A stretch of DNA of 64,000 bases from a virus, in the IMG/VR virus record IMGVR_UViG_3300043137_000362, positions 1-64,000 of that record; one strand, given 5' to 3'. Of the stretch, positions 1-64,000 are shown piece by piece. The notes under the pieces were generated by a model. That model had not been told where the DNA came from, did not search any database, and saw only the letters and a program-made list of their open reading frames with translations. A program made the translations under genes and the position numbers. Position 1 is the first letter of the stretch, and the number at the start of each line of letters is the position of its first letter.

Positions 1-30
1 ATAAAAAAGGAGAACATTTCTGCTCTCCTT
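1..30 (-). terminator. Rho-independent terminator after the zinc-ribbon gene
   Basis: On the minus strand the arms AAGGAGA and TCTCCTT form a seven-base-pair stem, followed at once by a run of six T. It lies 25 bases past the stop codon of the zinc-ribbon gene and probably ends the transcript that carries it. Confidence 0.8.
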
Positions 31-55
31 AGTGAATACCTTGTGATTTTGTTAA

Positions 56-853
56 TTAAAATTTAGTTCCGCAATGTGGACAGAACTTATGTGTATCTTT
101 TTTTCTTTTTGCACCACACTCACCACAATACAATACACCTAAATCTTCTTTGTGGTATTGCTTTTGTGATGTGGGTAAAATTCTCCATGCTACATTATGA
201 AATGAATATGAATTAAAACTTCTATTTGATGATGTAAATTGTTGATTAGATGTATCTCCTTTTTCAGTTGTACCGGTTTCAACTTTATTCGTACTTCGAA
301 TATTTGGTCCTGCTAATGTGTTGGATGATACGATTGAACTAATACCTGATGTTAAAGTTCCCGTATTACTATAATATGCAGTATTCGTAACTCCACTAAT
401 TCCCAATGTATTAGTAGTAAATGTATTACCACCCCAATTTCCACTATTATTGGTGCTAATTGTAGTAAACCCACTATTTAAAAAGTTAGAAGATGTATAT
501 TCAGCAAAGAATTGTATTTCTACATATCCATTATTATCAATAGCACCTACATTAACTGCCTCTTTACCTACTTCATAGGTTCTGAATACAAATTTATTAT
601 TTGAATCCAAGAAACGTTCTAAAAACACTCTCTCACCTGGTCGTAATACAATACCACCACCTGATAAATAATCCTTATCGATTTTGATTTTTGCTAAGAC
701 GTGATTTGGAGTTGGGTTGAATAATTCGATTTGATATTCATCTCCATCATTAAGATAGACTTGTCCTTCGAATTGTTTGATTCTTTGTTTACCTTTGGTG
801 ATAAACGCTTGTGGATTTGACGGACTTCCACTTGTCCAAACTGATTGTTTCAT
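56..853 (-). CDS. Virion-associated protein with C-terminal zinc ribbon (function unknown)
   Basis: This 265-residue protein has no function I can name. Residues 1-115 look like a compact beta-rich domain, with phrases such as GGGIVLRPGERVFLERFLD. Residues 120-235 are rich in Ser, Thr, Asn and Gly and look like a low-complexity linker. The C-terminus is a clear zinc ribbon with cysteines at 243, 246, 258 and 261 (C-x2-C-x11-C-x2-C). The ATG is preceded by AAGGA, which supports the start. It is the last gene of the head module, after the capsid gene and a terminator, so it probably has its own promoter in the 180-base gap upstream. A decoration or accessory head role is possible but only inferred from position. 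Confidence 0.7.
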   Translation of the reverse strand: MKQSVWTSGSPSNPQAFITKGKQRIKQFEGQVYLNDGDEYQIELFNPTPNHVLAKIKIDKDYLSGGGIVLRPGERVFLERFLDSNNKFVFRTYEVGKEAVNVGAIDNNGYVEIQFFAEYTSSNFLNSGFTTISTNNSGNWGGNTFTTNTLGISGVTNTAYYSNTGTLTSGISSIVSSNTLAGPNIRSTNKVETGTTEKGDTSNQQFTSSNRSFNSYSFHNVAWRILPTSQKQYHKEDLGVLYCGECGAKRKKDTHKFCPHCGTKF

Positions 854-970
854 AATTTCCTTATTTTTGTTTGTATTTAAAAATTCATTTGTTGGTATTT
901 CTCCAACTCAAATGTCATATAAGACACTGAATGTTTAACCACAAGGTTTCCATAATATATACTAGGACAT

Positions 971-996
971 AAAAAAAGGGAAACTTTCGTTTCCCT
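971..996 (-). terminator. Rho-independent terminator after the major capsid gene
   Basis: On the minus strand GGGAAAC and GTTTCCC form a seven-base-pair stem with a four-base loop (GAAA), followed by seven T. It sits about 40 bases past the stop of the capsid gene and separates it from the zinc-ribbon gene. Confidence 0.9.
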
Positions 997-1034
997 CTTT
1001 CTATTATTGAATCGTTACGTCAATTCTGTTAAGA

Positions 1035-2663
1035 TTAGATATTAGCTAAATCTTTAACATAAATTTTTCCGTAGAATTCTGGTCTTACCATCTTCTTAGC
1101 GTAACGAGTCATAACACCACGTCTTGGCGTGAAGTTAGTTGGATCGTACACTAATGGTGTCATAATCAATGGAACGTATGGTGCGTAAACTGCTCCAGTC
1201 TCCAAGAAGTTTGAACCTTTGAAACCTAATAAGATTTCGTTAGATGTCATATAAGGGTTTTTGTAAACCGTATAACGATTTGCCATAGAACCAACTGCTG
1301 TTACACCAGCTGCGAATGACATTGCATCTTTATCTGCGTTTACTACGAATCCAGGAATAGATTCTAATACCGTACATACGTCTGGAGAAGCTACGATGAA
1401 GTTAGCACCACCACGTAATGTTAATTGGTGAATCTTATTAGATACTTTGTTTATTTTAGCACCTAAAGTCTGGAACCATGTGTTTTTAGTGTATGCTGCA
1501 GAGTTTGTTCCTGCTAACCATGCACCTGTTGCTGAGTTATACTCTTCACCTAAAGTTACTGACCAATACTCAGTTGTTAAAGCGTTAGCTTTTAACATAT
1601 CTAAGATTTCTAAGTCAATCTCTAATGAGATATATTCAGACAACATAGATGTTAATTCTGCTTCAGCATCAATTGAGTGGTAAGCATTTAAGTCTTGTGC
1701 CAACTCTGGAGTCCACACTGCTTTTAACTTACGAGTCTTAGCAACGATAGCCTCTGATTTCAATTCTAAATCAACTTCTGGAATACCTAAATCAGTAGCC
1801 GGTTCTGTTGGATTTCCATCTTCGAAATCACCTCTGTCGTAAGCAGCAGGTTGCTCAGAATATTTAACTGTTAAAGTAGTTGCACCTGAACCAGATGAAA
1901 TGTTAGCTACTTTAGCAAAGAATGAATAATTTGTACCATCAAAGTGTGAGTATGCAGGGTAGAATGAATCTGCTGCTGCGAATACTGAAGATGATACATA
2001 GAATGAACGAACTGCATCTACGTCAGAAACTGCAGATACGTTTGCTTTTGATACAGATATTTTAGCGATTTGAGATGCTGCGATTGATGCAGATAATGCT
2101 GAATCAAATCCTACATCAGACCAAGATGCTGTTGTAAATGATTGGTTACCTGAAGCTACTGCTACTGATGAATCATTTACTGAATATCCATAACGTCCTT
2201 CACCATAAAGACCGTTTACTGCTGCTTTAGTTCTACCGAAGTCAGAATTAGCTGCAGATGTTCCATTACCACCGAACAAAGATTTTCCAGCGAATGCAGG
2301 ATTACCTGGTTGTGCAGTTCCGTATTTGAAATCTAAGAAGAAGATTAGACCTGAAGGTAAGTTCATTGGTTGAACCGAAACGAATTCTTTCGCTGCGATT
2401 TCACCAAAGATTCTTCTTACCAATGGTAATGCTACTCCAGACCACTCTTCTGAACCTGCAGAAGTACCTGTTGCTGTTGCTTCATCTAATAATTGTTTTG
2501 CTTGGTTCTCTAAAAGAACTGCAATTTGAGATTGCTCTCTGCTTTTTAAACCTTCAAGAAGTCCAGTTTTTTCCCACTTAGATTGTAATTGACGTGTTTC
2601 AGCCAACATTACTTGTTGTGGGTTCTTTCCTTCCATTAGTTTTGATAAATCGAAATTTGCCAT
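1035..2663 (-). CDS. gp23: Major capsid protein, T4 gp23 type
   Basis: This 542-residue protein forms the capsid hexamers. The N-terminal region resembles T4 gp23 in its signature: a helical leader, then ALPLVRRIFGEIAAKEFVSV and QPMNLPSG followed by the A-domain region. The sequence LLDE at 58-61 followed by ATATG fits the prohead protease rule (L or I, any residue, Glu, cut), and the position is almost the same as the known T4 cut after residue 65. A strong AGGAG precedes the ATG. It lies last in the order portal, protease, scaffold, capsid, as in T4, and is followed by a strong terminator. Residues 140-290 are rich in Ser and Ala and look like an insertion relative to gp23. Confidence 0.95.
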   Translation of the reverse strand: MANFDLSKLMEGKNPQQVMLAETRQLQSKWEKTGLLEGLKSREQSQIAVLLENQAKQLLDEATATGTSAGSEEWSGVALPLVRRIFGEIAAKEFVSVQPMNLPSGLIFFLDFKYGTAQPGNPAFAGKSLFGGNGTSAANSDFGRTKAAVNGLYGEGRYGYSVNDSSVAVASGNQSFTTASWSDVGFDSALSASIAASQIAKISVSKANVSAVSDVDAVRSFYVSSSVFAAADSFYPAYSHFDGTNYSFFAKVANISSGSGATTLTVKYSEQPAAYDRGDFEDGNPTEPATDLGIPEVDLELKSEAIVAKTRKLKAVWTPELAQDLNAYHSIDAEAELTSMLSEYISLEIDLEILDMLKANALTTEYWSVTLGEEYNSATGAWLAGTNSAAYTKNTWFQTLGAKINKVSNKIHQLTLRGGANFIVASPDVCTVLESIPGFVVNADKDAMSFAAGVTAVGSMANRYTVYKNPYMTSNEILLGFKGSNFLETGAVYAPYVPLIMTPLVYDPTNFTPRRGVMTRYAKKMVRPEFYGKIYVKDLANI

Positions 2664-2689
2664 TTTATTTTCTCCTAATGTTTGTTTTG

Positions 2690-3748
2690 TTATTTGATAT
2701 TTGCTAATTGCTTGAATCTATCTGCTAATCCGTTACTTTCTGCGATGATTTCTTTTTTCGGTGCAGTTGAAGCAACTTGCTTAGAAGCAAATGATTCAGT
2801 TAATTTTGTTTGTGCTTTTACTTTTTTAGCAGTTCCACCAATTTTCATTGATTCTGCCAAAGTAGAGAACACTAATTTTACTTCTCTAACGTTTTGAGTT
2901 CTATCTAAAGTTTCAACAACTTTATGTTTTTGCTCATTAGTTAAATCGTAAGAACGGAATAATTTGTTTGTGTACAATAATTTTGCATTTAACAAATTAA
3001 CTTCGTTGATTGTTGATTTTAGAGATTTGATTACGTTGTAAGCTTCTTCTAATTCTGCATCTTTAGCTGCCATAGCTTCTGCTGCATCTTCATCTTCACC
3101 TTCTTCAACTGCTTCTTCATCATCTCCGTATCCCATTTCACGTAAAATTTCATCTAAATCAATTTCTTCATCTTCACCTTCAGCTTCTTCAACTGCTGGT
3201 TCTTCAGATGCTTCTTCTTCTTCAGCTTCTTCTTCGTAAACTGGTTCTTCTTCAGATGGTTCTTCTTCAGATGGTTCTTCACCACCTAATTCGTCTTCCA
3301 ATTCTCTGATGATTGATTCTAAATCCAATTCGTCTTCGTCTTCTTCTTCGATACGAGATTGAGTTTCACCTGGTATTTCGTCTTCTTCTGCTTCAGCAAC
3401 TACTTCGATGTTTTCATCTTCTTCGCCTGTTTGAGCAGTTTCAACGTCAGTATCAGGATTTCCTTGTGCAATGTCTGATGAGTCATTAGCGTCAGCTGCA
3501 GGTTGTTTGTTTTCGCCATCACCGATTGCTGATGAATCAGCATCTGATGTGTCTTCAGCACCATACTCTTCGTTTACATCTGCTTCTTCTTCTTCACCTT
3601 CCATCTCTGATTGAAGTTTTTTAGATAAGATAGATTGTAATCTTGGAGTGAATGCTTCTTCTAATGCGATTTTTGCATTAGCGATTGCAGTTTCTCTAAC
3701 GGCCTTAGCATCAGCAATTGCTTCTTTTAACAATTTTGAATTTGCCAT
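2690..3748 (-). CDS. gp22: Prohead scaffolding core protein, T4 gp22 type
   Basis: This 352-residue protein should be the internal scaffold on which the capsid assembles and which the prohead protease then destroys. The N-terminus is helical (LLKEAIADAKAV, then ALEEAFTPRLQSILSKKL). Residues 50-225 are extremely acidic, with short Glu-rich repeats built on the unit SEEEP, and the C-terminal 110 residues are again helical and basic. Position between the protease group and the capsid gene matches T4. LLKE followed by A at residues 6-10 fits the protease cut rule. The start is supported by AAGGAAGG ten bases upstream. Sequence identity to T4 gp22 is low by eye; the call rests on order, composition and helical layout. 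Confidence 0.8.
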   Translation of the reverse strand: MANSKLLKEAIADAKAVRETAIANAKIALEEAFTPRLQSILSKKLQSEMEGEEEEADVNEEYGAEDTSDADSSAIGDGENKQPAADANDSSDIAQGNPDTDVETAQTGEEDENIEVVAEAEEDEIPGETQSRIEEEDEDELDLESIIRELEDELGGEEPSEEEPSEEEPVYEEEAEEEEASEEPAVEEAEGEDEEIDLDEILREMGYGDDEEAVEEGEDEDAAEAMAAKDAELEEAYNVIKSLKSTINEVNLLNAKLLYTNKLFRSYDLTNEQKHKVVETLDRTQNVREVKLVFSTLAESMKIGGTAKKVKAQTKLTESFASKQVASTAPKKEIIAESNGLADRFKQLANIK

Positions 3749-3865
3749 TTTTTACCTTCCTTGTGTTGTTCTGTGAAATTATTAGGAGAATTCCAATATA
3801 GATTAAAGTTAGGTCGGTTGTTCGGTCACACCTTATATAGAAGGGTATTCATTAACCAACTTAAT

Positions 3866-3891
3866 ATAAAAACTCACATTGAGAGTGAGTT
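3866..3891 (-). terminator. Terminator-like hairpin between bS21 and the scaffold gene
   Basis: On the minus strand AACTCAC and GTGAGTT form a seven-base-pair stem with a seven-base loop, followed by a T-rich run. It lies 62 bases past the bS21 stop. Because the scaffold gene follows, it may be an attenuator or a partial terminator. Confidence 0.65.
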
Positions 3892-3953
3892 AATTGATAA
3901 TAAATATATACAATTTATAAAAAAACTATATTTTTCTATAAATTTTACATTTT

Positions 3954-4217
3954 TTATTCTTTTTTCTTACGTTTTTTTGTATAAAAACGTAATTTTCGGT
4001 CACCATCGGCTATTTTCTCAAGAATAACTCTCTTTTGTTCTTCTCTAACTGCCTTTTGCTTGACCAATCTTCGTTTAGTGGTTGGTTTAACGTATTCTTT
4101 ACGTTCTCTTAATTCTAAGAGATGACCACTTTCCATAACTTTCTTTTTAAAGATTTTCAAAGCCTTTGTAATGTCTCCATTACGAACTTCTACTGTGCAT
4201 CTTGATATTCCGCTCAT
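3954..4217 (-). CDS. rpsU: Phage-encoded ribosomal protein bS21
   Basis: This 87-residue basic protein matches small-subunit ribosomal protein bS21: an N-terminal strand (CTVEVRNGDITKALKIFKKK), then ELRERKEYVKPTTKRRL and a long basic helix. Cellular bS21 is about 65-71 residues; the phage form has a lysine-rich C-terminal extension ending in KKRKKKE. bS21 sits near the 3' end of 16S rRNA on the ribosome and affects start-site choice. Copies are known from other phages. The gene lies inside the head module between a probable internal head protein and the scaffold. Its leader has no Shine-Dalgarno sequence, unlike most neighbours, but it does carry the TATATTTATA motif 30 bases upstream of the ATG. 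Confidence 0.92.
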   Translation of the reverse strand: MSGISRCTVEVRNGDITKALKIFKKKVMESGHLLELRERKEYVKPTTKRRLVKQKAVREEQKRVILEKIADGDRKLRFYTKKRKKKE

Positions 4218-4247
4218 TAATTTAATTTAAATTGTTTGTAACTTTTG

Positions 4248-4257
4248 TATAAATATA
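4248..4257 (-). promoter_or_regulatory. Late-promoter candidate upstream of bS21
   Basis: Coding-strand TATATTTATA, 30 bases before the bS21 ATG, in a 46-base gap. It is one instance of the motif that recurs in front of minus-strand genes. Confidence 0.5.
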
Positions 4258-4263
4258 TATAAA

Positions 4264-4728
4264 TTATTTTTTATCACAAATATCACATCCTTTAGATGTT
4301 TTTACTGATTCATTTGTAATACCTAATCTATTTTTCATTTGTTCTTCGGATATTTCACCTAACTTGTAATAACGAGAAAGAATGTGTCCCATATCTTCAT
4401 ATAACCCACCCATTCTTTGGTCTAATGAATTTGCTTCCATTGCACATTTATCAAATTCTTTACCCAATTTTTCTAACTCATTCATATTACGTTTGATGGT
4501 TACTTTATCAAACCAATCATCACCTTCATTCAAAGCAAGTGCTCTTGCTGCTTCGGTAATTCCACCTAAAGTTTCAGCAATAGTTGCTAAATCAGATTTC
4601 CTATCCATCTGTTCTTGATACTTGTTGTATGTAGATACGATTTCTAAAAAATGTTTCTTTAATTCAGATGACATCTGAGTTTGTTGTCTTTCTTCACCTT
4701 CTTTTAATATTTGTGATAATTTAATCAT
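4264..4728 (-). CDS. Probable internal head protein with capsid targeting leader
   Basis: This 154-residue helical protein begins MIKLSQILKE followed by GEE. Residues 8-10 (L-K-E) fit the cut rule of T4-type prohead protease, so the first ten residues look like a capsid targeting sequence. The rest is mostly alpha-helical, with segments such as AETLGGITEAARALALNEGDD and a C-terminal CDIC pair. I do not recognise a catalytic domain. The start has a strong AGGAG eight bases upstream. It lies directly after the 747-residue leader-bearing protein and before bS21. Packaging inside the head is inferred from the leader and the location. Confidence 0.75.
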   Translation of the reverse strand: MIKLSQILKEGEERQQTQMSSELKKHFLEIVSTYNKYQEQMDRKSDLATIAETLGGITEAARALALNEGDDWFDKVTIKRNMNELEKLGKEFDKCAMEANSLDQRMGGLYEDMGHILSRYYKLGEISEEQMKNRLGITNESVKTSKGCDICDKK

Positions 4729-4736
4729 CGATTCTC

Positions 4737-6980
4737 CTATTTTCTAAACGCTTTAATAATAGCTTGTTGGTATTTGTTTCCTTCTTTACCAACTAATGCA
4801 GTAACGAAATCCATTCTACCTTTTAAGTTTGCTGATTTGATACTTTTATAAAGTTTCATTGCATCTAATTCATGTTTTTGAATAAATGCATCAATTGCAT
4901 CAGCACGAGTACCAGTAAATACTGATATACCAACTGCTTCTTTACTTGCAGATTCGTTCATTATTCTTGTAAGTGAAGTTCTACTAACTTTACCTTCTTT
5001 AATTACCGATTGTATCTTATCTGCCATTTTGTGAAAACCATTCATTCTCAAATCAAACGCGATTGCATCGATTGCAGTATCACCACTCCATTCAGCAGAT
5101 TGTGATGCTGAAGTTCCCAATTCATCTGCATCTTTATCAGGTGTATTATATACAGAATCGTATTTGGCATTAAGAACTGTCATCTTTTCTTTATATTTTG
5201 GGTCTTTCATTGATGGATACTCAGGTTTCTCTGCCATTTCTGGTTTTCCTTCTAAATCAGCAACCAATTGTCTTGCTTCAGGGTGAAAGTTTGAATCAGT
5301 AAGTGCAGAAACTGCTGCTTGAGCCATTTTTTTCAAATATTCTTCTTTACCCAATTTCTCAGGAGTAATTCCTAATTTTTGAGCTTGTTGTCTAACTGCC
5401 TTATTTACTGCAGGAACACCTTTTCTTGATTTAGGTTCGCTTGGTTCATCTTTAGGTTCATCTGTTAAAACTAAATCTAATCGTTCCTTTGCCCATTTTT
5501 CTAATTCAGCAGTAGAATAATTATCAGTTCTAAATTTCATATCATGCTCACTTGCACCACCAATTTTTGCTAATCTCTTTAATATATTATCATATTGATT
5601 ATCACCTAAACCGAATGCAACATTTGGGTTTCTATCACCTCTTTTAATTGCGTACGCAACAGACATTGATAATGTTCCCTTCATATCATCCAAATCCATT
5701 TTAATCATTTTAGGACTTAATTTTGGAGTATTTGATTTTGGTTCTGATGTTGTTGGTTTATCAAAGATATTTACTTTTGAAGCAGTACCAGTTGATTTAT
5801 CTGATTTATTATCTTCTTTTTCAGAGTGAGTTCCTGCTTTGATTGCAGCATCTCTACTATCTTTTGATTTGAATACTGAGGTTTTACCACTCTTTTTATT
5901 TGTTGCGGTAAAAGTTTCTTCGTTAAGTAAATTTCTTAATTTCATTGATTCTGTTATACTTTTTAATTTTGTAGATTGAATTTTATTTTCGTTTTTCTTT
6001 TCTTTATTGTTAGGATTAAGAACCGATTGGACTAAATCTGCATCAGCATCAAACCCATTTATTCTTAATGTATTCGCAATTGCATCTACTGCATCTGGAG
6101 CAAAATATTTAGAGGATTGTAAAACATTAAAACTATAACTATCAACATCATCAGATGGGTTCATATAAATTGAACCATCTGCTGTATTATTTTTTATATA
6201 GTCCATTTTCTCATCATACTTAGGGTCTAATCCATATGGGTAATCTACTCTTTTTGCAAATTCAGGTTTCCCTTCAAGTGCTGCTACCAATTCTCTTGCT
6301 TCTCTACGATATTTAAATTTTAATGCCTTAACTGCTGATTGAAGCATTACTTCTCTAAACTTTTCCTTACCTAATTTTTTCAGAGTAAATCCTGCTTTTT
6401 CAGCCAATTTATTAGCTAAAGCATTTACTTTGGGGTCACCCTCTCCTCTTTTATTTTTAGGTTTTGATATTGGAGTTTTTTTAGATTTATCTAAATATTT
6501 GTCTAATACATTTGTTATATCACCAACTATATTATTTATGTCAGTATCTATTTCATCCATTAACTCATAGTCATCATCCATTTCTGCTTCGACTGAATCT
6601 GCTTCCAATTGTTGCCAATTACTATTTAATGACTTTAATTCATTAAAATCATCTTTAGAAAATATATCTTCGTTATTATCTAAATAATCATCAAACTCTA
6701 CTGAATCTCCTAAATTATCATCTATATCACTTTGGGAAATTGATTTATTAGATTTTTTAGGTTTTGATTTTGGTTTATTTGATGGTTTATCAAAGATATT
6801 TACCTTTGGAGTTTCACTATCTTTAGAATTAGAATCTCCCTTATCTTTTATAGGATTATGAGTTCCTGCTTTGATTGCAGCATCTCTACTATCTTTTGAT
6901 TTGAATACTGAGGTTTTACCACTCTTTTTATTTGTTGCGGTAAAAGTTTCTTCGTTAAGTAAATTTCTTAATTTAATCAT
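4737..6980 (-). CDS. Tandemly duplicated internal head protein with two targeting leaders
   Basis: This 747-residue protein is two related halves joined head to tail. It starts MIKLRNLLNE followed by ETF; a second copy, MKLRNLLNE followed by ETF, begins at Met346. Both leaders end in L-N-E and fit the prohead protease cut rule (after residues 10 and 354). Each half then has the same basic stretch (TATNKKSGKTSVFKSKD), a Ser/Lys/Asp-rich linker, and a helical domain with the shared elements LGKE, EARxLVAxLEGKPE and a DAIA-R-NGF region. The first 38 residues or so of each half are encoded by identical DNA, while the rest has diverged. No enzyme motif is evident. If cut at both leaders it would give two separate head-internal proteins. 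Confidence 0.75.
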   Translation of the reverse strand: MIKLRNLLNEETFTATNKKSGKTSVFKSKDSRDAAIKAGTHNPIKDKGDSNSKDSETPKVNIFDKPSNKPKSKPKKSNKSISQSDIDDNLGDSVEFDDYLDNNEDIFSKDDFNELKSLNSNWQQLEADSVEAEMDDDYELMDEIDTDINNIVGDITNVLDKYLDKSKKTPISKPKNKRGEGDPKVNALANKLAEKAGFTLKKLGKEKFREVMLQSAVKALKFKYRREARELVAALEGKPEFAKRVDYPYGLDPKYDEKMDYIKNNTADGSIYMNPSDDVDSYSFNVLQSSKYFAPDAVDAIANTLRINGFDADADLVQSVLNPNNKEKKNENKIQSTKLKSITESMKLRNLLNEETFTATNKKSGKTSVFKSKDSRDAAIKAGTHSEKEDNKSDKSTGTASKVNIFDKPTTSEPKSNTPKLSPKMIKMDLDDMKGTLSMSVAYAIKRGDRNPNVAFGLGDNQYDNILKRLAKIGGASEHDMKFRTDNYSTAELEKWAKERLDLVLTDEPKDEPSEPKSRKGVPAVNKAVRQQAQKLGITPEKLGKEEYLKKMAQAAVSALTDSNFHPEARQLVADLEGKPEMAEKPEYPSMKDPKYKEKMTVLNAKYDSVYNTPDKDADELGTSASQSAEWSGDTAIDAIAFDLRMNGFHKMADKIQSVIKEGKVSRTSLTRIMNESASKEAVGISVFTGTRADAIDAFIQKHELDAMKLYKSIKSANLKGRMDFVTALVGKEGNKYQQAIIKAFRK
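5827..5942. repeat. 116-bp perfect direct repeat, copy 1
   Basis: This block is identical base for base with 6859-6974. It encodes the second targeting leader and the residues after it in the 747-residue protein. The flanking sequence of the two copies differs markedly. Confidence 0.95.
6859..6974. repeat. 116-bp perfect direct repeat, copy 2
   Basis: This block is identical to 5827-5942. It encodes residues 3 to about 41 of the 747-residue protein, including the first targeting leader. Confidence 0.95.
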
Positions 6981-6997
6981 TTTTATTAATCCTATTT

Positions 6998-7438
6998 TTA
7001 AAATCCAATACTTACATTATCTCTATCACCTTCAACCCAACGAACTTTAAGTGATATTAACTTTTTCATTTCATCGGCTTCAAATCTATAATTACCATGT
7101 CCACCACTTACCTTCAAATCTACGATAAATCCGTGAATTCCATCAAATATAGAATTAACTTTTCCACCCAATAATTGTTCGAACGCTTTAATTTGTTTTT
7201 GTTGTTCTGGTTTTAATTCATTAAATGATACTTCAGATGCTTCGTTTAATATAGATTCAGTTAATACTTTTTTATGAGTATATAAATCCAACTTACCATC
7301 TTCTTTAATCTTAACATCGTAATTTGTTTTACGAATATCGTTATGACCACCTTTATATGGAGTATCACCAACTTCTTTGGTGATTTTACCTAATTCTATT
7401 TTATTATGTTCTAAATAATCTTGTATTGAGAATGCCAT
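6998..7438 (-). CDS. Head-module protein of unknown function
   Basis: This 146-residue protein is not recognised. It begins MAFSIQDYLEHNKIELGKIT. In the middle it carries SILNE followed by ASEVSF (residues 62-71), which fits the L-x-E cut rule of the prohead protease, so the protein may be cut into an N-terminal 66-residue piece and a C-terminal domain with KVSGGHGNYRFEADEMKKL. AAGGA precedes the ATG. It lies immediately after the protease gene, where T4-type phages keep head-assembly proteins. A packaged or core role is inferred only. Confidence 0.65.
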   Translation of the reverse strand: MAFSIQDYLEHNKIELGKITKEVGDTPYKGGHNDIRKTNYDVKIKEDGKLDLYTHKKVLTESILNEASEVSFNELKPEQQKQIKAFEQLLGGKVNSIFDGIHGFIVDLKVSGGHGNYRFEADEMKKLISLKVRWVEGDRDNVSIGF

Positions 7439-7449
7439 ATGTGTATTCC

Positions 7450-8043
7450 TTATGCTAATTCAGTAATAATTTCTCTCATAAGGTCTTGTGCCTTACAGAA
7501 ATCACCACATACTACTGCCTGTTCTTGTAATTGTTTATTTACAGATTCTTGTAATGGTGTCATAAATGCACCATGTGTAGATGGATTGGATACGAAATCC
7601 CAACCAATTAATTCAAAATCTTCACCTACTTTTACTTTACCCTCACCCATTGGTGATACTGAACCCATACCACGAGATGAAATTCCTAAAAGGATTCCTG
7701 CTCTTAATAATTCTTTTAAGATATTGCCTGATGGAGTTGGTAAGATTTCAACTGTCCCACACAAATCATTACCTTCCCAATGGATTTCCTTAATGTTATG
7801 AGAAACGTTCTTTAAATTGATTACAGATGAATCTGGATGGTCTAATTCTCCTAACGCTCTTCTTTCTTTAATAAGAGTTTCATATTTCTGTGCTTCTCTT
7901 CTTAAAATTTCCATCGGATATACTCTACCATTTTGATTTTCGGCACCAGCACGTTGTAGAATACCCTTTACAAGAGTTCTTCCACCTTCATCCTCATTTA
8001 CCTTACCTTCAAATAGGTTAGTTTCTATTAATAATGATTTCAT
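7450..8043 (-). CDS. gp21: Prohead core maturation protease, T4 gp21 type
   Basis: This 197-residue serine protease should remove scaffold, cut the capsid protein and trim leader-bearing internal proteins after L/I-x-E. The family signature is clear: GRVYPMEILRREAQKY, then the catalytic histidine in GELDHPDSS (His69), NVSHNIKEIHWEGNDLCG, and the serine region GISSRGMGSV (Ser122/Ser123), followed by GWDFVSNPSTHGAF. This order of blocks is that of T4 gp21 and related U35/S80-type proteases. LLIE at 4-7 could be a self-processing site. AAGGA lies upstream of the ATG. It is located between the portal group and the scaffold and capsid genes, as in T4. Confidence 0.93.
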   Translation of the reverse strand: MKSLLIETNLFEGKVNEDEGGRTLVKGILQRAGAENQNGRVYPMEILRREAQKYETLIKERRALGELDHPDSSVINLKNVSHNIKEIHWEGNDLCGTVEILPTPSGNILKELLRAGILLGISSRGMGSVSPMGEGKVKVGEDFELIGWDFVSNPSTHGAFMTPLQESVNKQLQEQAVVCGDFCKAQDLMREIITELA

Positions 8044-8058
8044 ATCTATCCTTTATAA

Positions 8059-8532
8059 TTATTTTAATTTTAAACTGCGTTGTGCATTAGTTAAACCATC
8101 AATAATTGATTGTAATCCTTTTTTAACACCATCAGTATCTCTATCTTTAACTCTTTTATCTAAAATTTTTGTATTTGCTTTTAGAAAGTTAATGATTGCG
8201 TTTTCGGTTGCACCCCAATTAATATCTTCTTCATTTATAGATTCATCTGCTTTTTTACCAGCTCTTAAATCTGCTAAATCGTCACCACTAATATCACCAT
8301 CACCATCAACATCTAATTCTTTTTGGCCACCAACTAATTCTTCGTTTTTCTCACCTTTACCATTCCATGCGGCATCGATTTTATCAAAAAACGCTTTCTT
8401 TTCTTCATCAGACATAGATGGAATTGATTTTCCAGCTTTATCTAATGCTTTCTGAAAGAATGCTTGGTATTCGTTTTCTTCGGTTAAAACCTCTCTAACG
8501 ATTTTCTTAAATTGTTCTTTTGTGATTTTCAT
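8059..8532 (-). CDS. Probable internal head protein with EF-hand-like calcium loop
   Basis: This 157-residue protein starts with a longer leader, ending VREVLTE (residues 12-18) followed by ENE; L-T-E fits the protease cut rule. Residues 20-56 form a helical domain (FFQKALDKAGKS then SDEEKKAFFDKIDAAWN), a type I associate with phage head regions. Residues 74-87 (DVDGDGDISGDDLA) have the spacing of Asp residues expected for an EF-hand or dockerin-type calcium loop. ESINE at 97-101 is a second possible cut site. AGGAG lies upstream of the ATG, and the stop overlaps the neighbouring gene by one base. Calcium binding is inferred from the loop alone. Confidence 0.7.
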   Translation of the reverse strand: MKITKEQFKKIVREVLTEENEYQAFFQKALDKAGKSIPSMSDEEKKAFFDKIDAAWNGKGEKNEELVGGQKELDVDGDGDISGDDLADLRAGKKADESINEEDINWGATENAIINFLKANTKILDKRVKDRDTDGVKKGLQSIIDGLTNAQRSLKLK

Positions 8533-9815
8533 TATTTTTCTATCTCCTGCAATGTTCTTGCTATGTTGATTATACGTTCTTTTATCTTATAAATATGTGA
8601 ATTTGTTCTTTTCCAATATTGATTTGAATCTAATTCATTCATTGTTTTGATTTGATTATACCAACGGAAAAACTTTTCAACTTCACTTAATTGATTTTTT
8701 AATTCTTTTAAACCAACTGCTAGTTTTTTATTAGCATGCATAGAATCATCATTTTTTAATTCTAACCAACGATTTTCATTAATTGATTCCAATTTAAGAT
8801 ACTTACCTTTGTTGTAATCACCCTCAATAGTATCAATTATTTTTTGAATTTCGATTTTTTTAGATGAATTTGATTTATTTCTAGTATCTTTAAGTTTATT
8901 TATTACTTTGATTGTCAAAAGTTTTGCATCTTTTGGTTTTTCATAAGTTTTAACCTGTTTGATAATATCGTTTAAGTTATATTCATTAATTGATTCGTTA
9001 AATCGTCTTCTATCTTCCATCGAATCCCATTTTATACCATTTATTAAATCATCCATAGATTTGAACATAGGTGAATTGATTATTTTACCTTCTAAGTAAT
9101 ATTCACCGGATAAGTTTTTCTTTACTTTGCCAGTTCCAATTACTTGCCAAAAGTTTCTACTTACTCCTTTGGGAACAATAAAATCAATTATATTACCAAC
9201 ACCTTTGATTATTTTTAATTTTTGGTCTTTGGTTATTTTTGCTAATGAAGTAGTTGCTGGAATCCCATCCAAACCTTTGAATTGTTTTTCGGTAATCACC
9301 ATTTCACTTATCGATTCTAATATTTTTGAAGATTTTTCAATAGTTAATATAGTATCAGGGTGAGTAGTCACTCTAAAACCAAAGTTTGGAGTTTCTTTAA
9401 TACCCGAAAATTTATCTTTTAACGATGGGTGTGAAACAAATACACCACCTGGTAGATTATGTATAATGCTTCCTTTTGGTAAAACTACACTATGATAGTT
9501 TCCAATTTGAGCACCCTTTACATCTTTCGTTAATTGATATTTTTTATTATCTAAATGAGTTATAGTTCTACCAGAATTACCAGATACAAATGTTGTAGAT
9601 GCTTCATTTACTGATTCAACTTTACCAACTAACTGCATACCCAATTGAGTTGCAATTTTCTTTTTACGTCTTTTTGTTGCATCACTTCCATCAGAAAACG
9701 CATTTGGAGTTTCGTATCCTGCAATATCACCGGTAGCAGTTGCTTCATCTAATTCTTGTTCGATTTCTGCAATTACTTCATCAATATATTTTTTAAGAGA
9801 TTCGGCTTTTAACAT
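8532..9815 (-). CDS. Head-module structural or core protein with repeated protease-like sites
   Basis: This 427-residue protein contains LDE followed by ATATGDIAGYETPNAF at residues 22-40, the same LDE-ATATG string that forms the probable cut site of the capsid protein. After it comes a basic patch (TKRRKKKIATQLG). Further I/L/V-x-E strings recur (VESVNE, ILESISE, ESINE twice). Residues 75-160 look like a beta-rich domain and the C-terminal half is mainly helical. I do not recognise an enzyme. AAGGA lies upstream of the ATG. The start overlaps the previous gene by 23 bases. A role as a cleaved core or internal protein is inferred from these sites and from its place between portal and protease. 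Confidence 0.7.
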   Translation of the reverse strand: MLKAESLKKYIDEVIAEIEQELDEATATGDIAGYETPNAFSDGSDATKRRKKKIATQLGMQLVGKVESVNEASTTFVSGNSGRTITHLDNKKYQLTKDVKGAQIGNYHSVVLPKGSIIHNLPGGVFVSHPSLKDKFSGIKETPNFGFRVTTHPDTILTIEKSSKILESISEMVITEKQFKGLDGIPATTSLAKITKDQKLKIIKGVGNIIDFIVPKGVSRNFWQVIGTGKVKKNLSGEYYLEGKIINSPMFKSMDDLINGIKWDSMEDRRRFNESINEYNLNDIIKQVKTYEKPKDAKLLTIKVINKLKDTRNKSNSSKKIEIQKIIDTIEGDYNKGKYLKLESINENRWLELKNDDSMHANKKLAVGLKELKNQLSEVEKFFRWYNQIKTMNELDSNQYWKRTNSHIYKIKERIINIARTLQEIEK

Positions 9816-10671
9816 TTTTTATTTCCTTTATAAGTTCAAATCCCATCATTAACGCAGAAACTTGTTCATCGGTAATTTTTTTACCAAACTTTTGATTCTT
9901 TAAGACGTTAATAGTTTCTTTTAATTTTATCTTTGTAATCTTATCATCCATTGTTGTATAAATGGAATGTAATTCAGTTACAACATTTTTTAATTCGTTG
10001 GAATAATATTCACCAAATTTAGAAGTATTGGTTACGTTATTAATGTATTCTCTTAATAATAATTTTTGAGAATCATTTAGATTTGAATATTTTTTATTAA
10101 AGGTTTCAACCAGAATCTTATAAGTAAGTAATCTTAAATCTTTTTCTTGTTTCTTATAATCTTCAACTAATTTATCTTCTTTTTGTTTCAAAGATGGAGT
10201 TGATGTAGATACGTGTTCTACTAATGTAAGTTTAGAATCGAATACATCTTTTACATCCAATACATTTGTTGCTTTTGCCTCAAATAATTTATGAATTGAT
10301 GCAAGAACTTTGTAATTCGTTACTGGTGATGATAAGAATGAATCTATTTCAAAATTTTCTTTTATCGATTTAACTAAACTATATTTTTGTTTAGCCAATT
10401 TTTGCTCATCTAACTTTGTTCTAGCATCTAAGATAGCATCAATAAATTTTTCTGCTTTAGTTTCAGAATTATATTTTTCATTTATTAATAAATTAAATAA
10501 ACGAAGTTCTTTAGCCAATTCTGTTCCATTGCCAAAAAATTCAGATACGATGTTTTTTGCCTTCTCCGGGGAATTATTTAAAATTTCCAAAGTTATTTGA
10601 CGAGTTAATAGTTCGAATAGAAAACCCGTATTCTTAAATTTTGAATGTTTTATTTTTTTCATTTTACTCAA
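9793..10671 (-). CDS. Conserved-looking portal-adjacent helical protein, function unknown
   Basis: This 292-residue protein is almost entirely alpha-helical and rich in Lys, Glu and Leu. The N-terminus reads KIKHSKFKNTGFLFELLTRQ, a pattern I associate with proteins next to the portal gene in marine T4-like phages, though I cannot name a function. No membrane segment, catalytic motif or targeting leader was seen. AAGGA lies upstream of the ATG, and a TATATTTATA motif lies 31 bases upstream, so it probably starts a transcript. It immediately follows the portal gene and may serve in prohead initiation, which is inference from position. Confidence 0.65.
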   Translation of the reverse strand: MSKMKKIKHSKFKNTGFLFELLTRQITLEILNNSPEKAKNIVSEFFGNGTELAKELRLFNLLINEKYNSETKAEKFIDAILDARTKLDEQKLAKQKYSLVKSIKENFEIDSFLSSPVTNYKVLASIHKLFEAKATNVLDVKDVFDSKLTLVEHVSTSTPSLKQKEDKLVEDYKKQEKDLRLLTYKILVETFNKKYSNLNDSQKLLLREYINNVTNTSKFGEYYSNELKNVVTELHSIYTTMDDKITKIKLKETINVLKNQKFGKKITDEQVSALMMGFELIKEIKNVKSRIS

Positions 10672-10702
10672 ATCCTTATTTTGATATACTCAAAAACTCT
10701 AT

Positions 10703-10712
10703 TATAAATATA
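10703..10712 (-). promoter_or_regulatory. Late-promoter candidate between portal and the 292-residue gene
   Basis: Coding-strand TATATTTATA, 31 bases before the next ATG, in a 58-base gap that holds no gene. Confidence 0.5.
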
Positions 10713-10729
10713 AAATTTTTTATGATTGA

Positions 10730-12463
10730 TTAATTTTGCGTGTCATCGATGATATTAGTCTCATCTAACATACCTTTTTGTTCTGCTAAAAATTTACGTT
10801 TTGCTGCAATCCCATTGATATATTGTAATGCACGGTCTTCAGATGTTCTGTGTTTTAATGCATTTTTATTTTCTTTATCACCTAATGGGTCTCTACCAAA
10901 CGGAGATTTATCTTTACCATAGGTATTTCCTTCACGTGGTCTTCCACCTTTATTTGTAAGTTCGGTTTTGATTTGTTCTAAACTTTCCTCAACATCAGTT
11001 GGTTCGGATTCCACTGCTGGGTCATTGCCCTGATTCTCAATAGAATTATAACGGAATCTATCTTTAATATCTTCGATGATTTTACCTCTTTCACGAGTTT
11101 GATCACCTTCGGCCATTTTAAAGATGTTTTCATAAATCCAATCTTTACTTAACATATTCAATCCTTGCATATCTTGTGCTAATCTAACTTTTTCTGACCA
11201 AAGATTTACTTTCTCTTGTTCATAAATTGTTGAAGGATTAACTAATTGCAATTCAAAGTTAGTCATTTCAGAATCTGTAATACCTTGTGCGTATAAATGC
11301 ACGATTGCTATTTTAGATAATTCAGAAACTACCGTTCTTTGGATTCTTTCAATTGTTCTTGCGAAACGAACATCTTCGGCTGCAAGAGTTGCTTTACCAT
11401 TTACATTCTCATCATATCCCAAATATGCTTTTGGAATTTTAAGTGCTGCAAATAATTTAGATTTTAAGTATTCAATATCATCGATTGCAGCATAATCTAA
11501 TCCTGCAAGGTTTTCAATTGAAGTTCCACTATCACCACCTCTAACCGGTAAGAAGAAATCTTCGGTAAGGTTTTGCATATTATACTTTAAGTTATAATCG
11601 CCACTATTTTTATCAACGAAAGGAACTTTCTTCATTTTGTTGATAATTCTTTGCATGTAATTATCTACTTCAGTTGGTGGAATGTTTCCTATATCGATTT
11701 TAAACACTCTTTTTTCAGGTGCTCTCATAATACGATGGATTAACATCGCATCTTCCATTAAACTCAATTGTTTCCACAATCTTCTACCATTCTCAATCAT
11801 TGATTTACCATATGGTAACCAGTTTGTATCTGCTAATAAACGGAAATGTGCTATTTCGAAATTATCATACTCAACTTTACCATTTGGGTCTTCAGTAATT
11901 TTAAATTTAACTACATTTGGATTATGGGGGTCTTGTCCTTCTAATCTTTCTGTGTTATATACTGAATGAGGGGTTACGTTTACAATACCTTTACCTTCGG
12001 CAATTTCTAATCCTAAGAAAAAATCACCATACTTAACCATATTACGAACCCATGGCCATAAGTTAAACTCTACGTTAAGAATATCGTAGAAAAGGTTGTC
12101 TAATACTTCTTGTACTTTTTGATTATCAGAACGAATGGTTAAAATATCACCAAATTCGTTTTTAAGTGTAGATTCATCTGCGTATATATCTAAAGCAGAT
12201 GCTAGAATTGGGTCACAATCCATTGCATCATAATCTCTAAATACTTCCCTGCGAACTTGTTGGTATGCCATTGATTGTGCACCACCTGCTTGTTCAAAGA
12301 AAGATTTTTGAATTTTAGTGTATCTATCTCTTAACGATGATAGATTGGTCTGTTGTCTTTCATCGGCATCAAAGACCGTTCTCTTACCATCTTTATCAAC
12401 AGTCACAACTGCCTTAGATTGAAAGAGTTTACTTAATCTGCCAAAAAACGAAGTATCCGCCAT
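10730..12463 (-). CDS. gp20: Portal vertex protein, T4 gp20 type
   Basis: This 577-residue protein should form the dodecameric portal through which DNA is packaged and leaves the head. Characteristic blocks in order are REVFRDYDAMDCDPILASAL, ALDIYADESTL, WPWVRNMVKYGDFFLGLE, HFRLLADTNWLPYGKS, LMEDAMLIHRIMRAPEKRVF, and LKSKLFAALKIPKAYLGYDE, all typical of T4-like portals. The C-terminal 100 residues are hydrophilic and include a GGRPREGNTYGKD segment. Length is close to T4 gp20 (524). The ATG has no Shine-Dalgarno sequence, only an A/T-rich leader, unlike several neighbours. It follows a leader-bearing internal protein and lies downstream of the terminase, as expected apart from missing sheath and tube genes. 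Confidence 0.95.
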   Translation of the reverse strand: MADTSFFGRLSKLFQSKAVVTVDKDGKRTVFDADERQQTNLSSLRDRYTKIQKSFFEQAGGAQSMAYQQVRREVFRDYDAMDCDPILASALDIYADESTLKNEFGDILTIRSDNQKVQEVLDNLFYDILNVEFNLWPWVRNMVKYGDFFLGLEIAEGKGIVNVTPHSVYNTERLEGQDPHNPNVVKFKITEDPNGKVEYDNFEIAHFRLLADTNWLPYGKSMIENGRRLWKQLSLMEDAMLIHRIMRAPEKRVFKIDIGNIPPTEVDNYMQRIINKMKKVPFVDKNSGDYNLKYNMQNLTEDFFLPVRGGDSGTSIENLAGLDYAAIDDIEYLKSKLFAALKIPKAYLGYDENVNGKATLAAEDVRFARTIERIQRTVVSELSKIAIVHLYAQGITDSEMTNFELQLVNPSTIYEQEKVNLWSEKVRLAQDMQGLNMLSKDWIYENIFKMAEGDQTRERGKIIEDIKDRFRYNSIENQGNDPAVESEPTDVEESLEQIKTELTNKGGRPREGNTYGKDKSPFGRDPLGDKENKNALKHRTSEDRALQYINGIAAKRKFLAEQKGMLDETNIIDDTQN

Positions 12464-12498
12464 ATTTTTTTATTTTAATTTATAACCTTTTATTTTTT

Positions 12499-12975
12499 TT
12501 ACCATTTTCTACAAGACCAATAATTTGCTTTATGTCTTGGTCCAGGATTATCACAATTCATTCTTGCTCTAAATGATTTTCTAGCAGCAGGATTTGATTT
12601 TCTGATTTTCATTCCTTTTTGTCCGAAATTCACTTTAACTACATTTCCTGCAGGATTTTTTACATATACTTTAAATTTTTTAACATCACCTTGCATTGGT
12701 TTACCCAATTTTACTTCTCTACCTTGATATTCTGCTTCATTAACACAATTACAAGTAGATTCTTTTAGTTCTGTTGTATAGTTTTTTAAAAAATCTAAGA
12801 AATCTTCTTCATCCTCATCTTCTACATCATACTCATCGTATTCATCATCGATTGATTCGTTTTTTGATGGGACACAATTTGGAACTTCCTTTCCATTTAG
12901 CATTTTCATGCCAACTTGTTTGTATCCTTTCCAACACGGTGATTCTTCGTTCAATAGTGTTTGTAATTTTATCAT
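12499..12975 (-). CDS. Internal head protein with targeting leader and Cys/Trp-rich C-terminal domain
   Basis: This 158-residue protein begins MIKLQTLLNE followed by ESP; L8-N9-E10 fits the prohead protease cut rule, so the first ten residues look like a capsid targeting sequence. After the cut comes a small Cys/Trp module (PCWKGYKQVGMKMLNGKEVP, then NCVPS), a very acidic linker (residues 42-63), and a basic C-terminal domain with FKVYVKNPAGNVVKVNFG, SFRARMNCDNPGPRHKANYW and a final SCRKW. I associate these modules with T4-like phages but cannot name a function. Basic Arg and Lys clusters suggest nucleic-acid contact. AGGAG and a TATATTTATA motif precede the ATG. It lies between terminase and portal. 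Confidence 0.75.
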   Translation of the reverse strand: MIKLQTLLNEESPCWKGYKQVGMKMLNGKEVPNCVPSKNESIDDEYDEYDVEDEDEEDFLDFLKNYTTELKESTCNCVNEAEYQGREVKLGKPMQGDVKKFKVYVKNPAGNVVKVNFGQKGMKIRKSNPAARKSFRARMNCDNPGPRHKANYWSCRKW

Positions 12976-12992
12976 AATTTTCTCCTATACAC

Positions 12993-13002
12993 TATAAATA
13001 TA
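12993..13002 (-). promoter_or_regulatory. Late-promoter candidate upstream of the 158-residue head protein
   Basis: Coding-strand TATATTTATA, 17 bases before the ATG, with AGGAG between motif and start. The gap is 44 bases. Confidence 0.5.
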
Positions 13003-13019
13003 TAAAACTAATTTATTAC

Positions 13020-14600
13020 CTATTTAATCAACCAAGTCAAATCTTCGTTTCTATCACCCACTCTCATTTGCCAAGGATTTTCATCTAATGATGAATTGCC
13101 ACCGAAACCATCTAATGTGAATGAATGTTGTTGGATTCCACCGATTGCCATTTTAGTTAAATCAACACCTTCTTGTCTTAAACGAAGTGCAGTATCTCTA
13201 ACCCATAATCCAATACCCAAAGACATCACCAAGTCATCATTATAACCTCTCATTGCCTCTGCACGATTACCAACCCATATAAATGTAAATAGTTCCTCTA
13301 TCAATCTCGATGAACGAATTGTTACGGATTTTTCTCTGACGTAGTCTTCTAATTTAGAAATAATCAAAGGACGAGTTTTAGATGTAGTAGAAAATCCTGC
13401 CACCATACCTCTTTCTTCTGCTCTGAATTTATTATGTAATTGATGTTGAACATCTACATACTTTAAATCCTTACTCATATAAAAAAGATTGCGGTATCCT
13501 CTATCAATTACTTGTTGAATTACTGCCCAACCAATATTAGCATTCTCTATTACTAAAAGTGCCTCATTATATTCAGTTGCAAGTGCTACTAAGAAATTAC
13601 CAAAATCTTTAGTATCCATTTTTCCTTTATATTCTGCTACTTGTGTTGCAGTTTCAATATCAAACACATGACATGCAGAGTAGTCACCACCATCTCCACG
13701 AGCAACGTCCGCTACAACCATATATCCTTTGTTGTAGTTTGGATATTCCCATTTCCATAGGTTAGAATCCCACCCAGTCTTCTCAATTGGTTCTTGAACA
13801 TAAGTTTCCTTATAAAACATAAGTAACTCCGGATCGATAACCGTATCACCGGAACTTACAAAGTCACAATCACATTCTTGTGCGGCACCCTTTGGTCCTA
13901 ATAATCTAGCTTGCTCATCTCTCCAACTTTGATCTCTTTCTGGGTGAACTGACCAGTGTAATCGAACGGTATTAAAATCGTTTGTTCCTTCTTCTGCACC
14001 TACCCACGTTCTATGAAAGAAATTACCCACACCATTAGGAGTAGATAGAATAATCGCACTACCACCCGTTGATAGAGTAGATTGTGCAGAAATCCAAATT
14101 TCTTCAATATTATCGATGAAGGCTGCCTCATCAAATACTAATAAGGATAGGGCTTCAGAACGACCAGCATCTCCAGAAGATGAAGTTGCCTTTGCTTGAG
14201 AACCATTTGCATATCGAAGGGAAAGTTTATTATCTTCTACCGTATCTTGTTTCAACCAACTTGGTAGGTATTGATTCATTACTCTGATTTTGGTAATTAA
14301 GTTTTTTGCAACTTCTTGTTTCGTTGCAATTACCAATACGTTGTAATCTTGATTAAATAACATCTTCCAAAGGGAAAATCCCGCAACCAAAGTAGAAATA
14401 CCTGTTTGACGGGATTTTAATACGATGTTATATCGATGGTCTTTGAATTCTACTAAAGTTCTATCCTGAAAAGGAAATAAATGAAATGGAATTTTTCCTC
14501 TAACTGGGTGCTGAATCATACAATACTTTTTCATAAAGTATATTGGGTCAGCAGCACATTTAGAATACTCTAATTTAATTATATCTTTTAAAGATGCCAT
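13020..14600 (-). CDS. gp17: Terminase large subunit, T4 gp17 type
   Basis: This 526-residue protein is the DNA-packaging motor and nuclease. The ATPase domain shows an adenine-binding FPFQ region, Walker A KSRQTGIST (62-70), Walker B LLVFDE (153-158) and the coupling motif STP (186-188). The nuclease domain shows its first acidic residue in MVVADVARGDGGDYSA (Asp298), then VIENANIGWAVIQQ and NDDLVMSLGIGLWV with the late acidic pair. It is shorter than T4 gp17 (610) mainly at the N-terminus. No Shine-Dalgarno sequence precedes the ATG, and the stop of the upstream spanin-like gene is only a few bases away. A separate small terminase was not identified. Confidence 0.96.
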   Translation of the reverse strand: MASLKDIIKLEYSKCAADPIYFMKKYCMIQHPVRGKIPFHLFPFQDRTLVEFKDHRYNIVLKSRQTGISTLVAGFSLWKMLFNQDYNVLVIATKQEVAKNLITKIRVMNQYLPSWLKQDTVEDNKLSLRYANGSQAKATSSSGDAGRSEALSLLVFDEAAFIDNIEEIWISAQSTLSTGGSAIILSTPNGVGNFFHRTWVGAEEGTNDFNTVRLHWSVHPERDQSWRDEQARLLGPKGAAQECDCDFVSSGDTVIDPELLMFYKETYVQEPIEKTGWDSNLWKWEYPNYNKGYMVVADVARGDGGDYSACHVFDIETATQVAEYKGKMDTKDFGNFLVALATEYNEALLVIENANIGWAVIQQVIDRGYRNLFYMSKDLKYVDVQHQLHNKFRAEERGMVAGFSTTSKTRPLIISKLEDYVREKSVTIRSSRLIEELFTFIWVGNRAEAMRGYNDDLVMSLGIGLWVRDTALRLRQEGVDLTKMAIGGIQQHSFTLDGFGGNSSLDENPWQMRVGDRNEDLTWLIK

Positions 14601-14605
14601 TTAGT

Positions 14606-15016
14606 TTATTTTAATAAAAATAAAGTAGTAGTTATAACACCGATAAACGTTCCAACTTTATATAAAAAAGTAGTTCGTCTAACTTGCTTTATTTCTTTTA
14701 TTAAATCTTCAGATTTGTTTCGTTCTAATTTAAATTGTTCATCTTTTTGTTTGATGATATAATCTAAATTTGTCACTTTAGAGTTTAGAACTGAAATTAC
14801 ATTTTCTTTTAACACCAATTTTTGATTGGTTAATTCAAGTACCTTTTCAGTTTCTTCTAATTGTTGGATTGCTCCATCACCTCTAAGTATATCCTTAATT
14901 ACTAGCTTTGCCACCGGAACTTTTAGCGGAACTATCGAGTCCGTTTTCGTAACGGTTTGAGAAAAACTGGTAAAGGTCATGGATAGCATAATTGTCAACG
15001 TTATTAACTTTCTCAT
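14606..15016 (-). CDS. Secreted coiled-coil protein, possible spanin partner
   Basis: This 136-residue protein has a cleavable-looking signal peptide (residues 1-20) ending in SFSQ, a type common in flavobacterial exported proteins. A coiled coil (about 50-110) and a C-terminal hydrophobic stretch (about 115-135) follow. It has no lipobox cysteine, so it is not a classical outer-membrane spanin. Its first 122 bases lie inside the end of the preceding gene in another frame, an arrangement typical of Rz/Rz1 lysis gene pairs. AAGGAAG precedes the ATG, which supports this start. A role in disrupting the envelope at lysis is inferred from the overlap and topology; an unrelated envelope role is equally possible. 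Confidence 0.65.
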   Translation of the reverse strand: MRKLITLTIMLSMTFTSFSQTVTKTDSIVPLKVPVAKLVIKDILRGDGAIQQLEETEKVLELTNQKLVLKENVISVLNSKVTNLDYIIKQKDEQFKLERNKSEDLIKEIKQVRRTTFLYKVGTFIGVITTTLFLLK

Positions 15017-15278
15017 TTGTTTCTTCCTTTATTGTTGTTATTTTTTTGGTTACTACTGCGATATTCTTATCAATTACTACAACTTCTTGATGTAGTTTAT
15101 TGATATGTCTATCCAATTCTTTGTTGACTAACACTACCGAGTCAACTTCGGTTTGAATACTATCAATCTTCGAATTATAACCATCAATATCCGTTCTCAA
15201 CTGCTTAGTGAAAAAGATATTATATCCGGCTAACCCAATAATGACTAATAGTAAAATGGTTGATTTAATGTCTCTCAT
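14895..15278 (-). CDS. Membrane-anchored coiled-coil protein, i-spanin-like
   Basis: This 127-residue protein has a short N-terminus, one membrane helix (STILLLVIIGLAGYNIFF, about 6-23), then a long periplasmic-looking coiled coil (about 33-90) and a hydrophilic tail with IHDLYQFFSNRY. That layout matches inner-membrane spanins of the Rz type. Its 3' end overlaps the next gene by 122 bases in a different frame, as in embedded Rz/Rz1 pairs. An AAAAGGA sequence lies upstream of the ATG. No endolysin or holin gene was recognised nearby, which weakens the lysis assignment. Confidence 0.65.
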   Translation of the reverse strand: MRDIKSTILLLVIIGLAGYNIFFTKQLRTDIDGYNSKIDSIQTEVDSVVLVNKELDRHINKLHQEVVVIDKNIAVVTKKITTIKEETNEKVNNVDNYAIHDLYQFFSNRYENGLDSSAKSSGGKASN

Positions 15279-15292
15279 AAATTAATCCTTTT

Positions 15293-15952
15293 TTACAAAT
15301 AATGTTCATAATTGTTTTTTCTTATAACCTCAAACGCTTCGTTACGTTTATCTTCTATTTCCTTTAATTCAATTTCACCATTTTCGATGAATTCTTTGAT
15401 TTCTTTTTTGATTTCATCCACCGATTGTGGTAATTCCCATTTTTCAACTGAACCATCTTCATTGATGTATTCATAAAATGGTTTAACTTCATCTAAAGAT
15501 TGTCTGATTTGTTCTAATTTGATTTTACCCTCAATAATCATACGAGTGTAAACTTTATAGTCCTGATATTCTTGCCAAATTCCTTTTAACTTAATGTCAG
15601 TTTCTATTTTTGCTAAACAATCAATACAATAACCTGTTTTCTGTATTAGTTTAAAATCTGTTTTAGATTTTTTAACTCTTTTACATTCAATGTTCTTACA
15701 TTCTTTTTGTTCATTTAACCATTTTCTAATATCGTTAAATGCTTCAGAATTTTTACCAGTTTTTAAAGTATAACCTTCTTTCTTTTCGTAACGATTATAT
15801 TCGTCTTCCCAAACATCACCAACCTTACGTTCTATTGTTTCAGGAGTATAACCAATTTGAGTAGTTTTTTCATAATCACCACCACTCATAACCATATCAA
15901 CCAACTTTCTACGAGTTGGATGCATAAATTTCTTTTGGAACTCTTTTGCCAT
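15293..15952 (-). CDS. Zinc-binding-like protein upstream of spanins and terminase, function unknown
   Basis: This 219-residue hydrophilic protein begins with HPTRRKLVDMVMSGGDYEK. Two cysteine pairs, Cys85/Cys90 and Cys109/Cys112, could bind a metal ion. Residues 60-80 read GYTLKTGKNSEAFNDIRKWL, and the C-terminal third is a charged helix ending NNYEHYL. I do not recognise the family with certainty. Its position just before the terminase makes a DNA-packaging role conceivable, and T4 has its small terminase gene there, but the sequence does not show a small-terminase pattern to my eye. No Shine-Dalgarno sequence precedes the ATG. Confidence 0.6.
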   Translation of the reverse strand: MAKEFQKKFMHPTRRKLVDMVMSGGDYEKTTQIGYTPETIERKVGDVWEDEYNRYEKKEGYTLKTGKNSEAFNDIRKWLNEQKECKNIECKRVKKSKTDFKLIQKTGYCIDCLAKIETDIKLKGIWQEYQDYKVYTRMIIEGKIKLEQIRQSLDEVKPFYEYINEDGSVEKWELPQSVDEIKKEIKEFIENGEIELKEIEDKRNEAFEVIRKNNYEHYL

Positions 15953-16029
15953 AATTTTTATATATTAGGTTCTTTATTCTAATATATATACATATATTAA
16001 AACTAAAAAATTAATATTTTTTTAAAAAA

Positions 16030-19000
16030 TTAGTAAAATATTCCTAATAATTGGTTCAATGAAGCAAAACTACCAGTTAATTTAAAAGTTTTACCATTAT
16101 ACACAAATACAATACCTTCAATTGGAACAATCTTATCAACTCCACCTACTGCAGATAATCTTCTCAACTCTAATTTTAATTTTTCAATCTTTTTAGGGTC
16201 ACCTGATTTCTTAACATCACTAATAGTTTGGTCTAATCTCTTTTTCATATCTCTAACAGCCTTGTCTGGATTAACAGTCAATACTGATGATGTAAATGAA
16301 AGAACTTCTGCACCCACTCCTAAGAAAATATCTTCAAATTTCATTAAATTTTCTTTAGTGATTTTTCCTTGGTCTTCTTTATCAATTTTAGTAGCCCAAT
16401 CTAACACTTTAGTATCTGTTATATTTTTAGCATCTATTCTAAATCCTTTATCACCAAACGCCCATCTCTTCACTAATCCCATTTTAGTATTATTATCTAA
16501 CTTTAATGGTGATTTTTTATCTACAAAGTTTTCCCACCATGCTTGATGATATTCAGCAACACCTGCAGTATCTCCCAACCCAAATTCTTTTTGTAATTTA
16601 GAGATTTTCGAATTGTATTCACCTTTTTTAGATGAAAGATTTTGTGATTTTGGTAATGATAGAACCGGTGGTCCTTGTAAAGTATAATTAGCCTGAACGT
16701 TTTGTTCTACTTGCTTAATCATACCACCCAAAATCTTACCAGATTGTTGGTCTTCTCCAATCGCGTTACCTTCCATATCATATTCCATTGTTCCGTGGAA
16801 TACTAAAAGAGGTTGACCATATGGAATTACATTGACTGAGGTTGGGTATATTACCTCAATGTTCATAAAACATGCACCATTCTTAAAAATCTTATCTCTT
16901 TGTTTTTCAGAAAGTGCTTTTATAGCCTTACTAAGGTCTTGCATTGCAAAGTTGTAAGCTTTCTCTAATTCTCCCCTACCAGTAAATTTATCCGCAACAC
17001 CTTTTATATCTAATGCACCTGCACCTCTATTTTTTAAGTGTCCTTTATTACGAGCAGCAACTAATCTTCCACCTACCCAACTAATTGCAAGTGCTTGCCC
17101 ATCAGTTTTCTCTCTAGCAAGTTCTAATTCACCATCTAATGCACGGTTTACAATATCTTTAAGTTGTCCAAAGGTTAAATTAATATCAGTATCAAATGGA
17201 TGATTCATATGACCATATGCACCACCTTCATTTATAAATGATTCTTTTACTGGTTCGTATCCTCTGTTTTTCTTATCTTTTTTATTCGTTTGGTGACCTA
17301 CTTTATTATCTGCATCATCAAAATCAATAGTATCTAACTCTGCAGGGTATCCCATATCAGGTGTATAACTTGAACTTTTGTGATGTTTGATAAAATTTCT
17401 ATCAATTCTCGAATCTGCTTTATGGTTTTTTGAATTTATATTTTCAAATGCAGATGGTGATTTTATTTTTCGCCATCCACCTGCAAATCGAAATATTCTT
17501 GCTGGTATTTCTAATATACCATTTGATGGTAATTTACTCAAATACTTTTTATCAATATTAATTACCTTAGTAATAAACGCATTCTTTTTATTATCTGCAC
17601 CAACTAATTCTACTTCAATTGGAACTACTACTCCACCTATTTTAAGATTACCAGCAAATAATTGTCCTTTTGTAAATCCTTCTGCTAATTTATCTTTTGA
17701 ACTTTGGATTGGGTCTTTAAATCCATATTTTAAAATACGATTATATTTTGATGTCTTATCATGATCATGATTATGGATAGGTAATACTTGATCGGTTGAT
17801 TTTTTCTTTTCATATTCAGATGGATTATCACTATATGTTGTCCAACCTTCTAAATTATCTAAATAGTAATCTTGAGTATCATAATCACTCCAATCATCAT
17901 TCCATGAATTACCAGTTGTTGCGTTTCCATCGTTTTGGAACGAACCCCCCATTGCACTGATTTCAGATATAGTATCTTCAGTTTCAATAGTAGCAAGTTT
18001 AGTATAATACTTAGGGTCTTCATATAAATGATCCATTGCAATTTCTTCAGCAATTTTTCTATCTGAAGTGTGTTCCATTTCTACTTTAATACCAATCTGT
18101 AATTGATTTGATAATTCATCAATATCACAATTATGATAATTTGCTATATCATATAAATTCATACCAGTAGATTTGCCACCAGGAATTTTATCTTCAATTG
18201 TTAAAGTTTGATTTGTTGATTTGAAATCACCCTTTCTCATTACCGTTTTAGCAATGATATGGTTGGATTGTTTAACAAATGGAATATTTATATCGTTTCT
18301 TTTATCTTTAACAACAATCTGATGGAACTTTTCTAAGAATTCTTTAAATTCCTTTTTATGACGTGCTAATCTTTTGAAAAACCCAGTCAATTCTGCATCC
18401 GAAATTTCTTTTCCATTTCTAGCATCATTAACTCTATCAAAGAAATGATTTGTAAATTCAATATCTTCGGGTGATAATTGTTTCTCTGCGTATTTTTCAA
18501 CCTGATTTAATTGTGACTTACTCATTTCATTTTGTTGGATTTCCAACTCTTCATCAATCATTTCCTTAACAACTTTACTGAAATCACTTAGATATTTTTC
18601 ACTAACTGATTGTTCTTCTTTCTCACCTTCACTTTCGTAAGTCATAATTGATTTTTGAAGAATATCACTTGGTATTTTCATTTCTTGCATATTTTTAGCA
18701 ATCAATTCACCAAATTTCTGTAAATACATTTCTTCGTTTTCTTCATCTACACCTGCAAATATCGCAGCCTTGCCTATTCCCTTCAAAATAGTTTCACCAA
18801 CTACGTGGGGAATTAATTCAATTGCAACGTGTTTTCCAAATGCAAGTGCTCCATGTGATGCTCCACCTGTCACTGCTCCAAATAGAGCAGTTGTGGCTAC
18901 TTTTATAGCAATTGCTTTTAAAGCCTTTTTATCTTCATCGGTTAATTTTTCTCCTTTGAAGAATTTTGTTGCACCAACTCCTGCCTCTTTAAATTCTTTA

Positions 19001-20730
19001 ATTTCGTGTTGTGCAATCTTTTTAATTGCTTGAATTGCTCCTTTAGTTTTATCGGCAATCATTTCACCAATAGTTCTACGAACTTCGGAATTTGGTCTTT
19101 GTTGATTTTTAGTAAAGAATTCTTTTTCTTTTTCAGCCCAACCACTAATTTTTCTTTTTAAATTTGTAATGCTGTATTTACTTACATCAGTTTTTTTAGA
19201 ATCAGAATTTTCGTATTGGAAATCACCATCGTAATTAATAATTTTTACGGGTAATTTTTTACCACTTGCAGTAAATGACATTAAACGAGTATTTCCTGCT
19301 AATAAATGTAATTGGCCTGAGTTGTCTTTTAATACAATTGGAGATGGAACTGCATTTCCTTTTGCAATACCTTTCTCTAATCTATCCCAATCTTTACCAT
19401 ATTTAATAGCACGTTCTTTACCCAATTTTAACATTGCATCCTTACCACCATTTTTACTTGCAGATAGAATATCACCCATATCAGAGTTATTCATATTTTG
19501 CATTTCTTCAGATGATAAATAAACCGGTTTTGCATCTTTAATTTGTTGAATCATATCAGATTCATCGGTAAATGCATTTGGTGCAACTTTTTTAGTCACT
19601 TCATTATCAAAATATTCACTAGTTTCACCTTGAAGTTCTTCATCGGTGTATTTTCTAATGTTTTTTACTTTTGATCTAGGGTCATCTAATATTTCCCACC
19701 CATCCTTACCATCAGTCCAATCTTTATTAGTTGGTTCGGTAGTTGTTGGTTGTTTAACATTTGGATCATGAGCGAACATCTTTGCCCCTTTAACTGCAGT
19801 TCCCTGCGGAGTATCTTGTTTAGGTTCGTTTGTTTGAGTTTGTGATTGAATATACTTACCACTATCATCTTTGGTAAACGTAGGGGATTTATCATCATCT
19901 TCCTTACCTTTTAATTTGTATCTACCATACCCAATATGAGTATATTTAGCATCTTCATTCTCATCTTCAAAAAATATCTGTGTTCCTTCTTTAATCATTC
20001 TAAATGTCACTACTTTTTTACCATTAATAGTTGGCATACCATGTTCATCAGTTCCAATGGTTTTAACAACAACTTTTTTGTTCTTAAATTTACCCATCAA
20101 AAGAGTATCACCTACTTCAACCGGTAAGGTTATTGCTTCTGTTAATTTATCTGAAATTAATTTAAATATTTGTTTATTGAATTTTGGATATGCAGTATCG
20201 GTAAAGAAGTTTTGTTTTTGATCTTCTGAGCCATTACTTAATCCGATTCTCACATCAGTTCCACTAATTGAACTTAATGCAGGTGAAACATACACATATC
20301 CTTTGGTTTTATATCCTTCAGTTGGATGTCCATCCCATTTAGCAAAATACTTACCACCCAATCTACTACTATCCTTTTCACCAACTACCGTTACAAATGC
20401 AGTTGTTTCCTCATCGAAATTTTTAAGTATTTCCGTTGGAGCATATGGATTTTTAACTTCAACTATTTTGTTTGATGGAATGCCAAACATAGTTGTCATT
20501 ATTTGTTTTTTTTCTCTAAAATTAAAGGGTGATTTTGGCTTTTCGGTTTTATTAGATGTTCCGATATATACACTATCTTTTCCAAACTTTTTTACAAGAT
20601 TTGAATACGTTGCGTAATGGCCTTTATGAAATGGTTGAAATCTACCCACATAAACGACAACTGTCTTTTTTATGGGAGTAGATTCCTCTAATAATATTTG
20701 TTCTGCTAAAAATGTAGATAATGTGCTCAT
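16030..20730 (-). CDS. Giant head-packaged multi-enzyme: NMNAT-like domain plus ligase-like nucleotidyltransferase
   Basis: This 1566-residue protein begins MSTLSTFLAE followed by QILLEE; L8-A9-E10 fits the prohead protease cut rule. Residues 22-200 are a cytidylyltransferase/NMN-adenylyltransferase-like domain with GRFQPFHKGH (29-38) and SISGTDVR (154-161). Residues 460-485 resemble a ParB-type fold (PIVLKDNSGQLHLLAGNTRL). Residues 610-660 are Gly/Ala-rich and hydrophobic, possibly membrane-interacting. FINE followed by GGAYGHM at 1165-1175 is another possible cut site, just before a C-terminal nucleotidyltransferase of the ligase superfamily: motif I KTDG (Lys1208), FMNIE (Glu1292), EGIVF (Glu1538) and KLTGSF (Lys1550). 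GAGG precedes the ATG. Delivery into the host with the DNA is inferred. Substrates are unknown. Confidence 0.85.
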   Translation of the reverse strand: MSTLSTFLAEQILLEESTPIKKTVVVYVGRFQPFHKGHYATYSNLVKKFGKDSVYIGTSNKTEKPKSPFNFREKKQIMTTMFGIPSNKIVEVKNPYAPTEILKNFDEETTAFVTVVGEKDSSRLGGKYFAKWDGHPTEGYKTKGYVYVSPALSSISGTDVRIGLSNGSEDQKQNFFTDTAYPKFNKQIFKLISDKLTEAITLPVEVGDTLLMGKFKNKKVVVKTIGTDEHGMPTINGKKVVTFRMIKEGTQIFFEDENEDAKYTHIGYGRYKLKGKEDDDKSPTFTKDDSGKYIQSQTQTNEPKQDTPQGTAVKGAKMFAHDPNVKQPTTTEPTNKDWTDGKDGWEILDDPRSKVKNIRKYTDEELQGETSEYFDNEVTKKVAPNAFTDESDMIQQIKDAKPVYLSSEEMQNMNNSDMGDILSASKNGGKDAMLKLGKERAIKYGKDWDRLEKGIAKGNAVPSPIVLKDNSGQLHLLAGNTRLMSFTASGKKLPVKIINYDGDFQYENSDSKKTDVSKYSITNLKRKISGWAEKEKEFFTKNQQRPNSEVRRTIGEMIADKTKGAIQAIKKIAQHEIKEFKEAGVGATKFFKGEKLTDEDKKALKAIAIKVATTALFGAVTGGASHGALAFGKHVAIELIPHVVGETILKGIGKAAIFAGVDEENEEMYLQKFGELIAKNMQEMKIPSDILQKSIMTYESEGEKEEQSVSEKYLSDFSKVVKEMIDEELEIQQNEMSKSQLNQVEKYAEKQLSPEDIEFTNHFFDRVNDARNGKEISDAELTGFFKRLARHKKEFKEFLEKFHQIVVKDKRNDINIPFVKQSNHIIAKTVMRKGDFKSTNQTLTIEDKIPGGKSTGMNLYDIANYHNCDIDELSNQLQIGIKVEMEHTSDRKIAEEIAMDHLYEDPKYYTKLATIETEDTISEISAMGGSFQNDGNATTGNSWNDDWSDYDTQDYYLDNLEGWTTYSDNPSEYEKKKSTDQVLPIHNHDHDKTSKYNRILKYGFKDPIQSSKDKLAEGFTKGQLFAGNLKIGGVVVPIEVELVGADNKKNAFITKVINIDKKYLSKLPSNGILEIPARIFRFAGGWRKIKSPSAFENINSKNHKADSRIDRNFIKHHKSSSYTPDMGYPAELDTIDFDDADNKVGHQTNKKDKKNRGYEPVKESFINEGGAYGHMNHPFDTDINLTFGQLKDIVNRALDGELELAREKTDGQALAISWVGGRLVAARNKGHLKNRGAGALDIKGVADKFTGRGELEKAYNFAMQDLSKAIKALSEKQRDKIFKNGACFMNIEVIYPTSVNVIPYGQPLLVFHGTMEYDMEGNAIGEDQQSGKILGGMIKQVEQNVQANYTLQGPPVLSLPKSQNLSSKKGEYNSKISKLQKEFGLGDTAGVAEYHQAWWENFVDKKSPLKLDNNTKMGLVKRWAFGDKGFRIDAKNITDTKVLDWATKIDKEDQGKITKENLMKFEDIFLGVGAEVLSFTSSVLTVNPDKAVRDMKKRLDQTISDVKKSGDPKKIEKLKLELRRLSAVGGVDKIVPIEGIVFVYNGKTFKLTGSFASLNQLLGIFY

Positions 20731-20753
20731 ATTTTAATATACCTCGTCGAGTA

Positions 20754-20763
20754 TATAAATATG
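20754..20763 (-). promoter_or_regulatory. Late-promoter candidate upstream of the 1566-residue gene
   Basis: Coding-strand CATATTTATA, one mismatch from the motif, 23 bases before the ATG, with CGAGG in between. It is the only clear candidate promoter between the glycan island and the head module. Confidence 0.45.
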
Positions 20764-20776
20764 ATAAAGATTAGAA

Positions 20777-20908
20777 TTAGTGATTTTTATAGACAAACGG
20801 GTCACGTTTTCTAAGTTCTTCCAATTTCTTTTTATATAATTCTTTTCTTTGTTTTTCGACTTTCTTATTCTTAAAATAAGTAAAAATTTTCTGTATTAGG
20901 TTCATCAT
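20777..20908 (-). CDS. Small basic protein (43 residues) at the end of the glycan island
   Basis: This short frame begins MMNLIQKIFTYFKNKK and ends RDPFVYKNH. It starts 38 bases inside the end of the preceding gene, in a different frame, which suggests translational coupling. The protein is an amphipathic, Lys-rich helix with a Pro-Phe-Tyr tail. It fills the otherwise empty gap before the 1566-residue gene. I do not recognise a family and no Shine-Dalgarno sequence is visible, so it may be chance. Confidence 0.45.
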   Translation of the reverse strand: MMNLIQKIFTYFKNKKVEKQRKELYKKKLEELRKRDPFVYKNH

Positions 20909-22334
20909 TAAATAAATTATAAAGGTTATTAATATATGTTGTATTTACTTCCGTTTCTTTAATTGTTATTAAAGTATTTCGATTATGTTCTAATATTGGT
21001 AATAATTTGGTATTTAATTCATCCCATTCTTCATTTGTTTTTTCAATTAATGATTTTATGGTTTTATATACCGATTCCATTCTATCAGAATTATCTTCAA
21101 TTTCATCATAACTCTCATCCCAAAAATCTGAAAATGTTTTAAATCCTTTTGATTTTAAATATTTTAATATTCCCGGTTTACCAACTATGACAAATGGATG
21201 TAAATGTGCAAATCCTTTAAACGATTTTTCTGAAATATAATTTCCATATTCATAAAATATAGTTTCGGTTATTACACTAAAATAAGTATTTAAATAATTT
21301 GTTTTATTCTCAAATCCGAATCCCCATACTCCATTTATATCTTCGTAATCAATGGTTTTTTTATTAATTTTGTTTAATTTAAAAAATCCATTTATCATAT
21401 TACTTTTTACTTTATCATTTTTTAGATAAGGTTCTCCGTTATGACCAGTGTCATGTGCCAAATCCAATCCTAAATTTTTTATTACTGATAATGATAAATC
21501 AATTGAATAATCTACATTATCTATTAAATTATCATTATGTAATAAACTTAAAAGTATTACTCTATGTGATGCAACTCTTCTATTGAAAATTAATGCTTTC
21601 TTATTTCGATTTGTTGCATTTTTAAATTCATCAGAACTCATTAATGAATTTACATTCGAATTGCCATTAAATTCAATTACATCGCGGTTTTGAATTATAT
21701 CTCTTGTTTCACCACTTTTTGGTAAAATGGGCCAGCAATAATATGCAGTATAAAATTGTTCCGTAGTAGGATTATCTTTTAAATACATATCATACAAATC
21801 ACGTGTGTTCATTGATGATGTTATTACTAAAACCTTTTTTGGTGGAATGTTTAATTCAATACATTTTGAATGAAGAGTTTCAAATAATTCAGGTTTTATA
21901 TCCCCTTCACTACTATAATCAAAAATTAAATAGTAATTTGAAGCTTTACGAATATATTCTTTTGATTGTTCTGAAATAAAATCGAAACAATGTGTATTTT
22001 GATGGTAATTTAGGTTATTGCCCAAACAAGTATCAATACTTCCAAATGGATGTATTGTATATACTACTAAACCAGATTCACCATTTTCATATACTTTTGA
22101 ATCAGATGGATTAAATGCTAATTCTGATATATGTCGATTATCAATATTATGAGTTGAAATATTTAAATTACATTCGTAAACAGATAATTGTTCATAGTTT
22201 TTGTTAAATGCAGCAATAGTTTCATGAGTAACTATGAAATTATAATCCCACATATCATTGGTGTATTTATAATTCCATCCATTTGGAACGAATCCATGTG
22301 GTCCCTGAACGTCAAATACCTTTTTAATTCTCAT
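20871..22334 (-). CDS. Putative glycosyltransferase of a phage paralogue family (WDESYDE family), copy A
   Basis: I start this protein (487 residues) at the ATG that overlaps the stop of the upstream gene by 11 bases; an earlier in-frame TTG is less likely. It has two conserved blocks: a central NRRVASHRVILLSLL and a C-terminal region reading ISEKSFKGFAHLHPFVIVG, then LKSKGFKTFSDFWDESYDE. Three other proteins in this window share them. The S-E-K block followed by a hydrophobic strand and Gly resembles the donor-binding end of GT-B fold sugar transferases such as fucosyltransferases, but I cannot assign a donor. It is the last large gene of the glycan island. Confidence 0.65.
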   Translation of the reverse strand: MRIKKVFDVQGPHGFVPNGWNYKYTNDMWDYNFIVTHETIAAFNKNYEQLSVYECNLNISTHNIDNRHISELAFNPSDSKVYENGESGLVVYTIHPFGSIDTCLGNNLNYHQNTHCFDFISEQSKEYIRKASNYYLIFDYSSEGDIKPELFETLHSKCIELNIPPKKVLVITSSMNTRDLYDMYLKDNPTTEQFYTAYYCWPILPKSGETRDIIQNRDVIEFNGNSNVNSLMSSDEFKNATNRNKKALIFNRRVASHRVILLSLLHNDNLIDNVDYSIDLSLSVIKNLGLDLAHDTGHNGEPYLKNDKVKSNMINGFFKLNKINKKTIDYEDINGVWGFGFENKTNYLNTYFSVITETIFYEYGNYISEKSFKGFAHLHPFVIVGKPGILKYLKSKGFKTFSDFWDESYDEIEDNSDRMESVYKTIKSLIEKTNEEWDELNTKLLPILEHNRNTLITIKETEVNTTYINNLYNLFNDEPNTENFYLF

Positions 22335-22872
22335 AATACATTTCTGGATATTCAACTAATATAATTGGTCCGTTTGAATTTAATGCTTGTTTATATGCAG
22401 GTAATATCTTATCTGCAGAATCTAATTTAATAACCGGAATATGTTGTAGCATCGATGCGAACTGGTCTGAATAATCTGCTTTATGTTGATGTCCTGGATC
22501 AAGTGGTTTATCTGCACCCTTTCCAACTCTAATAATTACATTTGGACAATATTCACCATCAGACATTACTTCCAATTTATCTAAATGGTTTATCAGTTGA
22601 TTGGATGCACAAATAAGAAAATCCCAACGAGGATAAAATGATACAACTCTATGACCTGCCATAGCTAATCCAACACTCATTCCCATTTGAGTTTCTTCCA
22701 TTACAGGAGTTTCAATCATTCGTTCTTTTGGTAATCCTTCGATTGTTTTACTCATCGGATTTCCATAATACACAATTTGTTGACCAATAAAAATAGTAGA
22801 TGGGTCTTCCATCGTTAATTTCATTGCTTCAGTTAATGCATCTAAGTAAGGTGTGGATTGTGCTGCACTCAT
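22324..22872 (-). CDS. Thiamine-diphosphate enzyme, beta (pyrimidine-binding) subunit, minimal
   Basis: This 182-residue protein matches the pyrimidine-binding domain of E1-type 2-oxoacid dehydrogenase beta subunits and transketolases: YLDALTEAMKLTMEDPSTIF, then ETPVMEETQMGMSVGLAMAG with the coenzyme-activating glutamate (Glu59 or Glu60), and VSFYPRWDFLICASNQLINH. It lacks the usual C-terminal transketolase domain, so it is about half the normal length. Its partner would be the alpha-type subunit at 26726-27364. The start overlaps the preceding stop by four bases. A step that makes or extends a sugar building block is inferred from the location in the island. Confidence 0.82.
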   Translation of the reverse strand: MSAAQSTPYLDALTEAMKLTMEDPSTIFIGQQIVYYGNPMSKTIEGLPKERMIETPVMEETQMGMSVGLAMAGHRVVSFYPRWDFLICASNQLINHLDKLEVMSDGEYCPNVIIRVGKGADKPLDPGHQHKADYSDQFASMLQHIPVIKLDSADKILPAYKQALNSNGPIILVEYPEMYYEN

Positions 22873-23636
22873 TTTATAGTTTTTTTTATAAATTCATTTA
22901 AATTATTTGCTACGTATTCATTTCCAAAATAACCCAAATGATTATCAGTATAAATATCGTTTAATTCGTGTGTTATTGTTAAATTTTTATTGATGAATGA
23001 AATATTAATTGGTTCAATACTCCCATCTATCCAATAAAAATTATAATCTAATTTTAAATTATTTTTTAGTAAGAATGTATAAAATTCAAATCCGTTTAGC
23101 AACACATATTGAATATTATTTAATTTTAAATATGATAATAATCCAAGTATATTATTCATGGTTTTTTTAATCTCAAAATCTACATTGATAAATTTTGAAA
23201 AGTAATCTCTTAAATCGTTTTTTATTAATAACGATTCAGACTTATCATACCCATTTGCAACATCTGTATTATCATCTGAATTTTTTAATACTCCCCATGT
23301 GATGTTAAACATTTTATCAAAATCATTTGAATAAAACTCATCTCGCCACATGGGAGGTATTTCTAATAAAAATAAAGTTGTTTTAGATTCTAATTGATGG
23401 TTATGTATATAATCAAAGGTTTTTCTAATCATTCTATTTGCAGAACCACCGGGAATTGAATCATTTACTATTGATACATCATTCTTTTTTGATATTAAAT
23501 TAGGATATGCAAAATCAATATGTTTATCTATTTTAATATTATGAATATCATTATATAAATTTTGAACTTCATCCCAATTTAACCCGCCTGCACAACTGAA
23601 ACTTGAACCACCTGAATATATTTTATTATAACTCAT
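22869..23636 (-). CDS. SGNH-hydrolase-like protein
   Basis: This 255-residue protein has weak hallmarks of the SGNH/GDSL esterase fold: an N-terminal strand then GGSSFSCAGGL, a block with PGGSANRMIRKTF, a strand-turn with FLLEIPPMWRDEF, and a C-terminal DNHLGYFGNEYVANNL that resembles the Asp-x-x-His block. If correct, it could add or remove acyl groups on a sugar. The first block lacks the usual G-D-S. It sits between the TPP beta subunit and an epimerase with almost no gap, so it is co-expressed with them. Confidence 0.5.
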   Translation of the reverse strand: MSYNKIYSGGSSFSCAGGLNWDEVQNLYNDIHNIKIDKHIDFAYPNLISKKNDVSIVNDSIPGGSANRMIRKTFDYIHNHQLESKTTLFLLEIPPMWRDEFYSNDFDKMFNITWGVLKNSDDNTDVANGYDKSESLLIKNDLRDYFSKFINVDFEIKKTMNNILGLLSYLKLNNIQYVLLNGFEFYTFLLKNNLKLDYNFYWIDGSIEPINISFINKNLTITHELNDIYTDNHLGYFGNEYVANNLNEFIKKTIK

Positions 23637-23647
23637 TCAATTTTTAT

Positions 23648-24640
23648 TTATGGACGAGAATCTGGGTTGTATAAATGTTTGTTTGCTTTATACCACTCAA
23701 TCGTTTCTTTTAACGCCTGTGTTAAATCTCTTTTTGGTTTCCAACCTAATTGATTAATCTTCTTAGAAGAAAGTAATCTGATTGGAATCATTGGTGCTTT
23801 GTTATTCACATATTCGATTGGATTTGTGTTTCCATCTAATTCTTTAATAGTATTTAAAGTTTCATTGACAGTAAATCCTTCGCCATAACACACATTGTAA
23901 ATATCGTATGTATCACAATTTTCTGCTACGAAAATAAAACCATCTGCCATATCTTCAACGTGAAGTAAATCTCTAACTTCAGTTCCATCACCCCACACCG
24001 GAATCGGATTTAATCCATCTGCTACTTTACGAATATTTGCAGGTGTAACGTGACATTTTTCAAAATCAAATTTATCATTTGGTCCGAATGCATTTGAAGG
24101 TCTAACAATCAAACATTGCATTGGGTCGTGAATCTGATTAGAAAAGAAATCACATAACATCTCACCATATCTCTTCATACCACCAACTGCTTTATAGACA
24201 GGTAATAATGGGGTTGCATGAACGTTTACATCTTCACTACAAAATTCAGTTCCCATATCTGGGTATGTTGTATTTGATGATATAAATAAGAATTTACGAA
24301 CTTTGTTTTTCCAACTTTGCTCCATTAAATTAGTATTCATCTCTACGTTTGGAGTAACGTGTAATAGTGGGTTGAATTTAGTATCCAATGCGTTTGATGT
24401 ATTTGCTGCACAATGAAATACTACATCAATATCTTCCGAAACCTCTGCACAAAATTTAGCATCTTGCAAGTTTCCTTTAAATAATGGAATGGTTTCACAT
24501 CCTTCAAAATCGTTTCTCAATCCTCTACTATGAGAAGTAGCACGTAAATTAGTATAACCTTTTTGATGTAATAATCTTAAAAGGTGTGAACCAATAAATC
24601 CACTTGCACCCGTGACTAAAATTCTATCTGTTTTTTTCAT
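23648..24640 (-). CDS. NAD-dependent sugar epimerase/dehydratase (extended SDR)
   Basis: This 330-residue protein is an extended short-chain dehydrogenase acting on nucleotide sugars. The Rossmann motif GASGFIG is at 11-17, CAAN near 97, the serine block ISSNTTYPDMG near 145, and the catalytic region YKAVGGMKRYGE. The Tyr-to-Lys spacing there is longer than the canonical Y-x3-K. VRPSNAFGPND and VWGDGTEVRDLLHVEDMADG are typical of GDP-fucose-synthase and UDP-sugar epimerase relatives. The exact substrate cannot be read from sequence. It lies four bases after a second epimerase of similar type. Confidence 0.88.
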   Translation of the reverse strand: MKKTDRILVTGASGFIGSHLLRLLHQKGYTNLRATSHSRGLRNDFEGCETIPLFKGNLQDAKFCAEVSEDIDVVFHCAANTSNALDTKFNPLLHVTPNVEMNTNLMEQSWKNKVRKFLFISSNTTYPDMGTEFCSEDVNVHATPLLPVYKAVGGMKRYGEMLCDFFSNQIHDPMQCLIVRPSNAFGPNDKFDFEKCHVTPANIRKVADGLNPIPVWGDGTEVRDLLHVEDMADGFIFVAENCDTYDIYNVCYGEGFTVNETLNTIKELDGNTNPIEYVNNKAPMIPIRLLSSKKINQLGWKPKRDLTQALKETIEWYKANKHLYNPDSRP

Positions 24641-24643
24641 AAC

Positions 24644-25609
24644 TTATTTTTTGTATTCGTTTAAATAATAATCAATCGTTTCTTTCAATCCCTCTTTAAG
24701 AGATACTTGTTGTTTTATACCAAATGATTCGGCTCTTTCAGTGCTCATCAAACGTTTTGTATCACCATTTGGTTTAGTTGGGTCCCACTCAATTCCAACT
24801 TTAACTCCATACATATCTTCATATATTTCTACAAGAGTTTCTGCAAGTTCTTTAATTGTCACACCAGTTCCACTACCTAAATTGATTGGTTGTGTTAATT
24901 TTTGTTCATATGATTGAATAATACCATCTGCAACATCTCCTGCATAGATAAAATCTCTAATTGGAGAACCATCTCCCCAACATACTAATGGATGTTCTTT
25001 TTCACCAAATAAACGTTTGATTAACGATGCAATGACAGTAGATTCTGGACCGAAATTATCATGTCTACCATAAATGTTTGCAGGTCTTACAATTGATGCT
25101 TTATTCCAATCGTATGATACTGAATATACTTCTGCTTGAAGTTCACCTAATCTCTTAGCCCATCCTGCATATTTATCTTTTTCTGATGGGAATGTTTTCC
25201 AAACATCATCTTCATAGAATACTTCTGCTGGTTGATATACTCCAACCGTTGATGTATATACATACCATTCAACTCCTTCTAATCTTGATGCTTCCATCAT
25301 ATTAGTATTGAATTGCAACATTGGAACAAAATAATCAGCAGGTTGTTCGGCTGCTCTTTTTGGAGAACCCTTTACACCTGCGATGTGAAAAATTACATCT
25401 TGTCCTTCTACTACTTTTTTACAATTTGAAAATTCTCTTAAATCAGCTTTGATGAATTGATAATTTTCATCTTTATACTTTTCCAATTGATTTGTTGGTT
25501 CGTGAATATCCACTGCCGTTACAAACGCACCTCTATCGATACATTTTTGAACCATGTAATTACCAACTAATCCGTTGGCACCTGTGATTAAAACCTTTTT
25601 ACCATTCAT
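24644..25609 (-). CDS. NAD-dependent sugar epimerase (GDP-fucose-synthase-like)
   Basis: This 321-residue extended SDR has the nucleotide motif GANGLVG (10-16), HIAGVKGSP, TSTVGVY and a catalytic region KYAGWAKRLGELQ, in which Tyr and Lys are one residue further apart than in Y-x3-K. VRPANIYGRHDNFGP and VCWGDGSPIRDFIYAGDVADG match GDP-4-keto-6-deoxy-mannose epimerase-reductases and relatives. It overlaps the upstream transferase by 11 bases and precedes a second epimerase. A role in making a deoxy or epimerised sugar nucleotide is likely; which one is not shown. Confidence 0.88.
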   Translation of the reverse strand: MNGKKVLITGANGLVGNYMVQKCIDRGAFVTAVDIHEPTNQLEKYKDENYQFIKADLREFSNCKKVVEGQDVIFHIAGVKGSPKRAAEQPADYFVPMLQFNTNMMEASRLEGVEWYVYTSTVGVYQPAEVFYEDDVWKTFPSEKDKYAGWAKRLGELQAEVYSVSYDWNKASIVRPANIYGRHDNFGPESTVIASLIKRLFGEKEHPLVCWGDGSPIRDFIYAGDVADGIIQSYEQKLTQPINLGSGTGVTIKELAETLVEIYEDMYGVKVGIEWDPTKPNGDTKRLMSTERAESFGIKQQVSLKEGLKETIDYYLNEYKK

Positions 25610-26741
25610 TTTCTATATTTTTAAAAATTTGTGGAAAACTATCTAACTCTAATGAATTAAACAATTCCCTATTATATATACATATATTTTTAGTTTTTAG
25701 ATATATTTCATTGATTTCTTCAATTGATTTTGAATTTAAACCTTTAACTAAATCCATAAGAACTTTTAACCTCTCTCGCCAATCCTCAATCTCATCATAA
25801 CTCTCATCCCAAACATCTGAAAATGTTTTATAACCATACGTTTTTAACCTCTTCAAATATTGATATGGACCAAATACTATAAATGGTTGATAGCAAATTA
25901 TTGGTTTTAATATTTTTTCAGAAATGAATAATTGATTACAATCAAACGATGTTTCCGTTACTAAATTAATACAAGAATTTAAAAATAAATCTTTTTTAAA
26001 AGTAGCGTTAGTGCCAAATCCACTTTTATTTTCACAATCCATAGTATCTAATTCAATTGGAATTTGTTTATTATAAAAATCTCTACGGTGTATTATACTA
26101 CCAACTGATTCAATATCACCCAAAGTTTCTAATGGTGATAAAAAACTAAAATACGAAGCTGAATAATCGTTAGTTAGATATTCATGTAGTAATCGTGCAC
26201 GATGGTGTTTATCGGTAGTTCTATTAAATGATATAAATTTTTTTGTTCTAAAATTATCTAATTCATTAATTTGAATATCTTCACTCACATAACCCAATGC
26301 ATTTTTATGTTTAAATAAAAAATATTTTGAATGTTTGGATGATGCTTCTTCTAAAAAATAATCAATTACATATTTTTCAGGCAAAGCAGTATTACTATCA
26401 ATTATTATAAATTTATTAGGAATTGTTTTATTTAAAAATTCAATTGTTTCGATATAACTAGAATATGAAGATGGGTCTGCAAGACTTACTGCTAATAATT
26501 TAACATCATTATTATTAATAAAATTTATTAGGTCATTATCTAAATTAGAAAATGATTGAAGGCTACATTTACCTTCCATTAATATTAAATTTTTATATCC
26601 TTCGCGTATTTCTCCATTAAAGGTGTGTGAATATTTACTTTTATCTACATTCCAAAATAAAGGGCCTGCAATTGTAGTATTATCATCTCCATTTTTTTCT
26701 AACTTATGACTGAACCATACGAAATTTAAAAGACTACCCAT
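25599..26741 (-). CDS. Putative glycosyltransferase of the WDESYDE family, copy B
   Basis: This 380-residue protein shares the two family blocks: SFNRTTDKHHRARLLHEYL in the middle and, near the C-terminus, FISEKILKPIICYQPFIVFG followed by LKTYGYKTFSDVWDESYDE. A short N-terminal part before them differs from the other copies. It overlaps both neighbours (16 and 11 bases) and lies between the TPP alpha subunit and an epimerase, so it is part of the same transcript. A sugar-transfer role is inferred from context and from the S-E-K block. Confidence 0.65.
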   Translation of the reverse strand: MGSLLNFVWFSHKLEKNGDDNTTIAGPLFWNVDKSKYSHTFNGEIREGYKNLILMEGKCSLQSFSNLDNDLINFINNNDVKLLAVSLADPSSYSSYIETIEFLNKTIPNKFIIIDSNTALPEKYVIDYFLEEASSKHSKYFLFKHKNALGYVSEDIQINELDNFRTKKFISFNRTTDKHHRARLLHEYLTNDYSASYFSFLSPLETLGDIESVGSIIHRRDFYNKQIPIELDTMDCENKSGFGTNATFKKDLFLNSCINLVTETSFDCNQLFISEKILKPIICYQPFIVFGPYQYLKRLKTYGYKTFSDVWDESYDEIEDWRERLKVLMDLVKGLNSKSIEEINEIYLKTKNICIYNRELFNSLELDSFPQIFKNIENEW

Positions 26742-27364
26742 TTGCCAGTTCCGTAATGCGGATATTTTGATTTATATTTATAATAAATTACATCTTCTGG
26801 TATTTCTCTCTGAATACCTCCCCATGTATCTAAGGTTGGGGTGTTGGTTGAAACTTCATTATCTTCAACTATAAAATATAAAGGTAAATCATAGTTTCTT
26901 GCATATTTATGAACTTCATAAAATACACCAGTTTCGAAACTCATATCACCAATAAAACACCATACCTTTTCATCCCCACCTTTTAACTTAATCGATTTAG
27001 CAACACCCAATGCAATTGGTAAAGTTCCAGTTACGATTGCAGATGAATAAAAATTAGAAGCCTTATCAACAATTGTTATTGATTTACCATCTAATATTTT
27101 TTGTTTTAACGTTTGTGGTTCAACTCCATGTAGTAATGCATGATAATGGGAACGCCATGTTGAAAATACCCAATCTTGTGCACCTATTTTTTTGAAAATT
27201 TCAATTAGTTGATTTTCATTTCCGTTTGATAAGTGTATAGGACCAGTTATTTCACCATTTTCCCAATGCTTAATAATATCATCTTCAAATTCAATTAGTT
27301 GTTCGGCCGTTAAACTTCCACCCAACCATCTATCTTTGTGATATTCTAAATTTTTAATTTCCAT
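26726..27364 (-). CDS. Thiamine-diphosphate enzyme, alpha (diphosphate-binding) subunit, minimal
   Basis: This 212-residue protein matches the alpha subunit of E1-type dehydrogenases and the TPP domain of transketolases. RSHYHALLHGV (71-81) corresponds to the E1-alpha entry motif, TLPIALGVAKS precedes the coenzyme site, and the TPP signature runs from IGD (138-140) to EDNEVS (167-172) with the usual spacing. It is well short of the typical alpha subunit (about 320 residues or more). The probable partner is the pyrimidine-domain protein four genes downstream. It overlaps RmlC by 11 bases. The reaction is unknown; a ketol transfer or decarboxylation on a sugar or keto-acid is possible. Confidence 0.82.
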   Translation of the reverse strand: MEIKNLEYHKDRWLGGSLTAEQLIEFEDDIIKHWENGEITGPIHLSNGNENQLIEIFKKIGAQDWVFSTWRSHYHALLHGVEPQTLKQKILDGKSITIVDKASNFYSSAIVTGTLPIALGVAKSIKLKGGDEKVWCFIGDMSFETGVFYEVHKYARNYDLPLYFIVEDNEVSTNTPTLDTWGGIQREIPEDVIYYKYKSKYPHYGTGKWVVF

Positions 27365-27938
27365 TTCTATCTCTTTTTGAAAGAATCGGTGATTGAACCG
27401 GCCAATCTATACCAAATCTCGAATCATTAAATACAATTGTTTTTTGTTTATTCTCATCATTATATTCACCCTTATACGCCATTTTATATGTGAATATCGA
27501 ATCATCTTCCATTACAAAATGGCCATTAGCAAACATAGGCGGTATTAAAACTTGAGTTGCAGTTTCGGGTGAAATTACAAACGATTCCCATTTACCATAA
27601 TTGGGTTGTTGTTCTCTCATATCTAACACTACCAAATAAATTTTACCATGAATACAACTTACTAACTTCCAAGTCTTTTCATCGTAATGTAATCCACGTA
27701 ACACACCGAATTTTGATTTTGAGTATCTATCGTGTTTAAACTCTAATCCTTCGTTACGTTCGTTTGCTGGTAATAATCTATCGTAATATTCTGAATGATA
27801 TGTTGTTGATATTGAACCACGATATTCGTGATATATAGATGGTTGAACAATCTTCACTTCTGGTAATACCGAAGCATTATAAAAGTGAAAATCGTTCCAA
27901 TCTCTTTCTTTGTAAAATATACTACGTCCTTGTGCCAT
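27354..27938 (-). CDS. rfbC: dTDP-4-dehydrorhamnose 3,5-epimerase-like cupin (RmlC family)
   Basis: This 194-residue protein is an RmlC-type sugar epimerase. HDRYSKSKFGVLRGLHYD corresponds to the family block with the catalytic histidine, VSCIHGKIYLVVLDMREQ to the central beta strands, IPPMFANGHFVMEDDS to the second conserved block, and RFGIDWPVQSPILSKRD to the C-terminal block. Length is normal for the family. It overlaps the upstream epimerase gene by 17 bases. No RmlA, RmlB or RmlD homologue was recognised as such in the window, so it must use a host precursor or act on a different 4-keto sugar. Confidence 0.9.
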   Translation of the reverse strand: MAQGRSIFYKERDWNDFHFYNASVLPEVKIVQPSIYHEYRGSISTTYHSEYYDRLLPANERNEGLEFKHDRYSKSKFGVLRGLHYDEKTWKLVSCIHGKIYLVVLDMREQQPNYGKWESFVISPETATQVLIPPMFANGHFVMEDDSIFTYKMAYKGEYNDENKQKTIVFNDSRFGIDWPVQSPILSKRDRNGN

Positions 27939-28887
27939 AACCTAATGGAAATCCATTCCTATATTTTGATGATAAATCTTGTATTAAAATTGTGTATGTT
28001 TTGATTAGTTCCACAATACCATCATCTAAACTCCAATCTGGACTCCAGCCTGTTGCTTCGATTTTAGCATTTGAAACCACATAATCTCTTTTATCGGGAT
28101 CTTCATAAAAATCTGAATATGTAATTGCGAAATTGGGAACATATTCTTTAATTTTTTCTACCAATTGCTGTTTAGTTAAATTAGCAGATGATAATCCTAC
28201 ATTAAATACATCTCCACTAAATTTTTCATAATTTTCTATCATATATTGGAATGTTTTAGCAACATCTCTAATATGAATGTAATTACGAGTAAAGTTTTTC
28301 TCAAAAATGGTAATATACTTATCAGTTAATGCTTTGTAAACAAATTCGTTTACCAATAAATCCATTCTCATTCTAGGTGAAGAACCGAATACCGTTGCTA
28401 ATCTAATTGAAACTCCACCGATATTTAAAACCTCTCTTTCTGCTTTTACTTTTGTCACACCATAATGTGAAATTGGGTTAAGTGGACTTTCTTCAGTGCA
28501 CTCTCCGTTTTCTCCTATTCCATATCCACTATTTGTATTTGGATATACCACCCTTATTTTCGTATCTTTAACTATTTCACATATTTTTCTAACATGATCA
28601 TAGTTTACTGCAGTTGCCAAATCTTTATCTCTATCGCAAGCGGGGAATCCTACGATTGCTGCCAGAGGAATTACTACATCGAATGATGGAACTAATTCTT
28701 CTAACAATTTATGATTTCTGACATCTCCATAAATAAAATCAAAATTTTTATTATGTGAGTAGTGAATTAAAGATGTTTGATTATACATCAAATTATCTAA
28801 TATAGTTACGCTATATCCACTATTCAATAATCGCTCAGTTAAAACTGAACCCAAATAACCTGCACCACCTGTGATTAATACTTTCAT
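27922..28887 (-). CDS. NAD-dependent epimerase/dehydratase (third in the island)
   Basis: This 321-residue extended SDR has the Rossmann motif GGAGYLG (7-13), an early LDN acidic pair that binds the adenosine ribose, LAAIVGFPACDRD, the serine block NTNSGYG, and the catalytic YGVTK with canonical Y-x3-K spacing. LATVFGSSPRMRMDLLVNEF and NYIHIRDVAKTFQYM complete the pattern. It starts with an ATGA overlap on the upstream stop. It is only distantly like the other two epimerases, so the island probably performs several different sugar conversions. Confidence 0.9.
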   Translation of the reverse strand: MKVLITGGAGYLGSVLTERLLNSGYSVTILDNLMYNQTSLIHYSHNKNFDFIYGDVRNHKLLEELVPSFDVVIPLAAIVGFPACDRDKDLATAVNYDHVRKICEIVKDTKIRVVYPNTNSGYGIGENGECTEESPLNPISHYGVTKVKAEREVLNIGGVSIRLATVFGSSPRMRMDLLVNEFVYKALTDKYITIFEKNFTRNYIHIRDVAKTFQYMIENYEKFSGDVFNVGLSSANLTKQQLVEKIKEYVPNFAITYSDFYEDPDKRDYVVSNAKIEATGWSPDWSLDDGIVELIKTYTILIQDLSSKYRNGFPLGYGTRT

Positions 28888-30302
28888 ATAAGACCCTTAT
28901 CTATTACGTTGTTAAAAAATTCTTTTTGATATTGTTTTGTTGTATATAATTTATGTAATACTTTTTTATTATGAATCAAAACACTTTCCATCTCTTTAAT
29001 CATTAAAGTCATTTCTTCTTTTGATTTACTACACAAATCTTTTACAATATTTAAAATGATTTGAGTACGAGTTTTAAAATCTACCTCATCATCATATGAT
29101 TCATCCCACCATTTACTAAATGTTTTAAATCCATATGATTTTAAAACAGATAATATTTTTGAATTCCCCATTATAATAAATGGATGTAAATTCATTATTG
29201 GTTTTGTAGTTTTTTCGGTTATGAAACAATATTTTGATTCGGCGTTTGTTTCCGAAACTATTGTAAAATAACTATTTTCATATTCATCTTTTCTACTTAA
29301 AAAATTATGAAAATCGGCAACCTTTTCACCATCATTATTATCTATAATTAATGGATAATAATTTTTATAGTTATTTTTTATATCCAATATATCTTCATAT
29401 ACTAAATTCAATTGTGGATACTGATTTGAATTGTTTACAAAGTTTTCAAAATGAGGATTTTCAAAAAATGATATATAACCCTTATCTATTAAATTTTCTT
29501 TATATAATTTATTCAAAAAATATGACCTATGTATTCTATCGGAATTTCGATTATACATTAAAAAGTATTTATCCTTAAAATCATAATTTATATCTTGTTG
29601 AATTGAATATTCGTAATCATTTTCAGTTATACTATTATTTGCAACACGTAATTCCGATATATACTTTCCAGCAGTTAGTAAATAATTGTTATTACAATAA
29701 ACTGAAATTCTATGTTTGTATTTTTTTAAATTTATAGTATCATTTATAAAATTATTGTTTGTTGATATTATAACTTTATTTTTATGATTTATATTATGTT
29801 TATTTAAAAAATCATCAATTTTTGTTAAAAATGATTCATTATGTGGATACGCACCTTCCCTATAATCCATAAAAACTATTTTAAAGTTTTTATTATCTTT
29901 AATTAATTTTATCAATTGAGGTGAAAAAAAATCACTCAAATCAAATTTATCAGAACCATAATATTCATATAAATTATTTACATTTAAAGATTCTAATACC
30001 ACTAAATACAATTGAGTTTCATCTATTTCTTGTTTCAATTCAGTAGTTAAACGATAATTTGTATTTGGTGTTTGTTCAACTATATAAGTTTGAAATCCAG
30101 CTGTTCTATTTAATTTAAAATCACTTGGTGATTCTAATGGTGGATAGTATCCGGCAAATGATTCATGAATTTTATTTAATTTTTTTATAACATTTATACC
30201 AATAGTTTGTTTAGTATATCCAAAAGGCAAATAACCTTCGGGTGTTCTAAAATCAAACACAAAATTAGTAATTGGTATGTTATTTAAATCTCTGGCATCC
30301 AT
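28884..30302 (-). CDS. Putative glycosyltransferase of the WDESYDE family, copy C
   Basis: This 472-residue protein shares the family blocks: MYNRNSDRIHRSYFLNKLY, then FITEKTTKPIMNLHPFIIMG and LKSYGFKTFSKWWDESYDD near the C-terminus. The first half is unlike the others apart from a strand-rich region. It overlaps the upstream LamG protein by 19 bases and shares an ATGA junction with the downstream epimerase. Base composition is very AT-rich, as in copies A and B. I infer a role in adding a sugar; no catalytic residue can be named. Confidence 0.65.
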   Translation of the reverse strand: MDARDLNNIPITNFVFDFRTPEGYLPFGYTKQTIGINVIKKLNKIHESFAGYYPPLESPSDFKLNRTAGFQTYIVEQTPNTNYRLTTELKQEIDETQLYLVVLESLNVNNLYEYYGSDKFDLSDFFSPQLIKLIKDNKNFKIVFMDYREGAYPHNESFLTKIDDFLNKHNINHKNKVIISTNNNFINDTINLKKYKHRISVYCNNNYLLTAGKYISELRVANNSITENDYEYSIQQDINYDFKDKYFLMYNRNSDRIHRSYFLNKLYKENLIDKGYISFFENPHFENFVNNSNQYPQLNLVYEDILDIKNNYKNYYPLIIDNNDGEKVADFHNFLSRKDEYENSYFTIVSETNAESKYCFITEKTTKPIMNLHPFIIMGNSKILSVLKSYGFKTFSKWWDESYDDEVDFKTRTQIILNIVKDLCSKSKEEMTLMIKEMESVLIHNKKVLHKLYTTKQYQKEFFNNVIDKGLI

Positions 30303-30997
30303 GAGTTGTCAAATTTAATTAAATTATTTCCATTACCTGATATATCAAGTATTTTATATGGAGTTTGGTCTTCAAAATTAAATGAAGCAACAGCACTTTT
30401 ATTTATTAAATTAGTTTTATAATCTAAAAATATTTCTTTAAATTCATCTGCAGTAAATATTCTTGGTATAATTGAAACGTATGAAATTTCACCAAACAAA
30501 AAGTGATGAAATTTAGAATTAATATATCCCAAAGGCATTGATGCTCCAACCCATAATAAGGCGTTACTATAATCTACAATATTTCCTTCTAACTTTATTT
30601 TATTAGTTTTACCATTACAATAAATAAATGTTTCATTTTTATGAACATCGACTGAAAATCCGATTTCAAGTTCTTCTTGTAAATCCGTAATATAAATTGA
30701 ATTTACATATTCAGTATTCTCACTATCATCGTTTTGTGTCCAAATTTTAGCATTAATCCAACAATCATTTTTTTCCGTTTTGAATGCAGTAATTCCCATA
30801 TGCATTCCATTTATCACAACAATACCCGATTGGTTAGTATCACCATTAGCATCCATTTTATCCCAATCAACTTTTACTTTTGTTAAGAAAGAAAAATTAT
30901 CAGTTGTTATTTTTTTTATTGGATATGTGCTCAATCCATATTGACTATCGGGTGAAATAAACCACGAAGTTTGGCCATCTAAATTTATTTTACTCAT
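30284..30997 (-). CDS. Stand-alone LamG/concanavalin-like lectin domain protein
   Basis: This 237-residue protein is essentially one LamG-type jelly-roll domain: DNFSFLTKVKVDW, a GIVVINGMHMGI strand, VDVHKNETFIYCNGKTNKI, LLWVGASMPLGYINSKFHHF and LFGEISYVSIIPRIFTADEF, followed by SFNFEDQTPYKILDISGNGN. The pattern matches the LamG domains inserted in the two galactosyltransferase-like proteins further upstream. No signal peptide is present. It overlaps both neighbours. It may bind the island's glycan or be carried on the virion; neither is shown. Confidence 0.7.
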   Translation of the reverse strand: MSKINLDGQTSWFISPDSQYGLSTYPIKKITTDNFSFLTKVKVDWDKMDANGDTNQSGIVVINGMHMGITAFKTEKNDCWINAKIWTQNDDSENTEYVNSIYITDLQEELEIGFSVDVHKNETFIYCNGKTNKIKLEGNIVDYSNALLWVGASMPLGYINSKFHHFLFGEISYVSIIPRIFTADEFKEIFLDYKTNLINKSAVASFNFEDQTPYKILDISGNGNNLIKFDNSWMPEI

Positions 30998-32445
30998 AGT
31001 TGTATTGTTTTTGTGAATTCAAAAAATTCAGCTAATTCTGGGAATGTTTTATTAAAATTAGTTCCTCTACGTTTGTCGTGTTCTGTGAAATACTTACCAA
31101 AATTGTATCTATTATGCATTTGAGTAGATGAATCTTGTGGTGAAATCATCCAATCATATGTTCTTTTAATTTTTTGTATTTCAATATCGGAATATCCAAT
31201 AAATATATTTTCAAAAAGAGGCACTCCTAAAAAATCCGTAAGTTGGGCTTGTTTAAAAATAGTTTCACTCCATTGATATGGTAATACTTGCACAGTTTGA
31301 TGTAATGGATAGCGTAAATATGATGTATCCAAGAATACAGCAGAATTCCAATATCTATCCGTAGAACCATACTCCTTTTTCAATCCATAAACTCCATTAA
31401 TTAATTTATCGTAATTTGGAACTGATAATGCATTATATGTGACCATAAAAGTTAAATTAACTCTTGGACATTTACTCAATATTTTGTTTACATTATCCCA
31501 AAAACGATTAAACTCTAATCCAGTACGAATGTATTCGGCCTGTTCTCCCCATGTATCTACTGATGTGAAAATAATAAATTCATTTACTCTATTCTCATCA
31601 CAAATTTTTGAAACTTTTTCAATAAATCTATCTATCAACTTATCAGGTACACCTAAGTTTGAATTTATAGCAAGATTTAATTTTCTATTTGGATTTGGAT
31701 TTTCGATGATGTAATCCAATACATCCCATGTATCTTTTGACATTAATGGTTCTCCACCCGTAATTCTAAACGTATGCAGGTCTTTATATAAATCAGGCCA
31801 CCATTTCCAAAACGCATCTACATATGGATTTTGTTCCGTTTGTTTAAATGGCATTTTATTTTCTGCAATTGCATATTCCAAATTATTAAACTTATCAGTT
31901 GTTGGATATGCACCATGCTTTTCAATTTCTTCCATCCATTTGGTTGAAAACGCCGGAGAGCAATATGAGCATTTAAAATTACATGCGTTTGAAAAAGCAA
32001 CTTCAACGTATTTTGGGTTGTAATCTGCTCTCCAATCTAATTTTTTAATTTCATTGTAATGGGGTAATGACCAACTTTCAGATGATTTAAATGTTCTATC
32101 TGAAAATCTTTCTGAATTATCTTCTACATTCCAGCAGTAATCACATTCTGATGGTCTTTCACCTTCTAACATTTCTTTTCTTCTTCTTTTTTTGTAAGTA
32201 GTATTGTGAAGTGCAGATGGATTTCTAGCAATTTCACTTTTAGAAATCGCATGAGTACGTGGGTGATGACATGAATGTGTATGACCCAATTGTAGGTGCA
32301 TCGTTACTTGTGTCCATTTTGCAAGACACATACCTTTACCAATAACATCTAATTTTTCTTTTACTTCAACATAGAACGGATTTTCTCCACCAAATTGTTT
32401 TTTTAATTTGTCAGTATTCTCTTGTTGTTTTTGTTTATCTTCCAT
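30994..32445 (-). CDS. Radical SAM enzyme with extra cysteines (twitch-type)
   Basis: This 483-residue protein carries the radical SAM motif CNFKCSYC (Cys155, Cys159, Cys162) and the SAM-binding FRITGGEPLM. Additional cysteines at 40, 59, 101 and 104, N-terminal to the core, could bind an auxiliary iron-sulfur cluster, as in twitch or SPASM-type enzymes. VEVAFSNACNFKC and LNLAINSNLG are typical of this phage-associated group. It overlaps the downstream LamG gene by four bases. The substrate may be a sugar or a protein side chain; sequence does not decide. Confidence 0.82.
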   Translation of the reverse strand: MEDKQKQQENTDKLKKQFGGENPFYVEVKEKLDVIGKGMCLAKWTQVTMHLQLGHTHSCHHPRTHAISKSEIARNPSALHNTTYKKRRRKEMLEGERPSECDYCWNVEDNSERFSDRTFKSSESWSLPHYNEIKKLDWRADYNPKYVEVAFSNACNFKCSYCSPAFSTKWMEEIEKHGAYPTTDKFNNLEYAIAENKMPFKQTEQNPYVDAFWKWWPDLYKDLHTFRITGGEPLMSKDTWDVLDYIIENPNPNRKLNLAINSNLGVPDKLIDRFIEKVSKICDENRVNEFIIFTSVDTWGEQAEYIRTGLEFNRFWDNVNKILSKCPRVNLTFMVTYNALSVPNYDKLINGVYGLKKEYGSTDRYWNSAVFLDTSYLRYPLHQTVQVLPYQWSETIFKQAQLTDFLGVPLFENIFIGYSDIEIQKIKRTYDWMISPQDSSTQMHNRYNFGKYFTEHDKRRGTNFNKTFPELAEFFEFTKTIQL

Positions 32446-32458
32446 ATATTAATATATA

Positions 32459-33925
32459 TTACAATTTTACATTTATCATTTTTGCTGAAGGGGTTAGTTC
32501 TTCAATACTAACTAATTCATAGTTTAGTTGAGCAATTCCATCGGATTTGTAATCCCATTCACCTTGTTGCATTTGTAAAACATATCTTCTTTCATTTCTA
32601 GCGGTAGTTTCACCCTTTGCCCATTTATCAACTCCACCTACGTTAATTAATCCCTCATCAATGTGGGGTAAACACCTTAATCTACCAGGTATTCTATGTG
32701 GAATTGTTGTATATGGAATTTTTATTTCTTCCGTTCTTTCCTCACAGCGATTGATTGAACCATTTGTTCCATTTCCACTCAAATCAATTGCAACATTTGG
32801 TGAGTTTTTTTGGTTTGAATGATTAAAATTATAATGTAGTTTCAATCCATCTGTTGGGGAATCTGTATGTATTTTTTCAATTTCAGTTGGTGATAATGCT
32901 CTATTCCAAATTTTAACATCTGCTATATCACCTTTAAACCAACGATTGACTTCATTCTTACCAACCGATGTAGTTGTTCCGATAAACCAATCTTCTAAAC
33001 CATAACTCTTCAAACGATTTTGGTAATGTAGTGGTGATTGGGTACCAGTTCCATGTCTTGCATCGGATTCTTTACCATTTAAATAAAAATGTATATTTTG
33101 AGATATAGTATCAACGGAAAGTGTCACCCAACTCCATTGATTTTCATAACGTTTCATCCATTGATATAAATGAGTTTGTTCATTATCCCAAAGTTGTGCA
33201 GTATATGCTCTACTATTATTATATGAAATACCATAATCATAACCTGGTCTTCTAATGATTGGATATTCACAAAATCTTCTTTCAGTATCACCTACTAACC
33301 AAATTGGAACTTTTTCTTCTTGTTGATTTGCTCGAACTAAAACTGAAATTGTATGAGAACGCGATGTGACGTTTCTTAAATCTGAATGTTTATCAATTTT
33401 TATATGTGATGATTTTCCATTAAAATGTAAAAATGTTTGAGGTGTTTGGGGAAATTCCATATAAGAATTATTAGCATAACCTTCTAATTGACATCGCCAA
33501 AACAAATCATCATCCTCCATACCCCAATCCCAATAATCATTAGAATACCCATTAGTCTTCTCAACTTGTTCTTTGGAGAATAATACCGCACCACCAAAAT
33601 ACTCTTCGTATTTCAACTTATAATCCATTTGAGAGATGTTTGTAGCGATGTGTATGGGATGTTCTTTTGGAAATGAGTAATCACATCCTTCTTCGGGTAT
33701 CATATCTATATCATGCCAAACTATGTAATCACATCCATCTTTGAATGCTTGTTCAGCTGCGATATTTTTCATTGCACCTCTATTGAATAATTTATCATCG
33801 GTTTGATGACCAAAATACATACAATATTCAATACCTTGTTCTTCTAAGTATTTTCCAACGATTGGAATGAATTCTTTTAAATGAGATTCTCTATTTCTAT
33901 ATGGGACACAAACTCCTAATTTCAT
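32459..33925 (-). CDS. Beta-1,4-galactosyltransferase-like (GT7) enzyme with inserted LamG domain, copy 2
   Basis: This 488-residue protein has the GT7 catalytic core: VPYRNRESHL (8-16), LFNRG, the metal-binding HDIDMIP (71-77), EEYFGGAVLFSKEQ (107-120) and DYWDWGMEDDDLFWR (130-144). At about residue 163 the core breaks off into a LamG-type domain (FLHFNGKSSHIKI, WVTLSVDTISQNIHFYLNGK, FKGDIADVKIWNRALS), and from about 405 the GT7 C-terminal part resumes, ending KSDGIAQLNYELVSIEEL. The canonical WGWG motif is WDWG here. It overlaps the upstream copy by one base. It should transfer a hexose to a glycan. Confidence 0.85.
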   Translation of the reverse strand: MKLGVCVPYRNRESHLKEFIPIVGKYLEEQGIEYCMYFGHQTDDKLFNRGAMKNIAAEQAFKDGCDYIVWHDIDMIPEEGCDYSFPKEHPIHIATNISQMDYKLKYEEYFGGAVLFSKEQVEKTNGYSNDYWDWGMEDDDLFWRCQLEGYANNSYMEFPQTPQTFLHFNGKSSHIKIDKHSDLRNVTSRSHTISVLVRANQQEEKVPIWLVGDTERRFCEYPIIRRPGYDYGISYNNSRAYTAQLWDNEQTHLYQWMKRYENQWSWVTLSVDTISQNIHFYLNGKESDARHGTGTQSPLHYQNRLKSYGLEDWFIGTTTSVGKNEVNRWFKGDIADVKIWNRALSPTEIEKIHTDSPTDGLKLHYNFNHSNQKNSPNVAIDLSGNGTNGSINRCEERTEEIKIPYTTIPHRIPGRLRCLPHIDEGLINVGGVDKWAKGETTARNERRYVLQMQQGEWDYKSDGIAQLNYELVSIEELTPSAKMINVKL

Positions 33926-35325
33926 TATATACCTACGTTTACAATTTCTATGTGTTTATCTATTTTTTCAATTCCATGAACTACAAACTGAAGTGTCGAT
34001 AATCCATCGTTTTTTAATAATTCTAAATTTTCAGTTACTTCGTTTGTAAATCTAAGTTGATTCCAACGTGTAGCTTCGTTTTTCCAACCATTTCCAACAA
34101 ATCCATTTTCTTCATGTTTCAATGATTTAAATAATGATTTTCGTCTATATGGAATCTGAATGATTGTGGATGGGTTGATTTCCCTTTTTACAATTTCACA
34201 TTTAATAATTTTACCATTATTATCATTATTTGATAAATCAGTTAAATGGTAATTATCAATAAATTCAGAATCATAATGTAATTGTAAATTATCAGTTGGT
34301 ATATTTGTTTTACTTTCAACTATCGATTGTATTTCCGTATCTGTTAAAATTCTATCGTAATATGCAAAGTATTCAAAATATCCTTTAAACCAATTTGGAA
34401 TTATTTCTCTACTAGGATTACCAACTCCCAAATACATAAATTCTTCTTTCCTATAAGTTGGATAGAATCTTCTAATTTCAGTAGTTTCTCCAATAAATTT
34501 AGCATCTTGATACATTTTAATTGTAGTTGATGCAGAATCGTAAGTTAGAGTAATATTAGTTCTATACGTTGGTAGTATTTCACTATTTAGATATATCGCT
34601 TTTCTAGTTGAATCAAATACACAAAAATTATATCTATTAAAAGAAGTGTATGATATTGCAAAATCATAACCAGGAATACTAAATATAGTAAATTCATCTG
34701 ATTGTTTGGTGTGATCTAACTTTATATCATTTGGTTCGAAACAAATTGTTATTGAAAAATCTTCAGAAAAATTAATTGGATTTTTTGATTTAACATATGC
34801 ATCAACTCCATTAAATTTTAATACACTTTTATTATTTACAATATTTTTAAGTTTTGTGGTTTGAATTCCTATATTTTGATTTTTACATCTCAAAAATAAA
34901 TCATCATCTTCAAATCCCCATCCCCAATATTTGTTTGAGTATCCATCTATCTTTTCAAAGTCTTCAACTGAAAACATCGTTACTCCACCAAAATAAGTAT
35001 CAAATGATTCTCTCATTTTTTCGGTGGTTTCTACTTCAAAATCAGTAGCAAGATGTATTGGATTAAGTGAGTAAGTATAATCTACATCTAATGGAATCAT
35101 ATCTACATCGTGGAATACTACATAATCACAATGATACTTTTTTGCAAAAGTAAAACCGATATTAAGTAACATTCCACGATTAAATAATTTAGCATCATCT
35201 TGTTGAACTATTATTATTTTATAATCAATATCTGTATTATTTAGATATTTTGAAATAGTTCGATTAAATACTGCTAAATGTTCATGTCTATTTCGGTAAG
35301 GAACAATTATTCCTAATTTAGCCAT
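33925..35325 (-). CDS. Beta-1,4-galactosyltransferase-like (GT7) enzyme with inserted LamG domain, copy 1
   Basis: This 466-residue protein closely follows animal beta-1,4-galactosyltransferases in its motifs: IIVPYRNRHEHL (6-17), LFNRGMLLNIGF (47-58), the metal-binding HDVDMIPLD (72-80), TYFGGVTMFSVEDF (110-123) and KYWGWGFEDDDLFLRC (132-147). A LamG-type domain spans about 165-380 (SVLKFNGVDAYVKS, ITLTYDSASTTIKMYQDAKF, FKGYFEYFAYYDRILTDTEI), and the GT7 tail resumes at about 385 with NDGLSTLQFVVHGIEKID (439-456). The lectin thus interrupts the catalytic fold. It overlaps a small helical gene by eight bases. Donor and acceptor are unknown. Confidence 0.88.
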   Translation of the reverse strand: MAKLGIIVPYRNRHEHLAVFNRTISKYLNNTDIDYKIIIVQQDDAKLFNRGMLLNIGFTFAKKYHCDYVVFHDVDMIPLDVDYTYSLNPIHLATDFEVETTEKMRESFDTYFGGVTMFSVEDFEKIDGYSNKYWGWGFEDDDLFLRCKNQNIGIQTTKLKNIVNNKSVLKFNGVDAYVKSKNPINFSEDFSITICFEPNDIKLDHTKQSDEFTIFSIPGYDFAISYTSFNRYNFCVFDSTRKAIYLNSEILPTYRTNITLTYDSASTTIKMYQDAKFIGETTEIRRFYPTYRKEEFMYLGVGNPSREIIPNWFKGYFEYFAYYDRILTDTEIQSIVESKTNIPTDNLQLHYDSEFIDNYHLTDLSNNDNNGKIIKCEIVKREINPSTIIQIPYRRKSLFKSLKHEENGFVGNGWKNEATRWNQLRFTNEVTENLELLKNDGLSTLQFVVHGIEKIDKHIEIVNVGI

Positions 35326-35515
35326 TTATAGTTGGGTCTTTTGGTTTGGTAGTATTGTGCCATTCTGATAAGTAATACTGAATACGATTACTCCACTCAT
35401 CCTTATCAATTTCCTCAAACCAAATTGTCAATGCATCAAGAGAGTTAGCAATTTTTTCTAATGCTTTAATTTTTCTCTCTTCTAAAATTTGTTGACTTTC
35501 ATCTAATTTTGCCAT
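35318..35515 (-). CDS. Small helical protein of 65 residues
   Basis: This short protein is mostly one charged helix (LDESQQILEERKIKALEKIANSL in meaning, split by a turn) followed by LTIWFEEIDKDEW and a Pro/Lys tail. It has no recognisable family. It is preceded by a TATATTTATA motif 25 bases upstream and overlaps the start of the galactosyltransferase-like gene by eight bases, so its translation may feed that of the transferase. Confidence 0.6.
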   Translation of the reverse strand: MAKLDESQQILEERKIKALEKIANSLDALTIWFEEIDKDEWSNRIQYYLSEWHNTTKPKDPTING

Positions 35516-35540
35516 AACTTTTTTGTTTATTAATTGTATA

Positions 35541-35550
35541 TATAAATATA
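35541..35550 (-). promoter_or_regulatory. Late-promoter candidate inside the glycan island
   Basis: Coding-strand TATATTTATA, 25 bases before the ATG of the 65-residue gene, in a 42-base gap, one of only two real gaps in the island. Confidence 0.5.
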
Positions 35551-35557
35551 TTTTTTT

Positions 35558-36409
35558 TTAAATTTGAACAATTATTCTTGATAATCTATCCCATTTAGAA
35601 TAATCCCAATGTGAATTATGAACCATCCACTCCATTTTAAATTCGGAATTATTCATATCAATTTTCCAATCATTAATTTCGATTGCTTTATACATTTTTA
35701 GATATTCTTGCCAAAAGGTATAATCCTCCTTTGTTTCGGCTACTTCCTTCAAACGTTCTAAAACAGTTGAATCCCATTTAAAATGATGAACTTGTATTAA
35801 CCCCTCACCTCTACCAACGGGGTAGCGTTTTTTATGTTTAATATTGTATTTACCCCAACTATTAGTTCCATCACCAAAATCTACATAATGTTGACCAGGT
35901 GTTACATTAACCGAACCTTTCATTACACATACTTTGTTAGGGCATGCACCACTCAATGGATACCTGAAAAATCCAGCATTACCGAATAATTTCCAAACGT
36001 TAGAGGTTGGGGTTACGTTTGGAAATTCACCACCTTCACCGATTCTATCTAAAAACCCACCTGTAATAAATTCCCATTCGTTTTCTTCACATTCGGAAAT
36101 CATTTCTTTTAGTGGTTTTGGGTAAACTTGAAGTTCATCATCATCTGAAACTATCCACCATTCATTTGGTTTTGTTGATTTTACTAAATTATATAAATCA
36201 GTAACACGTTCCCAATTAAATTTAGGTTCGGTGACAACCATATAAGGTGTAATACCTAAATCAGTAATTTGTTTTAATATACCATCGTTTTCAGATTGTC
36301 TATAAACTACAACATATACCTCATCAACTATATCTTTATAGTGATTCAACATATGAGGCAACATAGTAATATTATGTCCTACAACCGTAACTAAATTTAT
36401 TTTTGACAT
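35558..36409 (-). CDS. Glycosyltransferase, GT2/GT92-like
   Basis: This 283-residue protein looks like a GT-A fold sugar transferase: NLVTVVGHNITMLPHMLNHY at the N-terminus, VDEVYVVVYRQSEND, then the metal-binding WWIVSDDDELQVYP. PLSGACPNKVCVMKG and QVHHFKWDSTVLERL fit the acceptor half of related phage and bacterial enzymes. No membrane segment is present. It overlaps the methyltransferase gene by 13 bases. The family placement is by motif only. Confidence 0.75.
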   Translation of the reverse strand: MSKINLVTVVGHNITMLPHMLNHYKDIVDEVYVVVYRQSENDGILKQITDLGITPYMVVTEPKFNWERVTDLYNLVKSTKPNEWWIVSDDDELQVYPKPLKEMISECEENEWEFITGGFLDRIGEGGEFPNVTPTSNVWKLFGNAGFFRYPLSGACPNKVCVMKGSVNVTPGQHYVDFGDGTNSWGKYNIKHKKRYPVGRGEGLIQVHHFKWDSTVLERLKEVAETKEDYTFWQEYLKMYKAIEINDWKIDMNNSEFKMEWMVHNSHWDYSKWDRLSRIIVQI

Positions 36410-37167
36410 CTTCTAACAAGTGTTAGACCAGTTGATGCTGGTTTATTTTTTTGTATTCCAAAATTAAATAAATCAAATGTTTCCCAATCTGAATTATCTT
36501 TAAGTTCTTGTGCGAATTTAATTGGTCCATGCCAATCATCAAAATCACCCCTATCCTTTACTTCATTTGTTATAATGTATTTATCACCATAATTTGGGTC
36601 TGTATCGTGTATTGAAATAATACCATTTGGTGAAAGAAGTTGTGAATACATTTCGAAATCATTTTTCACATCCTCATATGAATGTCCAGCATCGATGTGT
36701 AAGTAATCAATCTGAATATCGTTTAATACGAAAAAATTGTGAAATGCTTCTTCAGTAGTTTTGGTAATAATACGTGGATGAAACGTTCTTCTAAAAAATG
36801 ATTCTTCTCTTGCCCAATTTACATTTCCACCAACACCATTCATCGCATCAACTACAAATGTTGCACCAATATCACCCCAATTGTAATCACCATTACCTTC
36901 AAAGATTTTGGCTTCATATAAATCAACTCTAGCTTGAGTCATTAAACGAGGGATGAATCCACCACCACTGCCTAAACATACGCAATTTTTAGCTCGCATA
37001 TACTGAATTAGTGAATAAACAATCAACCCATCCCCTAAGTGTAAATCAGTTGCCCCATGAGACCAACGATACGGGACAGGTGAATATTCTTCTTCGTGAG
37101 ATTCGTTAAATTCTAAATTGTTCGTAAGATTATTTCGAAGATAATCCAGTTTGTAGAGTGGCTCCAT
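36397..37167 (-). CDS. Class I SAM-dependent methyltransferase
   Basis: This 256-residue protein shows the SAM-binding loop CVCLGSGGGFIPRLM (about 62-76) and the region DYLHIDAGHSYEDVKNDFEM, followed by LLSPNGIISIHDTD, which is typical of class I methyltransferases that act on sugars or small acceptors. Length is normal. It is the first gene after an unusual leader with two G5 tracts and a doubled TATATTTATA motif. Methylation of the island's glycan is inferred from context. Confidence 0.85.
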   Translation of the reverse strand: MEPLYKLDYLRNNLTNNLEFNESHEEEYSPVPYRWSHGATDLHLGDGLIVYSLIQYMRAKNCVCLGSGGGFIPRLMTQARVDLYEAKIFEGNGDYNWGDIGATFVVDAMNGVGGNVNWAREESFFRRTFHPRIITKTTEEAFHNFFVLNDIQIDYLHIDAGHSYEDVKNDFEMYSQLLSPNGIISIHDTDPNYGDKYIITNEVKDRGDFDDWHGPIKFAQELKDNSDWETFDLFNFGIQKNKPASTGLTLVRRCQK

Positions 37168-37330
37168 TAATCGAGGTTAGTATTACTAGCTTATAGTTAA
37201 ATAAGTATTATTAAAATAGTATAAGTAAAAGTGTAGTAGTTATTAAGCTTAGTAGCTAACCCCCTACCCCCTTTATTATAAGTATGCAAGTTTGTTTCAA
37301 ACGTATATAAATATATATAAATATATTGAG
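37168..37330 (-). other. Gene-free leader of the glycan island
   Basis: This 163-base gap has stops in all frames and no gene. Its promoter-like end holds two tandem TATATTTATA motifs. On the coding strand it carries two runs of five G separated by TA (complement of 37260-37271), striking in such AT-rich DNA. No strong terminator hairpin is visible. Confidence 0.5.
37306..37325 (-). promoter_or_regulatory. Tandem late-promoter candidates at the head of the glycan island
   Basis: Two back-to-back copies of coding-strand TATATTTATA (37306-37315 and 37316-37325), about 140 bases before the methyltransferase ATG. The longer distance implies a leader of about 130 bases if transcription starts here. 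Confidence 0.5.
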
Positions 37331-38527
37331 TTAGTTTAATAAAATACTACGAATCTTATCTGCCCACTCATTACGATTATCGAATTTTTTCATATAAGTT
37401 TTTATTTTATTGAATTCATTTAATCTTGTTTCGTATGAATCTTTCAAAATAGTCTTAATACATTTGTCAAATTCATTTTTTGTAGCTACCCTATATTTGT
37501 AATCTAATTCGGGTGCCCAATCTTTGTTAATTATTGGTAATTTTCCATAATCAACCGCTTGGAATATAGAATATCCAAATGGTTCTTGAAAATATGCTCC
37601 GTGAAATATACCCCAATTTTTCAACATAAATTGATGATGAATTTCAGGGTCCCATTGGTAAAAATCTATATTTTTGAAAGTGTAAGTGGTAGTATCCCTT
37701 AAATTTTTAACATCATGTTGAGATGTTAAAGCAAATCCTTCATGATCGTTTAACCAATGTAAACATTTTCTAGTCTCGGCTCTCGATGCAAATCCAACTT
37801 TACCATTATCTATATGAGTAGTTAAATTTACATTATGTTTGAACTCATAAAAGTTTGGAATATTATAAGTATAGTTTGGAAATTTTTCAATCATTGAAGT
37901 AGTATTATTTCCAATCCATATCCTTTTTTTGAATGTTGCAATGTAATCATCGTAAAATTCAGCATCTATTTTAGTTTGAGTTTGTAATAAGCTTAGTTCT
38001 GGTATTTTATTTAATACATCAACTAAATCTTTAGCATATGCATGCACAAATACTGAATTAAATTTATCTTCCCATTTCCAAATATGTTCTCTCTTATGAT
38101 AATGTGGGTGTAAAACATGAACTTCCATCGCAGTTTCCAACCATTGTTCTGTTTTATCAGGATCATCTCCGTGAAAATGGAAAACTAAACCTCTTGGTAG
38201 TGATTTTTCATTGAAATTTAATGGACGTTTGGAATCAATTAGTAATTTCCAAGTCTTTTTCATTGGTAGATTCGGCCATACGTGTTCTAAAAAGTAATTA
38301 ACCCATATATCAGCACCACCTACAATTGTATTTCCAGCACCAGTAGTTATTAATACTCGTTGTTGATGTTTTCTTAATCCATTTTCAGTATATAAACGGT
38401 CTTCAATATCAGTAAATTCATTTAAAATTCGGGCAATATCATCTGTATCAATTTCTTGTTTATTTTCGAAATAATCAACTAAATTTTCCTTTAATGTTTG
38501 TAATGATTCTCCGACTACTTTTGTCAT
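37331..38527 (-). CDS. Glycosyltransferase, GT-B fold, family 4-like
   Basis: This 398-residue protein has a helical N-terminal part, then a Rossmann-like start (QRVLITTGAGNTIVGGADIW) and, near the C-terminus, QEPFGYSIFQAVDYGKLPII, the E-x7-E-type donor-binding block of GT4 sugar transferases (E-P-F-G-Y then a small-residue helix). VGFASRAETRKCLHWL may be the phosphate-binding loop region. It is preceded by a TATATTTATA motif 22 bases upstream and no Shine-Dalgarno sequence. It lies between the fibre genes and the rest of the glycan island. Confidence 0.82.
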   Translation of the reverse strand: MTKVVGESLQTLKENLVDYFENKQEIDTDDIARILNEFTDIEDRLYTENGLRKHQQRVLITTGAGNTIVGGADIWVNYFLEHVWPNLPMKKTWKLLIDSKRPLNFNEKSLPRGLVFHFHGDDPDKTEQWLETAMEVHVLHPHYHKREHIWKWEDKFNSVFVHAYAKDLVDVLNKIPELSLLQTQTKIDAEFYDDYIATFKKRIWIGNNTTSMIEKFPNYTYNIPNFYEFKHNVNLTTHIDNGKVGFASRAETRKCLHWLNDHEGFALTSQHDVKNLRDTTTYTFKNIDFYQWDPEIHHQFMLKNWGIFHGAYFQEPFGYSIFQAVDYGKLPIINKDWAPELDYKYRVATKNEFDKCIKTILKDSYETRLNEFNKIKTYMKKFDNRNEWADKIRSILLN

Positions 38528-38549
38528 AATATATAGTTTTTACTCTATA

Positions 38550-38559
38550 TATAAATATA
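38550..38559 (-). promoter_or_regulatory. Late-promoter candidate upstream of the GT4-like gene
   Basis: Coding-strand TATATTTATA, 22 bases before the ATG, in a 79-base gap. The following bases ATAGAG resemble those after the motif at 54087-54096. Confidence 0.55.
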
Positions 38560-38606
38560 TTTTTTCTAAATTATCAATATTTTTTTAGATAATAGAAATT
38601 TAATAT

Positions 38607-40760
38607 TTAATTAATCGGACCAAGTATTACACCCCCACCACCCGAACAATCTCCATAATAAGTAAAGTATCCACTTGAATCTATTGAACCATATACTGAA
38701 CCATCGGAGTAAGCAGTATTATATCCATTGAATACTGAACCATCTGAATTATAATAAGTTTGACCGCTTTGTAATGAACCCAAATAAATGTAGGTGTATA
38801 TTAGGAATGTATCTCCATTTTTATAATTTGCACACGAACCATCACCACTATCAGCTGCAATACTGAAGCTATAATCAGGTGTAGGATTCCCTCCTCCACT
38901 TGATGCTTTTGTTTGAGTTACTACTAACCCAACTGGTTGTAATCCATATCCACTCTGTGGTGTTATTGTTATAGTTCCACTTCGATTTGTGCTAGTATCG
39001 GAATATGATTCAATTGCAACATTTATATTTGTAGTACCAGTTCCATAAGTAGAAGATGGTGTAATCCAACCTTGATCATCACCTACACTCCACACCATTG
39101 AAGATGGTGAAGTTGTTATTGATATTGTTTGATTACCACCATCGGAATTAATTACAAATGATGATGGACTTACACTAAACACTACTGGAAACGCTTGAGT
39201 CACTACTGAAGATGCACTGCCTTGACCTGCACTATTTGATGCTCTAAATGTAATTGTGGCGGTTTTATTAGCACCGGAATTATTATTATTTATAGCATAT
39301 ACACCAACTTGAAAAGAACCAACTCCTGCATTATTTGCAGTTGCAGTCCAAATATTACCATATGGATTTAATACTTCCACATTCCAATCTATTGCAATAA
39401 ATGCAAAATCACCACCACCATTCATCGATATTTCAGCAGTTGATGGAGTTGTTCCCCCATTTACGTTTGCAGTAACTGTCATATAGTTGTAAGACCCATA
39501 TGAGTTATATGCAATATCGTTTGGTGTTGTAATTGAAACGGATGGGATTACTGCAGGTGGTGTTCCCACATCTTGACTAAGTGTTGCAGAATCTGATACA
39601 CCTCCACCTACTTTTGATGCGGTTATCGTAACACTTCTAGCATTTCCGTTATACCCACCTTCACCCTCATAGTTTGGATTTAGGACATATACAAAACTTC
39701 CATTTCCTTGGCCCGAAGTAGTGGTTGGTGCATATGCCCAACTAGAATCATCTGATATTTGCCACGAAGTATTCCAAACCGGTGATGTTTTTACATATAA
39801 AGTATAAGATGTTCCCTGTCCACTTAAATTATATACATTTGTAATATCATTTCCATTAACATCGGTCAAACGGATGTATTCATCCGTAGCAGGTTGAACT
39901 TTGCCCATATCAAACGTAATTGTTCCACCACTATTAGTGTATGCATTTGGTGATGATGGTATTCCAATTGTAACTGAAATCAATCTCGATGTTGAACTTG
40001 CAACTTCTGCAAAAGAAGTTGGTGATGGTGAAAATGAAGTAGCATTACCCAATGAGTAATTAATAGAACCATATTTATCAATCGATACATCACCTGTCCA
40101 ATCTCCCATTGTAAATGTTGCCGCGGGTTGCGTAACTACTACATCTTGTGGAGATGTTTGTTGTCCTGCATTATAATAACCGCTTGGAATTGTCAATTGG
40201 ATATTTATAGTTCGTTGGGTATTTACTCCGACCGTATAATATGATGATGGTGAATTAAATCCAATACCTGCAGCGTTTCCTAAATTATAAATCACAAGAC
40301 CATTACTAGCAACCGATACATTACCAGTCCACATACTATATGAAAATACCGGTGCTGCTTGTTGGGTAGTTGTTAAAGTTCCACTAACCGTTCCGGAATT
40401 TGTATAACCGGATGGAATGTTTATTACTACAACTACACTTCTCGTAGTGTCTGTATCTACTAATGGGAAATATCCGTTTGAATAACCTGTTGAAAATGTA
40501 ATGCTTTTTATGCTACCTTTCGTTGGAGTAGGAGCAGTAACGCCCCCGTTAGAATCCACTCTAAATCCAGTCAATCCTGCAGTAGTGAATGTAAACGGCC
40601 CATTGTAAGTTTTTCCATAAAATTCATCCATACTATGTGGTTTAGTTAAATTTAATTTTGTAGCAGAAGAATCTAAATCAATTTGTGCTCCTGCACTTTG
40701 ATTTAATGCGATATTCAAATCATCAAAACTAAGTTCACCTGAAGATTTTATAGTTCCCAT
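38607..40760 (-). CDS. Fibre or adhesin protein with BACON-like and other repeated beta domains
   Basis: This 717-residue protein begins with a short adaptor (GELSFDDLNIALNQ, then SMDEFYGKTYNGP). Residues 56-290 are three related repeats of about 75 residues, each with a F-x-M-x-x-WTGxVS start, a YxLGNA turn and IPSGYxNxG before a QPA end. Residues 305-400 and 526-617 read like BACON domains (WQISDDSSWAY; WSVGDDQGWITPSS then RSGTITI), which are known mainly from Bacteroidota and their phages. The last 90 residues end in a Gly-rich tail with two cysteines. It follows the S74 fibre with a one-base overlap. A role in glycan or host-surface binding is inferred. Confidence 0.75.
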   Translation of the reverse strand: MGTIKSSGELSFDDLNIALNQSAGAQIDLDSSATKLNLTKPHSMDEFYGKTYNGPFTFTTAGLTGFRVDSNGGVTAPTPTKGSIKSITFSTGYSNGYFPLVDTDTTRSVVVVINIPSGYTNSGTVSGTLTTTQQAAPVFSYSMWTGNVSVASNGLVIYNLGNAAGIGFNSPSSYYTVGVNTQRTINIQLTIPSGYYNAGQQTSPQDVVVTQPAATFTMGDWTGDVSIDKYGSINYSLGNATSFSPSPTSFAEVASSTSRLISVTIGIPSSPNAYTNSGGTITFDMGKVQPATDEYIRLTDVNGNDITNVYNLSGQGTSYTLYVKTSPVWNTSWQISDDSSWAYAPTTTSGQGNGSFVYVLNPNYEGEGGYNGNARSVTITASKVGGGVSDSATLSQDVGTPPAVIPSVSITTPNDIAYNSYGSYNYMTVTANVNGGTTPSTAEISMNGGGDFAFIAIDWNVEVLNPYGNIWTATANNAGVGSFQVGVYAINNNNSGANKTATITFRASNSAGQGSASSVVTQAFPVVFSVSPSSFVINSDGGNQTISITTSPSSMVWSVGDDQGWITPSSTYGTGTTNINVAIESYSDTSTNRSGTITITPQSGYGLQPVGLVVTQTKASSGGGNPTPDYSFSIAADSGDGSCANYKNGDTFLIYTYIYLGSLQSGQTYYNSDGSVFNGYNTAYSDGSVYGSIDSSGYFTYYGDCSGGGGVILGPIN

Positions 40761-43700
40761 TATCGGTTTTCTTTTAACTCTTTAATTTCAGTTTTCAATT
40801 CCTTTATAGCTTGAATAAGTAATGGAACTACTTTTTCATATCTAACTGCCATATAACCATCATCTCTAGTCCCAACCGCTTCGGGTAGAACTTCGTTGAT
40901 TTCTTGTGCAATTATACCAATATCATGTTTTCTGAAAAAGAATCCATCTTCACCTTTACCACCACTTTCAGTATCAATAAATTCATCTGTCCAATCAAAT
41001 TCAACACCATTTATTTTATCAATTTTATCCAATGCATTTTCAATCGGAATTATATTTTCTTTTAATCGTTTATCCGATGTATAAAACGCAGTGATGTTAC
41101 CAGTAGCAGTTATAGCACCACCAACTTCTAACATTGTTCCCGTTCCTGCATTTCTATCCATCTTTACATATTTTGATGAATCTCTACCAACCTGAATACC
41201 ACCTGCAATAATTTCCACAAATGAATTTACCTCAGCAGTTGACCATGTGCAATCTGGCCGATTAGATGAATTTATATAAACACCTTGAGTGTATGTAGAT
41301 TGTATATCAATATCTACGTTTTGAACCAATCTAAACGTATCCCCATTTCCAATAATGGTAATAGTTGAAGTATAACCATTACTCCCATAATACCCAGTCA
41401 TTGGTCCTTGCACGGGCCCGTATGCAGCAGAACTACTAGAACCCAAACTATACTTTATTGCCGGATTTGTTGTGCTTTCCAATGTATACCAGTATGAGTA
41501 TCTAGCTTGATATATAGTATAAGTGGTGTAACCGTCATTTGGTATATAAAAACAAAAACCAGATGAATTATCAGTTAATGAAAATGAATATGTTTTACCA
41601 TTAGTCGAAACCAATGCAGAATTATTTATTGTAGTTGAAATTGTAGCGTTATCATAATAAGTAGCACCATCAAGTGGGCCAGTATAAGTTCCATTGTTTG
41701 AATATGTTCCACTTAAACTACCAAATGATGAATTTTGATTAATTAAAACACGAGGTGCATTACCCGAATCATTTAATGTAATCGTTTTTGAAGTTGAATC
41801 TAAGATAATAGCGTTATTATTGGATGATAAGGTATTCGGTCCAATTGCCCAACCACCAATATATCCCGTATTAACCGTTAATGAGCCACCAAACGAACCT
41901 GAAGCTGCGGATAAGTTTCCTGCGAAAACACCGGCATTGGCATATATAGTTCCGGTAAATGTTCCACTTGTGGCCGTTACTGCTCCGGTAATATCTACCG
42001 AAGTTGCAGTTAAATTACCATTTGAATCTACTTTGAATGGTGAATTTGTTCCTAATGCGATACCATCATTACCTAAATAAACTCCAGCTGCATTTGATGC
42101 ATATGATGATTTGGTACCTGTATAAAATTGACTACCGCCAATTGAGAATCCACCGATATTTCCACTCGGTGCTGATAGTGCACCTTTGAATGATGCTGCT
42201 CCAGCAGATGATATTTTGAATTCTTTCGCAGAAATCCAACCCGCACCTAAAGTTATATCTCCAGCGTTAGTAGTGTAATTATTATCCGAACCTATTGTTC
42301 CTCTATATATTGCATTAGCAGAAAGTGTCCATCCACCTACATCACCTGAGTTATGTGAATCGCCATTACTAAATGAACCAACTTTACCACCATCATTAGC
42401 AGTTGCTGGATTTTTAATAGTAATAGTTCCCACAATGCCCAACGTAGAACCATCCCAAGTTAAAGAGTTTGTAGCGGATTTTAACGACATTTTATACACA
42501 CCACTATCACTACCAATGTATATACCATTTGCGTTATAAACTCCAGCTACGGTCTGACCCAATGAAAAATATGGATACGCAGTTCCACCCGAAAGTGTTA
42601 TGTTTGCAGATGAAACTCCACCGCTATTATTAGTTCCAATATTTAATGTGCTCTGAACATATGAATCTTCAAACAAACCAATTTTAGCTGCTACGAAGAA
42701 ATCTTCCGAACCAAGTGATTCCCAATAAGAACCAACGGTTGGTGGACCAGTTACACCCGTTGCAGTAGAGGTATGTTGTTGGGTTGTAGCATAATAAGTT
42801 CCAGTCCCACTTGCAGGATATAATACCACATCTCTTCGACCTGTTCCTGCTCCCGTACTAAATTGATAAACTCTACCTTCAACCCATGGACCAGTATGAA
42901 CAACACCAGGACCAGTCTGTCCATCCAACGTCACTAAAACTGAATGAGTTTGTGGAACTGATACTTGAACTCCGGTTGATGTAGTATAATTTACATCAAA
43001 TGTTGTAACGATACCCGAAGGTGTTGTTGGTGTAGTTGGGGTTATTGTTTTGTTATTGTTATTCGTTCCATTTACTACATTTGAGATATAAAAACTACCA
43101 GAAGTATAGGGTGACGAATTATCATATGGATATATCGTATTACCCTCAACTACGGAAATTGAAATTGTAGTAGGTGTTCCGTAAACTCCTGTATTACTTC
43201 GTGTCACAATTTGTGATGGTGGAGTTGATACAACAACACCAGGAGCTCCGTTTGAACCATCTACACCTTGTGCTGCGACACCAATACTAAAATTAATAGT
43301 TTGAGAATCGGGTGTTCCTTCGGAGTTGATATAACTGATTAACGCAGAACCACTTGCAGATTGTGATAATGAACCTGTGTAAATAATATTAGCAGTTTGT
43401 GCAGATTGTGAAAAATATGCACTTACATTACTAATAGTAAATTTATTTGTTCCATTACCATAGGTGTAGTTAGATGCACCTTCTTTAACCGAAACGTTTA
43501 TTGGTAAGGGTGTCCCAACTCCACTTAATGAACCTGATGTGATTGTTTGTGATTGTGGATTTCCAAATACTGAAATAATTGGTGGAGTTTTCTTTGCTTT
43601 TGAATATGATACAATTTTTGAAACATCAGTTGTATCACCATATCCATCCTTATATCTAATATTTAATTCTAACGAACCCGTATCCGAATCCAATCTTGTT

Positions 43701-46303
43701 ATATAATAATCTGCAGTAGAATAATCTAAAGAACCAGTTAAAACGTTTGATGGGATTGCTGAGATTATATCAAATGAATTACTAACAATTAATCCATTAC
43801 TATGAGTAATAGTTTCACCCCCAATTTTTACACTTACCGAACCACTTGTCAAACTAAATGAACCACTACTTACGAATCCAGTCGATAATGCAGGTAATGT
43901 TGCGTTTTCATTTGAAAGTGATACAGATAATCCATCTAATATTTTTACCGGTGTTATTTTTACAATATCCGAAAAATTGTTTCCAAATTGGTCTGAACCT
44001 GTAAATTCGTAAGTAGTTTCTCCTGCAATATATGGATACGATGTTCCACTTAATTGATAGGTAGAAACTCCCGTAGTTGGATCATCTGATAAGTGAGTTA
44101 ATCCCGGCTTTCCACTACCCGAATTAATTGTTATTGGAGTAGTTGTTGATGCTAAATTTTTCCTTTTAGCTTGAACTATGATATTCTGACCACTTGGATT
44201 TAATGATAAATCCGTTGCCTTATAAATAAATTGATTTGTATTTGAATTTACAAATAAACTTGGTGCATTATCACCATCCTCAAAACGATATATTGTTTCA
44301 TATTCATTTAATCCCTCGCATGATGCGGTATAAACAATTGAACCAACTCTAATAGTATTTACACTACCTGAATAATCCAAAGAACCACTAAAATCATGTA
44401 TATGTAATAATCCACCACCATCTCCTTGATTAGTAATACCACCTGGATATTGAATTTGATTAGGCCAATTAACTCCATACTCTAACGTACCTGATGCTGA
44501 ATAATTTACAGGATCAATCCAATTACCCAACATATCATATGCAGATGAATAAAAGAATACCGAACCAGTTAGACCATTTCGTTGTGTAGAAAGGTGTAAT
44601 GATTGATATGGTGGATTAGCGAACGACCCCGTACTAAAACGGAATGCAGTTCTATCTGATGAAAATGATAGGAATTTAGTGCTTGCTAAGAAATTATTAC
44701 CACCGGTGAATGTTTTTGTTGAATTGACAACTACGGGAATGTAGTTATTATTTATATCATAAAATTCAAATCTAAAATCAAAAGTTTCAACCGGAATGTT
44801 TCTTGGAATTTCTTGCACAATTGTAAATTCATCCGGTGAGAATGATGTTTCTTGTGCATTTTGTAATGAGACATTTGATACATACCAATCATCTCCACTA
44901 AACTCTAAAACCAATTTAGCATTTGAAGTATTTGTTGCTAATATGTTTTGAGAAATAGATTGTCTTGTTTTGTATATATCTGAACCGCTTACCGTTAAAA
45001 AGGTTTGTTGGTAATCTGATGAACTGAAATATGCTTTGAGGGTTTTTTGCCCGTCTATTGACCCGCTTAATAAGGTTTTGAATGAAAGAGTATATTCAAC
45101 ATCTTTCGAAACGTTAAATGATTCGGATGTTATTAATTGTTGAACACCTCCAATGCCGGAATTGTAATCAACTTTTACGGATGCATTAAGTATATCAACG
45201 TTTAATGACGTAGGGTGGTCATTGGATGACGTTACCCAATAAGTTGATAAATTAGAATCAGTAAAATTGCCATACGAAATATCAGTATCCAATGTTGATG
45301 TTATATCTCTTAGTAATTCAGAAGCCTCTAATTTAGATTCTTGTACAAATTGATAATCACCGACATCATTACGTGATTTACGATAAACCTTAACTCTAGC
45401 AACATCACCTACGAATGTTTTTAATTGTTGAATATTAATTTTAGCGAATGAACCTGTCAACGCAGATTCACCTATAATTTGTCCTTCAACATATTCAAAT
45501 GAGGTTGTGTAAGGTGTAGGTGGGAAATCGGAAACAATACTACCAGTTGTATATGGAATATTTACTAAGATTTCCTTATTATTAAGAACTTCCTTAACCG
45601 TTGCAGAATATCCCAATGATGGGATAGAAATTATATTTTCATCTACCGAAGATGTCCAATTTGAATTATCTTCAATTTTTAATTTATATAATGTTCCTGC
45701 ACTCCAATTATTTATATTACTACCTGCAGTGGGAATTTCAGAAATACCCGAAACTGAACCACTCTGTGTTATATTTGGGATTGTTTTAGAAAAAATAGGT
45801 TTAACCAATTCATCAATTGAAATGGTTGGTCTTTTGTAAAATCTAACAATAGTTTCATTATTTAGATTTTTATTTATTTGAAACGTTCTTTCCCACTTTA
45901 CATTGTAAGTCCCTTGCCATTCAGATGGAATTGGCAATACTAATCCATTTGGGGAAACATAGGTTTTTAATTCACCTAAAATAGTAATTTTTCCAATACC
46001 AATCGGAGTATCTTCATACACATGAACTGCAATTAATTTAGATAAACCTTCATAGTATTCTGGTATACCATTACCCGGTTCAAAATAAATGGGATTACCA
46101 TTTACATCTAAAATTTCAATTTTAATTTCAGTTGTTTCTTTTAGATACTCCGAACCTTCAATTAAGAATCCGTTTTTACCACCGGTTAAGGTTTCTTTCA
46201 AATCACTAATTCTGAAATATTCAGACGTTGAGTTATTATCAACTAAAAAAGTTGAATAATTTGAAAGATTCAAAAATGGTGAGTATGATTTTATTATTGC
46301 CAT
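40760..46303 (-). CDS. Long tail fibre with C-terminal S74 intramolecular chaperone
   Basis: This 1847-residue protein is a long fibre. The N-terminal half is a chain of beta-sandwich segments rich in Ser, Gly and Thr, with a short collagen-like stretch (QGVDGSNGAPGVV). Repeated GNxGGFSIG and GxIGGWxI turns between about 1300 and 1550 suggest a beta-helical shaft. The C-terminal 106 residues are a peptidase S74 domain (TSDKRLKENIIPIENALDKI, then DIGIIAQEINEVLPEAV and YEKVVPLLIQAIKELK), which trims itself off after helping the trimer fold; the Ser-Asp pair is at 1743-1744. AGGAG and a TATATTTATA motif precede the ATG. Confidence 0.88.
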   Translation of the reverse strand: MAIIKSYSPFLNLSNYSTFLVDNNSTSEYFRISDLKETLTGGKNGFLIEGSEYLKETTEIKIEILDVNGNPIYFEPGNGIPEYYEGLSKLIAVHVYEDTPIGIGKITILGELKTYVSPNGLVLPIPSEWQGTYNVKWERTFQINKNLNNETIVRFYKRPTISIDELVKPIFSKTIPNITQSGSVSGISEIPTAGSNINNWSAGTLYKLKIEDNSNWTSSVDENIISIPSLGYSATVKEVLNNKEILVNIPYTTGSIVSDFPPTPYTTSFEYVEGQIIGESALTGSFAKINIQQLKTFVGDVARVKVYRKSRNDVGDYQFVQESKLEASELLRDITSTLDTDISYGNFTDSNLSTYWVTSSNDHPTSLNVDILNASVKVDYNSGIGGVQQLITSESFNVSKDVEYTLSFKTLLSGSIDGQKTLKAYFSSSDYQQTFLTVSGSDIYKTRQSISQNILATNTSNAKLVLEFSGDDWYVSNVSLQNAQETSFSPDEFTIVQEIPRNIPVETFDFRFEFYDINNNYIPVVVNSTKTFTGGNNFLASTKFLSFSSDRTAFRFSTGSFANPPYQSLHLSTQRNGLTGSVFFYSSAYDMLGNWIDPVNYSASGTLEYGVNWPNQIQYPGGITNQGDGGGLLHIHDFSGSLDYSGSVNTIRVGSIVYTASCEGLNEYETIYRFEDGDNAPSLFVNSNTNQFIYKATDLSLNPSGQNIIVQAKRKNLASTTTPITINSGSGKPGLTHLSDDPTTGVSTYQLSGTSYPYIAGETTYEFTGSDQFGNNFSDIVKITPVKILDGLSVSLSNENATLPALSTGFVSSGSFSLTSGSVSVKIGGETITHSNGLIVSNSFDIISAIPSNVLTGSLDYSTADYYITRLDSDTGSLELNIRYKDGYGDTTDVSKIVSYSKAKKTPPIISVFGNPQSQTITSGSLSGVGTPLPINVSVKEGASNYTYGNGTNKFTISNVSAYFSQSAQTANIIYTGSLSQSASGSALISYINSEGTPDSQTINFSIGVAAQGVDGSNGAPGVVVSTPPSQIVTRSNTGVYGTPTTISISVVEGNTIYPYDNSSPYTSGSFYISNVVNGTNNNNKTITPTTPTTPSGIVTTFDVNYTTSTGVQVSVPQTHSVLVTLDGQTGPGVVHTGPWVEGRVYQFSTGAGTGRRDVVLYPASGTGTYYATTQQHTSTATGVTGPPTVGSYWESLGSEDFFVAAKIGLFEDSYVQSTLNIGTNNSGGVSSANITLSGGTAYPYFSLGQTVAGVYNANGIYIGSDSGVYKMSLKSATNSLTWDGSTLGIVGTITIKNPATANDGGKVGSFSNGDSHNSGDVGGWTLSANAIYRGTIGSDNNYTTNAGDITLGAGWISAKEFKISSAGAASFKGALSAPSGNIGGFSIGGSQFYTGTKSSYASNAAGVYLGNDGIALGTNSPFKVDSNGNLTATSVDITGAVTATSGTFTGTIYANAGVFAGNLSAASGSFGGSLTVNTGYIGGWAIGPNTLSSNNNAIILDSTSKTITLNDSGNAPRVLINQNSSFGSLSGTYSNNGTYTGPLDGATYYDNATISTTINNSALVSTNGKTYSFSLTDNSSGFCFYIPNDGYTTYTIYQARYSYWYTLESTTNPAIKYSLGSSSSAAYGPVQGPMTGYYGSNGYTSTITIIGNGDTFRLVQNVDIDIQSTYTQGVYINSSNRPDCTWSTAEVNSFVEIIAGGIQVGRDSSKYVKMDRNAGTGTMLEVGGAITATGNITAFYTSDKRLKENIIPIENALDKIDKINGVEFDWTDEFIDTESGGKGEDGFFFRKHDIGIIAQEINEVLPEAVGTRDDGYMAVRYEKVVPLLIQAIKELKTEIKELKENR

Positions 46304-46321
46304 AAATTTCTCCTATACTCA

Positions 46322-46331
46322 TATAAATATA
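46322..46331 (-). promoter_or_regulatory. Late-promoter candidate upstream of the long fibre gene
   Basis: Coding-strand TATATTTATA, 18 bases before the fibre ATG, with GAGTATAGGAG following. Read on the plus strand the same bases contain TATAAATA, which lies 57 bases upstream of the plus-strand regulator gene, so it might serve either direction. Confidence 0.5.
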
Positions 46332-46359
46332 CATTTTTTTAATACTTATTTGTAAAATA

Positions 46360-46376
46360 CATAGAAACCCATAGAA
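46360..46376 (+). promoter_or_regulatory. Possible operator: two CATAGAA repeats ten bases apart
   Basis: CATAGAA occurs at 46360-46366 and again at 46370-46376, one helical turn apart, ending 11 bases before the start of the ribbon-helix-helix gene. Tandem repeats at this spacing are typical operators for such regulators. Autoregulation is inferred. Confidence 0.35.
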
Positions 46377-46387
46377 CTCTATAAATT

Positions 46388-46558
46388 ATGAATAAACAAC
46401 AATATACAACCATACAAATAAAAAAAGAAACCCACATTCTCTTGCAAGAGTATTGCAAGGAACATGGGTATAAATTAAGTGGATTGGTAGAATCGTTGAT
46501 AAATCATCGAATCACACCTCCTAAGAATGTTTTAAAAGTTAAAACTTCACATGACTAA
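46388..46558 (+). CDS. Small ribbon-helix-helix DNA-binding protein on the plus strand
   Basis: This 56-residue protein is the only convincing plus-strand gene. It reads MNKQQYTTIQIKKETHILL, then QEYCKEHGYKLSGLVESLIN, with a basic tail. The short strand (TTIQIKK) followed by two helices, joined by a GYKLS turn, matches the Arc/MetJ ribbon-helix-helix fold in length and spacing. Its 3' end overlaps the convergent end of the gp47-gp46 fusion gene by 20 bases. Upstream are the CATAGAA repeats and a plus-strand TATAAATA. It may regulate the divergent fibre operon and itself. No Shine-Dalgarno sequence is seen. Confidence 0.65.
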   Translation: MNKQQYTTIQIKKETHILLQEYCKEHGYKLSGLVESLINHRITPPKNVLKVKTSHD

Positions 46559-49500
46559 ATCCATCTACTTTTTTAATTTCAAGTAATCCATCTACTACAT
46601 CTCTCATTGAATCAATGTGGGATATAATCATTACGAAATCGAATTGAGTCTTTAAATATGTAAACAACATAAATAAAGATTGTAAATTCTCACTATCTAA
46701 TGTTCCAAATCCTTCATCAATTACTAAGAAGTTTGGACGAGGTAAATTACAAATGTTGATTAAAGCAACTCTAATTGCAAGTCCTGATATAAATCTCTCC
46801 ATACCACTACACATCTCTAAAGACCACTTATTATCACCATAAACAAGGTAAGCATTGATGTTTTTACCATCCATCTCTAATTGCATTCCAAACTCAACAA
46901 TTTGTGCTAAGATGTTGTTCACCTCACCTTCAATCATTGGGAGTGCCTTTTCAATCAATTCATACGAAACACCATCCTTACTTAATGCATTTAAATAATA
47001 GTCAAATAATTTGGATTGTTCCTCCATTTCTTTAACTTCGGTAATTCTTGCTTCGATGGATTGTTTTTGATTTTCTAATGCAGATATTCTACCATTTAAA
47101 GATAATACCCTACCATTGACATCTTTTAATTTATTTTTAGTTGTATCTAATTTTTCCCTAACATCTTTTATTTCTGAACGAATCTCTGTATTTTGTTTGA
47201 TTTGTTCTTCATTTTGATGATATTCTTCAATTAAATGTATCTGTTGTGTAATTTGTGTTTCAATTCTAACTTCATCAGTTTCTAATGCAGATACTTTACT
47301 ATTAAGATTAAACAATTCCTTTTCTACTTTACCTTCTTTATCTTTCGTATCTAATAAAGTTTTATAATCTACTTCATATATTTGACATTCATTTATCTTT
47401 TGTTCTGCTATTTCATTTATACGAATTACATCACCCCATTGTTCTAATACATCTGATAATTGTTCTTCTACATCTTTTTTAGATTCCAAAATAGTTTTAG
47501 AATTATCCATACAAATTTCACAATTTGGATTATATTTGTGAGATTCTAAATGGTCTTTCTTATCTTTTAATGAATTGATTTTAATATCTAATTTTTCTAA
47601 TTCATGTTTAGATGTATTGAATTCTTTTCTACTAAATGTTAATAACTCAATTTTCTCTTCTAACAATTCCTCATCAAATCCATCTATAATTTCATCTAAT
47701 TGAATTTGTAATTCTTCAAATTTACCGATTTTTTCTTGTAATAAATTTTTATCGGATTGTATTGTAGTTTCCTTTTCCTTTAAAACTTCTAATCGTCTTT
47801 CCAATTCATCAATTGAAACACCACTATCTGCATTCAATTTTACAATCTTACCATTTAATCTGATAAGTTCTTTATTATGAGAATCTTCCGCATCCTTCAA
47901 TCCATTTAACTCTATTTCAGTTAATTTATATTCATTACGAGTAGTTTTTAAATTAGTATCAATTTCAGCTAATTTTGAAGTAAAATCATCTGATTTAAAT
48001 TTTCGGATAAGTGTTGCATTATCTCTGTTTTCATCTGCTGCTAATTGATAAATTTTATCAAAGATGTTTACACCAATAAATTGAGAAAGAATTTCTTTTC
48101 GTTCTGATTGAGATTTATCAATGAATAACGCATTGTTTCCTTGTAAAGATAAGGATGTTAAAACGAAATCTTCAAATTTACCTAAATACTTTTCAATATT
48201 TTTATTAGTATCTCTACGTTGTTCTCCATTTAGAGATGTAGTAATACCGGCATCTTCTTTCCAAAAGTTTACATTTACCGAAAGGTTAGTTCCTTTACGA
48301 GTCCACTTAGCAGTTCGTTCAATAAAATAATCAACACCATCAATTTCAAAATTAAATTTACAATAGAAATTATCTTTTTGATTATTTAAAATATTCTTTG
48401 ATGATGATGTTCTCGATGACCTATCAAATATACAAAATGCAAGTGCATCAAATAACGATGATTTACCACTAGCATTTGGAGCAAATACTCCCATAATACC
48501 TTGTGCCTTATCAAATCTAATTAAATTATCTTCACCATAAGAAAACATATTACTGAATTCTAATGTCTTTGGTGTCCATAAAATATTTTCGGCTAAATCA
48601 TCTTGATTAATTCGTGAATTTAAATCCTTATTAATATCTGTGATTTTATCCAACTCGGAATCAGTAAGTAGATATTGTCTTTCTAAGTAATCTCTGATTA
48701 AAGAATTTTGAAAAGTTTCATCTTTTACATTACCAACAATATTTTTATTTAATTTATTATTAGTCTTTAATTGACCAATCGTATCTGTTCTTGTTACCGT
48801 TACTTCTGCAACATGAAATAATTGTTTCAATTCTGCTATACGAAGTTTCATATCCGAAGCTTCAGTAGATGTAAATCTCAATCGTAAACGTGGATATTTT
48901 GGTAGTTTTACATTAACCTCATCATAAACCCATTGTGGAATTACACCATTAATAACATCAATAGTTAAGAATCCAAAATCATTGTGAATATGATGTTCTG
49001 TGAATGTACGAGTTGGAATATCCCATAACAAATAGCCATGGTCTTCTAACATCTCTCCGTGATTTTGTTGAATCATTGAACCTGCATATGCAACGTGTTC
49101 ATATCCTTTACCAAACGTTTGACGTTTGTGAATATCACCCATCATAACCATATCAAACCCATCGAACATATCGACAGTAAATGAGTTAGATGAAACTACA
49201 TATCCAATATCGGTTAATGCTTTGTTTACCGGCCCGTGAAATAAACAGATTTTATGTTCACCTTCTATCTCATCACCCTTTGGCCAATTTTCCTTCTTAT
49301 CAAGTATGGAATAAACGACAAAAGTAAGATTATGGATATTATAGACACCAGTATCACGAAGATAGTGGATACGAGGATTGTCCAAATTATTAATAATGGG
49401 CGTAAGAACATCTAATCGGTGTGAGTTATTTAAATTACAATCGTGATTACCTGTTATAAGTATTGTTTCACGTAATTTAGAACATTCCGTTAAAAACCAG

Positions 49501-49697
49501 CTGATTTCTTGAATTAATTCAGGACTCATTTCGGTTTTAGCGTGAGCAATATCTCCTGCTAAATAAATGATAGAATCTTCAATACCATCATCTTTAACTT
49601 GTTTTAAAAACTTTTTAAATATCGAACGATATTCTTTGTGTCTTTGCAAATTTCGAATGTGTAAATCTGCTAAGTGGTAAACCTTATTTATAACCAT
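46539..49697 (-). CDS. gp47-gp46: Single-chain fusion of T4 gp47 (Mre11/SbcD nuclease) and gp46 (Rad50/SbcC ATPase)
   Basis: This 1052-residue protein joins two proteins that are separate in T4. Residues 1-340 are an Mre11-type nuclease: ADLHI (Asp11, His13), GDIAH (48-52), GNHD (83-86), FHG (His154) and GDIH (Asp188, His190). Residues 375-1052 are a Rad50-type ATPase: Walker A APNASGKSS (406-414), a coiled coil, a zinc-hook CEIC (726-729), a second coiled coil, the signature CSGMERFISGLA (963-974), Walker B LVIDE (991-995) and the H-loop ISH (1025-1027). Such enzymes process DNA ends for recombination-dependent replication. The frame is open throughout, with no stop or frameshift between the two parts. 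The start overlaps the preceding stop (TAATG). Confidence 0.95.
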   Translation of the reverse strand: MVINKVYHLADLHIRNLQRHKEYRSIFKKFLKQVKDDGIEDSIIYLAGDIAHAKTEMSPELIQEISWFLTECSKLRETILITGNHDCNLNNSHRLDVLTPIINNLDNPRIHYLRDTGVYNIHNLTFVVYSILDKKENWPKGDEIEGEHKICLFHGPVNKALTDIGYVVSSNSFTVDMFDGFDMVMMGDIHKRQTFGKGYEHVAYAGSMIQQNHGEMLEDHGYLLWDIPTRTFTEHHIHNDFGFLTIDVINGVIPQWVYDEVNVKLPKYPRLRLRFTSTEASDMKLRIAELKQLFHVAEVTVTRTDTIGQLKTNNKLNKNIVGNVKDETFQNSLIRDYLERQYLLTDSELDKITDINKDLNSRINQDDLAENILWTPKTLEFSNMFSYGEDNLIRFDKAQGIMGVFAPNASGKSSLFDALAFCIFDRSSRTSSSKNILNNQKDNFYCKFNFEIDGVDYFIERTAKWTRKGTNLSVNVNFWKEDAGITTSLNGEQRRDTNKNIEKYLGKFEDFVLTSLSLQGNNALFIDKSQSERKEILSQFIGVNIFDKIYQLAADENRDNATLIRKFKSDDFTSKLAEIDTNLKTTRNEYKLTEIELNGLKDAEDSHNKELIRLNGKIVKLNADSGVSIDELERRLEVLKEKETTIQSDKNLLQEKIGKFEELQIQLDEIIDGFDEELLEEKIELLTFSRKEFNTSKHELEKLDIKINSLKDKKDHLESHKYNPNCEICMDNSKTILESKKDVEEQLSDVLEQWGDVIRINEIAEQKINECQIYEVDYKTLLDTKDKEGKVEKELFNLNSKVSALETDEVRIETQITQQIHLIEEYHQNEEQIKQNTEIRSEIKDVREKLDTTKNKLKDVNGRVLSLNGRISALENQKQSIEARITEVKEMEEQSKLFDYYLNALSKDGVSYELIEKALPMIEGEVNNILAQIVEFGMQLEMDGKNINAYLVYGDNKWSLEMCSGMERFISGLAIRVALINICNLPRPNFLVIDEGFGTLDSENLQSLFMLFTYLKTQFDFVMIISHIDSMRDVVDGLLEIKKVDGFSHVKF

Positions 49698-50797
49698 TAT
49701 TTATAATTGTTTGTATTAAATTCAAATTTTTGATTTGCCAATAAATTAAAATTAGAATCAATGTTATTTTTATGTTTTATATAATATGAGTGTATTTCAT
49801 CATATGTCATTTTATTAATAATATCTAAATTACTTCGATATTGTTGTAATATTTCATCGGTTGAAAACTTTGGAGTTAAATCAAACAAATCATCCGCCAA
49901 CCAAAATCCAATCGATTTTAGATATTCATTTATATAAGAACTACCTAATATTAATGGTATATTCTTTGATATAAATGGATTCCATGCTTTTTCACTTAAA
50001 TGAATTTCATCACCAACTAAGACTGATGTTTCCAAAATACAACTGATGTATGATGTCATTGTAATTGGTAATGGTGGAATTTCTACATTTACATTTCCAA
50101 CTAAACTTAATTCATATGGAGTATCTAATATAGTTGGAATGTGTTCATTTCTAAATTTAAGCAATCCTTCACTTATTTCAGAATCATCATAATTGCATGC
50201 AAATGCACTATACCCTAACCACGAATCGGAATCTAATCCTATATTATATACATATTTAAATGTCTGTAATCTCTCTTTTTTATCCACACCAATAATCATA
50301 TTCATCTTCTTTTGACGAATATTTCCTTTAAATGTATCAACTACAAATTCAAGTGATTTCCAATAACTTTGATGGGGTGCACGGAATCTGTAATAATTAC
50401 AATTCGAACTATACCCATTTTCAGATTTTAAAAATCTATTAGAAAATATAGTATAGATTTTAGTATCGGTATAAGGTAGGGTGTGATCATCTTCAAATAA
50501 AACAAATTTACAATCATTGTATTTTTTAGATAATTTTAATATAGTTTTGTTAAAATCTTCTAAGTTATGATTGAAAATGTATTTAAAATCAAATACAACT
50601 ATATCATCCCTCTGTGGATTAATTGTATCTAATTTCTGAATTAACTTATTCAAATAAGGTGGTTCACCTATTATCTTTCTTTCAATATTTTCCGTATCAT
50701 CAAATTTATGAAAAATATGAGGTTCATTAAAATTTAGTAAATCATACCAAGCAACGTAAGAACCCTTACCAATATGTTGTGGAATTATGTGAATCAT
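49697..50797 (-). CDS. Putative glycosyltransferase related to the WDESYDE family, divergent copy D
   Basis: This 366-residue protein shares the C-terminal plan of the island's WDESYDE family: LSEKAWNPFISKNIPLILG then INEYLKSIGFWLADDLFDL, but lacks the W-D-E-S-Y block. The N-terminal half contains DDIVVFDFKYIF and KFVLFEDDHTLPYTD, which may be strand-helix units of a Rossmann-like fold. It is placed, oddly, between the primase and the recombination nuclease genes, with an ATGA overlap on the primase stop. A sugar-transfer role is inferred from the relationship to the island proteins. Confidence 0.6.
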   Translation of the reverse strand: MIHIIPQHIGKGSYVAWYDLLNFNEPHIFHKFDDTENIERKIIGEPPYLNKLIQKLDTINPQRDDIVVFDFKYIFNHNLEDFNKTILKLSKKYNDCKFVLFEDDHTLPYTDTKIYTIFSNRFLKSENGYSSNCNYYRFRAPHQSYWKSLEFVVDTFKGNIRQKKMNMIIGVDKKERLQTFKYVYNIGLDSDSWLGYSAFACNYDDSEISEGLLKFRNEHIPTILDTPYELSLVGNVNVEIPPLPITMTSYISCILETSVLVGDEIHLSEKAWNPFISKNIPLILGSSYINEYLKSIGFWLADDLFDLTPKFSTDEILQQYRSNLDIINKMTYDEIHSYYIKHKNNIDSNFNLLANQKFEFNTNNYK

Positions 50798-51735
50798 AAA
50801 TTGAATAATTTTTGTTTTATAACATCAGAAAAATCAGTTTCAGTAGATTCTTTGAGAATTTGATTCACTCTACTAAATCCCATTTCGCCTGCATCTTTAT
50901 CGGATGGGATGATGTTTCTAACCTCAATACCTTGATTACCCAACTGAACTACATAATTCAATGCTTGTTGTTGTGCATCCTTATCTAACAATATATTGAT
51001 GTGTTTAACCTCTTTTTTATATATACTATCCATCAATTTTTTTGGAATAAATTTACCCAATATCGGAATAGCGTTTCGTTTAACTGCCATTGCATCAAAC
51101 GCACCTTCTACAATTGTAATTGGTTCATTCCAATTTATTTGGTTTTCAAACATAATAACATTCTTTGAAACCGGTGGATTTTTATATTTGTATGGTTCAT
51201 CCTCAAATACTGAACGTGCAATAAAATAATTCAATTTATTATCGGAATCATACGATGGGATGATAATTCTACCATTATATAAACCAGAATCACAATATCC
51301 AATATTATAACGTATAATATCTTCAGTAGTAATTCCACGATTATCTGCGTAGTATTTTACTTTTCTGAATGTTGGATTTATACCCTTTGGAGTTTCTAAT
51401 AAAGATTTGAATTCATTTGGTAAACGTAATTCAATTTTCTCCTCTTCGGAATCATTTGAATAAACTACATAATCATCACCATAGATTTCATATACCTTTT
51501 TAAGTTTATGAGAATCTACGTGAAGTTTCTTTAATAATCCTTGTATTCGTTTTCCTTTTGCATCACATACCCAACAATGCCATTGCTGAGTTTCCAAATT
51601 GACTTGTAGTTTTTTCTTATGGTGATGACAGAATGGACAATGATGGGCCTGTTCATCTCCTTTTAGGGACGAACCAACACCTAATGTGTCATTCAAAATA
51701 CTAATAATTGTTAGTTTATCTCGTTGTGAGAGCAT
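50794..51735 (-). CDS. DNA primase with zinc-finger and TOPRIM domains
   Basis: This 313-residue protein is a DnaG/gp61-type primase that makes RNA primers for lagging-strand synthesis. An N-terminal zinc finger has Cys33/Cys36 (CPFC) and Cys54/Cys57 (CWVC). GRIIIPSYDSDNKLNYFIAR begins the catalytic core, and the TOPRIM residues are Glu210 (TIVEGAFDAMA), the DKD at 251-253 and Asp279/Asp281 (PSDKDAGEMG). No helicase domain is fused to it. It is compact compared with cellular DnaG. Downstream genes overlap it; the 33-base upstream gap contains a CTTTAC/GTAAAG inverted repeat. Confidence 0.9.
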   Translation of the reverse strand: MLSQRDKLTIISILNDTLGVGSSLKGDEQAHHCPFCHHHKKKLQVNLETQQWHCWVCDAKGKRIQGLLKKLHVDSHKLKKVYEIYGDDYVVYSNDSEEEKIELRLPNEFKSLLETPKGINPTFRKVKYYADNRGITTEDIIRYNIGYCDSGLYNGRIIIPSYDSDNKLNYFIARSVFEDEPYKYKNPPVSKNVIMFENQINWNEPITIVEGAFDAMAVKRNAIPILGKFIPKKLMDSIYKKEVKHINILLDKDAQQQALNYVVQLGNQGIEVRNIIPSDKDAGEMGFSRVNQILKESTETDFSDVIKQKLFNL

Positions 51736-51768
51736 ACCTTATACACTTTACTTAGTAAAGATACGAAA

Positions 51769-52215
51769 TTATTTTGATAATTCCAAATCTTTTCGAAAGA
51801 ATTTTCCAAGTAAAGTGTCATTTAATGCATTTTCATCCACTAAAACGTTATGAGCAAATTGTTCTTGTAATTCGTAGTAAGTAAGTGATTTAGTAGATGA
51901 GCAGAAACGTAGTATTTCTAATTGTAGTTGGTCATTGGTTGTATCCAAAAACCATTCACTTACGGATTTGTTTGATGAACGATACGTTTTCCAATCGGAT
52001 TCTTTAGTCACCATCTCATATCGTTTCATACGTTTATCGGTTAAAAGAGCAATTTCCTTTTTACCAAAATTACGTTTTCTGATTGATGCAACGTTTTTCT
52101 TTCCAATATAATATTGTCCAGTTTTTCCGTTTGTAATTTTATAAATAAATCCAATAGTGCCTTCTGGCATATCTGATAATTCTGTAATATAACTTCCTTT
52201 ATATGTCCAACTCAT
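51769..52215 (-). CDS. GIY-YIG-type putative endonuclease (Seg-like)
   Basis: I start this protein (148 residues) at the ATG giving MSWTYKGSYITEL, which overlaps the stop of the sulfotransferase by 17 bases; a start seven codons earlier is possible. IGFIYKITNGKTGQYYIGKK carries the family's G-x-Y and Y-I-G strands. KESDWKTYRSSNKSVSEWFL and YELQEQFAHNVLVDENALND match free-standing phage endonucleases of the Seg type. It has no separate DNA-binding domain in the C-terminus that I recognise. Such genes often move between phages, here next to the primase. Confidence 0.75.
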   Translation of the reverse strand: MSWTYKGSYITELSDMPEGTIGFIYKITNGKTGQYYIGKKNVASIRKRNFGKKEIALLTDKRMKRYEMVTKESDWKTYRSSNKSVSEWFLDTTNDQLQLEILRFCSSTKSLTYYELQEQFAHNVLVDENALNDTLLGKFFRKDLELSK

Positions 52216-52771
52216 AGTTAAAAAATTTGAAATCATCTTTATATTTTTCTTTAACCCAATCTTTTATCCAAACATCCTTGTAATAAAATTTGTATAATTT
52301 ATCACTATTTAAATTGGGATGGGTTTCCCACATTAAGTTTCTGTTTAAGTGTGGAATGTTAATGTTGTTAATATTTAGTTTTTTTAAAACGAATTTTAAA
52401 TCATCATTAAAATTTTCATATCTACCAACGAACGATATTTTTTTAGTATTCGTCTTTCCGTGATTTGTGAAATAGGTTTGTGGAAAATATAGATAATCTA
52501 AATTATCTATTCTTTGGATGAAATTGGAAAATGATTGAGATTTACCATCACGTTTTGTGTGGTCATACCATGATGCTAGACGTGTAAATGGGTTTCTTAC
52601 AAATGTAAAAATAAAATAATCCTCAATATTACCCAATTCATTAATAGTTCCATGAGACATAATAGTTTCAGTTCCATCAATATTTGACAATATTTCGGTT
52701 ATGGATGAACCTCCAGTTTTGGGAATATGAATATATGCCCATTTATATTTGTGGTTGATTAATAACCCCAC
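52199..52771 (-). CDS. Sulfotransferase-like protein
   Basis: This 190-residue protein fits the sulfotransferase family that uses PAPS. The 5'-phosphosulfate loop is AYIHIPKTGGSSI (12-24), and the 3'-phosphate region is FIFTFVRNPFTRLASWY (53-69) with Arg59 and Ser67. The C-terminal half (FVGRYENFNDDLKFVLKKL) also fits. The start codon is GTG (GTGGGGTTATTA). It lies just downstream of the 59-residue gene and overlaps the GIY-YIG gene. Sulfation of a sugar or protein is the inferred reaction; it could act on the island's glycan. Confidence 0.82.
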   Translation of the reverse strand: MGLLINHKYKWAYIHIPKTGGSSITEILSNIDGTETIMSHGTINELGNIEDYFIFTFVRNPFTRLASWYDHTKRDGKSQSFSNFIQRIDNLDYLYFPQTYFTNHGKTNTKKISFVGRYENFNDDLKFVLKKLNINNINIPHLNRNLMWETHPNLNSDKLYKFYYKDVWIKDWVKEKYKDDFKFFNYELDI

Positions 52772-52781
52772 TTACTAAAAT

Positions 52782-52961
52782 TTAGCGTTTGATTGAATCC
52801 GAATATTTCTTCTCTAATAATTTACCACCTCTTGCTTTCGCAATAGCTTGTTCATCTTTTTGAAGTTTCTTTGAATCAACTGATAATGGTGTCTTATCCT
52901 TTGATTTGTCTGCTAATTTAGAAAATGCAGATTGTTTGTATAATTCTTCGATTGTTGCCAT
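52782..52961 (-). CDS. Small hydrophilic protein of 59 residues
   Basis: I start this gene at the ATG giving MATIEELYKQSAF, because AAGGA lies nine bases upstream and the TATATTTATA motif lies 19 bases upstream; a longer frame from further upstream would run through the promoter-like region. The protein is charged (LADKSKDKTPLSVD and KARGGKLLEKKYSDS) with no recognised family. It sits between virion-protein genes and the sulfotransferase. Confidence 0.6.
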   Translation of the reverse strand: MATIEELYKQSAFSKLADKSKDKTPLSVDSKKLQKDEQAIAKARGGKLLEKKYSDSIKR

Positions 52962-52980
52962 TATATTATTCCTTATATAG

Positions 52981-52990
52981 TATAAATATA
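52981..52990 (-). promoter_or_regulatory. Late-promoter candidate upstream of the 59-residue gene
   Basis: Coding-strand TATATTTATA, 19 bases before the chosen ATG, with AAGGA between motif and start. Confidence 0.5.
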
Positions 52991-52992
52991 GA

Positions 52993-54069
52993 TTAAGTAT
53001 CAAAACGTATTATGAAGTTAATATCATAATCCGGTAAGTTTTTAATTGGTTGTGGTAATTTAGCAATTGCAACCATATCATTATTATCATCATATAGACC
53101 AATAGTAGTGATATAGGTTGAAATATATGAACCAGTCGGGTCAACCGAACCAAAGTTATAATAATCATCCCACGAACCAGTTGAAGAACCCATAGTTCCA
53201 TAGAACTCTTCCTTTCTACTGATGTCTAAGATTTCTTTCATAGTTCTAATTCCGCCAGGAGAGTTATTTGTGGTTGGTGTAGTTTCAAACTCATATGAAC
53301 CACTTAATGTTATATTAATTGCAGATGGATTTTGTGAATAATTAAATTCTCCGGCTCTAGCAGTAATTAATACTTCGGTTTCATATATAGTTTGAGTAGA
53401 ACGATATTCCAATGTATAATTCTCTAATGTAATGCCCGTTAATACAAGTGTTCCATCTGAATAGAAAACATTTCCATATAAAAGTTGACTTATATCAATT
53501 CCATTAAAGTCTAATTTATTTTTAAATGAAACTAAATTGTTCTCAAAATCAATTTGAAGAATATAATGTTCATCCGAATCACCATCAAATGTTAAAATAC
53601 AAAAACCAGTTTCCAAATCTAATGATGTCATTGTAATCTCATAATAAACCGAATCATCCGAAATGACAAGTTTATTATTTTCAACATCCATACTCTCCAA
53701 TCTATATGTTGGATTTGGGGCTATTATTTTACCATACCCATCATCAATATATGTCTTTTGAGTAGCTTCATTAGTTAAATTAATAGAATGACGTTTTATT
53801 TGTTCGCCAAATTTGTTTCTATCAATATCAATTACATATATAGTATCCGAAATAACTCGTTCGGTTTGTATATTTGCTATGTTTTTGGTGCTACCAAAAA
53901 GAGTTACGACATTACCTTCGTTTGAATAATATTTTGATTTAATCGAACGATAAGCCGGATTACTACCTGATAAAATACTTACAGGGTATTCCGATTGATT
54001 AGTATTCCAAAGTTTATAAACTTGGAATTTCCTTTTCGATACGTTTGATTTTGGTATTGATTTAAACAT
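52993..54069 (-). CDS. Virion structural protein, paralogue of the 408-residue protein
   Basis: This 358-residue protein is a divergent paralogue of the next gene upstream. Shared elements include FNYSQNPSAI against FNFSNNPTFV and a C-terminal ITTIGLYDDNNDMVAIAKL then PQPIKNLPDYDINFII, matching ITTVGLYNDANEMIAVAKT and its tail. The middle contains strand-rich sequence typical of phage tail or baseplate proteins. It has its own promoter-like motif 17 bases upstream, after a strong terminator. TAGGAA precedes the ATG. Exact role unknown. Confidence 0.75.
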   Translation of the reverse strand: MFKSIPKSNVSKRKFQVYKLWNTNQSEYPVSILSGSNPAYRSIKSKYYSNEGNVVTLFGSTKNIANIQTERVISDTIYVIDIDRNKFGEQIKRHSINLTNEATQKTYIDDGYGKIIAPNPTYRLESMDVENNKLVISDDSVYYEITMTSLDLETGFCILTFDGDSDEHYILQIDFENNLVSFKNKLDFNGIDISQLLYGNVFYSDGTLVLTGITLENYTLEYRSTQTIYETEVLITARAGEFNYSQNPSAINITLSGSYEFETTPTTNNSPGGIRTMKEILDISRKEEFYGTMGSSTGSWDDYYNFGSVDPTGSYISTYITTIGLYDDNNDMVAIAKLPQPIKNLPDYDINFIIRFDT

Positions 54070-54086
54070 AATAATTTCCTACTCTA

Positions 54087-54096
54087 TATAAATATT
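54087..54096 (-). promoter_or_regulatory. Late-promoter candidate just after a terminator
   Basis: Coding-strand AATATTTATA followed by TAGAG, one mismatch from the motif, 17 bases before the ATG. It lies directly downstream of a strong terminator, so the next gene needs a promoter here. This is the best single argument that the motif is a promoter. Confidence 0.6.
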
Positions 54097-54104
54097 AGTT
54101 AAAC

Positions 54105-54128
54105 AAAAAACCCCCATTTAAGGGGGTT
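54105..54128 (-). terminator. Rho-independent terminator after the 408-residue virion gene
   Basis: On the minus strand AACCCCC and GGGGGTT form a seven-base-pair stem with a six-base loop, followed by a run of T. It ends the upstream transcript. Confidence 0.92.
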
Positions 54129-54149
54129 CTTAGTAATATAGAATTGTGA

Positions 54150-55376
54150 TTAGAAATCTAATTTAACTTTGATTAGGATTTCCTTATCAAATGATTTTGG
54201 AATCGGTTGTGATGTTTTAGCAACTGCAATCATTTCGTTTGCATCGTTGTATAAACCAACCGTTGTAATAAATGTTTTAGGGTCTCTTTCAAATGTTGAT
54301 TCTGCAAAAGTTCCATCTGAACCACTTACGAATGTAGGGTTGTTTGAGAAGTTAAATTCTCTGTTTGTTGCTCTTACAAAATAGTGTGCAGTTGAAACGT
54401 TTTCAGTTCTTCTTGCTTGGAAATCACCACCACCCTTAATTGCGTTATGTAATAAGAATTGATTTTGTCCTTCATATGCAACACCAGTGTAAATTGATTT
54501 ACCACCTACTGAACCACTATCGATTGATGTTCCAATTGTGTTTTCAATTGCTTGTGGATTCAATACTACCAAACCTTGGTCTGGATAAAATAATCCAAAA
54601 CCTTGTCCATTTGATGCAGTTAATGAATTTATAGTTGCTTCGTTTTCAGTTCCTAAATTTAATGAACCACTACCAACGTAGAATACTCTACCTGCTTTAC
54701 CAACTGTGTCAGAGAATTTCTTACCCGAATCATCGATAAGTGTAATTGTTCCCAATGAACCACTTAGGTTTAATGACCAGTTACCGGCATCCATCGTTTC
54801 TTTGTATCTACTACGAGCTACATTAATAACGTAAATATCCGAAGAATCATGAACACCATCTGCAGATGAAGAATAGAATGTAAAATAATTATCATCTTGT
54901 TCTAATAAAATAGAACGATATTGTGCATAAGTTGCTTTAGTTGCTAAGGTTGATGTATCATCATTTGTTAGAGATACTGAACCACTTGCAGTTTTGTGTC
55001 CGTATGCAACTGCGTATTGAACTGCAGCACCTTCATCCGTTGCTGGGTCTGTTGAATATACGTTTGTATAATAATTTTTAGAAGTAGCAGATTGAGTCGA
55101 TGATGTATAGAATGAAGTTAAACTTCCCGTATCACCACTCCAAAGACCAGTAGTTACGATTTCTACCTTACCTGTTACTTGGTCAAATTCACCAAATCTT
55201 TTATAAATTCCCGTAGAGATTGAACCTCCTTGAGAACCCAATTTATCACCACCCGTTAGGTATTGATTGATAATTTGTGTTAATTGCTCAGATGTAAGAT
55301 TTCCTTGTTGACCGTTTAAATACGTTGCCAACTCTGAAGTTAAATTTACACCTGCTTGTCCTGTAATTTGTGCCAT
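54150..55376 (-). CDS. Major virion or tail structural protein, function unknown
   Basis: This 408-residue protein resembles structural proteins found in marine T4-like phages but without a secure T4 counterpart. Recognisable blocks are SISTGIYKRFGEF, GAAVQYAVAYGHKTASGS, YAQYRSILLEQDDN, IYVINVARSRYKETMDAGNW, and the C-terminal EFNFSNNPTFVSGSDG plus ITTVGLYNDANEMIAVAKT and FDKEILIKVKLDF. CGGAGAG lies upstream of the ATG. It is followed by a strong terminator, and codon content suggests good expression. A sheath or baseplate role is possible but not shown. Confidence 0.78.
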   Translation of the reverse strand: MAQITGQAGVNLTSELATYLNGQQGNLTSEQLTQIINQYLTGGDKLGSQGGSISTGIYKRFGEFDQVTGKVEIVTTGLWSGDTGSLTSFYTSSTQSATSKNYYTNVYSTDPATDEGAAVQYAVAYGHKTASGSVSLTNDDTSTLATKATYAQYRSILLEQDDNYFTFYSSSADGVHDSSDIYVINVARSRYKETMDAGNWSLNLSGSLGTITLIDDSGKKFSDTVGKAGRVFYVGSGSLNLGTENEATINSLTASNGQGFGLFYPDQGLVVLNPQAIENTIGTSIDSGSVGGKSIYTGVAYEGQNQFLLHNAIKGGGDFQARRTENVSTAHYFVRATNREFNFSNNPTFVSGSDGTFAESTFERDPKTFITTVGLYNDANEMIAVAKTSQPIPKSFDKEILIKVKLDF

Positions 55377-55395
55377 ATCTTTTTACTCTCCGTTA

Positions 55396-56025
55396 TTATT
55401 TTGGTTGCACATATGTCACGGTCACCGGGATTGATTGAGAACCACCAGTTTCGTTACCATATACGGTAATTGTAGTTTTAATAGTTGTTGTAATGTTTGG
55501 ATTAGGAATGAAAGTAAATGCTAATCCTCTTTCTACTGCCGCAGTTGTTGTGATTTCATCACCTAAGAATACTGGAATAGTTCCACTTCCTGCTGCTAAA
55601 CCACTACCAACGATAGAACCTGCGTTTTTATTTGCAAGAACAATAGTATATCCAGATTGTGTATTACCACTTGGAGATGTAGTTGGTGTCAAAGAAACCT
55701 GACCTGAATTCTGATTTACAGAAATTGATGGAACACCAAATTCTACTTTAGGAATTTTAGTTGTGCCTTTTGGTAAAGTTACTAATCTGTATCTTAAAAC
55801 TTGTGTTTCATCCGGTGAAGCTTCTGTCACAGGAATTGCTCTAATCGCAGCATCATAGTATGCAGAACCCTTTGGGTGTGCTGGTTCGTATAATGTATAA
55901 TCGATTTCGTCATCACCTAATGCGAACTTCGTAATGTTTAATCCTTCACCTGTTGCTAATTTTTCTCTACCTTTTTTGGTAAGAATTGCATCAACGGTAA
56001 TTTCTGAATTGTCTAAATAAGCCAT
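55396..56025 (-). CDS. Virion structural protein, function unknown
   Basis: This 209-residue protein starts YLDNSEITVDAILTKKGREK, then LNITKFALGDDEIDYTLYEP and SAYYDAAIRAIPVTEASPDE, a pattern I recall from structural proteins of marine T4-like phages. The C-terminal part is beta-rich, with a repeat-like SGYTIVLANKNAGSIVGSG. No enzyme motif is present. GAGG lies before the ATG and a TATATTTATA motif lies 27 bases upstream. It is placed between the large baseplate-like protein and the 408-residue protein. Confidence 0.72.
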   Translation of the reverse strand: MAYLDNSEITVDAILTKKGREKLATGEGLNITKFALGDDEIDYTLYEPAHPKGSAYYDAAIRAIPVTEASPDETQVLRYRLVTLPKGTTKIPKVEFGVPSISVNQNSGQVSLTPTTSPSGNTQSGYTIVLANKNAGSIVGSGLAAGSGTIPVFLGDEITTTAAVERGLAFTFIPNPNITTTIKTTITVYGNETGGSQSIPVTVTYVQPK

Positions 56026-56052
56026 AATTTTTATTCCTCTTTACTTTCAGTA

Positions 56053-56062
56053 TATAAATATA
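56053..56062 (-). promoter_or_regulatory. Late-promoter candidate upstream of the 209-residue gene
   Basis: Coding-strand TATATTTATA, 27 bases before the ATG, in a 68-base gap. Confidence 0.5.
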
Positions 56063-56093
56063 AGTATTTTATAAAATTAAATATTTTTCAATA

Positions 56094-59000
56094 TTACTCA
56101 ACTTCTAATATTGGTTCACCACTTCCTCTACCTGTGTTAGAAACTTTCAATGTATTTGGATTCGTAGTAAATGTTACAACTGCATCACCACCATCTAATG
56201 TGGTTTTAGATGTTTGTTTTGAACCATTAAAGAAACTATTTTCCAAACCAGTTGTTAAATCTCCTACATTTTTATAGTGAGATGGTAAGTATCCATTTAA
56301 TGGAGTAACTTCTACAATATTTCCATTAACAGATGGTGCACTTGCATCCCAATCTAAAATAGTTATTTTATATCGGTATTCTGTTTGTGAAATCATTTCC
56401 GTTCCTAATGAAGAATCATTTGGATTTATATTTTGTGGAACATTTATAGTATAACTTTCTTTTATACGATATACTTTTTTACGTTCTTTTGTAATATTTC
56501 CAAATTTATCTAATTTAGTAATTTGTGAATTTCCATCTGAACCCCACAATCCAAATCCTTTTACTGAAATTGAATCTGGATCCATTCCTACTTGAATATA
56601 TGAAGTAGCATCATATTCACCCATTATAGATGAACCCAAATTTGCATCAATATTAAATACAATACCACCCATATCAGAACCTGAATTTATAGTCATATAT
56701 CCTCTTTGGATATTGGTAGTTGTAGTATCAATTGATGATGTAATATTTGAAACATCACCACCAACAAAAACATCAGTAATTGAAGTTATAACACCATCGT
56801 ATTGTGGATTTACAACCTCTAAATTAACATCTGATGTTGTGCTTATAATAACATTATCAATTACATCATATGTAGAAATTACGTTTGTATTGGATTCAAC
56901 ATCAATTGAAGTTTCTAATGTATTATCCGTTGCAGTTGGTTTACTCCACTTAACTTTACTTCTTTCTAAAATATGTGGTTCAATTAATAAACCAGATGAA
57001 ACCTTTGCTCGAGCAGGAACTAATGATTCTAATGTATCAAATAAAGATTTGTCAATGTATCTAACTAATTGAACATATTCATTGAAATTTAAATCATATC
57101 TATCGAAATAATAGTTTCGTAATGTAGAAAGAGATTTATATTCATCTTTATATTCATCCGATGGATCACCGATATAATCATCAATATTGAATTGTCCTAA
57201 TGATTTTAGAATATCCATATTAATCTCCTTAATTGGAGAGAAGAATAATCCTAATCTATCTGAATCAATTGGTGATTGATCAAATGATTTTTTAGTAGAA
57301 CGAGTTTTGTAATCCAACCCAATACCAGTTTCGGATTCTGAATTTATCTCATTTCCACTTAAATCATATTGTGTTTCAACTCTAAATTTATTTCCAACAT
57401 TAAAACCAGAAGAAGGAACATTTGCAGTTACACTTCTTTCATATGGTGTATAGTTATATGGATATTCTGTAATAGAATTAAATCCAGATGCAATTGCAAA
57501 TGATTCACCATAGGTATAATTCATTGCAACGTTTTTGATTTGGATTTCCATTCCTACATTTTTAGGATATTCAAAATCTAAACGGAATAATAAATCATCA
57601 GTAGATGCTGAAATGTGATTACCATCAATAGCATCGGGTAATAAAGCGTGATTATCAATACGTGATTCGTTCAATGCAGTTGACCATACTCTAACCTCAT
57701 CAATTGAACCGGTAAATCCATTACCAATAACTAATTCAGAACCACTTTTCCAAGAAGTTGTATCAATATCTAATTGAAGTTGAATTGAGCCAGAATTTCT
57801 GATTCTACCATCAAATCCTTCTTTTATATAAATGGTATATAATTCTTTAGTAGTATTGGTTGATTTATTTAATGTTAAATTGTAATACTCATCATAGAAT
57901 ACCGGAACATAATCTGTATAAACTGAATGTTCAACTCCACTACCACTAATTGTAAATTTAACTCTTCCTAAATAGTTTGAACCACTTTCGATTTCCAATC
58001 TCCAAGCATTCGAAACTTCCGCAACTAATTGGTCTTGCTTTTCAGTTGTGTTCAAGCGAATTTCTATCGAATTTGGAAAATCCGATGTTTCAACGTATTC
58101 TTTATATGGAATACTAATTTGTGATGAATTCGTTAAATTGATTGCTGCAGTTCTATCATCATATGTAAATTGTGTTACACCTGTAGAATCTGGATCTGTT
58201 GGTCCACCGAACTCCATTATAGTTAATAATGAAGCAGGAATACCATAACAAGCCATTGCAGCATGTAATGCTCGTTTAGTTCCTTTATGTTTATTAAGAT
58301 ATGGTAAGTTATTTAATAATCTTCTCCATATTTCGTTTTGTCTATCTTTTCCACTCATTGATGAAACTTCAGTTCCATCTGAATGTTTACCAAATGCATA
58401 TTCCCATAAGAATTGAGATTTAACTCCCATATCGGCATCCCATCCAAGAGATTCCAACATATGATAAATTAAATCATCCTTAATACCAGATTCATATTTG
58501 TGTTCAAGTTTTTTAGCTTGAGATATTCCTTTAATATGTGCCCATAAAATATCAAAGTGTTGACCAATCATATTAAAGAATAATACGAATTCTTGACCAT
58601 TCTCATCTTCTCTTATGTGTTGTGGTAAATTATTTACAAACGATGATACGTTGTAATAATCATAATCACGAGCAGAAGAAACAATTCCATTATACCAACT
58701 CGTAACAGAACTATCAGTCGATGCACTTAATTCATTTTGTCCTGCACCTGGATATGATAATGACGATGATTCATTATATAAGAATTTTTCAAATGAATCA
58801 AATCCACGTTTAAGTTCATTAATATTTGATACAATTTGTTTTGCTTCGTTAGATGCTGCAATTGAACTCGTATTTTCATTAAGAGATTCGTATCTAGCAT
58901 TATATCTTTCAATCGTTTCAACTTTGTAAACAAAATTATGAACACGTTCTTCTGCAGATGAATATTTAACAAAATTAGACCACCAATAATCTTCTTCGCC

Positions 59001-60752
59001 TAATACTATAATAGAACCACCATCAATTGATGTTTCTAACACTTTAGATGAGGTTACGAACTTTATATCTAAATTATCCAATGAAAATTCAGATGACGAT
59101 ATAAATTGATTTACTAAATCGGTTGAAGTAGTTGAACCACTTGCAACTAAATCATCTAATATTTGATAGCCAATATCATCACCAATATCCAAATTAAAAT
59201 TAGGAGTTAGTGGTGTGCAATCATTTACTAAATCACCTAAGATTGTGATTTGCTCAATAATTGGAATTGATTGAATTTTAGAAATCCAAAGTTGTTGGTT
59301 CGGTTGAACTGATGTTGGTAATGGTTCGTATAATTTTAAAACCAATGATTTTTCTTCTTTGATTTTCTTTTTATACTTCTGTCCATTTGAATCGAATCCT
59401 TCATCATATACAGAAAAGGTTTCGGTGTCAATTCCCCACGTTGCAATTAATTTATTATCACCATCACCAAAGTGTGCATAGTGTGTTAATAATTTAGATA
59501 TTTCATCTTTAAATAAAGAATCATCTAAAGTCATTTGGAATGCAGAACGAATATCCGAAACTACATTTCCTCTTCTAAGTTTTAAATCACCTTTATCAAA
59601 TAATATAGATATTTCTTCATTCTTACCTTCTGTTAATTCATCACCTTCAGAATTGTATGGTATTAAAATAAATTTGAATTGTATCTTATCAGTATCTTCA
59701 TTATATTCTGCATTAGCTTTTTTCAATATTTGGCTAACGTTAAATGTAGCAAGACCAGAAGGTGAAAATCTACCCAATACAAATTGAGAATCTTTTTTAG
59801 AAACGTAAATATCTACATAATTTGCATTAATAGATTGCCAACTAATATCAAATGGAACATCAAATCCTGCAAAATCTTTACCCTTAATGGTTTCAGGATA
59901 ATATATGTTTGTAATATCCGGACCAGGTAAATAAGATTTACTTAATACGTTTATTGATATTGATTGAGTTGAACCACTACCACCTCTCGATGAAACTGGT
60001 TGTAAGTATAATGTGTAATTCCCAATTCCATTTACAAATTCTGATTGAGATAAATCAATGACACCATTGGTTGGTAATTGTCTTTGAATATTACCCAATG
60101 ACATTATTACAAAATCAGAATTTTCAGATGTATATGAAATTTGTAATGGGTTTGAATCATTTATATTCCAAGTAAAATTTGTATCCGATACTGAAAGTGT
60201 TGGTGAATTTGGAGCAGGAACAACGTTGTTTTTACTAGCAACCATTTCGATGGTAGTTTGACCAATCGGTAGCGTTACTTTAAAATCACTATTGTTAGAA
60301 ACTACGTTTGTTAATGAATTCTTAACAATTGCATTAAATGAATACGTTTCACCTTTATCACCTATAAATTCTATATAATTAGGATTACCTAAATTTACAT
60401 TAATAATTGTATCGGCATTAATAGTACCAGTTTGACCATCCGATGTTCGATATGAAATTAATCCGTATTTGTATATATCTGCTTTGATTGATACAACTGC
60501 AGTAGGAATTTCAGATGGAATAATTACTTCTGGTTGAGTAAATTGTAAATTAGCATAAGGTGTATCTAATGGATTTATTTGAGTATATTCATTAGGTTGT
60601 CCATCTACCATTTTAGTGATTACAATTTGATATTGCTTAACTGATGGTGTTACGATTGGAGGGTTCGAACCGGCAGCACTTCCTGCACCACTATTTCCTC
60701 CGCTATTGTAACCAGAATTTCCACTTAAATTGTATGGGTCGTTGTATGCCAT
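56094..60752 (-). CDS. Giant baseplate or tail protein with tail-protein-I-like and LamG domains
   Basis: This 1552-residue protein has a Gly/Ser/Asn-rich N-terminus, then several beta-sandwich segments up to about 380. Around 700-850 it contains HIREDENGQEFVLFFNMIGQ, MLESLGWDADMGVK and NEIWRRLLNNLPYLNKHKGT followed by KRALHAAMACYGIP, which resembles the tail protein I (P2 gpI-like) baseplate family. Around 880-1070 a LamG-type domain follows (FPNSIEIRLNTTEKQD; FTGSIDEVRVWSTALNESRI). The C-terminal 450 residues include RNYYFDRYDLNFNEYVQLVR and an Ala/Arg turn (LVPARAKVSSGLLIEPH). It probably forms a major wedge of the baseplate. Confidence 0.78.
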   Translation of the reverse strand: MAYNDPYNLSGNSGYNSGGNSGAGSAAGSNPPIVTPSVKQYQIVITKMVDGQPNEYTQINPLDTPYANLQFTQPEVIIPSEIPTAVVSIKADIYKYGLISYRTSDGQTGTINADTIINVNLGNPNYIEFIGDKGETYSFNAIVKNSLTNVVSNNSDFKVTLPIGQTTIEMVASKNNVVPAPNSPTLSVSDTNFTWNINDSNPLQISYTSENSDFVIMSLGNIQRQLPTNGVIDLSQSEFVNGIGNYTLYLQPVSSRGGSGSTQSISINVLSKSYLPGPDITNIYYPETIKGKDFAGFDVPFDISWQSINANYVDIYVSKKDSQFVLGRFSPSGLATFNVSQILKKANAEYNEDTDKIQFKFILIPYNSEGDELTEGKNEEISILFDKGDLKLRRGNVVSDIRSAFQMTLDDSLFKDEISKLLTHYAHFGDGDNKLIATWGIDTETFSVYDEGFDSNGQKYKKKIKEEKSLVLKLYEPLPTSVQPNQQLWISKIQSIPIIEQITILGDLVNDCTPLTPNFNLDIGDDIGYQILDDLVASGSTTSTDLVNQFISSSEFSLDNLDIKFVTSSKVLETSIDGGSIIVLGEEDYWWSNFVKYSSAEERVHNFVYKVETIERYNARYESLNENTSSIAASNEAKQIVSNINELKRGFDSFEKFLYNESSSLSYPGAGQNELSASTDSSVTSWYNGIVSSARDYDYYNVSSFVNNLPQHIREDENGQEFVLFFNMIGQHFDILWAHIKGISQAKKLEHKYESGIKDDLIYHMLESLGWDADMGVKSQFLWEYAFGKHSDGTEVSSMSGKDRQNEIWRRLLNNLPYLNKHKGTKRALHAAMACYGIPASLLTIMEFGGPTDPDSTGVTQFTYDDRTAAINLTNSSQISIPYKEYVETSDFPNSIEIRLNTTEKQDQLVAEVSNAWRLEIESGSNYLGRVKFTISGSGVEHSVYTDYVPVFYDEYYNLTLNKSTNTTKELYTIYIKEGFDGRIRNSGSIQLQLDIDTTSWKSGSELVIGNGFTGSIDEVRVWSTALNESRIDNHALLPDAIDGNHISASTDDLLFRLDFEYPKNVGMEIQIKNVAMNYTYGESFAIASGFNSITEYPYNYTPYERSVTANVPSSGFNVGNKFRVETQYDLSGNEINSESETGIGLDYKTRSTKKSFDQSPIDSDRLGLFFSPIKEINMDILKSLGQFNIDDYIGDPSDEYKDEYKSLSTLRNYYFDRYDLNFNEYVQLVRYIDKSLFDTLESLVPARAKVSSGLLIEPHILERSKVKWSKPTATDNTLETSIDVESNTNVISTYDVIDNVIISTTSDVNLEVVNPQYDGVITSITDVFVGGDVSNITSSIDTTTTNIQRGYMTINSGSDMGGIVFNIDANLGSSIMGEYDATSYIQVGMDPDSISVKGFGLWGSDGNSQITKLDKFGNITKERKKVYRIKESYTINVPQNINPNDSSLGTEMISQTEYRYKITILDWDASAPSVNGNIVEVTPLNGYLPSHYKNVGDLTTGLENSFFNGSKQTSKTTLDGGDAVVTFTTNPNTLKVSNTGRGSGEPILEVE

Positions 60753-60779
60753 TAGTTAATTTCCACTTTATTTATAATT

Positions 60780-61076
60780 TTAATTTGCAGTGATTAAATA
60801 CTTTTCAGTTAATTTAGTTGATGAATTATATACTTCAATTAATTTAGAACTCGTATTTAATTCTTTCTCTCTAAAAATTAAAGTATGGGGAGTTTTATAT
60901 CCACTATCACTTCCATTAATGTATATTGAGCAATTTGTTGGAGATGAATTTACACTAAACGCAATTTCTCTATCACTTTCTACTATACTTGGTGCAGTTC
61001 CTCCACCTCCTCCGCCACCGCCGGAGTAATCATATAGATTATCAATACCAGAATCTTGTGTTAATGATTGAATCAT
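60780..61076 (-). CDS. Small PEGA-like domain protein with poly-glycine hinge
   Basis: This 98-residue protein has a short N-terminus, a run of eight glycines (residues 19-26) and a PEGA-like beta domain (about 39-98: FSVNSSPTNCSIYINGSDSG, then KTPHTLIFREKEL). PEGA domains occur in surface proteins and are thought to mediate contact with envelope components. The glycine run is GC-rich in an otherwise AT-rich region. It lies just before the giant baseplate-like gene. A tail-tip or fibre-attachment role is possible. Confidence 0.65.
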   Translation of the reverse strand: MIQSLTQDSGIDNLYDYSGGGGGGGGTAPSIVESDREIAFSVNSSPTNCSIYINGSDSGYKTPHTLIFREKELNTSSKLIEVYNSSTKLTEKYLITAN

Positions 61077-61095
61077 AATTTACTTTCTCTTTCTA

Positions 61096-61105
61096 TATAA
61101 GTATT
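61096..61105 (-). promoter_or_regulatory. Weak late-promoter candidate upstream of the PEGA gene
   Basis: Coding-strand AATACTTATA differs at two positions from the consensus, but its spacing (19 bases before the ATG) and following TAGA fit the other instances. Confidence 0.35.
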
Positions 61106-61942
61106 TTAAGGATATAAAATTGGTTGTATTAAACGAAGTTCCACCAAAGAATCGTATATATCTTTTATATTTCCTCCAATTTGTTTATGTCGTTCAACTA
61201 CTAATCTGACACACTCCACTTTATTCATATTGGTAAATTTATCAGAACCTTGCCAATGGTAATATGAGTTTTTAGTATTAACTCGTATTTCATCATATCC
61301 TAATGAATAATATGAAACAATTCGTTGTAATAAATGTTCACATAAAAAATGTGAAATTAACGAATTACCAACTGCTAATTCTGAATTTAATTTTGTTATA
61401 TAATCTTCATTTTTCAAATACCATTCTCGTAAAGTTTCATATGATTTGATAAAATATTGTAATACTCCATTATTAGATTTCCAATGTATTAAGTTAGTTG
61501 AAAAACTTTTGGTTTGAGTATTATCCCATTCAGGTATTAATTGAGATATTCCTAACTTATTTACAATATCATATGATTCTTTTATATAACCATCATTTGG
61601 TAAATTTACTATTTCATCAAATGAAACAAAAGTTGATTGATTTTTATTAAATTCTAATTTTGAATGTAAAAATACATCACCATCAATTGTAATATAATCA
61701 TCACTTCTAGTTTTCCAAATATAAATTTTAGTATCATCAAATAAACGATAATCTAAATTATCTATATTATAAGTTTCATCTACATAATCACCCAATCTAT
61801 CAACAGCATCAGTTGAACCATATAATATAGTTTCATACCCCAATTCTTTAGCCATATGAATTGATAAATAAAACATATCATAGATATATGGACTATGTGG
61901 CACTTCTGGCATTCTATTTGCCAAACTCCAAATTAATTTCAT
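61106..61942 (-). CDS. Glycosyltransferase-like protein (DUF6734-like)
   Basis: This 278-residue protein opens with KLIWSLANRMPEVPHSPYIY, then LSIHMAKELGYETILYGS and a metal-site-like DDYITIDGDVFLHSKLEF with the D-G-D motif. The order resembles sugar-transferase-like proteins of Bacteroidota and their phages. The C-terminal helix-rich part (ELAVGNSLISHFLCEHLLQ) may bind an acceptor. It is set among tail genes, well outside the main glycan island. Family placement is tentative. Confidence 0.6.
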   Translation of the reverse strand: MKLIWSLANRMPEVPHSPYIYDMFYLSIHMAKELGYETILYGSTDAVDRLGDYVDETYNIDNLDYRLFDDTKIYIWKTRSDDYITIDGDVFLHSKLEFNKNQSTFVSFDEIVNLPNDGYIKESYDIVNKLGISQLIPEWDNTQTKSFSTNLIHWKSNNGVLQYFIKSYETLREWYLKNEDYITKLNSELAVGNSLISHFLCEHLLQRIVSYYSLGYDEIRVNTKNSYYHWQGSDKFTNMNKVECVRLVVERHKQIGGNIKDIYDSLVELRLIQPILYP

Positions 61943-61954
61943 ATAACAATATTA

Positions 61955-63310
61955 TTAACGTAGATATTCTGTGTTGTTATTTATATTACCTGAATATGAT
62001 GGTATATAAGGGTCACCCGCACCACCCGTTTTAGGTGTAGGTGGTTCTGGTACAACTGCAGGAATTATTGGTGTTGGAACTACGGGAGTTGACGGAACAT
62101 CATAATATGGGTAACCACCTATATCATATTTAATTGTAGGTGGAGGTGTGATTTCCGGCTGAGTCACTATTATAGTTTTAGGATTTTCCTTAATTGGTTG
62201 AATTGGTTTATCTTCTGCAGGTGTTGGTGCTGTAAAAATACAACTACCATCATCCTCTTTTGCAAGTGGATTGTAATTTAATGCATTTGGATTCATACAA
62301 CCTCTAACAACTGATTGACGATTATCTAACACATTACTTTGATATTTATTACCCGATTGAATTGTTTTCAAAATTTGGGTAGTTTTATCTAATGTTTCTT
62401 GTTCTTCTTTAGTTAAAATATTTTCCTCTTGAATATTTCGTTGAGGTAAGAATTTATCAATTATTTTTATTAATATTGAACCAATTGTTTCTTTAATTTT
62501 TTCAACTGAAAGTTCTATTGGAATTGTAGTGGAAAGTGGTTTACCATAATCTAATGATGATATATCCCAATTTCGGTTTTCAATATAGTATTGAGTTGCT
62601 TCAATTAGAGTTTCTCTAATTTGATTCATAAACAATTCAAAATCTTGTATCTTAAATTCTTTCTGAATTAACTTAACGTAATTATCACCACTAGCAACCG
62701 TTCCATTCAATATTAAAAAGTTTTTTAATACATCTTCGATTTTAATTGCTTCAATCATTGGTTTTACAAAATAAATCGTATCATCTCTGAATTGTCCCTC
62801 TTTTAAAAGAACATCTAATCTAAGTTGTAAATCTTCTAAAACTTCTTCGTTATTATCTTCCAATGGTAAGACACGAATTTCAGTACGAGATGGTGAAATT
62901 TCATGTATCCAAAGTTTATCTTTATCAATAACTTCAGAACCAACTCGTCTGTTTAATAAATTAATTTGAGTTTTAAAAATACCATTTGAGTATCCCGCTT
63001 CGGTTACTAATTTTTCAATATCAATAATATACTCATCTGCACCATTCATTCTTTGTCTAGATTTAGTATTCGTAATTAAAAAGTATTTACGAATATTTTC
63101 ACTATTCAATGGAATGTATTTTACCATTAATCCACTATCACCTTGTGGTAATTGATTATCATTAATATCGTAGATTATGAATTCAATCAAATCAGCAGAA
63201 CCCATACCAAAATAAGCCTTACCAACTTCACGTTCGAAAATAGCTCTATCCTTTGGGTCTACCTTATATCCCTTTTTTTCAATTACCTCTTTGAATCCTT
63301 TTATTGCCAT
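61955..63310 (-). CDS. Tail structural protein with a GCMNPNALNYNP calcium-type motif
   Basis: This 451-residue protein has an N-terminal domain (about 1-150; YFGMGSADLIEFIIYDINDN and GDSGLMVKYIPLNSENI), a helical middle (about 150-320), and a short cysteine-bounded unit at 337-357: RGCMNPNALNYNP followed by a DDGSC end. That unit is a known repeat of surface proteins in Bacteroidota, probably metal-binding. The C-terminal 95 residues are Pro-rich (PTPAEDKPIQPIKENP, TPKTGGAGDPYIPS). It overlaps the upstream gene by ten bases. Probably part of the baseplate or tail tip; function unknown. Confidence 0.7.
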   Translation of the reverse strand: MAIKGFKEVIEKKGYKVDPKDRAIFEREVGKAYFGMGSADLIEFIIYDINDNQLPQGDSGLMVKYIPLNSENIRKYFLITNTKSRQRMNGADEYIIDIEKLVTEAGYSNGIFKTQINLLNRRVGSEVIDKDKLWIHEISPSRTEIRVLPLEDNNEEVLEDLQLRLDVLLKEGQFRDDTIYFVKPMIEAIKIEDVLKNFLILNGTVASGDNYVKLIQKEFKIQDFELFMNQIRETLIEATQYYIENRNWDISSLDYGKPLSTTIPIELSVEKIKETIGSILIKIIDKFLPQRNIQEENILTKEEQETLDKTTQILKTIQSGNKYQSNVLDNRQSVVRGCMNPNALNYNPLAKEDDGSCIFTAPTPAEDKPIQPIKENPKTIIVTQPEITPPPTIKYDIGGYPYYDVPSTPVVPTPIIPAVVPEPPTPKTGGAGDPYIPSYSGNINNNTEYLR

Positions 63311-64000
63311 ACTGCACCTACTTTATTAACGGTTGATTTATTTATGTAATAAATCATTTTACTGAATGATACTCCTACTTTATGTATAAGATTTCCATAT
63401 AAATTGTCAGTTTTCAATACACCCATTTCATATGCCATATGTTCTGACCAATGTTTGATAAAAGTATAATAGAATATTTTTGTTCCTGTTGGATTTTTTT
63501 TCATCCATTCAACCACTGGTGATGCCCACTGCCAATATCCTTGTAATATATTTTTATTGTTTTTATACATATGGTAGCCAAATCTTCTATCTGCTAAGAA
63601 TATATTTTCTGGCATCAATCCTTGATTATACATCTCTGTGCAAATTATAGTTCCCTTCTTAGGTGCCGGAGCTGCTGCACCTGCTGCTGCTGCACTTGCT
63701 GCTGCTAAGTTTGCTTGTGAAATTGCTTCACCTTGTGCTTTTGCTAATTGAATAAATGCATCATTTAATTGTTTATTCAAATCTATAATTTGATTATTAG
63801 CATCAGTCAATTGTGCTTGTGCTTGTTTTGTAAATTCAATGAACGATGATTTTTCTGCTAACAAACCTTGTAGTTGTGCTTCAGTTGAAACTCGTTCAAT
63901 ACCTTCTTTAACACCCTTAGATAATGCAGATTGATAATCCAAAATTGTTGCTGCATATTTGGTATTTGCAGTATCTCTTTCTGTTTCCGCACTTGCTCTT
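63301..64000 (-). CDS. Coiled-coil tail protein with conserved C-terminal domain (5' end cut by window)
   Basis: The frame stays open to the right edge of the window, so the true start lies outside it. The visible part reads TERDTANTKYAATILDYQS, then a coiled coil (AQLQGLLAEKSSFIEFTKQA, QLTDANNQIIDLNKQLND), an Ala-rich hinge (AAASAAAAGAAAPAP), and a domain of about 115 residues with ICTEMYNQGLMPENIFLADR, GYHMYKNNKNILQGYWQWA and a final tail. That domain recalls C-terminal modules of phage tail proteins but I cannot name it. Function unknown. Confidence 0.65.
   Translation of the reverse strand, partial: RASAETERDTANTKYAATILDYQSALSKGVKEGIERVSTEAQLQGLLAEKSSFIEFTKQAQAQLTDANNQIIDLNKQLNDAFIQLAKAQGEAISQANLAAASAAAAGAAAPAPKKGTIICTEMYNQGLMPENIFLADRRFGYHMYKNNKNILQGYWQWASPVVEWMKKNPTGTKIFYYTFIKHWSEHMAYEMGVLKTDNLYGNLIHKVGVSFSKMIYYINKSTVNKVGAVWQ

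Follow-up and report, generated by a model that had tools for sequence, protein, structure and literature searches.

The locus raises the question of why several proteins encoded within the head genes of a virus begin with much the same ten residues, and what becomes of these proteins during particle assembly. We analysed a stretch of 64,000 nucleotides (the window) from a 91,323-bp virus contig that carries a T4-like head module on its minus strand. The initial annotation had described five leader-bearing ORFs of 154, 747, 158, 1566 and 157 aa, and these lengths and leaders agreed exactly with the ORF list of the window, in which all five lie on the minus strand. It had also placed a gp21 homologue in the same module, and this gene was recovered as a Peptidase_S77 (S77) protein. 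Terminase, scaffold and capsid were named by sequence together with the annotated gene order in Microcystis phage Mel-JY01 and Flavobacterium phage immuto. The features of the module are as follows, with a slash marking each candidate cleavage position.

1035–2663, minus strand: major capsid protein, gp23-like; predicted cut LLDE/ATATG after residue 61
2690–3748, minus strand: acidic scaffold-like protein in the gp22 position, by position and composition; many candidate sites
4264–4728, minus strand: 154-aa protein; leader MIKLSQILKE at 4699–4728
4737–6980, minus strand: 747-aa tandem protein; leader MIKLRNLLNE at 6951–6980
6998–7438, minus strand: 146-aa protein; internal site ILNE/ASEV at residue 66
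7450–8043, minus strand: gp21-type prohead protease; Peptidase_S77 (PF03420), Pfam E 1.3e-26; phrog_207, E 2.7e-51
8059–8532, minus strand: 157-aa protein; 18-residue leader MKITKEQFKKIVREVLTE, ending VLTE, at 8479–8532
8532–9815, minus strand: 427-aa protein; site LDE/ATATG near the start
10730–12463, minus strand: portal protein gp20; Pfam Portal_T4, E 5.8e-69
12499–12975, minus strand: 158-aa protein; leader MIKLQTLLNE at 12946–12975
13020–14600, minus strand: terminase-like protein
16030–20730, minus strand: 1566-aa polyvalent-like protein; leader MSTLSTFLAE (residues 1–10) at 20701–20730

Other genes were observed in and around the module. A bS21-like ribosomal protein gene (3954–4217, minus strand) adjoins the scaffold gene, and its syntenic counterpart in Mel-JY01 is annotated RpsU. 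Between the head and tail genes lies a long stretch (20871–37167, minus strand) of sugar-nucleotide epimerase, glycosyltransferase-like and other carbohydrate genes. Elsewhere on the contig (L001, 74515–76239) a 574-aa protein has a start that, by reading of its sequence, resembles a NodU/CmcH-type carbamoyltransferase. No RNA families were found in the window.

All four ten-residue leaders have hydrophobic residues at positions 4, 7 and 8 and Glu at position 10. The strict register M-x-x-h-x-x-h-h-x-E occurred on 4 of the 87 minus-strand ORFs of the whole contig, where the rate at internal Met residues predicts 0.23 matches (P 9e-5), and all four were among the 18 ORFs of the head region, below 21 kb (Fisher p 0.0014). 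The initial annotation had proposed a search of N-termini in related phages. For this search 342 related loci were gathered with the protease, the 154-aa protein, the C-domain of the 158-aa protein, the leader domain and the ligase domain. The register was present at 114 of the 1,481 N-termini of their non-redundant ORFs (7.7%) and at 18 of 6,949 internal Met residues (0.26%; p 5e-68). As the loci were picked through this module, 7.7% is not a genome-wide rate, and the test lies in the contrast between positions and residues. When Glu10 was replaced in the pattern by Asp or Lys, the same ORFs gave 11 and 18 matches, and moving Glu to position 9 or 11 gave 14 and 31, compared with 114.

The same register is found in T4, where ipII and ipIII start with MKTYQEFIAE and Alt with MELITELFDE. 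Capsid targeting sequences of the T4 type are N-terminal and span 10–19 residues. Mutational analysis of IPIII showed that residues 4 and 7 act mainly in targeting and residues 8 and 10 in processing, which is blocked by Asp10 (PMC9026906). The capsid protein encoded here has a site of the corresponding type, with hydrophobic-hydrophobic-x-E/[AST] near residue 61 in all 33 relatives; the T4 gp23 propeptide is 65 residues long (PMC9026906). With the match to the IPIII register, an S77 protease and its capsid protein site all present, the proposal of a T4-type targeting leader followed by a gp21-type cleavage site is well supported.

A rival reading takes the leader for an uncut N-terminal helix that serves assembly alone, anchoring its protein to the scaffold or the portal, with no part in delivery. 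The 154- and 157-aa genes do adjoin the protease and scaffold, where T4 has core genes 67 and 68, and these two tagged proteins may serve in the core or in assembly and not as injected effectors. However, a docking helix does not account for Glu at exactly position 10 (114 matches versus 11 for Asp) when positions 8 and 10 are the processing determinants in T4, and the NMN-adenylyltransferase-like (NMNAT-like) and ligase-like domains of the largest protein would be odd as assembly parts. We regard a role in assembly alone as highly improbable. It could also be argued that the leaders arose simply by duplication of genes, or that they stem from AT-rich sequence around the start codon that favours translation, as the first 12 bases (ATGATTAAATTA) are identical in two leaders and the 747-aa protein is itself an internal duplication. 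Against this, comparison of the mature parts places the 114 leader proteins in at least 13 unrelated families (41 at 50% mutual coverage), the matches on the contig are restricted to the head region, and neither the specificity for Glu10 nor the hydrophobic register is a nucleotide effect. This explanation can practically be set aside, and cleaved leaders of the T4 type are preferred. Single-linkage clustering of the mature parts was replaced by the coverage-limited clusters, as modules common to many mature parts caused nearly everything to merge.

Within the leader set, one protein has a match to AAA_33/Zeta toxin, and a leader-tagged protein of the relative L173, whose contig also has a divergent polyprotein copy, has a P-loop kinase-like start. 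The capsid protein of cyanophage S-BM3 has LTE/A, and no strict ten-residue leader was found on the late genes inspected in its head region. Flavobacterium phage immuto (L004, 2586–20681) has many small genes upstream of terminase with similar amphipathic starts, e.g. MKKSQLRQIIKE, MISIYNILKE and MENFDLKKFLVE. In the open-access literature we found no previous description of leaders of this kind from this phage group.

Although the five proteins listed initially are real, the list was incomplete, as the 146- and 427-aa proteins bear matching sites further in; the internal leader copy of the 747-aa protein and sites of the same type at internal module junctions of several proteins had also been missed. 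Shorter relatives of the 146-aa protein (62–72 aa) comprise its N-terminal part only. The octapeptide LDEATATG is common to the 427-aa protein and the capsid maturation site, and the two proteins look otherwise unrelated. In the 157-aa protein, the FFxKALxKAGKS module is preceded by hydrophobic-x-Glu (hxE) in 33 of 33 occurrences. A homologue of the 154-aa protein adjoins the protease in Mel-JY01.

A natural control for these sites was provided by the 158-aa protein, in which two segments of opposite charge follow the leader.

12736–12945, minus strand: acidic middle of the 158-aa protein, net charge −13
12502–12735, minus strand: basic C-domain, net charge +16, preceded by the site VNE/A

The C-domain follows hxE in all 48 non-redundant copies from the related loci and in all four named phages with S77 (HTVC008M, C48C1, Melnitz and immuto). 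In ten phages without detectable S77, it is either free or lacks the site: nine of them (Aegir, Kolga, HTVC111P, HTVC202P, HTVC026P, HTVC106P, CRP-901, CRP-2 and CRP-235) encode it as a short stand-alone protein lacking a leader of this kind (an example starts MAKYQGRTVKLNKP), and in CRP-6 it is fused without an hxE site. Thus, the predicted mature product of the 158-aa protein corresponds to the whole protein of phages that lack the protease. AlphaFold gave no usable model of this C-domain (pLDDT 45). We did not count the CWKGY module as junction evidence because it failed the S77 control: hxE stands in front of it in the haloviruses HRTV-4 and BLv36, which lack S77, while S-RIM14 has S77 and no hxE there. 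In these two haloviruses (L351 and L367), which are archaeal tailed viruses, a short CWxxYxxVG...VPNCVP module lies near the start of large hypothetical proteins.

The 747-aa protein contains a second copy of the leader, SMKLRNLLNE, at residues 345–354, which divides it into the following parts.

5949–6950, minus strand: unit A, between the leader and the internal leader
5919–5948, minus strand: internal leader, second copy
4995–5918, minus strand: unit B, after the internal leader and followed by a spacer
4740–4952, minus strand: C-terminal module, after the spacer

Its hxE sites whose P1' residue is small or polar number five (residues 10, 344, 354, 662 and 676), and all of them fall on unit boundaries; with any P1' residue allowed, there are ten sites, five of them within units. 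A weak MC1-like match was below the cut-off, and a tblastn search against named phages gave no match. Internal leader copies could in principle be translation starts yielding separate proteins from one ORF with no polyprotein to be cut. The copies do start with Met, and T4 gp21 has an internal start (PMC9026906), but no clear ribosome-binding site was found upstream of the internal leaders, and most fused relatives of the 1566-aa protein have no Met at the junction with the ligase-like domain yet keep LxE/GGAYG. Internal initiation is therefore very unlikely, and cleavage of a longer product remains our preferred reading.

In the 1566-aa protein, a hypervariable middle separates an N-terminal NMNAT-like domain from a C-terminal RNA-ligase-like domain.

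Residue 15, minus strand: second site, ILLE, after the leader
20308–20661 (residues 24–141), minus strand: NadM-like nucleotidyltransferase domain; Pfam CTP_transf_like, E 2.6e-6
20137–20145 (residues 196–198), minus strand: candidate site LTE/A, preceding the ITLPVxVGD module
17980–18150 (residues 861–917), minus strand: DUF5661 in the hypervariable middle; Pfam E 3.5e-13
17227–17238 (residues 1165–1168), minus strand: candidate site FINE/GG before the RNA-ligase-like domain
16033–17226 (residues 1169–1566), minus strand: RNA-ligase-like C-terminal domain; KxDG and EGxVF invariant

The N-terminal domain matches the NMN adenylyltransferase of PDB 2qjt (E 1e-7) with GRFQPFHKGH aligned, and by this family match and the N-terminal nucleotide-binding motif it is classed as NadM-like. 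For the C-terminal domain, no Pfam match was obtained and a sequence search of the PDB gave no credible match. Its catalytic motifs are invariant in 26 sequences (K1208, D1210, G1211, R1227, E1292, E1538, G1539 and K1550), including the KxDG lysine, EGxVx and the motif V lysine. The best 31 PDB matches of its structural model (pLDDT 82) were all nucleic acid ligases, nearly all of them RNA ligases and among them an archaeal RNA ligase and T4 Rnl1, with weak scores (best E 3e-3, TM ~0.2). Homologues range from 741 to 1999 aa because the middle is so variable. In 4 of 28 relatives the middle contains a tRNA nucleotidyltransferase (phrog_2244, best E 2.5e-60), and HD or GNAT domains occur in some. 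Three ligase-family polyproteins (L249, L346 and L338) have a tRNA nucleotidyltransferase (PolyA_pol head) and an HD domain inserted in the variable middle. No embedded peptidase was found in the 1566-aa protein; a phrog_87 metalloprotease is present in 1 of its 28 relatives. Being large and multidomain, with variable enzyme domains in a late phage context, the protein resembles the polyvalent type. It is paralleled by a 650-aa protein of Methylophilales phage Melnitz-3 (L354, 514–2466) with the leader-like start MKKFSEIIE, an NMNAT-like domain and CWDTH and YWAC modules.

Among 38 distinct sequence contexts before the ligase-like domain, P1 was Glu in 37 and P3 was Leu or Ile in 38, while P2 was free and the upstream sequence variable. 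An hxE was present within the nine residues preceding the domain in 97%, compared to 27% and 3% further upstream. In five loci (L276, L278, L147, L279 and L333) a separate 414-aa gene encodes the domain behind a leader of its own (e.g. MIRLHKILNEVLLKEGGAYGHM), and three fused relatives (L315, L337 and L339) retain that leader internally. The ITLPVxVGD module also follows hxE in 8 of 8 occurrences. At BLAST-defined module starts in ligase-bearing proteins, hxE was found at 34.5% versus 15.4 ± 2.4% at random positions, and hxD was not enriched. Module boundaries in the remaining ORFs, a mixed set including other head proteins, were also enriched (34% versus 21%), indicating that the boundary signal is not specific to leader-bearing proteins. 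The AGYxTP, NCPTD, YWSC and FTGTR modules had a high hxE background further upstream as well, and none of four HFxxRVND module starts had hxE.

The main alternative accepts T4-type leaders cut at Glu10 and holds that internal hxE sites arise by chance or from linker composition, so that the large proteins would be packaged and act as single polyvalent proteins. There is a precedent in the polyvalent-type virion RNA polymerase of N4, which is packaged uncut (PMC5512222). Moreover, the hxE motif carries little information, and Glu is abundant in head proteins, linkers included. Linker composition does not readily explain why the 38 junctions conserve Glu at P1 and Leu/Ile at P3 while P2 and the upstream residues vary, why the model shows disorder in the residues preceding the ligase-like domain, why whole leaders are kept internally, or why phages lacking S77 encode the C-domain of the 158-aa protein as a protein in its own right. 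This alternative is unlikely. The explanation that we favor, and consider probable, is that T4-type leaders and gp21-type processing extend to internal sites at which polyvalent-like proteins would be cut in the head.

According to this model, the leader, through its hydrophobic residues 4, 7 and 8, would bind the prohead core and draw the protein into the assembling head. The gp21-type protease would then cut after hydrophobic-x-Glu, as predicted for the capsid protein at LLDE/A, and free the mature protein; the sites are present in the sequence, and cleavage is predicted from them. Since the same sites separate modules in the larger proteins, the protease would cut the 747- and 1566-aa proteins into several products within the head, and in the 158-aa protein it would free the basic domain from its acidic propeptide. 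The products of the 1566-aa cargo would be an NMNAT-like and an RNA-ligase-like enzyme, together with variable pieces from the middle. By analogy with T4, the mature proteins would be packed with the DNA in the virion and delivered at infection, some of them entering the host.

The use of this cargo is a matter for conjecture. Its domains are in line with known phage NAD and RNA-repair systems (PMC9503650, PMC7824862), and we would guess at early counter-defence by NAD restoration and/or RNA repair. As the largest cargo resembles enzymes strung between cut sites, one particle may bring in a small enzyme kit. The wider proposal, that a large aquatic T4-like group uses leader-loaded polyproteins, cut at their junctions by the prohead protease, to bring a kit of exchangeable NAD- and RNA-repair enzymes into the host at infection, is offered tentatively and may well not hold. 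On the favored reading, the T4 internal-protein mechanism extends to abundant, mostly uncultured aquatic T4-like phages, and the sequence rule allows candidate head cargo to be picked out from genome sequence alone. Cleavage at the internal sites, if it occurs, would make the prohead protease a polyprotein protease as well, and new counter-defence enzymes might then be sought in the variable middle of the large cargo.

Both the leader mechanism, from T4, and virion-borne multidomain polyvalent proteins (PMC5512222) were known already; prohead protease sites at polyvalent module junctions, internally retained capsid targeting leaders and gp21-cut polyproteins were not found described in the open-access literature. 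The system resembles T4 IPI, IPII, IPIII and Alt with gp21 in its ten-residue leader with hydrophobic residues at 4, 7 and 8 and Glu10, several unrelated cargos, an S77 protease and a similar head-gene order. It differs from T4 in that the leader is M-I-K-L-x-x-L-L-x-E, the genes for the cargo are located within the head module, internal copies of leader and site are present in apparent polyproteins, and the cargo has NMNAT-like and RNA-ligase-like domains. The polyvalent proteins of phages and conjugative elements (Iyer et al. 2017, PMC5512222) are likewise very large, multidomain, variable, encoded in late clusters and predicted to be head-packaged early effectors, but they were proposed to be released by embedded peptidases, whereas the sites described here fit a separate prohead protease, with a T4-type leader for entry. 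In the giant phages SPN3US and phiKZ, a prohead protease also removes N-terminal propeptides (A-x-E or S-x-E) of head and ejection proteins, sometimes at several sites; their propeptides, however, are mostly longer than 100 residues, and no description of enzyme strings cut at module junctions was found for these phages in the literature consulted. Finally, the ligase-like and NMNAT-like domains, together with the tRNA nucleotidyltransferase of some relatives, recall T4 tRNA repair (Rnl1/Pnkp) and phage NAD salvage (NadM/NadR/NadV). T4 produces its repair enzymes after infection, whereas the enzymes encoded here would travel in the head.
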